Source of the DNA: a virus
IMG/VR virus record: IMGVR_UViG_3300046477_000234
Location: 1 to 23,758 of that record
Length of the DNA stretch: 23,758 nt
Reading direction: 5' to 3' (one strand)
The position numbers and the translations under genes are program-made. Every line of letters starts with the position of its first letter. Positions within the stretch are counted from its first letter, which is position 1. Below the pieces are notes generated by a model. The model did not search any database and was not told the DNA's origin. It saw only the letters and a list, made by a program, of their open reading frames with translations. This document shows, piece after piece, positions 1-23,758 of the stretch.

Positions 1-15
1 CACTGGCCCGTCCTC
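1..15 (-). promoter_or_regulatory. Possible RBS and GTG start of the next gene, cut by the window edge
   Basis: On the minus strand a GAGG (12-15) sits 8 nt before a GTG (3-1), just after the stop codon of the Cys-rich gene at 22. This matches the tight spacing used elsewhere in the window, so the next gene may begin here, but no coding sequence is visible to confirm it. Confidence 0.2.
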
Positions 16-21
16 GCGCAG

Positions 22-534
22 CTACCCATTCTTCTTTCTCCTCGGGACCATCTTGTCCTTCTCCTTGTCCCAACGGAACTCATCCCAGAGTCCGGGCGAC
101 ATGTAGGGCTCTTGACTTCTAAGCGTGAACATCGCTTGGGCTTCTTTGACGTTGATCTTCCCGTCAATCCAGTCATTGAAGAGGGTCGCAAAGCAGTACC
201 GACAGAAGACGCTCTCTGAATACCGGGACCAGCTTGCGTACAGCGTCTTCTCGCAGTTCCAACAGATGAACTGCTTCTGGCGCCGGGCTCTCCCGATGAC
301 GATGATCAGCGGGCACTGTCTCTCATCATCAGCATGATTCGTCCGATCCTCATAAAGCGCTTTGGCGGAAAGGATTCGCAGCCAGTCCTGCCGCTTGATT
401 CCCTTCTTGGCCAGCTTGACGGACTTCTTGTAAAGCTTCCAAGCCTTTCGACAGCCCTCGCATTCAATCTTCTGGAAGTTGAACGCTGCCGTCATCGGGC
501 CAACCAGCTTGACGGGGCGACAGTTGATGATCAA
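22..534 (-). CDS. Cys-rich zinc-finger protein, function unknown
   Basis: About 170 residues. I place the start at the TTG at 534-532, which overlaps the TGA stop of the upstream Nudix gene (TTGA) and has a GAGG about 5 nt upstream. The frame stays open further upstream, but that part lies inside the Nudix gene. The protein has a CEGC pair near its N-terminus, then a CWNC pair and a CRYC pair separated by about 20 residues, a CxxC-x(n)-CxxC pattern typical of a zinc ribbon. The C-terminus is basic (PRRKKNG). No catalytic motif is recognisable. It could be a nucleic-acid-binding or small regulatory phage protein. An in-frame ATG at 495 is an alternative start with no good RBS. Confidence 0.6.
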   Translation of the reverse strand: MIINCRPVKLVGPMTAAFNFQKIECEGCRKAWKLYKKSVKLAKKGIKRQDWLRILSAKALYEDRTNHADDERQCPLIIVIGRARRQKQFICWNCEKTLYASWSRYSESVFCRYCFATLFNDWIDGKINVKEAQAMFTLRSQEPYMSPGLWDEFRWDKEKDKMVPRRKKNG

Positions 535-1013
535 AGCGTCCTCATCAGGTTCAAGTTGTAGACCGTATCCCAAGCAAGCCGCTTCACGCCCTCGGCTACG
601 GGGATCTCGGTCATCTCGCCGGGCCTCCACCAGTGAAAGCTCCGATGATCCTCGTCCAGATGGATCCCTTCGTAGTTCTCTGGTTTACAGGCAAAGACAA
701 AGCTGACCGTGTGCGTCCTCTTACCGTGACCAAAGGGGTCTTTCTGAAAGACGCAGTTGGACGGGCCCATGAACTCGAGCTTGGCGATTTTCATTCTCGT
801 CTCTTCGTAGAGGATTCGATAGGCGGATGTTTCAAAGTTCTCGCCCTTCTGAATCCTCCCGCCCGGGCACCAGTACTTGCCTTTGTCGGGCTCTCGGAGC
901 CGCTCGAGGAGCAAGACCCGATTACCATTAACGACCATCAAGTCAATACAAGCAATCGGCATCTCTGCGTGGATCTTGCTGTACAGCTCTTCGGGGATAT
1001 GCTTACTTGCCAT
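531..1013 (-). CDS. Nudix hydrolase, GDP-mannose mannosyl hydrolase-like
   Basis: 160 residues from the ATG at 1013, chosen because AGGAGG (1018-1023) lies 4 nt upstream; an upstream in-frame start would overlap the previous gene further. The Nudix box is at about residues 52-74 and opens GGRIQKGE, but the usual REUXEE centre reads R-I-L-Y-E-E. The same weakening of the first catalytic glutamate is known in GDP-mannose mannosyl hydrolases (GDPMH, NudD), whose box opens GGRVQKDE, and the preceding strand (PIACIDLMVV) also resembles that family (PLVSIDLIV). GDPMH enzymes release the sugar from GDP-sugars by attack at carbon rather than phosphorus. The substrate here may therefore be a nucleotide sugar, which fits the glycosyltransferase at 19.3-20.4 kb. 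The fold is certain from motifs; the subfamily is an inference. Confidence 0.85.
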   Translation of the reverse strand: MASKHIPEELYSKIHAEMPIACIDLMVVNGNRVLLLERLREPDKGKYWCPGGRIQKGENFETSAYRILYEETRMKIAKLEFMGPSNCVFQKDPFGHGKRTHTVSFVFACKPENYEGIHLDEDHRSFHWWRPGEMTEIPVAEGVKRLAWDTVYNLNLMRTL

Positions 1014-1287
1014 CAACCCTCCTACCATCGTGACTGTTCTCAGGCTCCATCTTCGCAAGTCTCCGGCCATCGATGATCCTTGTAAGCAGCCCCTTCATTA
1101 TTACAAGGAAGATGAAGACCGGCCAGAATAGCCCCGCCACAACAGAAGGGACAAAGACGAGAAGGATGTAATCTTCCCAATCAAAGGTCCTGTACTCTTT
1201 ACAAAGCTCCATCATAAGTCTGCAGATGAGGACGGCAAGCATAACCACGAAAGCAGCCGATCCATACGCAATCCAATATTGGGCCAT
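1003..1287 (-). CDS. Small membrane protein, two predicted TM helices
   Basis: 94 residues. A first hydrophobic segment covers about residues 5-27 (YGSAAFVVMLAVLICRLMM), followed by an acidic loop, then a second at about residues 40-66 (ILLVFVPSVVAGLFWPVFIF), and a polar, charged C-terminus. The ATG directly abuts the TGA of the upstream gene (TGAATG), with GAGGG about 8 nt upstream. The stop overlaps the start region of the Nudix gene, so translation is probably coupled. I do not recognise a family. It is too isolated from any lysin gene to call a holin, although the two-TM shape would allow it. Confidence 0.65.
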   Translation of the reverse strand: MAQYWIAYGSAAFVVMLAVLICRLMMELCKEYRTFDWEDYILLVFVPSVVAGLFWPVFIFLVIMKGLLTRIIDGRRLAKMEPENSHDGRRVDGK

Positions 1288-1833
1288 TCAGTAGTCCCTC
1301 ACTTCCCAGATGACCGTATTCCGGCCTCGAGTCCAGCCAAGCTCACGCTCGTACACACTGAACTCGATGATTGAATCTTCATACAGGTAAAGCAAGTCCA
1401 TCAGGTCGTCGTAACTTGACGGCGTACAATGTTTCCTCAACGCAATCATCGCGGAGATCCCAATAGCAAGCCACGGGTCTTTCATCGCAAACCGATGCAT
1501 CGTGAACGCCGGGCTCCACGACAGGATCAGGCCCTGATGGTTCCTCGTCAGCTCTCCCTGAAAGAGGATCTTGTCGTCCGGAGCCGCTTCGTTGAAGCGG
1601 AAGAGATTTTCATTCGCTCCGTCGTCCATACAGACCCGAACGTGGGCGATGGCCTCCGCAACGCTCAGGCCATAGTTGGTGTAGCGACTCTGCGGGACTT
1701 GATATCGCACCGCAACATTCTTGTCCCAGCCCGAGTCTACCATTTCTTCAATGCTGTTCCATGTCTTCAACTTGTTACCAAACAACAGCTTCTCGTAAGC
1801 CGCGTATGCCTCCTGCTTATCCTTGATTTTCAT
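1288..1833 (-). CDS. Hypothetical protein, first gene after the 1.9 kb control region
   Basis: About 181 residues from the ATG at 1833 (MKIKDKQEAY...), preceded by AAGG. The frame is open up to 1911, but the upstream part is the promoter-like repeat region and the residues it encodes look non-coding. The protein has mixed alpha/beta composition, with an acidic stretch and several Trp and Tyr, and no Cys cluster, P-loop or other motif I can name. It is the first gene of the final cluster (hypothetical, membrane protein, Nudix, Zn-finger) and lies directly downstream of the spaced motif that also precedes the 22479 gene. It is therefore probably the lead gene of a transcription unit. Confidence 0.6.
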   Translation of the reverse strand: MKIKDKQEAYAAYEKLLFGNKLKTWNSIEEMVDSGWDKNVAVRYQVPQSRYTNYGLSVAEAIAHVRVCMDDGANENLFRFNEAAPDDKILFQGELTRNHQGLILSWSPAFTMHRFAMKDPWLAIGISAMIALRKHCTPSSYDDLMDLLYLYEDSIIEFSVYERELGWTRGRNTVIWEVRDY

Positions 1834-1991
1834 TCGCCTTATCCGGCCCCTAGGGGCTAGAAGTCCTCCGAAGGGCATTTCAGCCCCATTTACCCTCGGT
1901 AAAGCGGTCATTCTAAAAAAGATGCGTGCAGCTACTGTTTAAAGCACTGCAAATAGGCGTTTGCTCGGCCGTATTGGCCCAAAACGCCGTA
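1834..1991 (-). promoter_or_regulatory. Intergenic control region with spaced motif shared with 22.5 kb
   Basis: This 158 nt gap is one of only two long gaps in the window. Read on the minus strand it holds GGGTAAA (1895-1889), exactly 23 nt, GACTTCTA (1865-1858), then CCCCTAGGGG (1856-1847), then the RBS and ATG at 1833. The same GGGTAAA-N23-GACTTCTA followed by CCCTAGGGG precedes the gene starting at 22479. TTTACC-CTC-GGTAAA (1889-1903) is a perfect inverted repeat. The shared layout suggests a phage promoter or operator; which part polymerase would contact is unknown. Confidence 0.5.
1956..1988 (-). terminator. Nested hairpin just after a stop codon, possible terminator
   Basis: GGCGTTT (1956-1962) pairs with AAACGCC (1982-1988). 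Inside the loop, GGCC (1967-1970) can pair with GGCC (1976-1979). On the minus strand the hairpin starts 4 nt after the stop codon of the 1992-2312 gene. There is only a weak following T stretch (TATTTGC), so it may be a weak intrinsic terminator or a 3'-end-protecting structure. Confidence 0.45.
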
Positions 1992-2312
1992 TCAGCCTCG
2001 GTAGCGATAGCTTAGCTCGCAGGGGAAGGGCCGAACAGGCTTCCTTCTTCTTCTTTTGGATTTCACCCTCGGAGCAAAATAGCTCTCAACAACATGAGTC
2101 ATCTGCCTCTCGATTGGAACCTCTTCATATCTAAGGAGCGTCATTATTCCTTTGGTCGTAATTGAGAAGAAGCCTTTGTTCTCATGATAGAGAACAAGTC
2201 CAAGCTTCATGACTCTCATAAGATATGGAGATGAAATACTAACCGCTTCCTTGTCCCGGACTTTCTGTAAAGTCTTCAAGCAGCGCTTTGACAGGTTATG
2301 CTCAATTTTCAT
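1992..2312 (-). CDS. Putative winged-helix DNA-binding protein
   Basis: 106 residues from the ATG at 2312, with GAAGGGG 4 nt upstream, overlapping the end of the NADAR gene by 11 nt. Residues about 8-65 read like a small winged helix: a helical start (LSKRCLKTLQKV), a helix-turn-helix-like segment, and a wing ending in FSITTKGIMTLL, which resembles the 'LTxKGxxLL' end of MarR- or PadR-type wings. The C-terminus is strongly basic (KSKRRRRKPVRP), as in DNA-binding phage proteins. It is the last gene before the 1.9 kb control region, so it could regulate it. The family call is tentative. Confidence 0.45.
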   Translation of the reverse strand: MKIEHNLSKRCLKTLQKVRDKEAVSISSPYLMRVMKLGLVLYHENKGFFSITTKGIMTLLRYEEVPIERQMTHVVESYFAPRVKSKRRRRKPVRPFPCELSYRYRG

Positions 2313-2823
2313 ATGGCCCCTTCACGCCCTCGAGCGGGCAAGTCACGGGCCTCTTGACGAGCTTCCCGCCTTCGTAGACTTGGATGATCTCGTCGCGGAC
2401 CTTCATCAGGATCTTTCCAAGCCAGTTCTCTCCGTTCCCGCATCCGGTCTTGCGGCAATGACAGGTTCCCCAATGATTGTCATGCCAGAGATTCCCCTCG
2501 ACAAGCTGAAGTCCTTCTGTCTTCAAGAGCCTGTCCAAGAGGTAAGGCGCTGAGCAGAACTTCTTGAGGACAATGTCGAACATGACCTGATGCTTCATCG
2601 CCTCCCAGTTCGGCCGAAGCTTGATTCCATTGCCGGCCATCTTGGCCTGCTTCGGCGTGATCATCTTCCGCATGAAGTCCCTCGTCTTGGGGTTGAGGGT
2701 CTTTGCCGCTTGATAGGCGTGCTCAGAGGTTGGATAACATACCTCGTCATAGACAACCTGAGAAGGATAGAAGTTGCTCAGGTACCAGTACTTGCCCAGG
2801 AACCTTTCTACAACGCCGTCCAC
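2302..2823 (-). CDS. NADAR-domain (YbiA-like) protein
   Basis: 173 residues from the GTG at 2823, chosen because AGGAGG (2832-2837) lies 8 nt upstream and overlaps the TGA of the MazG-like gene. Family hallmarks are present in order: FLGKYWYLSNFYPS near the N-terminus, YPTSEHAYQAAK, KQAKMAGNG, WEAMKHQVM, LVEGNLWHDNHWG and NWLGKILMKVR at the C-terminal end. NADAR proteins act on NAD- and ADP-ribose-related molecules. Some remove ADP-ribose from guanine in DNA, counteracting DarT-type toxins, and E. coli YbiA is an N-glycosidase linked to riboflavin intermediates. In a phage, reversal of ADP-ribosylation as anti-defence is an attractive role, but this is inferred. Its neighbour is a MazG-like enzyme. 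Confidence 0.85.
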   Translation of the reverse strand: MDGVVERFLGKYWYLSNFYPSQVVYDEVCYPTSEHAYQAAKTLNPKTRDFMRKMITPKQAKMAGNGIKLRPNWEAMKHQVMFDIVLKKFCSAPYLLDRLLKTEGLQLVEGNLWHDNHWGTCHCRKTGCGNGENWLGKILMKVRDEIIQVYEGGKLVKRPVTCPLEGVKGPYEN

Positions 2824-2836
2824 TTCCGTATCCTCC

Positions 2837-3232
2837 TCAGCGATCAGATCCGCTTCCATGGAGAGTCCCGGCCTGTTTCCTTGCCATGAGCTTTTCGACA
2901 TTCGTTCTCGCAATCTCTTCCAACGTTGTTCCGATCTCACGGCCGAGCGCATTGACGTACCAGAGAACATCTCCAAGTTCCTTGATCAGGGCCTGACGCT
3001 TTGCCTTGGTCATCTCGTTGCCCTGATCCCGGATCATCTTCTTGTATTCTTCTTGGATTCTCCCTGTCGAAGCGCAAACCATTAGGGCCTGAACGAGCGC
3101 CTCGGCAACTTCACCGCCCTCTCCTCCAAGGCCAAGCAACGGGATCGGAGGGTTAACGGATGGATACCGAGAAACCTCAAGAGCCGTTTTGCTGTACAGC
3201 TTGAATGTGAGGTCCGGCAGTTCTTCACTCAC
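2837..3232 (-). CDS. MazG-like nucleotide pyrophosphohydrolase
   Basis: 131 residues from a GTG at 3232 that overlaps the upstream TGA (GTGA), with an AAAGGGGG run upstream. The protein shows the all-alpha NTP-pyrophosphohydrolase signature: GLGGEGGEVAEAL (ExxE-type metal ligands), then KELGDVLWYVNALG (ExxD), then the typical NVEKL-x-R and HGSGSDR tail. Such enzymes convert (d)NTPs, sometimes aberrant ones or (p)ppGpp-related molecules, to monophosphates. Phage copies have been proposed to tune host alarmone levels or clean nucleotide pools. The substrate cannot be read from the sequence. A second, divergent enzyme of this fold is fused to a HAD phosphatase at 21.5-22.5 kb. Confidence 0.85.
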   Translation of the reverse strand: MSEELPDLTFKLYSKTALEVSRYPSVNPPIPLLGLGGEGGEVAEALVQALMVCASTGRIQEEYKKMIRDQGNEMTKAKRQALIKELGDVLWYVNALGREIGTTLEEIARTNVEKLMARKQAGTLHGSGSDR

Positions 3233-3723
3233 CGCTTTCCCCCTTTCGTCTTGGGGCCCTGATTTTCATTCTTGACGGGAGTGGGCACGGCCTCGAGCTT
3301 CTTCGTCTCGTCGGTTGGCTTCGGCTGATCCAGCGGGACAAGCCCGGACTTGATCTCACGGCTGCCGAAACAGTTGTCGCAGAGATCATCCATGAAGACA
3401 ATATCAACCTGCGTCAGGCGCGGACGGGGAGCCGGGCTGAACTTCTTCTGACAGCTCGCGCAGAGGACTTCAAGGCGCTGGCCCGCCCCATCACACTTGT
3501 TACAGGGATACTCGTACAACGCCCCGCCTCCGCGAAGGTTCCGCATCCGGTGGCCGCCTTGCCGGTTGTGGTTCGTGTAATACTGAACGCCGCGCCCCTG
3601 ACAGGCGAGGCAGAGCCCGATGCACTTGATCGCTTCCTCGAGCATCGGAGCGAGCGCCTTGTCCTCCTCGTCTAGCAAGGCGATTGACTTCTTCAGGGCC
3701 TCAACAACCTTTGTCGCTTCCAT
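3229..3723 (-). CDS. DnaJ-type zinc-finger protein
   Basis: 164 residues from the ATG at 3723, with GGAGGAAGG just upstream. There is a helical N-terminus of about 35 residues. Four Cys pairs follow (CLACQGRG, CNKCDGAG, CASC, CDNC), the first two being classic CxxCxGxG repeats of the DnaJ central domain. A Pro/Lys-rich, probably disordered tail ends the protein. There is no J-domain HPD motif, so it is not a co-chaperone of the usual kind; isolated CxxCxGxG modules are often protein- or RNA-binding. It is co-translated with the MazG-like gene (4 nt overlap). Confidence 0.65.
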   Translation of the reverse strand: MEATKVVEALKKSIALLDEEDKALAPMLEEAIKCIGLCLACQGRGVQYYTNHNRQGGHRMRNLRGGGALYEYPCNKCDGAGQRLEVLCASCQKKFSPAPRPRLTQVDIVFMDDLCDNCFGSREIKSGLVPLDQPKPTDETKKLEAVPTPVKNENQGPKTKGGKR

Positions 3724-4153
3724 TGCCTTCCTCCGTTAAATGTTTCTTAACCCAGATATCCATCTTCTTTGACCACTCTTTGACCTTCTCGATTTTCCTC
3801 ATCGTCCCGACCGCTCTTGAATGGACATAGCGGTAGGTCCGCTTTGTCCGCTTGGCGATCTTGTTGAGGATCTGTTCCTGTTGGGCCCAACGCTTGAAGT
3901 CCTTATCCTTCTTCGCAATCTTTATCCGGGCGCAAGCGAGCGCCGCCATGTAGTCGTACATGTTCGCCATTAGGGATTTTGTCGTTGGGATCAGGAGATA
4001 CGATCCTGCGAACAGATTCAGCATCTCCAGAAACTTCGCCTCTCCAAGCCAAGCCTTGATTTCATTCAGGCTCGAGCGGGCATTCTGGTAACAGATGAAG
4101 TCTGTCAGGCTGACGCCAAGCTCTTCATCGTAGCGGTCTTCGACGATTTTCAT
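3701..4153 (-). CDS. Putative DNA-binding protein, possibly Mor-like
   Basis: 150 residues. The ATG at 4153 overlaps the TGA of the sigma-like gene (ATGA), so the two are probably made together. The middle contains FAGSYLLIPTTKSL, reminiscent of the 'GG..IYIPK' segment of Mor/C activators. It is followed by helices and a basic region, QILNKIAKRTKRTYRYVHSRA, that could be a helix-turn-helix. Similarity is faint. If correct it would be a transcription activator next to a sigma-like protein. Otherwise it is a helical hypothetical protein. Confidence 0.35.
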   Translation of the reverse strand: MKIVEDRYDEELGVSLTDFICYQNARSSLNEIKAWLGEAKFLEMLNLFAGSYLLIPTTKSLMANMYDYMAALACARIKIAKKDKDFKRWAQQEQILNKIAKRTKRTYRYVHSRAVGTMRKIEKVKEWSKKMDIWVKKHLTEEGNGSDKGC

Positions 4154-4761
4154 TCGACCCCACCGTTGACCTCAAGGAGCCTCTTGATCATGATCAGCGC
4201 CGTTGTATAGGCGAGCTGGGCGTGAATCCGGTTCCCATTGAAGAACCGCTGAAGGTTGTTCGTTGTCATGTTCGGACGCTTGCCGGCCAACATGATGTAG
4301 GCAAATCGGCTCGCTCGCTCTGCGTAGCCGTCCTCCGGGTAGCGAGCCTTGTAGAAGTGTTCGAGCGCGTTCTGGATCTTCTTAATGATCTTCGACTTCT
4401 CATAGGTCTTTGGGAACAGCGCAACCTCGAGCTGGATATCATCGATGCGGACCAGCTTACACTCGATGTTGATTTCAGTCTGGGCATAGTCGTTGGCCGC
4501 ATTCGAGAACACCCGGAAGACATAGCTCATCACGTCTTTGATCCCGCCGTTCTTGAAGTCCTGAGCGAGCGCCGGGGCTTTGTTCGCAAAGTCAATCCGG
4601 ATCTCTTGTTTGAGATCATCCCTCATATAGATTGGGAATCTCTTTGAGGTTATCTCAACAATCGGTTCGCAGAGCACGAGCAGTTCCTCGATTGAACTCG
4701 GTCTAGTTATTAGCCTTCCCAGAGCCTGACGCAAGTCTTCGGAGCTTAGCAGGACCCCCAT
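4150..4761 (-). CDS. Sigma-factor-like protein, gp55 (late sigma) candidate
   Basis: 203 residues from the ATG at 4761; this start overlaps the previous gene by 59 nt, and a GTG near residue 29 with GAGGA upstream is an alternative. Residues about 37-100 resemble sigma region 2 and phage T4 gp55: TSKRF, then RDDLKQEIRIDFANKAP, then VMSYVFRVFSNAANDYAQTE. T4 gp55 has SKRF...WKQEM...AYITQACFNAFVQRIKKE in the same order. T4 gp55 directs host RNA polymerase to late promoters and lacks regions 3-4, and this protein is equally short. Function is inferred from this pattern only; no database comparison could be made. Confidence 0.5.
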   Translation of the reverse strand: MGVLLSSEDLRQALGRLITRPSSIEELLVLCEPIVEITSKRFPIYMRDDLKQEIRIDFANKAPALAQDFKNGGIKDVMSYVFRVFSNAANDYAQTEINIECKLVRIDDIQLEVALFPKTYEKSKIIKKIQNALEHFYKARYPEDGYAERASRFAYIMLAGKRPNMTTNNLQRFFNGNRIHAQLAYTTALIMIKRLLEVNGGVE

Positions 4762-5443
4762 CCTTCACCCAATTTTCAAAGAAGCTCTCTCCATCACCAA
4801 GACTTCTCACTCGCTTGAGTGGAAGCATATGTACCTTGCCATACTCCTTAGTATTGAAAATCGCCGCCACCCGGTTCAACTGCCTCTTGTAGAAGAACCC
4901 TTCAGGGATCCAACGCTCGAGAATCAAGATCCAAGCATCGGTCCCTTTCCCCTTCATTACAAGCAGGGGAAGGCGGCCATCGCATTTCGCCTCAACCTCT
5001 TTGACCCACTCCGAGTAAATCTTTGGAGTTCCCCAGACCGACCAGCTCAGAAGGTTGTACTGAAGAACATCCTTGTAGTTCCGGCACTCAACATACATCG
5101 GTGGATCTTTGATCCCGTGCTGGCGCGCAATCTCCGGGTCAAGACAAACATCTCCCATCTTCGAAGACGACCAACCACCAGACAGAGGTGTTCTCTTGAG
5201 ATACTGGCGCTTACCAAAGATCCAACGGCTAAGGATTCTTGCCGTCTCTCGCTCATGAGTGTTCCCCTTATTCCGGCCCATCCCTTGTTTGTTCGGAGTA
5301 TGCCAGTTCAGGCTTGCCCGAATCCATCCGCCTTTCTTCCTTTTCCATTTTGGCGGCTTGAATCCCGGCTCTCCGTTCTGGTCGCCTCTCCAATCTCCCT
5401 TCCCGTTGAGCCTGATCCAGAGCTTCTTGACTTTATCAGGCAT
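4703..5443 (-). CDS. PD-(D/E)XK nuclease, Holliday-junction-resolvase-like
   Basis: 246 residues from the ATG at 5443, with GAGG 7 nt upstream and an 8 nt overlap with the upstream gene. A basic N-terminus precedes the nuclease core: NKGNTHERETARILSRW (helix with Glu64), RTPLSGGWSSSKMGDV (Asp98) and MYVECRNYK (Glu119, Cys120, Arg121, Lys124). This order (E, 'R-T-P-x-S-G', GD, ExK) is that of archaeal-type Holliday junction resolvases and related phage nucleases. The usual catalytic Lys in E-x-K is Arg here, with a Lys three residues on that may replace it. It would process recombination or replication intermediates together with RecA and gp46/47, whose genes lie upstream. Confidence 0.65.
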   Translation of the reverse strand: MPDKVKKLWIRLNGKGDWRGDQNGEPGFKPPKWKRKKGGWIRASLNWHTPNKQGMGRNKGNTHERETARILSRWIFGKRQYLKRTPLSGGWSSSKMGDVCLDPEIARQHGIKDPPMYVECRNYKDVLQYNLLSWSVWGTPKIYSEWVKEVEAKCDGRLPLLVMKGKGTDAWILILERWIPEGFFYKRQLNRVAAIFNTKEYGKVHMLPLKRVRSLGDGESFFENWVKDGGPAKLRRLASGSGKANN

Positions 5444-5642
5444 CCTTTATCCTCGCACACAGTTCCATTAGGTCATCGACGGAGATTTCAAGATGTCTGA
5501 AGGAGAGTCGCCGGATGCATTCCGTGATGTACCGGGGCGTTTCCTCAAGAAGGCGGTGGACATTTGTATCGAGCGCAATGTGGTTGGCCTTGATCCACTC
5601 GATCAGCTGCTTTGCGTCGTTCTTGTCCGTGTGATCATACAT
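5436..5642 (-). CDS. Small hypothetical protein
   Basis: 68 residues. I place the start at the ATG at 5642, which overlaps the end of the SbcC-like gene, with CGAGG about 10 nt upstream; an ATG at 5666 in the same frame has a poorer RBS. The sequence is helical and charged (KQLIEWIKANHIALDTN..., VDDLMELCARIKDA), with a His/Asp-rich start. No family is recognised. Its position between the gp46-like and nuclease genes suggests a link to recombination, but that is context only. Confidence 0.5.
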   Translation of the reverse strand: MYDHTDKNDAKQLIEWIKANHIALDTNVHRLLEETPRYITECIRRLSFRHLEISVDDLMELCARIKDA

Positions 5643-7446
5643 GTCGTTCAAGCCTCGTATGCCCATCTTCTTTTACAACCTCAACCCGCTCCGTGAAGTA
5701 TTGCTTGAGCGCGTCCGTATGGGAGATGACAAAGCAAGAGCCAAAGTTCTTCCGCTCTTCGTTGAGAAGCGTTATCACCCGTTCGCTTCCCGCCTCGTCA
5801 AGGCGCTCAAAGGCTTCATCGAATACCATGAGATCAAGGTTGTTCTTCGACCTGCTGCGGGCGAGGTCTTTGAGGGCAAGGGCGACACAGAGATCCACGC
5901 GCTGTCGTTCTCCAGCGGAGTTCCCTCCATAGATACTTGAACCGTCCGAGTTGGTTGCCTTGACGGCAAACTTCTCCTTGTACTCTCCGTTCTTGAGCTT
6001 GGTAACCGTATCAAAGCCAATCCGGATTCTCCCGTCCGTCAGGATCGACGCATAGTGGTTTGCCCGCTCATTCAGGAAGGGGACGACCCCATCGAGGATG
6101 AAGGAGCGGATTCCAACGGGAGAGAATCCCTGCTGCCAGTATTTTCTCTTCTCGTACAACCGCTTGGCCTTCGTTATTTCTTCGTTGTCGCTGGTTGCTT
6201 TGCTTTTGAGCTTCTTGATCTGCTCTTCAAGGTCTGCGATTGACTGCGAAGAAACAGGTCGATTCTTTTTTGTGTATTGGAAAGTTGTTCGTAGGGCGGA
6301 TACCGATGCTCCAGCTTTTGAACAATCTGCTCGAAGTCCGGCGAGCTCATTCGGCCATCCAGATTTTTCCAGACGTCTTTTAAGTCTAGCTCCAATCTTG
6401 CGATGGCGTCGATAGCGGCGCTCCATAGCTTCAGCCTTGCCTCGGAGAGCCCCAAGTCTAGTTTTAAGTTCTGACTTTGCTTTAGCTCGGCCCTCTCGAT
6501 CCATCTCCTGACCACAGGTAGGACAGAGAGAGCCTCTTTCATGCAGAACATCATGTAAATGTTCTCGGAGAGTCGCTTCCTCTTCGTTGTATTCTTCGTA
6601 GAGGTCTTTCGAACGGGCCGCTTCCGCTTGAGCATCTCGTTTTTCGTTTTGCAGCCGAAGCAGTTTGGCTTCCCGCAGTTCACCCTTTTCAACCTCAGCT
6701 TGGAGTCTTTCATGTTCCGCCTTCTTCTCTCTCAATGATTTCTTTAGCGTCCGGAGATTCGCTTTGATCTGCTTTCTCTCCTGACGGTTCTTCTCTTCGT
6801 TGTCAACCAGCTTCGCCTCGAGTTCTTTGATCTCTTCAAGGGCATGGAGCCAAGAAGCTTTCTGAAGCTCGAGGATCATTTTCTGAGCAGAGATTTTACT
6901 GCAGACCAGCTTGTAGGCTTTCTCGTACAAGTCTAGCCCGAGCAGCCGTTCAAGAACCGTCTTCTTCTCCCGGTCCGTCAGGGTCGCAAAGCGGAGACTA
7001 TCTTGACCAAAGAGGATAGAAGAAGCAAAAGTATAAAAGTCAGTGCCGAGCAGATTATTAATCTTGTCCTGAGTCGCTGCGGAGGCAGCCGATCCAGCGT
7101 CTCGATCATTACAACGCAAGTCAAGAGAAGGGCTAGACTTAACTCCGCGAGAACGAAATACAGTCCAAACACGTCCGTCATCATCCTTGATCCGTACTGT
7201 TACAGCACAGCCTCCCGTTGAACGCTCGTTGATAACATCATCAGCTCCAACGTCGTCTCTCAGGACTCTCCCGTACAGCGCCCAGATCAGGGCGTCCCAC
7301 AAGGAGGATTTCCCGGAGCCGTTACTGTTCGAAGAGGGATTATCAAGATTCCTCCCCGTCATGAGGATGATCCCCCGGTTCGCAAGCTTGAGCTTGAGCT
7401 TGCGGATGCTCATGAAGTTCTGGACTCGGATCGAAAGGAATTTCAT
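5635..7446 (-). CDS. sbcC: SbcC/Rad50-like ATPase (T4 gp46-like) of recombination nuclease
   Basis: 603 residues, close to T4 gp46 and much shorter than cellular SbcC. The Walker A motif is NGSGKSS at about 42-48. A Q-loop-like FGQDSLRF is near 146. Coiled-coil arms flank a zinc hook CPTC at 308-311. A second arm is followed by the ABC signature NSAGERQRVDL (about 509-519) and Walker B LDLMVFDEAFERLDE (about 537-551). With the SbcD/gp47 partner encoded at 8840-9967 it should form the complex that resects DNA ends to start recombination-dependent replication. The ATG overlaps the TAA of the upstream gene by 1 nt (TAATG). The two subunits are separated by two Cys-rich genes, unlike the usual adjacent arrangement. 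Confidence 0.93.
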   Translation of the reverse strand: MKFLSIRVQNFMSIRKLKLKLANRGIILMTGRNLDNPSSNSNGSGKSSLWDALIWALYGRVLRDDVGADDVINERSTGGCAVTVRIKDDDGRVWTVFRSRGVKSSPSLDLRCNDRDAGSAASAATQDKINNLLGTDFYTFASSILFGQDSLRFATLTDREKKTVLERLLGLDLYEKAYKLVCSKISAQKMILELQKASWLHALEEIKELEAKLVDNEEKNRQERKQIKANLRTLKKSLREKKAEHERLQAEVEKGELREAKLLRLQNEKRDAQAEAARSKDLYEEYNEEEATLREHLHDVLHERGSLCPTCGQEMDREGRAKAKSELKTRLGALRGKAEAMERRYRRHRKIGARLKRRLEKSGWPNELAGLRADCSKAGASVSALRTTFQYTKKNRPVSSQSIADLEEQIKKLKSKATSDNEEITKAKRLYEKRKYWQQGFSPVGIRSFILDGVVPFLNERANHYASILTDGRIRIGFDTVTKLKNGEYKEKFAVKATNSDGSSIYGGNSAGERQRVDLCVALALKDLARSRSKNNLDLMVFDEAFERLDEAGSERVITLLNEERKNFGSCFVISHTDALKQYFTERVEVVKEDGHTRLERHV

Positions 7447-8222
7447 TAGTCTAGATGCTTGTCCATGTCGGCCCAGCTCTTCTCAACGTATTCGATTCTC
7501 AAGTCAACCGCGACACGGACTTCTCCGGGTCTGTTGACGCCAACACGCTTGCTCGCAATGCATGCCCTAAACCCAAGCTTAGCAAGAAGCTTCTCAAGCT
7601 CCCGAAGGGGCATTGGATTCGTCACGTCATACTTCTCGTACTCTCCGAGTTTCCCGAGAAATGCATTCTGAACCAGCTCCCTTTTCTCGTGGCAGTCGCA
7701 GATACAATTTACGGAGACAATGTTCCCCGTCTTCTCGCGCATCTTTTCGTAGAAGCCCGCGCAGTTCTCGTGCTCATCGGCATCGCAGTGCCTCGTCACG
7801 CATGGGATGATTTCTTGAGCAGGCCCGCCTTCCGACATAATCTCCTCCATTTTTTCCAGCGCTTGGGAGTTGACAACCTGCCTAATTTCTTCAGCCACCT
7901 TCTGTAAGCTCCCTTCACGCTCAAGATGCCTTTGGAGAGCTTCCTTAACAGCCTCCGAGTTAGCTTCCTTCGGTACTCCAATGTCCTTGGAAATCTCGCG
8001 GAAGGAGATTGTGGAGCGGCAATTAACCGGGGGCGGATTACTCCATACAGCGCCATCGTCCCAGAGTCCCCCGACTTGATGCTTGTCTGACAGATAAAAC
8101 AATGAAGTTTTGAGGGGACCTGTTTGCCCCGGACGGTTATATCGTTCTGGTGCCATTGGTGGGGACACTTCAGGGGATTCTTTTGGTAGAAGGCCCGGCG
8201 GTCTTCCAACTTTCTTAGCCAT
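7446..8222 (-). CDS. Cys/His-rich protein; its N-terminal frame is uncertain
   Basis: 258 residues if translation starts at the ATG at 8222 (MAKKVGRPPG), which has GAGG 5 nt upstream. The C-terminal two-thirds is convincing. It has a helical segment, then a metal-binding region (CVTRHCDADEHENC, CICDCH) like the CxCxCH clusters of other phage proteins, then an alpha/beta tail ending KSWADMDKHLD. The first 45-60 codons are Pro-rich with an unusually AT-rich third position, while the overlapping frame at 8278-8060 has better codon character and a zinc-ribbon pattern. The real product may therefore begin in that other frame and shift frame near the GGGGG at about 8066-8071. No function is known. 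It is translated just before the gp46-like gene. Confidence 0.6.
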   Translation of the reverse strand: MAKKVGRPPGLLPKESPEVSPPMAPERYNRPGQTGPLKTSLFYLSDKHQVGGLWDDGAVWSNPPPVNCRSTISFREISKDIGVPKEANSEAVKEALQRHLEREGSLQKVAEEIRQVVNSQALEKMEEIMSEGGPAQEIIPCVTRHCDADEHENCAGFYEKMREKTGNIVSVNCICDCHEKRELVQNAFLGKLGEYEKYDVTNPMPLRELEKLLAKLGFRACIASKRVGVNRPGEVRVAVDLRIEYVEKSWADMDKHLD

Positions 8223-8278
8223 TTCTTCCTCTTCTTCTTCGACCAACGCTCATAAGAGGGCTCTTCGTCATTCGTCAA
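7796..8278 (-). CDS. Overlapping frame with Zn-ribbon; possible true 5' part of the next gene
   Basis: The frame starts at a TTG (8278) overlapping the stop of the 8268-8843 gene, with AGGG upstream. Its first roughly 70 codons look real: a basic helix, then KCPHQWHQND and, 16 residues later, LHCFICQ, a plausible Cys2His-Cys2 zinc site, with GC-rich third positions as in neighbouring genes. After about 8050 it turns into an Arg/Lys/Leu-rich shadow of the 7446-8222 gene. A -1 shift near the G run would join the zinc ribbon to the good part of that gene. It may be a programmed shift, a sequence error or a decayed gene; as a full 160-residue protein it is unlikely. Confidence 0.35.
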   Translation of the reverse strand: MTNDEEPSYERWSKKKRKKWLRKLEDRRAFYQKNPLKCPHQWHQNDITVRGKQVPSKLHCFICQTSIKSGDSGTMALYGVIRPRLIAAPQSPSARFPRTLEYRRKLTRRLLRKLSKGILSVKGAYRRWLKKLGRLSTPKRWKKWRRLCRKAGLLKKSSHA

Positions 8279-8843
8279 GTTTCGTATCCCTAATCATCGT
8301 TACCAGATTTTCAAAGGCTTCTTGAACCTCGAGCCTCGCCATCTCAAGTTCCTCGCAGATACAAGGCATCAAGGTCTTCCCGTCATCGCAGTTGTCGCAT
8401 CGAAGCGCCTTTGCCTTCTCCATCGCTTCGAAGATTTTCAAGACCTCGTGACGCTGACGGATCATCCGGATGATGTTGTCTCCGATCTTATTTGTCTTTA
8501 CGATCTCAAGGATCTCGGTTGCGCAGGTGCAGAACGCACAGGCCGTCGCCGGATTCTTTTTGTCATGCGGCGGGTGATCCTTAGAGCCCGCCGAATCCCG
8601 GACCCAAGACAGGAGGTCATGGATCTTCGTCTTCAGGGAAGCGGAGGCGGTGTGGGCGTGAACGAATTCTTCATTCAGCTTCTTGTATTCAAGCTGTAGC
8701 TCCCCAAGCTTGAGGCGAAGGCGGGAGCCATGAATCTCACGACAGGCCGTGCAGAAATGACTAAGAAGGATTGCAGGAAGGCTGTGGCAAGCACACCCGC
8801 AGTCCTTGTTCTCTTGTTCGATTTGTTTATTTGAGTAGCTCAC
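8268..8843 (-). CDS. Cys-rich coiled-coil protein, function unknown
   Basis: 191 residues from a GTG at 8843 overlapping the TGA of the SbcD gene (GTGA), with GAGGCAGAGG upstream. Cys clusters appear three times: CGCACH plus CTAC near the N-terminus, CAFCTC in the middle, and CDNC plus CIC near the C-terminus. They are separated by heptad-like helical stretches (LGELQLEYKKLNEEFVHA). The spacing suggests several zinc sites on a coiled-coil scaffold. It lies between the SbcD and SbcC genes, so it may be a cofactor of that nuclease, but nothing in the sequence proves it. Confidence 0.65.
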   Translation of the reverse strand: MSYSNKQIEQENKDCGCACHSLPAILLSHFCTACREIHGSRLRLKLGELQLEYKKLNEEFVHAHTASASLKTKIHDLLSWVRDSAGSKDHPPHDKKNPATACAFCTCATEILEIVKTNKIGDNIIRMIRQRHEVLKIFEAMEKAKALRCDNCDDGKTLMPCICEELEMARLEVQEAFENLVTMIRDTKLDE

Positions 8844-9967
8844 AGAGCCTCTGCCTCTTGGATTAGTTTGAGCCCTGCCCGTAGAAGACTCTTGACCGAA
8901 TGGCCTTCAGGCTTGCTACGCTTAATGTACCGTGTAAGGGTCCGGTCTTGACGATCTTCCAATCGGAGCCGTGGCCGATTATTAGCGGCATTCTCTTTAT
9001 CGCCTTCCTCCAAGCTAAGAGTGAAGCCCTTTGCTTCCGCCTGAAGGATTTCATGTACATCCTTAACATGTACCGCTTCAGAAACCTTGCAGGCAACGTA
9101 GTTCCCCCGTATCCGGCGGACAAATCTATTGACTTTACCAGGAACGAATTCAACCCGAACAAACTCAGAGTAAACTCCCGGAACGAATCGGAGGGTGTTG
9201 TCGGTTGTGGAGAGGGTCCAAGAGCCTCGACGACTTCCGACGTCTCCAAAATTATGGTGTACAGGAGCACCTGGAATGAGGATAGACCCGCCCGCGTAGC
9301 TCTTTGGAGTATAGATTTCAGAAACCTTATGAGACTCATACCCATCTCCCGGAGACATCAGTTGGGGCTGGTGGAAATGCCCCGCAATTAACAGTTGGAT
9401 CTTTGAATCCTTCAAGCCCAGCTTCCCCGGCTGGACAAAGTTCTTCATGTCGGCAATGTAATCAAACCCAGCAGTAGCTCCAGCGAAGCCTGTATGACAG
9501 AGTACAACAGTAGACCCATAAACGCCCCGAAGGCAATCCAGAAAACGCTTGGGATTTGTCGTGTAAGGAATCCCAGAAATCTTCGTCCCTGCGATTGTAG
9601 TCGTCTGCCCTTCTCGTCTATCGAGAACAACACATCCAGCAGATCCATGGAGACTCCTCAAGGTATGGAACCGGGACATCTTCGAAGCTTCGTCGTGGTT
9701 CCCGGGGATCATGATGATGGGGATCTTCGACAGCCTCAAGAGGGTTGCCGTCAGGTCCATCGTCACGGCGTCGATTTTCGGGACATGGAACAGATCCCCA
9801 CTGAAGAGGATCGCATCGCAGCTTTCCTCGTGAGCGTCTTGGATAATCCTCCCGACCGCCTCTAGGATCTCGGTTAGACGGGTGTTGACGCCCTTCTTCG
9901 TGAGCCGCGCAAAGGCGGTCCACGGGTGGATGTGGGAATCGGAAAACAGTTTGAACTTAGCCACCAA
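8840..9967 (-). CDS. sbcD: SbcD/Mre11-like nuclease (T4 gp47-like)
   Basis: 375 residues. All calcineurin-type metallophosphoesterase motifs are present: FSDSHIHPW, FSGDLFHVP, MIPGNHDEA, VLCHTGFAG and IAGHFHQPQ. These bind two metal ions (Mn in homologues) and give endo/exonuclease activity on DNA ends. The C-terminal third is basic and probably binds the gp46-like subunit. The start is TTG at 9967 or the adjacent GTG at 9964. Both lie inside the end of the previous gene, after an AAGG/AAAGGG run, and I cannot decide between them. Confidence 0.92.
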   Translation of the reverse strand: MVAKFKLFSDSHIHPWTAFARLTKKGVNTRLTEILEAVGRIIQDAHEESCDAILFSGDLFHVPKIDAVTMDLTATLLRLSKIPIIMIPGNHDEASKMSRFHTLRSLHGSAGCVVLDRREGQTTTIAGTKISGIPYTTNPKRFLDCLRGVYGSTVVLCHTGFAGATAGFDYIADMKNFVQPGKLGLKDSKIQLLIAGHFHQPQLMSPGDGYESHKVSEIYTPKSYAGGSILIPGAPVHHNFGDVGSRRGSWTLSTTDNTLRFVPGVYSEFVRVEFVPGKVNRFVRRIRGNYVACKVSEAVHVKDVHEILQAEAKGFTLSLEEGDKENAANNRPRLRLEDRQDRTLTRYIKRSKPEGHSVKSLLRAGLKLIQEAEAL

Positions 9968-10169
9968 CCGGCCCTTTCCTTGAAGGCTGCTCAGGCTTTA
10001 GGGCAGGATCAATACACTTGCTTGAATGCTCAAGGAAAATATCGGCCGCTTGGAGACTTGCGATGGCCTCATATTTAAGATCGTTTGGGGCCCAAGAATT
10101 CATCCCCTCTGGTAGCTTTGAGATTCTCGCTGCGTAGATCGCAAACGCCATTCTGTCTCTCTCGGTCAC
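9957..10169 (-). CDS. Small hypothetical protein between recA and sbcD
   Basis: 70 residues from the GTG at 10169, which overlaps the TGA of the RecA gene (GTGA) and has GGAGG 7 nt upstream. The frame remains open to 10319, but that part is inside RecA. The protein is helical (DRMAFAIYAARISKLPEG, LKYEAIASLQAADIFLEH) with a Pro/Lys/Gly tail. No family is recognised. Tight coupling on both sides suggests it is translated together with the recombination proteins. Confidence 0.6.
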   Translation of the reverse strand: MTERDRMAFAIYAARISKLPEGMNSWAPNDLKYEAIASLQAADIFLEHSSKCIDPALKPEQPSRKGPVGG

Positions 10170-11161
10170 AGCAGGTCCTCCAATAGCTCTTTGCGCTTCT
10201 TTACAATGATCGGCAGGTTCTTCCGACGAAACCGGATGTTGTTGAACTTGAAATAGCCCGCTTTCCCTGCGGCTTGAATCCGGCCCGACTCCTCTAGGAC
10301 TTCCGCAAGCCCCGCCCACTCGTCAAAGCCCTTCTTCCAGATGATCCGCAACGGGGCTTTCCTGAACGGCTCGGCGCATTTATTTTTCTTGACGAATGCA
10401 TTACAAATAACTCCAACCGGACGTTGGCCCTCAACGTCAATTCTCCCGCCGCGATTGAGCTGAAGACGGATGGAGGCATGAAACTTAATCGCACGACCCC
10501 CTGGCGTCGTAGTCTTCTCTCCGAACATGACCCCGATTTTATCTCGGACTTGATTGACGCCAATATATACGGCATTATGCTTTGAGATGACCGCCGCACA
10601 GTGGCGCATAAGTCTCGACATAGCTCTTGCTCTCGCGGCCATTTCGGTTTCTTTCGGGATGAGCATCTTGTTTTTCTTGTCATACTCCCACTCCCCTTTG
10701 CTCGAGGTTGCCGCAATCGAGTCGTGAATGAAAAGGATGTTCGCCTCGGGATCGGCCTTCGTCAGGACGTTGATCAGCAGCAACAGCTCGTTTTCCAGAT
10801 CCTCAATGGTGGCGGGCCTCCGGTAGATGATCTCTTCGATGTTTAGCCCGACCCGCTTCATGAACTTCTTCGGAGCGGTCGCCTCAGTATCGAAGACGAC
10901 AACAACCCCGCCCCGACGTTGCCATGCCGCTGCGATCATCCAAGCCAACAGCGACTTGCCCGTTGACTCGTCGCCATACAACTCGATGATCCGGCCTAGC
11001 GGGATTCCCCCACCAAGCATCAGATCAAGCGCGTGGATTCCGGTCCTTACCCATTTGATTGAAGGGGGCTGGCCCAGACCCTTTATGACGTTTCGGATCT
11101 TCTCGCTCAGTTTGCTTTTCATCTTGAACAGGCGCGGGAACCTCTTCTTGCGTCGCTTCAT
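10166..11161 (-). CDS. recA: RecA/UvsX-family recombinase
   Basis: 331 residues, a little shorter than bacterial RecA. Walker A is GDESTGKS at 63-70. The catalytic Glu lies in VVFDTEAT (Glu93) and Walker B is ILFIHDSIAA. The DNA-binding loop and following strand read NQVRDKIGVMFGEKTTTPGG and AIKFHASIRL, very close to RecA (NQIRMKIGVMFG, GGNALKFYASVRL). It should coat ssDNA and drive strand exchange with the SSB, the mediator candidate and gp46/47. The ATG at 11161 has GAGG 6 nt upstream but lies 137 nt inside the preceding gene, an unusually long overlap. The basic N-terminus (about 30 residues) is the overlapped part. Confidence 0.93.
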   Translation of the reverse strand: MKRRKKRFPRLFKMKSKLSEKIRNVIKGLGQPPSIKWVRTGIHALDLMLGGGIPLGRIIELYGDESTGKSLLAWMIAAAWQRRGGVVVVFDTEATAPKKFMKRVGLNIEEIIYRRPATIEDLENELLLLINVLTKADPEANILFIHDSIAATSSKGEWEYDKKNKMLIPKETEMAARARAMSRLMRHCAAVISKHNAVYIGVNQVRDKIGVMFGEKTTTPGGRAIKFHASIRLQLNRGGRIDVEGQRPVGVICNAFVKKNKCAEPFRKAPLRIIWKKGFDEWAGLAEVLEESGRIQAAGKAGYFKFNNIRFRRKNLPIIVKKRKELLEDLL

Positions 11162-11315
11162 TATTAACCTCGCGCATCATGAAAAGCGTGAACGGGGCCG
11201 AAGAAGCCACAATCTGCCATCCCTCTCGACCAAGGACATTCAGGTAAGACTCTGGATCCTCGTGCTCGGACGGAATCGCAAGCGTCGAAAAAATCTTGTA
11301 CTCGTATTTTTTCAT
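11025..11315 (-). CDS. DUF4177-like small protein
   Basis: 96 residues. Two ATGs lie at 11321 and 11315. I prefer 11315 because AGGAG (11322-11326) is 6 nt upstream of it but touches the other. The first 50 residues read KYEYKIFSTL...YLNVLGREGWQIVASSAPFTLFMMRE, which matches the short DUF4177 pattern (YEYK..., LN-x-LG-x-EGWELV, F-x-L-x-R). The rest is Glu/Pro/Lys-rich and probably disordered, and is encoded in the region that also encodes the N-terminus of RecA in another frame. The function of DUF4177 is unknown. Confidence 0.7.
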   Translation of the reverse strand: MKKYEYKIFSTLAIPSEHEDPESYLNVLGREGWQIVASSAPFTLFMMREVNNEATQEEVPAPVQDEKQTEREDPKRHKGSGPAPFNQMGKDRNPRA

Positions 11316-11330
11316 CTTCATCTCCTAAGA

Positions 11331-11364
11331 AGTGGGACGGGATTACAAGTTGCCCCGTCCCACT
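11331..11364 (-). terminator. Perfect 11-bp hairpin between SSB and DUF4177 genes
   Basis: AGTGGGACGGG (11331-11341) pairs perfectly with CCCGTCCCACT (11354-11364) around a 12 nt loop. On the minus strand it lies 23 nt after the SSB stop codon and ends 4 nt before the AGGAG of the next gene. There is no T run, so it may be a partial terminator, a processing site or an element that sets SSB above the RecA genes in level. Confidence 0.6.
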
Positions 11365-11387
11365 CGATTAGAGGATGAACAAGTTAG

Positions 11388-12794
11388 TTACTTCTTCTTC
11401 ATCTTCCGGAGACGTTCAAGAGCGTCCTTCACGTCCTTTTTGCCGCCGCTCTTGTCCTTCTTTGAGGACTTCTTGTCGTCCTCATCGTCGTCTTCGTCTT
11501 CGTCCTCCTCTTCCTCGTCATCATCCTCCTCGTCGTCCTCGTCTTCGTCGTCGTCCTCTTCGTCCTCGTCGTCATCCTTGGACTTGGATTTCTTCGACTT
11601 CTTGTCCTTCTTGGACTTCTTGGAGGGCTTTTCGTCCTCGTCGTCTTCGTCCTCGTCTTCCTCCTCCTCCTCCTCGTCGTCCTCCTCATCCTCGTCGTCT
11701 TCGTCTTCGTCCTCGTCCTCGTCGTCCTTGGACTTCTTCTTTTTCTTCTTGTCGTCCTTGGACTTCTTCTTTTTCTTTACGCTGTCCTTTTTGTCGTCTT
11801 CTTCGTCGTCATCATCTCCATCATCATCGTCATCATCGTCGTCATCATCTCCGTCGTCGTCTTCATCATCGTCATCGTCGTCCTCATCCTCATCATCATC
11901 TTTGGACTTGGATTTCTTGGACTTCTTTGACTTCTTGTCCTTTTTGCTCTTTGAAGAAGACTCATCATCGTCTTCGTCTTCTTCATCATCGTCGTCATCG
12001 TCCTCTTCATCTTCTTCGTCTTCATCGTCGTCCTCGTCGTCATCGTCATCCTCCTTTTTGGATTTCTTCTTCTTGTCCTTGTCCTTCGACTTCTTCTTCT
12101 TGGCCTTGGGCTCGTCGTCCTCCTCGTCGTCATCCTCCTCGTCGTCGTCCTCATCTTCCTTGTCTGAGGAGCCGCCTTCCATGGCCATGATGATGTCCTC
12201 GGGGTCCGGATATTCAACCAGACCCTCCAGATCAGCCGCGTTCTTCATGATCTTCTCCACTCTGTTTACCGGGCTCGGATCTTTCGCAGTACGGACAGCG
12301 TACTTGGTGTCCAGCCCTTCTCCGCTTTTCTCGATGATGATGTCGTAGCCCCGCTGGGGGTCCGAGATATCCCCCCATTCATCGTCCGCGAAGTACGACA
12401 GAATCTGGTCGTAAATCTGCGGACCCGACTTGAACACCTGAGAGACATTGTCCCCGGCCTTGCGGTCGATGATGTTGTAGTAATACTGCTTCTTCGCCTT
12501 GATCGACCGGGCCAGTTCAATATCCCCGGGGTCCTTCGACTTGAACAACTTGCCGACTGCCTCACAGGCAGGGCAGGCCTTGCCGATGTCCTTCGGACAG
12601 GCTAGGCCCTGATCCCCGATGTTGTAGTGGATCGCCGCTTCCTTGTAGAACGTGTCCTGATCCCCCTTCGGAGGGAGGATGCGGATTTTGTTCTTCCCGT
12701 CTTCCGGCTTCCACCACGAGCGACCCTGCGTGTCCTTCTTCTTTTGGACATCTCGCATGGCCTTCTTCATCTTCTTCAGGTTTACCGTACCCAC
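11388..12794 (-). CDS. gp32-like ssDNA-binding protein with a very long charged tail
   Basis: 468 residues from the GTG at 12794, with AGGAGG 5 nt upstream. Residues 1-205 form the folded part: a basic N-terminus (cooperativity arm in T4 gp32), WWKPEDGKNKIRILPP, and a zinc site His57, Cys66, Cys74, Cys77 as in gp32, followed by OB-fold-like strands with aromatic residues (KKQYYYNIID). From about residue 211 to 440 runs a tail of Asp/Glu blocks alternating with Lys/Ser blocks. It ends with a basic, helical segment (KDVKDALERLRKMKKK). T4 gp32 has only about 50 acidic residues at its end, which recruit replication partners. The protein coats ssDNA for the polymerase and RecA systems encoded around it. 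Confidence 0.88.
   Translation of the reverse strand: MGTVNLKKMKKAMRDVQKKKDTQGRSWWKPEDGKNKIRILPPKGDQDTFYKEAAIHYNIGDQGLACPKDIGKACPACEAVGKLFKSKDPGDIELARSIKAKKQYYYNIIDRKAGDNVSQVFKSGPQIYDQILSYFADDEWGDISDPQRGYDIIIEKSGEGLDTKYAVRTAKDPSPVNRVEKIMKNAADLEGLVEYPDPEDIIMAMEGGSSDKEDEDDDEEDDDEEDDEPKAKKKKSKDKDKKKKSKKEDDDDDEDDDEDEEDEEDDDDDDEEDEDDDESSSKSKKDKKSKKSKKSKSKDDDEDEDDDDDDEDDDGDDDDDDDDDDGDDDDEEDDKKDSVKKKKKSKDDKKKKKKSKDDEDEDEDEDDEDEEDDEEEEEEDEDEDDEDEKPSKKSKKDKKSKKSKSKDDDEDEEDDDEDEDDEEDDDEEEEDEDEDDDEDDKKSSKKDKSGGKKDVKDALERLRKMKKK
11474..12164 (-). repeat. Imperfect trinucleotide repeat tract encoding the Asp/Glu/Lys tail
   Basis: About 690 nt built almost only of GAT/GAC/GAA/GAG and AAG/AAA/TCC/TCC-like codons. 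On the plus strand it appears as TCN repeats and opens a long false poly-Ser frame. Four internal basic modules (such as KSKKDKKSKKSKKSKSK) interrupt five acidic blocks. The repetition suggests growth by slippage or unequal recombination, so its length may vary between isolates or be misassembled. Confidence 0.8.
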
Positions 12795-12822
12795 GCAATC
12801 CTCCTAGATTGAATCAGAACCT

Positions 12823-13293
12823 CTACTGCTTCCGCTTGCTCTTGATGCTCAGTTCAGAATCATATTGTGCCCTCCTATTAGCTCCAATTGAAATCAGACA
12901 GTCCTTCTTCTGGGCTGACGCTTCCCGGGCGGCCTGAGAAATCTCATGCTGCTCCTTCGCCTCGAGAAGCTCGTTGATCTTCGCAAGCCTCGTCGGGTTG
13001 GAGATGATGAGCTGCTTGATCCGGCCCTCCGTCATCTTCTCCTCCCCTTCCTTCCCCTTCGACTTGCTCTTGGCATCCCGGATCGCCGTATCGAGATTTG
13101 CTTCAAGCTCCTCGAGCGAATATTCAAGCCGCTCAACCTTTGCCTTTGCGAGAGCCGCAATCCGGCAGTATCTGCCGTGGTCTTCCGGCTGACGGCATAG
13201 AAGGTTGTCGAGATCAGCCTCGTCGATCATGAAGCTCTCGAAATCAATCGTGAACTTCCGGGCCTCGTCAATGAGGATCTTCACCTTAGCCAT
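12823..13293 (-). CDS. Coiled-coil protein, UvsY-like mediator candidate
   Basis: 156 residues from the ATG at 13293 (AAGGAG 8 nt upstream). A short beta-like N-terminus leads to FMIDEADLDNLLCRQPEDHGRYCRIAALAKAKVERLEYSL, then a long charged helix, then KMTEGRIKQLIISNP and a final helical and basic end (SIKSKRKQ). The layout, 'I-D-x-x-x-L-D ... Q-P' followed by coiled coil and a T-E-x-x-I motif, resembles small phage mediators such as T4 UvsY in size and order. The gene is next to the SSB gene, as a recombination mediator would be. The sequence match to UvsY itself is weak, so the call is tentative. Confidence 0.4.
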   Translation of the reverse strand: MAKVKILIDEARKFTIDFESFMIDEADLDNLLCRQPEDHGRYCRIAALAKAKVERLEYSLEELEANLDTAIRDAKSKSKGKEGEEKMTEGRIKQLIISNPTRLAKINELLEAKEQHEISQAAREASAQKKDCLISIGANRRAQYDSELSIKSKRKQ

Positions 13294-13489
13294 GCCTGAC
13301 GCTCCTTATTTTCATTCCAGCCATCGAGAAATTCTTCTTGTAGCCTAGAGCCCGCTTGAACTGACGGCAATCCGAGTGATGAAGGCAGGGCCCAAGATTT
13401 TTCCTCAAGCCAATCGTCCGGTGGGATTGCCTCGTGCAACCGCACTCGCAGTGAACCGTCCGGGGCCATTGTCTGAAGCAGATCGTCAC
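13286..13489 (-). CDS. Small Cys/His-rich zinc-binding protein
   Basis: 67 residues from the GTG at 13489, overlapping the TGA of the UDG-fusion gene (GTGA), with AGGA 7 nt upstream. It contains HCECGCTRQSH and then CLHHSDCRQFK, a C-x-C-x-C...H...C...C arrangement seen in many small phage Zn proteins. The stop overlaps the ATG of the next gene (ATGGCTAA). An alternative ORF in another frame over the same bases (13281-13514) lacks these features. Function unknown. Confidence 0.6.
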   Translation of the reverse strand: MTICFRQWPRTVHCECGCTRQSHRTIGLRKNLGPCLHHSDCRQFKRALGYKKNFSMAGMKIRSVRHG

Positions 13490-14871
13490 AAGAAATTCCT
13501 AACAACAGTCGCAAACTCGGTCAGGGCTTTCTGGAGGACCGGGAGATTGGCGGCCCTATCGTAGAGAGCCGACGCGGGGTGGAGACAATAGGTGACCCAA
13601 GCTTCCGCTCGGTTATTCCACTCCGTTTTCCCGCTCCACTCCGTGATCCCTTTGTTAATCTTCCTGAAGTAATATAACGCTGAGTTTCCGGATGCTAAGA
13701 TGAATTTCGGGCGGAATCTTTTGATTGCTTCGGTTGCCCAAGGACACTTCGTGACGTAGGTAATATTAGGAAGCTTGTTGTTTGGCGGGCGGCACGCAAC
13801 AGTATTTGCGACAATACAATCGTTTCGCCTAATACCAACCTTCTCGAGTTCATCGAACAACAAGCGTCCGGATTTTCCGATGAAGCCTCGGCCTTCTCGG
13901 TCCTCTTGTTCCCCCGGTGCTTCTCCAAGAACCATGAGATTGAGTCTTCCAATTGACGGCGGAACAGGCGCGTGACAGCCTTTATGCAATGGGCACAGGG
14001 TACAAGCTTTGACTTTCTTCTTCCACTCTCTCTCTTCGAAGCCATCTTTGTCTATGCCTCCAACAATCGGCAGCTCGATCTTCCCCGGCCTTCCCTTTGC
14101 GATCTGAGAGAGAAGCCGGAAATCCTCAATCATTACATTCTGCTTCCGGGCGAACGGAACATTCGCTTGAAACACCGCCACTTCGCCCTTAATGTTCTGG
14201 ATCGTCTCCCGCCTCTTCTTGTAAAGCTTCGGGGAATAAATCCCCATCGTGAAGGTCGTCCCATCATCAAGATTCCCATAGATCCCGCCAAGAGCATCAG
14301 CAGTACCAACATTTTTCTTTTCCCCGGCGGCCTTCGCCCTCTCCTTGTATCCGAACTTGATTGAGGTCGCCTGAGCGATGATGTTCCTCAGCTTCATGTC
14401 TTTCTTGGAGTTGTCGATGTCCTTGATCTTCTGAACAGGGACCGTCTCCATGATAAGCTTACAAAGCCGCCGATACTCCCCGAAGATATCGTTGCTCGTC
14501 TTGAAGTTGAGGGCCTCGGCTTGCTCGTTCAGGACTTCATCCAGCTTCATCTCCCAGTCCTGCTCGATGGATTTTCTCTTCTCGTCTAGGACCGCCTCGA
14601 GCTTCTTCGTCCCAAGCAAGGGGTACAGTTCGTCAAAGTGCATCTTCCAGAGCTTCGCCTTCTCCTCTCCAAGGAGATTATCAAAGGCGCTACTGTAGAC
14701 GAGCATCTTGACGACTCGGACGTTGACTTTCCTGCGGTCAATCGTGTCGATGAACTGATTGAAGTTCTTGAATTCCCCTCCGCAGCGCTCCCGGGCCGTC
14801 AGGATCGCCTCTTGCGCTGTCTCCCCGCACATCTTGACTTGACTGAGGCCCGCCCGAATTTTCTCTTTCAT
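13486..14871 (-). CDS. DnaE C-terminal half (HhH + OB) fused to Fe-S uracil-DNA glycosylase
   Basis: 461 residues from the ATG at 14871, which overlaps the TGA of the upstream DnaE gene (ATGA). Residues 1-66 (IRAGLSQVKMCGETAQEAIL ... RRKVNVRVVKML ... SAFDNLL) match the helix-hairpin-helix part of family-C polymerases, directly continuing the upstream protein. Residues about 160-240 look like the DnaE OB fold (GTTFTMGIYSPKLYKKRRE). From about 285 there is a family-4-type UDG: Cys290, Cys293, Cys360 and Cys376 as 4Fe-4S ligands, GEAPGEQED (316-324), CRPPNNKLP and HPASALY (431-437). The enzyme would excise uracil at or near the replication fork. UDG fused to a family-A polymerase is known in phage SPO1; fusion to a split DnaE is new to me. 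Confidence 0.88.
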   Translation of the reverse strand: MKEKIRAGLSQVKMCGETAQEAILTARERCGGEFKNFNQFIDTIDRRKVNVRVVKMLVYSSAFDNLLGEEKAKLWKMHFDELYPLLGTKKLEAVLDEKRKSIEQDWEMKLDEVLNEQAEALNFKTSNDIFGEYRRLCKLIMETVPVQKIKDIDNSKKDMKLRNIIAQATSIKFGYKERAKAAGEKKNVGTADALGGIYGNLDDGTTFTMGIYSPKLYKKRRETIQNIKGEVAVFQANVPFARKQNVMIEDFRLLSQIAKGRPGKIELPIVGGIDKDGFEEREWKKKVKACTLCPLHKGCHAPVPPSIGRLNLMVLGEAPGEQEDREGRGFIGKSGRLLFDELEKVGIRRNDCIVANTVACRPPNNKLPNITYVTKCPWATEAIKRFRPKFILASGNSALYYFRKINKGITEWSGKTEWNNRAEAWVTYCLHPASALYDRAANLPVLQKALTEFATVVRNFL

Positions 14872-17399
14872 TCTGTCACCGTCCAACCCGCCTCGGACTT
14901 ATTGATGTCCGGAGTCACCGCCTTGAGCCCCATTCGCTTCGCCTCCTTAAGGGCAATGTCGATCTTGTCTTCGGCTGAAGCAGCGTCTTCCCCACCGACC
15001 GATCCGAAGTTGAGATGGGCCGTGAAGAACTGTAGAGGATACTTGATCTTCAGCCACATCGTCAGGTAACTCAGGATTCCATACTCAACAGCGTGGGACC
15101 GATTGAAGGCATAGATACCGAAGAATTTCAGGTTGTCGAAGAATTCCTCGGCCTCGTCATACTTCATCGTCCCCTTTTTGACGCAGCCCTTGGCGTACAT
15201 CTTTTTGTAGGTCTTCCATTTGTCCGTCCCTTCGGACTTCGAAATGACCTTGCGAACCTGATCGGTTGTTTTCCAAGGGATGCCAGCCATATTGTACAGC
15301 AGGAACATGATCTGTTCTTGGTAGATGATCTGCCCGCAGGTTGCCTTTGTAATGTCCCGATGGATGTCGTTGAAGTATTCCGCCTCCTCCCGGCCTAGCT
15401 TGATCTGCATGTACTTCTGCGTGATCCCGGCCTTCAAGCATCCCGGCCGCCAGAGAGCGGAGGAGTCTACCAATGTTTCGAAGTCTGAGACTTCAAGCTC
15501 CTTGCAGTATTTCTGTAGGCCCTTCGATCCGATCTGAAAGGCGCAGACAGTGTTCCCCGCCCGGATCTCTTTGTAGATGTCGGGGTCGTGGAGCCCGATT
15601 GTATAGTAATCAAGCTCCTTCCCGTACTTCTCCCGGATCAGCCGCCTCGCCTCGTTCATGACCGACAGGGTTGACAGGCCGAGCACGTCCAGCTTCATTA
15701 GGCCCATCTGCTCAAGGTCTTCCTTGTCCCAGTTGACCGTCAGCCTTCCGTTTCTTTTTACAAGATAGCAGTTGCCGGCCTCTCTCAGGTCCTTCTTGCT
15801 GACGACATAGCCCGCTGCGTGGACTCCGCAGGTCTTGATCTGGCCTTCGATCTTCGAAGCATACTTGATGACGTGCGGATATTTCTGATTGAACTTCTTT
15901 GCCTCTTCGAAGACTTCGACGGTGTCAAGGATACTGAAAGAGGCTCTCGCGTCCATTTCCGGCCGGATCAGGATACACTTCGACATCCCATCCGCCTCGG
16001 CTCTTGGGACTTCAAAGAGTCTCGAGACATCCCGGACCGCCTGTTTCCCTCTCATGACCCCGAAGGTTGAGACGTGGGCAACATTCCATTCGCCGTACTT
16101 CTCCTTCAGGTACTTTTCAATGAGGTGCCGCTTGCGATCCTCAAAGTCAATATCAATATCCGGAAGGTCTACACGGCCTTCCGAGATGAATCTTTCAAAG
16201 ATGAGATTGTGTTCAATCGGGTCAACTTCAGTGATCCGGAGAAGATAAGCAACAAGGCTACCACCGACAGAACCTCGTCCGTGTCCAACCAGAATGTCGT
16301 TGGATTTTGCCCAGCAAATGAGATCAGCAACCAGAAGCATATACCGTACAAAACCACCATGGATCATCGCCTCCAGTTCCAGATGACAACGGTTAATGTA
16401 CTTCGACTTGTTCAGCCCTCGCCTCTCCAGTTCCTTCCGGCACTTGTCGATAAGGTAGGATGTTTCGTCGATGCCCTCTTCAAGGACCCGGGGGAGATCA
16501 ACGGGGACTTTTTTCATTTCGAACTGACACTTCTCCGCAACTTCCATTGTGTTCCAGATCGACGCCCTTGCGACGTCCCGCTCGATCCCCATAAGCTGAA
16601 GGGAATCAAACATCTCTTGGGCGTCCCGCATGTAGTTCAGGTGCGTGTCGAACTTCCAACGGTTCGGATTATTCCAAGTCATCCCCTTCTGTCCGATCCC
16701 AAGGATGACATCGTGGATCTTGTGGTCCTTCTCGCACAGGAAGTGGATATCGTTCGTCGCAATCGGATTGATTCCCAGTTCGTCGGCGGCCGTCAACGCA
16801 AGCGTGTTTACATTCCCCTGATGGGCTAGGTCGTGCAAGGGCATGATCTCTGCGTAGAGATCCTCCTTGAAAGCTTCATAGTATTGGCCCAGCAGGTCAA
16901 TCCCCTTCTCCGCATTCCAGAATGGGCTTGAGGCGCATCCTGTTTGAATGATGACGTCCCCGGCCCAATCATTTTTCAACGGGTAGTCCATCGGCAGGAA
17001 GGGCCGCGAACTCCAGCCCCGTTTCGCCGTCCCGGAGATGTTCGCGTAGCCGAGTCCAATCAAAAGCTTCTTGAACCCTCTCTCATTCTTCGCATGGGCA
17101 ATCAGGTGTAGGTTCTTGTGCTTGAACTTTAAATCGTCCTTCTTGTCCCAATGCTCGAGCATGTACAGCTCGCAGCCGAAGATGGGCTTGATCTTGTATT
17201 CCTTTTTCTCCTTGTCGTAGCAAGCGTTATTGAACTTGATCACCCCGTCCATCGACCCGTGGTTAGACGTCGCAATGTACTTGTGGCCCTTGTCGATGGC
17301 CCCCTTCACAAGGTCTTTGACTTTCACCGCCCCGTCGAGGAGGCTGAACTCATCGTGGACGTGGAGGTTTACAAAGTCTTTGTTCTTTAGCTTTTTCAT
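14868..17399 (-). CDS. dnaE: DNA polymerase III alpha-type polymerase, N-terminal and catalytic part
   Basis: 843 residues. The ATG at 17399 overlaps the TGA of the preceding gene (ATGA). The PHP domain comes first, with metal ligands His13 and His15 (LHVHDEFSLLDG), His47 (TSNHGSMDGV), Glu77 (GCELY) and ATNDIHFL near 214-221, so it looks intact and may proofread. The palm has GHGRGSVGGSLVAYLL (372-387), catalytic PDIDIDF (Asp416, Asp418) and LMKLDVLGLSTL (Asp571). NRSHAVEYG lies near the end. The protein stops at GWTVTE, exactly before the HhH domain, which the next gene encodes. Together the two halves give a normal DnaE length (about 1100 residues) before the UDG. It should be the phage replicative polymerase. 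Confidence 0.95.
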   Translation of the reverse strand: MKKLKNKDFVNLHVHDEFSLLDGAVKVKDLVKGAIDKGHKYIATSNHGSMDGVIKFNNACYDKEKKEYKIKPIFGCELYMLEHWDKKDDLKFKHKNLHLIAHAKNERGFKKLLIGLGYANISGTAKRGWSSRPFLPMDYPLKNDWAGDVIIQTGCASSPFWNAEKGIDLLGQYYEAFKEDLYAEIMPLHDLAHQGNVNTLALTAADELGINPIATNDIHFLCEKDHKIHDVILGIGQKGMTWNNPNRWKFDTHLNYMRDAQEMFDSLQLMGIERDVARASIWNTMEVAEKCQFEMKKVPVDLPRVLEEGIDETSYLIDKCRKELERRGLNKSKYINRCHLELEAMIHGGFVRYMLLVADLICWAKSNDILVGHGRGSVGGSLVAYLLRITEVDPIEHNLIFERFISEGRVDLPDIDIDFEDRKRHLIEKYLKEKYGEWNVAHVSTFGVMRGKQAVRDVSRLFEVPRAEADGMSKCILIRPEMDARASFSILDTVEVFEEAKKFNQKYPHVIKYASKIEGQIKTCGVHAAGYVVSKKDLREAGNCYLVKRNGRLTVNWDKEDLEQMGLMKLDVLGLSTLSVMNEARRLIREKYGKELDYYTIGLHDPDIYKEIRAGNTVCAFQIGSKGLQKYCKELEVSDFETLVDSSALWRPGCLKAGITQKYMQIKLGREEAEYFNDIHRDITKATCGQIIYQEQIMFLLYNMAGIPWKTTDQVRKVISKSEGTDKWKTYKKMYAKGCVKKGTMKYDEAEEFFDNLKFFGIYAFNRSHAVEYGILSYLTMWLKIKYPLQFFTAHLNFGSVGGEDAASAEDKIDIALKEAKRMGLKAVTPDINKSEAGWTVTE

Positions 17400-17590
17400 T
17401 TGGCTCTTGAATCCTCGAGTTCATCCACGCAAGCGTTGTCCCAGATGAATCCTCTCCGGACATCCGTTTCCGTAAGCCGCTGAAGAACAAAGGCGAATTC
17501 GCCCGGCTTTATTTTCGCCTTACAACGCCAGCAGCAAAGAACAGTATCGAACTTCACCTTGAACTTGAAAATGATCTTGAGGGGTTTCAT
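17396..17590 (-). CDS. Small zinc-ribbon protein upstream of dnaE
   Basis: 64 residues from the ATG at 17590 (MKPLKIIFKFKVKFDT). The frame is open to 17779 but covers the real 36-residue gene and the end of the previous gene there. It has CCWRCKAKIKPGE, half of a zinc ribbon, and a later NACVDEL that may provide a further ligand. The RBS is weak (GGATC about 8 nt upstream), which suggests coupling to the preceding stop codon 2 nt away. The stop overlaps the ATG of dnaE. Function unknown. Confidence 0.6.
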   Translation of the reverse strand: MKPLKIIFKFKVKFDTVLCCWRCKAKIKPGEFAFVLQRLTETDVRRGFIWDNACVDELEDSRAK

Positions 17591-17592
17591 TT

Positions 17593-17703
17593 CTAGAGAT
17601 CCGTTAGGGGATACAGTTTCATAAGTTTTTCGGAGCCCGGGTATTCCCAGCCCATTTTGATTGCGTAGAGCCTCAGCCGAGCATTTGCCCGGATGACTTC
17701 CAT
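17593..17703 (-). CDS. 36-residue micro-ORF filling the gap before the Zn-ribbon gene
   Basis: ATG at 17703, TAG at 17593-17595, product MEVIRANARLRLYAIKMGWE followed by YPGSEKLMKLYPLTDL. AAGGA lies about 5 nt before the ATG. The frame is open and protein-like upstream to a TAG near 17773, including GKWKPYLSFSGDKDY, but I see no ATG, GTG or TTG there; a CTG at about 17720 is possible and would overlap the previous gene by a few nt. The TAG sits 2 nt before the ATG of the next gene, matching the packing seen elsewhere. Confidence 0.5.
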   Translation of the reverse strand: MEVIRANARLRLYAIKMGWEYPGSEKLMKLYPLTDL

Positions 17704-17726
17704 GTAGTCCTTGTCCCCGCTGAAGC

Positions 17727-18305
17727 TCAGGTAGGGTTTCCATTTTCCAAAAGCTTGATTGCATTGTCGATCCTAGCAAGCTCCGGATTGTCCCGGATGA
17801 AAGCTTGAATGATCTTGTCCCGTTCCCCCTTCAGCATCGTTACGGCTGCCCCAACAGGGTCATCCGGAAGCTTCAGCTGCTCATCCGGCGGGAGCTTAGG
17901 CCCAGTCGTTTTCTTGCCCGGCAGATAAACATTCCCCTTGCACTTTGCCTCATGCTTGTCGGCATACCATTGGCCGGCAGCGAACTTCTTCCCGCAGATT
18001 CCGCATTCTCCGGCAGCCTTCGCCTTCGCAAGCTTCTTCACGGCAATCGCCTCCTTCTTCTTGTACGTACTCGTCTCACCATTCTCAACGGCTTCGCATG
18101 CCTTCCCGGCAATCTGTTCCTCGATCTGTTCAAGGGTCATCTCCCCGGCCGACTGCCCCGTTGGCTCTTGGCGGCCGTCTGCCCCAAGGATCCAGCTATG
18201 AAGACATCCAAGATTCTTGCAGTCGTAGCTGGTCCGATGACTTCCGAGATCATGGACGACAACGTCCTCCTTCTCACATTTAGGACAGCCAACCGTCTTC
18301 ACCAT
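17727..18305 (-). CDS. Two-module zinc-finger protein
   Basis: 192 residues from the ATG at 18305, with GGGAGGGG just upstream. The first module (GCPKCEKED ... YDCKNLGCLHSW) is a Cys4 ribbon. A Glu/Ala/Lys-rich helical linker follows, then CGICGKKFAAGQWYADKHEAKC, a CxxC-x(n)-H-x(n)-C finger close to the 'CPxCGK...H...C' type. The C-terminus is helical (DKIIQAFIRDNPELARIDNAI), ending KLLENGNPT. It may bind DNA or RNA, but I cannot identify a family. It lies between the nucleotide block and the polymerase genes. Confidence 0.7.
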   Translation of the reverse strand: MVKTVGCPKCEKEDVVVHDLGSHRTSYDCKNLGCLHSWILGADGRQEPTGQSAGEMTLEQIEEQIAGKACEAVENGETSTYKKKEAIAVKKLAKAKAAGECGICGKKFAAGQWYADKHEAKCKGNVYLPGKKTTGPKLPPDEQLKLPDDPVGAAVTMLKGERDKIIQAFIRDNPELARIDNAIKLLENGNPT

Positions 18306-18314
18306 CGCCCCTCC

Positions 18315-18485
18315 CTAGTTTTCATCCGCCGATATTGAAAACACCCGGTCAGGCTGTTCAAAGCAGATTATATCGACCGCAACAAGATAGCCCGAGTCTT
18401 GAGTCATGTCCCTCATCTCATGACGCTCAAGAGCCCCCTTCTCGGGCTCGAGCCGCTTCCCACACCCCGGGCAATAAATTGTCAT
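18315..18485 (-). CDS. Small zinc-ribbon protein
   Basis: 56 residues from the ATG at 18485, with GGAGGG 6 nt upstream inside the end of the ThyX gene. It begins MTIYCPGCGKRLEPEKG, a one-sided zinc knuckle, and has a single later Cys (DIICFEQ), so metal binding may need a dimer or partner. The frame continues upstream to 18545 but overlaps ThyX there. Function unknown. Confidence 0.6.
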   Translation of the reverse strand: MTIYCPGCGKRLEPEKGALERHEMRDMTQDSGYLVAVDIICFEQPDRVFSISADEN

Positions 18486-18486
18486 C

Positions 18487-19311
18487 CTATTCCCTCCGAT
18501 CAAGCTCAACAAGATGATCAACGACGTTCGACCGAATTTCTTCATCCGATTGCATGTACCCCTTCAGCTCAATAAAAAGTGGGCACACGTGGTCGGTGTT
18601 CGATCTCCCTTCAAACTTTTTCTGCCGGGCCTGCATCTCGTTCTCCGGGATCATGATACAAGGTCCGAATCGGCAGGGCTCTCCGAAGGCTTCCGCCATC
18701 ACGGCGGGCATCTTTCTCTTGAACTCCTCGAGCATGAGGAGCGCGACGTGCTGGAACTCGCCTTGAGTCTTCAGGCAGAACCGCTTGTTCATCATGTCGA
18801 TGAAGGCTTGGAGGTTACAGGTGAAGCTCACCGTCGAATAGATATTCAACGGAAGGATTCCCCGGGCGTCCTGAACCGTCTCGCCAAGGTTAATCATCCG
18901 GTTGTACCGATCCTCGATTGCTTGCATGGACTTATGGAAGTCCCCCTTGTCTTTGACGGTCGCCGGGATATGGTACATCCCTCGAGCCGCAAAGTCTTCA
19001 ACCGCAACAACCCGCAGACTCTGGATTGAATACGAGAATCCAAGCGTATGCCGGGTTAGCTGTTGCTGTAAGGCCCTCGAGACATTCTCGAGGACCCAAT
19101 CAAGGCTGACCCACCTGAAGAAGGGCGACAGCTTGTCCTTGATGAGCGTTCGGAACATTTCCTCGAGCTTCTCTTTTGGGACCGTCGCCTCAATCTCATC
19201 GTAGTCGTGCGTTAGGCTCTCGCTCTGGATTTTCTTTGCGTGATAGATCCTCGCCAAGGAATGCTTCCCCGGATCGCCCTGAAGGAAAACTTTTGGCCGC
19301 AGCGTTTCCAT
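18487..19311 (-). CDS. thyX: Divergent flavin-dependent thymidylate synthase homologue (ThyX)
   Basis: 274 residues from the ATG at 19311, with GGAGG 5 nt upstream overlapping the previous stop. The ThyX core is clear: NVSRALQQQLTRHT, then GFSYSIQSLRV, then LNIYSTVSFTCNL and NKRFCLKTQGEFQHVA, matching the family's 'SRA..HQLVRHR', 'S.R', 'LYT...WT.N' and 'NLR...AQ.E'. ThyX makes dTMP from dUMP with FAD, NADPH and methylene-folate. Several usual residues differ. The 'PFEH' segment reads PFFR, the RHR motif reads RHT with one extra residue before the conserved Ser, and S-x-R-Y reads S-L-R-V. It may have altered substrate or chemistry, or simply be a diverged thymidylate synthase. Confidence 0.8.
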   Translation of the reverse strand: METLRPKVFLQGDPGKHSLARIYHAKKIQSESLTHDYDEIEATVPKEKLEEMFRTLIKDKLSPFFRWVSLDWVLENVSRALQQQLTRHTLGFSYSIQSLRVVAVEDFAARGMYHIPATVKDKGDFHKSMQAIEDRYNRMINLGETVQDARGILPLNIYSTVSFTCNLQAFIDMMNKRFCLKTQGEFQHVALLMLEEFKRKMPAVMAEAFGEPCRFGPCIMIPENEMQARQKKFEGRSNTDHVCPLFIELKGYMQSDEEIRSNVVDHLVELDRRE

Positions 19312-19312
19312 T

Positions 19313-20350
19313 TCATCCTCCAATCCTAAGACCAATCAACTTGAACCAATTGTACGCAACTCTCTTCGGGTCATGGAACTTTCTAAGAAACCGATGGTTG
19401 CTCTGAACCATCCGGTGGTGATGCCTCCTATAACGCGTGTTCGTTTGATCCTTAACGATTTCTCCGCAGGTCTTCTCGTTAACGTGGAACTTCGGACGCT
19501 TCCGCTCAATCGTCCATGCGGGGTCCGGAAGCCAGATCGCCTCATAGCCGTAGTTCCAGCCCTCAAACGAGATGGGGACGTGGCCCAACGCCATCGCCTC
19601 CATCGGGACAAACTGCGACCGCCCCATCTCGAATTCCGCCGGAACCGAAAGATCAAAGGCAAACTTGTACGGAAGCAGCCGGTTGTAATCCTCGTAGCCC
19701 TTCAGCGGCTTCTCAAACCGGATTCCCCGTTTGCTGCGATCCTTCATGTACCAGTAGGCTGCTCCATCGGGCTTGGAGAAGAAATGGACCTTCTCGCCTT
19801 TCGGGAGCATCTTCGGGATCATATGCGAACACTTGAACGTTGCGATCCTTGTCCAAGAACAGAAGCCTCTTCGACTCTCCCAAGAAACTCCTTCAAGGTC
19901 TGCGGACCAGAGTTCCTCTGGCATATCGTAGAAGGGGTGTATGACATTTATCCAACGTCTCCCGTCAAGGACAGACCTTGGGTAAACGTCGTCCCTCCCG
20001 ATATAGGCGAAGTTGTCGATCATTACATGGAGCTTCTGGCAGTTCGCGGTCTTTGAATTATTGTATTCGTGCTGGTCTCCATGCAAGATCGCAGACACCG
20101 GGATATTCTTGTCGATTGCCGCCAGTACAACATCCCGGCATTCCTTGGATGCCGTATGCTTGTTGATCACCGGGATCAGAAGCGCATCGCAGCCCTCGAG
20201 ACTTTCAGGCCTCGAGAGCTTCCTAAGCTGAAGCCCATGGTCCTTGAACATTTTCGAGAGATGATGCCTGAACAGCGTCGTTACGCCCCCGAACAGTCCG
20301 TATCCATCCGGGCTCTTGTACGGGAACGGCTTCAAGATTCCGAGTCTCAT
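19313..20350 (-). CDS. Glycosyltransferase, GT-B fold (GT4-like)
   Basis: 345 residues. The ATG at 20350 overlaps the TGA of the preceding gene (ATGA). The N-terminal Rossmann half starts MRLGILKPFP with a Gly-rich stretch (GYGLFGGVTTL). The C-terminal half has the acceptor/donor segment EFEMGRSQFVPMEAMALGHVPISFEGWNYG, in which 'P-x-E-A-M-A-x-G-x-P' is the sugar-nucleotide site typical of GT4-type enzymes. It would transfer a sugar from a nucleotide sugar to an unknown acceptor. Phage DNA, a modified base, or a surface glycan are all possible. Its place between Nmad1-like and ThyX-like genes favours a nucleic-acid role, but this is inferred. Confidence 0.75.
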   Translation of the reverse strand: MRLGILKPFPYKSPDGYGLFGGVTTLFRHHLSKMFKDHGLQLRKLSRPESLEGCDALLIPVINKHTASKECRDVVLAAIDKNIPVSAILHGDQHEYNNSKTANCQKLHVMIDNFAYIGRDDVYPRSVLDGRRWINVIHPFYDMPEELWSADLEGVSWESRRGFCSWTRIATFKCSHMIPKMLPKGEKVHFFSKPDGAAYWYMKDRSKRGIRFEKPLKGYEDYNRLLPYKFAFDLSVPAEFEMGRSQFVPMEAMALGHVPISFEGWNYGYEAIWLPDPAWTIERKRPKFHVNEKTCGEIVKDQTNTRYRRHHHRMVQSNHRFLRKFHDPKRVAYNWFKLIGLRIGG

Positions 20351-20754
20351 TTGTCAAGGACCTTCTTCAGGAAGTCAACCCCATCCGCTCCGCACTTCGT
20401 ACAGCCCAGCATCTTCTCATACTTGTCGTCCCCGTAGGGGAGATTAGCTTGGGCCGCAAGCTCCATCAGGACAGTGAAGTTCCGCATGTCCATCGTGCAG
20501 TTCATCAGCTCCTTCATCCACACCGGATCTTTGGTGTTCATCGTCCGGTTCCAGATCATCTCACGGAGCCGATTGTAAATCGAATGGATCTCGACAAACG
20601 CCCCAAGGATTCCCGTGGACTTCCAACAGTCATTCCGCTCCGTGTTCTTGTTGAGCATGATCTCAAACGCTTGCCGGCAGTTCTCAACAAGGTCGAGATT
20701 GACCTTGGCCCGCTCATCGGCAGGGCCGTCATAGACGAGCATCAGCTTGATCAT
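20347..20754 (-). CDS. Nmad1/DUF1599-like all-alpha protein
   Basis: 135 residues from the ATG at 20754, which overlaps the TGA of the SDR gene (ATGA) with GGAGG 6 nt upstream; the frame extends far upstream but only over the SDR gene. The pattern NKNTERNDCWKSTG, then FVEIHSIYNRLREMIW, then ELMNCTMDMRNFTVLMELA resembles the DUF1599/Nmad1 family ('K-x-x-D-Y...G...EI...K-x-x-R-L', 'D-x-x-x-D-x-x-N-Y-x-V-L'). That family is related to MazG and dUTPase helical bundles and was proposed to act in modified-nucleotide metabolism. A CTKC pair lies near the C-terminus. The assignment is moderate. Confidence 0.45.
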   Translation of the reverse strand: MIKLMLVYDGPADERAKVNLDLVENCRQAFEIMLNKNTERNDCWKSTGILGAFVEIHSIYNRLREMIWNRTMNTKDPVWMKELMNCTMDMRNFTVLMELAAQANLPYGDDKYEKMLGCTKCGADGVDFLKKVLDK

Positions 20755-21542
20755 CGGAGTCCTCCCGTCAGGTTGATTGCGTTGCCAGAAAGATAGGAAC
20801 AGTTCCCGGAGATAAAGAGCTGAACGACTTTTGAAATCTCCTCCATCGACAGGAGCCGATCCCGGATCATCCCGGATCTCCAGTAATCGGTCGCTGCCTC
20901 CTGACCGATCTTGCGGAGCTTCTGGATTCTCTTGATTGTCTCGGCCTCCATCGGGCTTCCGTCGATGTTCGACGGGTTGATGCAGAGGACGTTGTAATTC
21001 TTCGGGGCCAACTCCCACGCCATACACCGCGTCATCATCTCGAGTCCGGCCTTGCTCATGCAATACGGGGCCGATCCGTTCAGCGGGACTCGAGCTGCCA
21101 TGCTTCCAATATGGACGATGTACTTGCGGCAGGGATACTTCATCGTCAGCTTTACAAACTGCTGAGAGAGATTGTACGCCCCGATCATGTTCGTCTCGAT
21201 AATCTCCCGGACCCGCTTGATGGAGTAGTCCTCAAACCATTGTAGATCCATGATCGCAGCGCAGTTGATCAGGGTCGTCGTCGGCAGATCGTCCTCTGAA
21301 TCGACAGGGTCCATAACAGTTTTCAGAGCCTTCCGGATTTTCTCAGGCTCCCAACGGACGTCAAGCTGCTTCTGCGTCAACGTTGTCTGGAAGCAGCCAT
21401 GGAGCCGTCTTCCGATTGCACCACCAAGCCCTTTTTCGTTGTAGCCCGTGATGAGGACCTGCCCATACTTATGGACGTCCTTCATGCCTAAATACTTTTT
21501 CTTCAGGCCCTCGATGTGCTTCTCGGATGATGCCTTGCTCAT
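20751..21542 (-). CDS. Short-chain dehydrogenase/reductase (SDR)
   Basis: 263 residues from the ATG at 21542, chosen for its GGAGG 5 nt upstream, although it overlaps the previous gene by 74 nt; an ATG at 21485 with a weak RBS would shorten the overlap. The NAD(P)-binding start reads ITGYNEKGLGGAIG (TGx4GxG). LINCAAIMD is the 'NNAG' equivalent. The catalytic tetrad is Asn118, Ser147, Tyr160 and Lys164 (GSMAARV, YCMSKAG), then INPSNIDGSPM. It ends SYLSGNAINLTGGLR, as classical SDRs do. It would oxidise or reduce a hydroxyl/carbonyl group, perhaps on a sugar or nucleotide intermediate made by its neighbours. Confidence 0.9.
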   Translation of the reverse strand: MSKASSEKHIEGLKKKYLGMKDVHKYGQVLITGYNEKGLGGAIGRRLHGCFQTTLTQKQLDVRWEPEKIRKALKTVMDPVDSEDDLPTTTLINCAAIMDLQWFEDYSIKRVREIIETNMIGAYNLSQQFVKLTMKYPCRKYIVHIGSMAARVPLNGSAPYCMSKAGLEMMTRCMAWELAPKNYNVLCINPSNIDGSPMEAETIKRIQKLRKIGQEAATDYWRSGMIRDRLLSMEEISKVVQLFISGNCSYLSGNAINLTGGLR

Positions 21543-22479
21543 TCGATCCTCCAAGTAATTCCTTGAAATCCTTGAAACGGGTAACGGGCAGCCCTCTTGT
21601 GTCTCCTTGATTGTACGTCGTCTCCCGAAGATAGACCTGAATCCCTTTCGAGGCAATCTTCAGGGCATTCTCGAGCGTGTCCTCAACGACAAACTTCGCA
21701 AACGTATAGTCCTTGATGATCCGGTCTTCCTTGTTCTCGTCGAAGATGATTGAATGGTAGGGGAATCCAAATCTCCGGAGCCAGCAGATCGTATCGGCCA
21801 TGATCCGTTTGTATTTCTTGTAGGGCCTTGCGGTCATCAGCAGGATGTAATAGCCGTCTGCTTTTAGCGCGGTCATGAATTCAAGCGCCCCGGGGATCGC
21901 ATCGAGCCCTTGGGATTCCGTTCCCGTCTCCCGGAACTGATGCTTGAGTTCATAAGCCCGCTCGTGGCCGATGAAGCGGCCAACGTGGGCATAGAACTCC
22001 TGCCCATTCAAGAGAGGAGGGATTTCAACACCAGTCCTTTCCAAGATGAACTCAAAGATCCCTTTGATATAGTCGGCTAGAACTCCGTCGATGTCAACAA
22101 CTGCGCATCCGCAATACTTCGTTGCGTCCCACGGATTCGAGAACTCCTGAAGATACTTCTGCTCGACAACCTCCGTCTTCCGCTCCCATTCGGTTATGAA
22201 CTCTTTCTCGTTGATGTTCCAGATCAAGGCGAGTCCATTCCAGTACTTGAAGATGTCGATGATCTCTTCCCGGATATTCGCGTGGACAAGGCTTGCCCGT
22301 TCCCGGCGATGCATCTTCCAGCTCAGGTTCTTCAGCAAGTCCATTAGCTCGTCTTGAATGTACAGGACAAAGTCTTTCGTCAGGGCTTCCTGTTCGGACT
22401 GAGAGAGACTTCCAAGGTTGGGGTTGAAGTTCCGATTGAACTCCGCTTGTCGCTTCCAGATTCTCGCTAGCTCATCCAT
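21469..22479 (-). CDS. Fusion of dUTPase/MazG-type pyrophosphohydrolase and HAD phosphatase
   Basis: 336 residues. The N-terminal part (about 36-115) is helical with FVLYIQDELMDLLKNLSWK and NIREEIIDIFKYWNGLALIW, the E-x-x-D/E ... E-E-x-x-D metal pattern of all-alpha dUTPases and MazG-like enzymes. The C-terminal part (about 123-320) is a HAD hydrolase: CAVVDIDGVLADY (Asp129, Asp131), LLMTARP, and FVVEDTLENALKIA. Together they could take a dNTP to dNMP and then to nucleoside, removing an unwanted nucleotide or making a building block. It is the first gene after the 22.5 kb control region. The last 30 residues are overlapped by the SDR gene. Confidence 0.75.
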   Translation of the reverse strand: MDELARIWKRQAEFNRNFNPNLGSLSQSEQEALTKDFVLYIQDELMDLLKNLSWKMHRRERASLVHANIREEIIDIFKYWNGLALIWNINEKEFITEWERKTEVVEQKYLQEFSNPWDATKYCGCAVVDIDGVLADYIKGIFEFILERTGVEIPPLLNGQEFYAHVGRFIGHERAYELKHQFRETGTESQGLDAIPGALEFMTALKADGYYILLMTARPYKKYKRIMADTICWLRRFGFPYHSIIFDENKEDRIIKDYTFAKFVVEDTLENALKIASKGIQVYLRETTYNQGDTRGLPVTRFKDFKELLGGSNEQGIIREAHRGPEEKVFRHEGRP

Positions 22480-22660
22480 CGCCCATCTCCCCCTAGGGAG
22501 CCCCTCTCAATAGAAGTCGTCCAAATGCCTTTTGACCCCCGTTTACCCCCGGGGGAACGCCAAACCCCATTTCATCCCTATAGGTGGCATTTATGGCAGT
22601 CCAAATGGGGATTTGCAGGCTGCGTAGGCAGAAAAGTCCCATTCTAGCCCTCCCCTCCCC
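22480..22660 (-). promoter_or_regulatory. Intergenic control region with repeats and promoter-like elements
   Basis: 181 nt without a gene. On the minus strand it has a sigma70-like pair TTGGAC (22604-22599), 16 nt, TATAGG (22582-22577). Then come CCCCCGGGGG (22546-22555), GGGTAAA (22548-22542), exactly 23 nt, GACTTCTA (22518-22511), CCCTAGGGG (22498-22490) and the ATG at 22479. The GGGTAAA-N23-GACTTCTA-...-CCTAGG order repeats the 1.9 kb region. CATTTGGAC occurs twice. The features fit a promoter with an operator; which element is the start site is unknown. Confidence 0.5.
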
Positions 22661-22682
22661 CTAGGGGAGCCGCTCCCCTAGG
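22660..22682 (-). repeat. 23-nt perfect palindrome over the stop of the oxidoreductase gene
   Basis: CCTAGGGGAGC (22660-22670) and GCTCCCCTAGG (22672-22682) are exact inverted copies around one base, and the TAG stop is part of it. As RNA it would form a strong stem, but a purine-rich run, not a U tract, follows on the minus strand. It may terminate transcription from upstream, or be a protein-binding site sharing CCCCTAGGGG with 1847-1856. Confidence 0.65.
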
Positions 22683-23560
22683 CCCTCGGACTCCTCCCAG
22701 ACATGACTCGTCAAGCCCTTGGGACGCCACTGTCCGTATCTCCCCGCAAGCGTCACGTTGTACTCCATCAGGAAGTCGGTCAGCTTCGACAGGTCTTCTT
22801 TGTCCCGGTCATCGTGAAGCCAGATTTTCCCGGGGAACAGCTTGATTGAATCCCGATGCGTCGGGACGTCTGCGTACTCGGATGTGATCACGACCTTGTG
22901 GCCAAGCCGTTTGACGGTCCTGCGGTAATACTGGTGGCAGCCCTCGGAGCAATAGTCAACTTGGAGTTCGTCTCCGATCTTCCAATTGTAGCGGCTCTCC
23001 GGGGCTTCCTCACGGATGATGTAGATGGGCTTGTGGCAGAATCGTGGACTCCGGATGTGTTTCGAGATAGCCGAATTGTTATGGAGGCTGATTTTGGTGA
23101 GGACCGGGAGAGGGATGGTAGAAAGGAGGGAGGAGTATTTCCAGCACCGGCCCTGCGTGTCGTAGACGCATTGAGTGTCAAGGTCTACGCAATCGACTTC
23201 GGAGAGGACGACGTTGATTGGGTTTGCTAACTTTGAGGTTGAGTAGTTCCAGCCTTTGCCTGTCTCGATCTTCCCGGCAACTCCGAACCTTGCGAAGGAG
23301 CTTGAATCAAGGTTCGCTTTCGGATCGCCATAGACTTTCATCGCATAGTTCTGGACCGATCCTCCGGGACAAGCATCCGAGATGATCTGATACGGAGGAT
23401 CTATCGTGAAGGGATTCGGGGCGTGCGAGTAGAAAAAGCCTTGATCGTTCCCGCTCTTCATCGGCCCGGCCTTATCAAGAATCGCAAACCTCCGGCCTGA
23501 AGAGTGGAGACGGTTTGCCAACATTAGGCCGGAGATCCCGGCCCCAAGGATGACGATCAT
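22661..23560 (-). CDS. FAD-dependent oxidoreductase, UDP-galactopyranose mutase/amine-oxidase-like
   Basis: 299 residues from the ATG at 23560 (MIVILGAGISGLMLANRL), the classic GxGxxG dinucleotide-binding start; a start 30 nt upstream in frame is less likely. The following acidic Asp (FAILDKA) is where FAD ribose binds. Near the end, AGRYGQWRPKG is the second FAD-contacting motif found in UDP-galactopyranose mutases and related flavin oxidases ('GR-x-G-x-W'). It is shorter than usual (mutases have about 370). The substrate may be a nucleotide sugar or an amine; with the glycosyltransferase downstream, a sugar role is attractive but not shown. Confidence 0.75.
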   Translation of the reverse strand: MIVILGAGISGLMLANRLHSSGRRFAILDKAGPMKSGNDQGFFYSHAPNPFTIDPPYQIISDACPGGSVQNYAMKVYGDPKANLDSSSFARFGVAGKIETGKGWNYSTSKLANPINVVLSEVDCVDLDTQCVYDTQGRCWKYSSLLSTIPLPVLTKISLHNNSAISKHIRSPRFCHKPIYIIREEAPESRYNWKIGDELQVDYCSEGCHQYYRRTVKRLGHKVVITSEYADVPTHRDSIKLFPGKIWLHDDRDKEDLSKLTDFLMEYNVTLAGRYGQWRPKGLTSHVWEESEGLGERLP

Positions 23561-23634
23561 TCTGGTTCCACCTTCCCAATACCAATACAAGTGCAGTAAG
23601 ACTTCTATCGTCCTTCGCCTTATAGCTCTTTCAT
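23561..23634. other. Short gap with a GACTTCTAT copy in opposite orientation
   Basis: 74 nt between the truncated Cys-rich gene and the oxidoreductase. The plus strand carries GACTTCTAT at 23600-23608, the 9-mer that the minus strand carries at 22518-22510 in the downstream control region. Apart from the RBS-like GGAAGGTGG before 23560, I see no other signal. Confidence 0.3.
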
Positions 23635-23758
23635 CTATGCCCAGTAAAATTTACGACACTTGGGGTGCATTCGCACAAGGCCGCATTTGCTGGCGACCCA
23701 CTTCCATCCCTCCCGAAGTCTACTGCGGCACAACCAACAGAGCGGCAGCCTTCGTTTT
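23635..23758 (-). CDS. C-terminal end of a Cys-rich zinc-binding protein (partial)
   Basis: The last 40 codons of a gene whose start is outside the window; the stop TAG is at 23635-23637. It has LCWLCRSRL and, 17 residues later, KCGLVRMHPKC, a CxxC ... C/H/C pattern that fits a zinc ribbon. The frame is open to the window edge, while at least one other frame is closed (a TAG near 23720). No function can be assigned. Confidence 0.5.
   Translation of the reverse strand, partial: KRRLPLCWLCRSRLREGWKWVASKCGLVRMHPKCRKFYWA

Follow-up and report, generated by a model that had tools for sequence, protein, structure and literature searches.

An unusual but explicable gene split in a phage C-family polymerase of the known DnaE-UDG fusion type

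Some strains of Yersinia pestis and Salmonella enterica possess an additional polymerase in which a uracil-DNA glycosylase (UDG) is fused to a C-family (DnaE) polymerase, as described in 2013 (PMC3919608). In the same work, PHP-Pol3-(HhH)2 emerged as the nearly universal DnaE core, and in the 'DnaEX' variant (Timinskas et al.) the UDG replaces the OB and CTD domains. The Yersinia and Salmonella cases appear to be SSU5-like elements. Like 'DnaEX', Salmonella phage SSU5, Nickievirus nickie and Rhizobium phage RHEph10 carry a UDG of family PF03167 at the C-terminus of a one-chain C-family polymerase, and the GenBank record of RHEph10 already notes "uracil-DNA glycosylase-like". The isolates checked lack the N-terminal Cys pair and the His of the HP motif. 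Type-4-like UDGs are also attached to phage replicative polymerases of family A (PaBG, PMC7412058; phiLo, structure 9qhs; the SPO1 type). These are one-chain enzymes with an N-terminal UDG and represent a separate fusion.

Replicative polymerases from two cistrons are known as well. In the T4-type Aeromonas phages 25 and 44RR, a family B polymerase is split into gp43A and gp43B; in phage 25 the two are purified together and show polymerase activity (PMC2988022). These polymerases are without a UDG, their break is tied to a homing endonuclease or an untranslated spacer, and the breaks of relatives hold differing sequences. GenBank also contains phage C-family polymerases made from two genes, namely in Mycobacterium phage Rope (gp72/gp74), Arthrobacter phage Wollypog (gp56/gp59), Microbacterium phage Cybele (gp56/gp57) and Enterococcus phage EF5, some of them with an HNH or other gene in between. 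None of these is broken ahead of the HhH: the break lies either between PHP and polymerase (residues ~298-333) or inside the polymerase (~415). For a UDG, their annotation was inspected. In cyanobacteria the DnaE is likewise encoded by two genes, but its halves carry a split intein and are joined by protein splicing. The site of this intein presumably lies near the motif that matches YAFN in the present sequence, ~75 residues upstream of the break described below.

The window, i.e. the whole stretch of DNA that was analysed, is a linear virus record of 23,758 bases. Two overlapping frames on it (Table 1) represent a known type of fusion with an unusual, though explicable, gene split. In comparison to the variant described in PMC3919608, the OB-like domain and an intact UDG4 are retained. 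What is new is the position of the break (Pol3 | HhH), combined with an apparently intact UDG4 and with genes inserted at the break in relatives. Neither a DnaE interrupted ahead of the HhH nor a two-gene DnaE with a UDG was found described in the open-licence literature.

Table 1. Features of the split polymerase locus in the window.
Feature	Position	Strand	Basis
DnaE-N chain P0001, 843 aa: PHP, palm, thumb, fingers	14868..17399 (incl. stop codon)	(-)	Pfam/PHROG/NCBIfam matches; PDB sequence matches
ATGA start/stop overlap, junction of both cistrons	14868..14871	(-)	sequence, frames
DnaE-C/UDG chain P0002, 461 aa: HhH ~1-80, helical linker, OB-like ~155-260, type-4-like UDG ~283-461	13486..14871	(-)	
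Family-4-like uracil-DNA glycosylase domain: four Cys, GEAPGEQED, N, HPAS	13486..14025	(-)	

The P0001 frame, read from 17399 to 14868, closes with GWTVTE-TGA, and the ATG at 14871 overlaps this stop codon. P0002 starts with MKEKIRAGLSQVKMCGE. An alternative opening codon of its frame is the TTG at 14886; in the related contigs L002 and L003, the C chain begins at the residue equivalent to the ATG, not at this TTG. Pfam places PHP, DNA_pol3_alpha and DNA_pol3_finger on P0001, and HHH_6 and UDG on P0002. The TIGR00594 model is followed by P0001 up to position 817 and by P0002 from 818, and thus no residues are missing at the break; with PRK05673, P0001 stops at 818 and P0002 picks up at 821. 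By sequence, the break corresponds to a point between residues ~818 and 832 of E. coli alpha. In the terms of PMC3919608, the break as placed by these domain assignments cuts the core between Pol3 and (HhH)2. An earlier note on this DNA had claimed a DnaE split by ATGA at a domain border, with the expected next DnaE segment in the second frame and the UDG on the second chain. The frames, the Pfam domains and the continuity of the profile bear this out. As also stated there, the arrangement is not that of the SPO1 type, since the polymerase belongs to family C and the UDG sits on the C chain.

The catalytic Asp motifs of P0001 are intact (PDIDIDF, residues 413-419, and KLDVLG, residues 569-574; three Asp), and its sequence matches in the PDB are the Pol III alpha of E. 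coli, Taq and Mtb. For the PHP domain, an active and proofreading-competent form is marked by the signature HHDHEH[C/H]DH (PMC12926913). All nine residues are kept in P0001 (H13, H15, D22, H47, E77, H98, C155, D217 and H219; positions assigned by eye), so that its PHP domain would be able to proofread. The (HhH)2 domain that follows the fingers is present but located on the second chain (HHH_6, 7.3e-13). With a PHP domain, a Pol3 core and fingers, P0001 and P0002 together classify as a C-family polymerase, for which polymerase activity is predicted. The AlphaFold model of P0002 has a mean pLDDT of 91.4. In this model, a five-strand segment (158-253) fits an OB-like domain and is compatible in topology with the OB fold that had been proposed earlier. 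This assignment rests on the model topology and on Foldseek matches to Pol III alpha, because the alignment rows cover the UDG alone.

In the UDG domain, the four Cys are located in CTLC, ACRPP and KCPW and are invariant in the alignments. The other motifs are all present as well (GEAPG..ED, Asn and HPAS); of these residues, the four Cys, GEAPG and HPAS had already been pointed out from the sequence. Residues 279-461 of the predicted model resemble Thermus UDGa (1ui0) with a Z of 25.5 and an rmsd of 1.7 over 181 residues. The family-4 profiles TIGR00758 and NF040953 stay below their curated NCBIfam cut-offs (102.6 bits against 125.3, and 107 bits against 250, respectively), and the domain is therefore labelled a type-4-like UDG whose activity is not to be assumed. 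Both models outscore the UdgX model (71.3 bits on P0002), by which an identity as uracil-crosslinking UdgX was rejected.

The earlier note had asked whether the split is conserved in phage genomes. The same break is indeed found in two contigs from other metagenomes: L002 (51.5 kb; N chain 88% and C chain 78% identical to the window) and L003 (47.3 kb; 83% and 78%). A narrower viral search that used just the HhH-OB part matched these two and nothing else, and in a host/prophage search with the C-chain alignment no relative was found in GTDB genomes. The N chains stop at the same place, with GWSVTE in L002 and GWTVSE in L003. In L002, a 60-aa ORF with a GGAGG ribosome-binding site lies between the halves, and the C chain opens with a GTG overlapping the stop of this ORF. 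In L003 the halves are separated by a sigma-70-like ORF (Sigma70_r2, Sigma70_r4_2) at 5343-5990, and the C chain opens with a TTG. No other copy of the sigma-like or the 60-aa gene occurs in the window, L002, L003, L076 and L092 contigs, which suggests that they were inserted locally and are not neighbouring genes that have moved. The sigma-70-like frame of L003 overlaps the end of the first polymerase half. Sigma genes are also located near the DnaE in GBK1, Blastoid, RHEph10 and B1VFA.

Purifying selection acts strongly on both halves. Nei-Gojobori counts for the window, L002 and L003 gave a pS of 0.67-0.77, against a pN of 0.075-0.101 in the N half and 0.131-0.153 in the C half; as synonymous sites are near saturation, Ks cannot be quoted as a value. 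It is exceedingly improbable that the break is a sequencing or assembly error or belongs to a decaying pseudogene. Some relatives do show such damage (two breaks in L131, against an intact sequence in its close relative L106), but here the break point is shared by three independent contigs whose junction sequences differ, the active-site residues are intact and selection is maintained on both halves. Chance is excluded by the recurrence of the identical break in two further contigs. A single-base error hiding one long ORF, which the earlier note had named as the finding that would overturn its reading, is ruled out by the genes between the halves in L002 and L003.

It is also very improbable that both frames end up as one chain via programmed frameshifting or splicing. 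The two frames overlap by 31 nt, the domains are contiguous and one-chain relatives exist. However, this 31-nt region open in both frames contains no in-phase -1 slippery heptamer, and an Rfam intron match is absent from the window, L002 and L003. Neither P0001 nor P0002 has intein ends or a Hint/intein Pfam match, which agrees with the earlier exclusion of an intein at the break and sets the window apart from the cyanobacterial split DnaE; an intein profile does match in the cousins L097 and L146. The inserts that cousins carry near the C-terminal part of the polymerase lie ~75 residues upstream, at YAFN/RSHA. Moreover, one chain via a simple frameshift is impossible in L002 and L003, because genes sit between the halves. 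The separate translation of both chains is therefore strongly supported.

Relatives in which the two parts are joined were collected by a scan of viral contigs with the UDG alignment, followed by six-frame profile searches. Many contigs contain DnaE and UDG in one open frame of ~1070-1290 aa (longer with inteins); once near-identical copies had been removed, 42 sequences from metagenomes and 5 from isolates remained. The metagenomic DnaE-UDG4 chains (L076, L092, L112 and others) share the domain order and the conserved Cys and His with the window, but are not split. The arrangement had been called unusual at first sight. This holds for the two-chain split, which is real, but not for the fusion as such, which is common in phages and was published in 2013. 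In a FastTree phylogeny of the polymerase domain, the window, L002 and L003 are monophyletic (support 1.0). The fused L076 is sister to them (0.998; its polymerase domain is 61% and its UDG 53% identical to those of the window), followed by the fused L092 (0.992) and L112 (0.915). As the split trio is nested in the fused group, the fusion is older and the split derived, most simply through one event inside this group. The breaks in L002 and L003 tolerate inserted genes, and the split may have been caused by a gene inserted at the break and later lost from the window lineage.

Two candidates for further splits were rejected: L131 has several frame breaks, which are absent from L106, and that of L100 lies within an intein-like insert. 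Several fused relatives carry inserts in the DnaE part, with a Pfam intein match in L097, an intein-like end (THN/S, by eye) in L100, and long unexplained inserts in L113 (near P0001-equivalent residue 767) and L098. L097 and L113 are the ones interrupted at the YAFN/RSHA motif. In L146 and L150 (1696-6330), an intein-like insertion of ~380 aa is found inside the UDG, next to the third Cys, and contains Intein_splicing and a DUF559/Vsr-like endonuclease. A different break is seen in L084 (4968-9316) and in L085-L088 (one contig of 159 kb), all without UDG. Here, the DnaE is interrupted a short way past the third catalytic Asp motif (~578/615 in P0001-equivalent residues), and a 231-aa exonuclease ORF (PF00929), from ~7039, lies between the parts.

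Most probably, the two frames of the window are two functional cistrons of one replicase that was derived by fission and would reassemble, with the UDG excising uracil. The ancestor would have been a one-chain phage polymerase, PHP-Pol3-(HhH)2-OB-UDG4, whose gene was cut at the Pol3/(HhH)2 border before the three lineages (the window phage, L002 and L003) diverged. Both chains would then be translated separately, coupled in the window via the ATGA overlap, and would reassemble non-covalently through the former fingers-HhH interface. Such an assembly into an active C-family polymerase is suggested by the precedent of gp43A and gp43B in phage 25 (PMC2988022). The C-terminal UDG4, judging from its intact residues, would remove uracil from the DNA handled by the polymerase, near the fork. 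Since the window is a 23.8-kb fragment, another replicative polymerase may exist elsewhere in the phage.

The role of the UDG can also be read differently. In L002 the second Gly of GEAPG is lost (GEAPR), HPAS is replaced and the catalytic His is gone, while the domain is otherwise similar; this UDG is predicted to be inactive. Nevertheless, it does not evolve visibly faster and purifying selection persists (Nei-Gojobori counts). UDG catalysis is thus not strictly required in the split clade. The isolates among the Nickievirus, SSU5 and Rhizobium/Stenotrophomonas phages (nickie, SSU5, RHEph10, ANB28 and B1VFA; L166 and L168-L171) retain the UDG fold at the DnaE C-terminus after loss of the N-terminal Cys pair and the HP-His. 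Their UDG domains are probably catalytically dead, yet kept on the replicative polymerase. A rather unlikely alternative is that the UDG chiefly acts as a DNA-holding or processivity module, with uracil excision being secondary and repeatedly lost. Its model is vaccinia D4, for which PMC1936997 gives a catalysis-independent role in replication. The C-family replicase that carries such a holder would lack the tau-binding CTD and might also have no clamp encoded by the phage. A search for dnaN in 14 related contigs gave no match above the cut-off and one weak match, but these contigs are all possibly incomplete, which makes the absence uninformative for fragments, and the phage could use the host clamp. 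In the same possibly incomplete contigs, a dUTPase match (PF00692) was found in 0 of 14. Against the alternative, four Cys and the His are kept in 41/41 full-length metagenomic fused UDGs, pointing to selection for catalysis in most lineages, whereas the decay of the UDGs in the isolates speaks for a non-catalytic role of some kind.

A bolder and rather doubtful proposal is that a large uncultivated phage group has swapped the clamp- and tau-linked C-terminus for an iron-sulfur UDG, serving as both processivity module and uracil sensor and perhaps sensitive to the redox state of the cluster. The separate second chain would let the phage vary or exchange its UDG chain.

Selection can preserve the near-invariant PHP-Pol3-(HhH)2 core even when it is divided between Pol3 and HhH, and other genes settle in the cut after the core is split. 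UDG folds are now seen on family A as well as family C polymerases of phages, and in poxviruses one was recruited to a family B polymerase. The occurrence of apparently active and decayed UDGs on homologous DnaEs makes it testable whether replication needs the glycosylase or only its grip on DNA.

The window contains further genes of note. An SSB-like protein (phrog_1192; 11388-12794, (-) strand) has a C-terminal tail of ~250 residues built nearly exclusively from D, E, K and S, and a tail of this kind is also present in L002 and L003. In the same gene cluster, a NADAR-domain protein (PF08719, 3.9e-25; 2302-2976, (-) strand) adjoins a MazG-like pyrophosphohydrolase at 2837-3232.

Follow-up and report, generated by a model that had tools for sequence, protein, structure and literature searches.

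The window, the whole 23,758 bp stretch of viral DNA analysed here, carries on its minus strand a compact run of genes (17.4–23.56 kb) leading into DnaE and centred on a ThyX homologue, hereafter ThyX*. This block probably represents a single lineage of a phage module that is widespread, and our favoured reading (probability about 0.55) is that a ThyX-based pathway makes a 5-substituted dUMP for incorporation into phage DNA, decorated with sugar in some lineages. The presence of a conserved gene set around a ThyX without key catalytic residues suggests that an altered, so far undescribed DNA building block is made.

Organization of the locus

The gene order is an FAD protein, a dUTPase-like/HAD fusion, a short-chain dehydrogenase/reductase (SDR), an Nmad1-like protein, a putative glycosyltransferase, ThyX* and Zn-ribbon proteins, and all of the genes named in an earlier sequence-only reading are present at their assigned positions on the minus strand. 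Synteny across the block is kept in a sister phage, with protein identities of 59–80% and dN/dS values of 0.06–0.25, and the main genes of the block are all under purifying selection. The synteny and dN/dS therefore rule out chance and pseudogene interpretations of the block.

The first gene (22661–23560) had been described simply as an FAD oxidoreductase preceding the block; an FAD protein is indeed encoded there, but its likeness to UDP-galactopyranose mutase (UGM) had been missed. The protein is of the phrog_8720 type, matches PF13450 with 24 bits, and has GxGxxG, STIP, YYR and GRYGxWR motifs, among which are counterparts of the UGM motifs STIP, YR and GR[YF]xxW. The best PDB match of its family profile is a UGM (4dsg, E 7.9e-8), and the top Foldseek and VIA matches of an AF2 model (pLDDT 65) are also UGMs, with a VIA Z of 18.4 compared to 16.0 for the next family, PPO. 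However, the protein is only ~300 residues long and falls far short of the TIGR00031 equivalog cut-off (11.4 vs 303.75 bits), and any UGM activity is putative. The FAD_B profile by itself has zero matches to the PDB at 0.001, and a search of the genome contigs found just two relatives of the FAD protein.

In the fusion protein (21469–22479) an N-terminal dUTPase_2/MazG-like domain precedes an NT5C-type HAD 5′-nucleotidase domain. The HAD portion scores above the NT5C cut-off (PF06941, 30.1 bits) and has the catalytic motifs DIDG, TAR and EDT. The N-terminal domain has an ExxD...EExxD motif and scores just under the dUTPase_2 cut-off (PF08761, 19.6 vs 22.9 bits), and the orthologue in contig L276 is above both cut-offs (26.2 bits for dUTPase_2). 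The SDR (20751–21542) passes the Pfam cut-off (PF00106, E 2e-22), belongs to the phrog_3142 family (E 7e-25) and has the S-Y-K catalytic residues. The assignment of the small protein at 20347–20754 to the Nmad1 (DUF1599) family holds in part; it has no direct match to PF07659 or elsewhere in Pfam, but it shares a profile with the protein in the same slot of contig L165, which passes PF07659 with 31.2 bits (cut-off 25).

Beyond the putative glycosyltransferase (19313–20350) and ThyX* (18487–19311) are a small Zn-ribbon protein (18315–18485; an ORF conserved in L165), a conserved Zn-ribbon/C2HC protein (17727–18305) and a small four-cysteine protein (17396–17590) whose gene overlaps the start of DnaE. 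The predicted adjacency to a DnaE/UDG polymerase is borne out in the form of two genes: the DnaE-type polymerase (14868–17399; PF07733 E 4e-78, PF17657, PF02811), with PHP, alpha and fingers regions, is separate from its C-terminus, and the C-terminal HHH region is fused to a family-4 uracil-DNA glycosylase (13486–14871; PF14579, PF03167, with GEAPG and HPA motifs).

Altered residues in ThyX*

ThyX* is a member of the Thy1 family (PF02511, 103.4 bits vs a cut-off of 24.8), although it misses the TIGR02170 equivalog cut-off (80.6 vs 87.9 bits). The active-site motifs are altered, as the sequence-only reading had noted, with RHT...SLRV in place of the canonical RHR...SGRY. The RHRX7S motif is missing; RHT or RHK stands in its place, together with an additional residue, and S88 and R90 are retained. 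The residues that bind dUMP and FAD (R78, R90, R147, N163, R165 and R174) are mostly kept in ThyX*, with R90, R147, N163 and R174 present in the window protein, and His53 and Tyr91 are both replaced. The joint loss of H53 and Y91 is seen in 84 of the 84 rows of a single phage ThyX clade (support 100/97), to which the window protein belongs. The literature on canonical ThyX presents both residues as conserved and important: H53 stacks the folate, and mutation of Y91, the general acid, slows flavin oxidation ~1000-fold (PMC11940539, PMC8316439). An additional ThyX in contig L042 was considered as a normal ThyX alongside ThyX*, and was not counted: it keeps Y91 but its RHR motif is changed.

Co-occurrence with partner genes in other phages

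Loci fetched independently, by ThyX similarity alone, include 32 with ThyX* and 50 in which H53 and Y91 are both kept. The FAD protein and DnaE are beside every one of the 32 ThyX* genes but only one and three, respectively, of the 50 others; the HAD protein is present in 29/32 vs 1/50, and the SDR in 14/32 vs 1/50. Phage ThyX genes with H53 and Y91 have RNR, dUTPase and similar genes as neighbours, and the partner set of ThyX* is absent. This co-occurrence is strong support for a dedicated nucleotide-modification module centred on ThyX, and a variant ThyX lacking all of its neighbours was not seen, the FAD neighbour being invariably kept. ThyX* is a single clade, however, and the association may thus reflect one old linkage within a replication cassette and not many independent gains. 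There are also a few SDR-HAD-DnaE loci without ThyX (L142, L143 and L153), and no ThyA was found in its place in such loci.

The module is present, complete or in part, in isolated phages of at least six genera, with relatives including Pbunavirus, Wifcevirus, Lambovirus and Carpasinavirus. Its core set is common to hundreds of phages, some of them used in therapy, a sharing that was overlooked in the sequence-only reading. Pbunavirus has the FAD protein, ThyX* and HAD, and no SDR, VOC protein or glycosyltransferase. No ThyA (PF00303) was found in 15 records with all or part of the module, among them three complete phages, and the scanned window proteins likewise include no PF00303 homologue.

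Glycosyltransferases and sugar genes

The sequence-only reading had assigned the product of 19313–20350 to the GT-B glycosyltransferases, and no library or model supports this. Searches with five GT Pfam profiles, including GT1, GT4, GT10 and GT47, gave no match at E 10, no relatives were found in phages, the PDB or the genome contigs, and the AF2 model (two sequences) has a pLDDT of 29. The gene is 80% conserved in the sister phage (dN/dS 0.11), and the same slot in L165 encodes a GT2 enzyme (PF00535, E 1.1e-9). In L276 there are a GT4, an epimerase, a GHMP (sugar) kinase and a dCMP deaminase, and L149 and L154 have GT2 genes. Bona fide glycosyltransferases of unrelated families are found in two window-type relatives (L165 and L276), which supports the involvement of a sugar. 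Radical-SAM, sulfotransferase and Nmad5 genes also occur near ThyX*.

Proposed pathway and alternatives

From the gene set, its conservation, the residue loss and the association we infer a series of chemical steps. The participants would be the UGM-like FAD protein, ThyX*, the HAD nucleotidase and a MazG/Nmad-like pyrophosphatase, often joined by the SDR and a VOC protein, all encoded next to DnaE. The dUTPase (and in one relative also dCMP deaminase) would supply dUMP, which ThyX* would bind together with FAD; with the histidine that stacks folate and the tyrosine that serves as acid both lost, C5 may receive a non-methyl group or one that is left unreduced, such as hydroxymethyl. The HAD and MazG-like enzymes would remove competing normal nucleotides, the SDR, VOC and FAD enzymes could act further on the substituent or on its sugar donor, the glycosyltransferase of window-type phages would add sugar, and the product would be polymerised by the phage DnaE. 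Flavin N5 adducts are a feature of the chemistry of both UGM and ThyX (PMC7662398, PMC8316439). One elaboration, which we consider quite unlikely, is that the flavin N5 of ThyX* captures some aldehyde that is not the formaldehyde derived from folate, possibly one supplied or made ready by the UGM-like flavoprotein, and couples it to dUMP at C5, giving new C5-alkylated thymine replacements that are elaborated by SDR, VOC and glycosyltransferase enzymes in hundreds of phages.

We found no nucleoside analysis of any module-carrying phage in the literature, and ThyX is unmentioned in the MetaGPA paper. Pbunavirus DNA is cut by SacII (PMC3008698), and a relative was apparently mapped with HindIII, EcoRI and XbaI, which have T-containing sites (PMC6521218); a bulky complete replacement is therefore not universal. 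That yeast-made JG024 DNA reboots only once restriction systems are removed was rejected as a sign of modification, as ordinary host methylation explains it equally well. The earlier proposal of a modified, perhaps sugar-bearing, pyrimidine is thus strengthened by the co-occurrence, which points to a module, and by the glycosyltransferases of relatives, which point to a sugar, but weakened by the unsupported window glycosyltransferase and by Pbunavirus DNA as regards bulky full replacement.

It is possible, albeit doubtful, that ThyX* continues to make dTMP through a remodelled active site using another acid and another carbon donor (e.g. formaldehyde), and that the block boosts thymidylate and, with dUTPase and the DnaE-fused UDG, excludes uracil. 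The retained dUMP/FAD-binding residues, the absence of ThyA from the three complete ThyX* phages and the cleavage of Pbunavirus DNA all agree with this, and the dUTPase-like domain and UDG are consistent with uracil avoidance. However, phage ThyX proteins that keep H53 and Y91 do without these partners, and dTMP supply leaves the invariant UGM-like protein, SDR, VOC and sugar enzymes unexplained. That the core serves nucleotide metabolism while the glycosyltransferase and sugar genes act elsewhere, for example on virion proteins or host surface glycans, seems unlikely; glycosyltransferases are confined to window-type phages and a few others, and the L276 sugar genes lie 2–7 kb from ThyX with unrelated genes in between, but in the window, the sister and L165 the putative glycosyltransferase or GT2 gene is closely packed with its immediate neighbours, the Nmad1-like gene on one side and ThyX on the other. 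Depletion or editing of host nucleotide pools during infection (for takeover or anti-defence), with phage DNA unchanged, would make use of the nucleotide-degrading HAD, MazG-like and dUTPase-like enzymes adjoining the replisome, and yet it does not account for the conservation of ThyX*, the SDR and the UGM-like protein, nor for the recruitment of glycosyltransferases, and we consider it very improbable.

Relation to known systems

ThyX* resembles canonical ThyX (PF02511, TIGR02170) in its Thy1 family membership and dUMP-contact arginines, and differs in the loss of the RHR motif and of H53 and Y91, in its sub-threshold TIGR02170 score and in its fixed partner genes. Thymine hypermodification in phages of the M6, ViI and SP10 type, in which a ThyA-family dUMP hydroxymethylase is followed by tailoring, has a similar logic, sharing a thymidylate synthase homologue, a nucleotide phosphatase or pyrophosphatase, later tailoring and adjoining replication genes. 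Those pathways use a kinase/pyrophosphorylase set, in place of which the module carries UGM-like, SDR and VOC proteins, and its synthase is ThyX and not of the ThyA family. The T4-type dCMP hydroxymethylase and DNA glucosyltransferases are alike in that the end product would be a sugar on a modified pyrimidine, but the module synthase is of a different family, its substrate is probably dUMP, and the SacII-cut Pbunavirus DNA speaks against a bulky cytosine. If our favoured reading is correct, DNA base modification has drawn on a second family of thymidylate synthases, unnoticed in laboratory and therapy phages, which would aid prediction of phages that escape restriction enzymes and point toward new flavin N5 chemistry. 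In Pbunavirus, Wifcevirus, Lambovirus and Carpasinavirus the ThyX* genes simply carry the annotation 'thymidylate synthase'.

Organization of the block

The window record is a linear viral contig of 23.8 kb. Across the whole block at 17.4–23.56 kb it is syntenic with IMGVR_UViG_3300047160_002644, a 51.5 kb sister in whose ORFs terminase and tape-measure genes can be read. Two further members of the group are L165 (IMGVR_UViG_3300012926_000041) and L276 (IMGVR_UViG_3300014656_003390). The block genes are tightly packed on the minus strand, with 4-base overlaps at Nmad/GT and C4/DnaE, and have dN/dS values of 0.06–0.25 in a synonymous-site comparison of window and sister. The SDR, HAD and ThyX proteins pass Pfam cut-offs, the catalytic residues of the HAD and SDR are in place in a motif check, and the dUTPase-like domain has ExxD and EExxD motifs. 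The block is confirmed as described in the sequence-only reading, which had also called one protein Nmad1-like and another a GT-B glycosyltransferase. The former has no direct match, although its positional counterpart in L165 matches PF07659 at 31.2 bits; the latter call is unsupported by any library, and its AF2 model is of very low confidence (pLDDT 29). The adjacent DnaE is divided between two translationally coupled genes with an ATGA overlap (13486–17399), and its C-terminal part carries a fused family-4 uracil-DNA glycosylase; the sister shares the split, and the L276 DnaE is one piece of 1381 aa.

An unusual ThyX clade

The window ThyX was aligned against what we take to be the T. maritima ThyX (Tma) sequence, whose C-terminal part matches the PDB alignment. 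GHETPFEHI in Tma corresponds to DKLSPFFRW in the window protein, and RHRIASYNELSGRY to RHTLGFSYSIQSLRV. H53 of the T. maritima enzyme stacks on folate or flavin; Y91, whose mutation slows flavin oxidation ~1000-fold, is likely a general acid (PMC11940539, PMC8316439). In a set of 96 non-redundant phage and contig ThyX proteins, three keep H53 and three keep Y91, and Q75, R78, R90, R147 and R174 are near-invariant. In a maximum-likelihood tree of 135 rows (with long branches for Tma, L012 and L042), a branch supported at 100/97 unites all 84 rows scored as lost, the window among them. The altered active-site motifs noticed earlier are real, and the clade that bears them is here called ThyX*. 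A phage contig, L042, has a ThyX* as well as a second, divergent member of the family in which Tyr91 is kept (genes at 3483–4091 and 8983–9759).

A conserved module beside DnaE

With Wifcevirus, Luteibacter, Gordonia and Streptomyces phages as starting points, we find FAD, ThyX*, HAD, SDR and VOC genes beside DnaE, the HAD sometimes carrying a MazG-like domain. When the collected loci are surveyed with HMMs, FAD-ThyX*-HAD-(SDR-VOC)-DnaE is the recurrent order. To keep the count unbiased, we restricted it to loci retrieved through ThyX similarity that have 3 kb or more on each side. Where both residues are lost (n=32), FAD is present in 32, HAD in 29, DnaE in 32, SDR in 14 and VOC in 11; where both are kept (n=50), the numbers are 1, 1, 3, 1 and 0, the sole exception being the second ThyX-family gene of L042. 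The Fisher value for FAD is 6e-22, which overstates independence because ThyX* is one clade; the association shows long-conserved linkage. Pbunaviruses have FAD, ThyX*, HAD and DnaE, and lack SDR and VOC. The estimate that members number in the hundreds is based on ThyX matches in 391 phage records (288 from Pseudomonas phages) and in 576 viral-contig stretches that were confirmed; the residue-by-residue check covers the sampled members. Three contigs (L142, L143, L153) have SDR-HAD-DnaE with no ThyX on the contig, the first two with VOC; perhaps SDR and VOC can function there independently of ThyX*, or the contigs are incomplete.

The Pfam match of the window FAD protein is limited to the Rossmann segment. 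The PDB entry best matched by a 13-sequence family profile is UDP-galactopyranose mutase (UGM) 4dsg (E 7.9e-8), and the Rossmann, STIP, YRA and GR[YF]xW segments of the two are co-linear; with an AF2 model (pLDDT 65), Foldseek and VIA both place UGMs at the top (VIA Z 18.4), followed by protoporphyrinogen oxidases (Z 16.0). Profile and model together indicate that the protein is UGM-like, inside the amine-oxidase superfamily. Flavin-N5 chemistry is common to UGM (PMC7662398) and ThyX (PMC8316439).

Predicted DNA chemistry

The most economical reading, to which we give a little over an even chance, is that the module is a ThyX-based pathway to 5-substituted dUMP for phage DNA. ThyX* is predicted to support synthesis of the nucleotide, the adjacent DnaE would incorporate it, competing nucleotides would be removed, and tailoring would be specific to lineage. 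The earlier proposal of a modified pyrimidine is partly supported and considerably widened, with the chemistry putative. To our knowledge, phage pyrimidine modification uses ThyA-family synthases. We found no ThyA-family synthase in 15 related records, and no nucleoside analysis of any module member in the published literature. In L276 a dCMP deaminase adjoins the dUTPase/HAD gene, which points to dUMP as the substrate.

Candidate tailoring genes differ among relatives and suggest a sugar in some lineages. L165 has a GT2 enzyme between Nmad1 and ThyX, in the slot of the window's putative GT; L276 encodes a GT4 enzyme (PF00534, E 1.4e-17), an NDP-sugar epimerase and a GHMP kinase; and L149 and L154 have GT2-like genes. 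The L276 genes lie in a sugar cluster downstream of ThyX* (11638–17587) with a methyltransferase and an E1-dehydrogenase-like gene. By Pfam, radical-SAM, GT2, sulfotransferase and Nmad5 are among 104 other ThyX* neighbours; RNR, dUTPase, DNA methylases and PhoH lead among 104 ordinary-ThyX neighbours (best 25 of 88 families).

Published digests bear on how bulky a modification could be. SacII cuts the DNA of the Pbunavirus JG024 (PMC3008698), and this speaks against a bulky replacement of cytosine or guanine in that phage. To be rebooted, JG024 DNA made in yeast needs hosts whose restriction systems have been removed, although the phage itself infects the unmodified hosts (PMC10913387); a protective modification would fit this, but so would host methylation. 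For phage SCUT-S1, mapping used HindIII, EcoRI or XbaI (PMC6521218). This speaks against a bulky substitute for all thymine in the minimal module version. Hydroxymethyluracil would still be compatible with mapping by these enzymes.

Other window genes

Far from the block, the opposite end of the window has NUDIX (531–1070), NADAR (2302–2976) and MazG (2837–3232) genes, conserved in the sister; the NADAR protein may be connected with ADP-ribosylated bases or with DarT-type defence. A phage SbcCD pair is suggested by genes for an SbcC-like ATPase (5635–7446) and a metallophosphoesterase (8840–9967). A 468-aa ORF (11388–12794) has internal repeats in its C-terminal half that match several registers of the sister gene.
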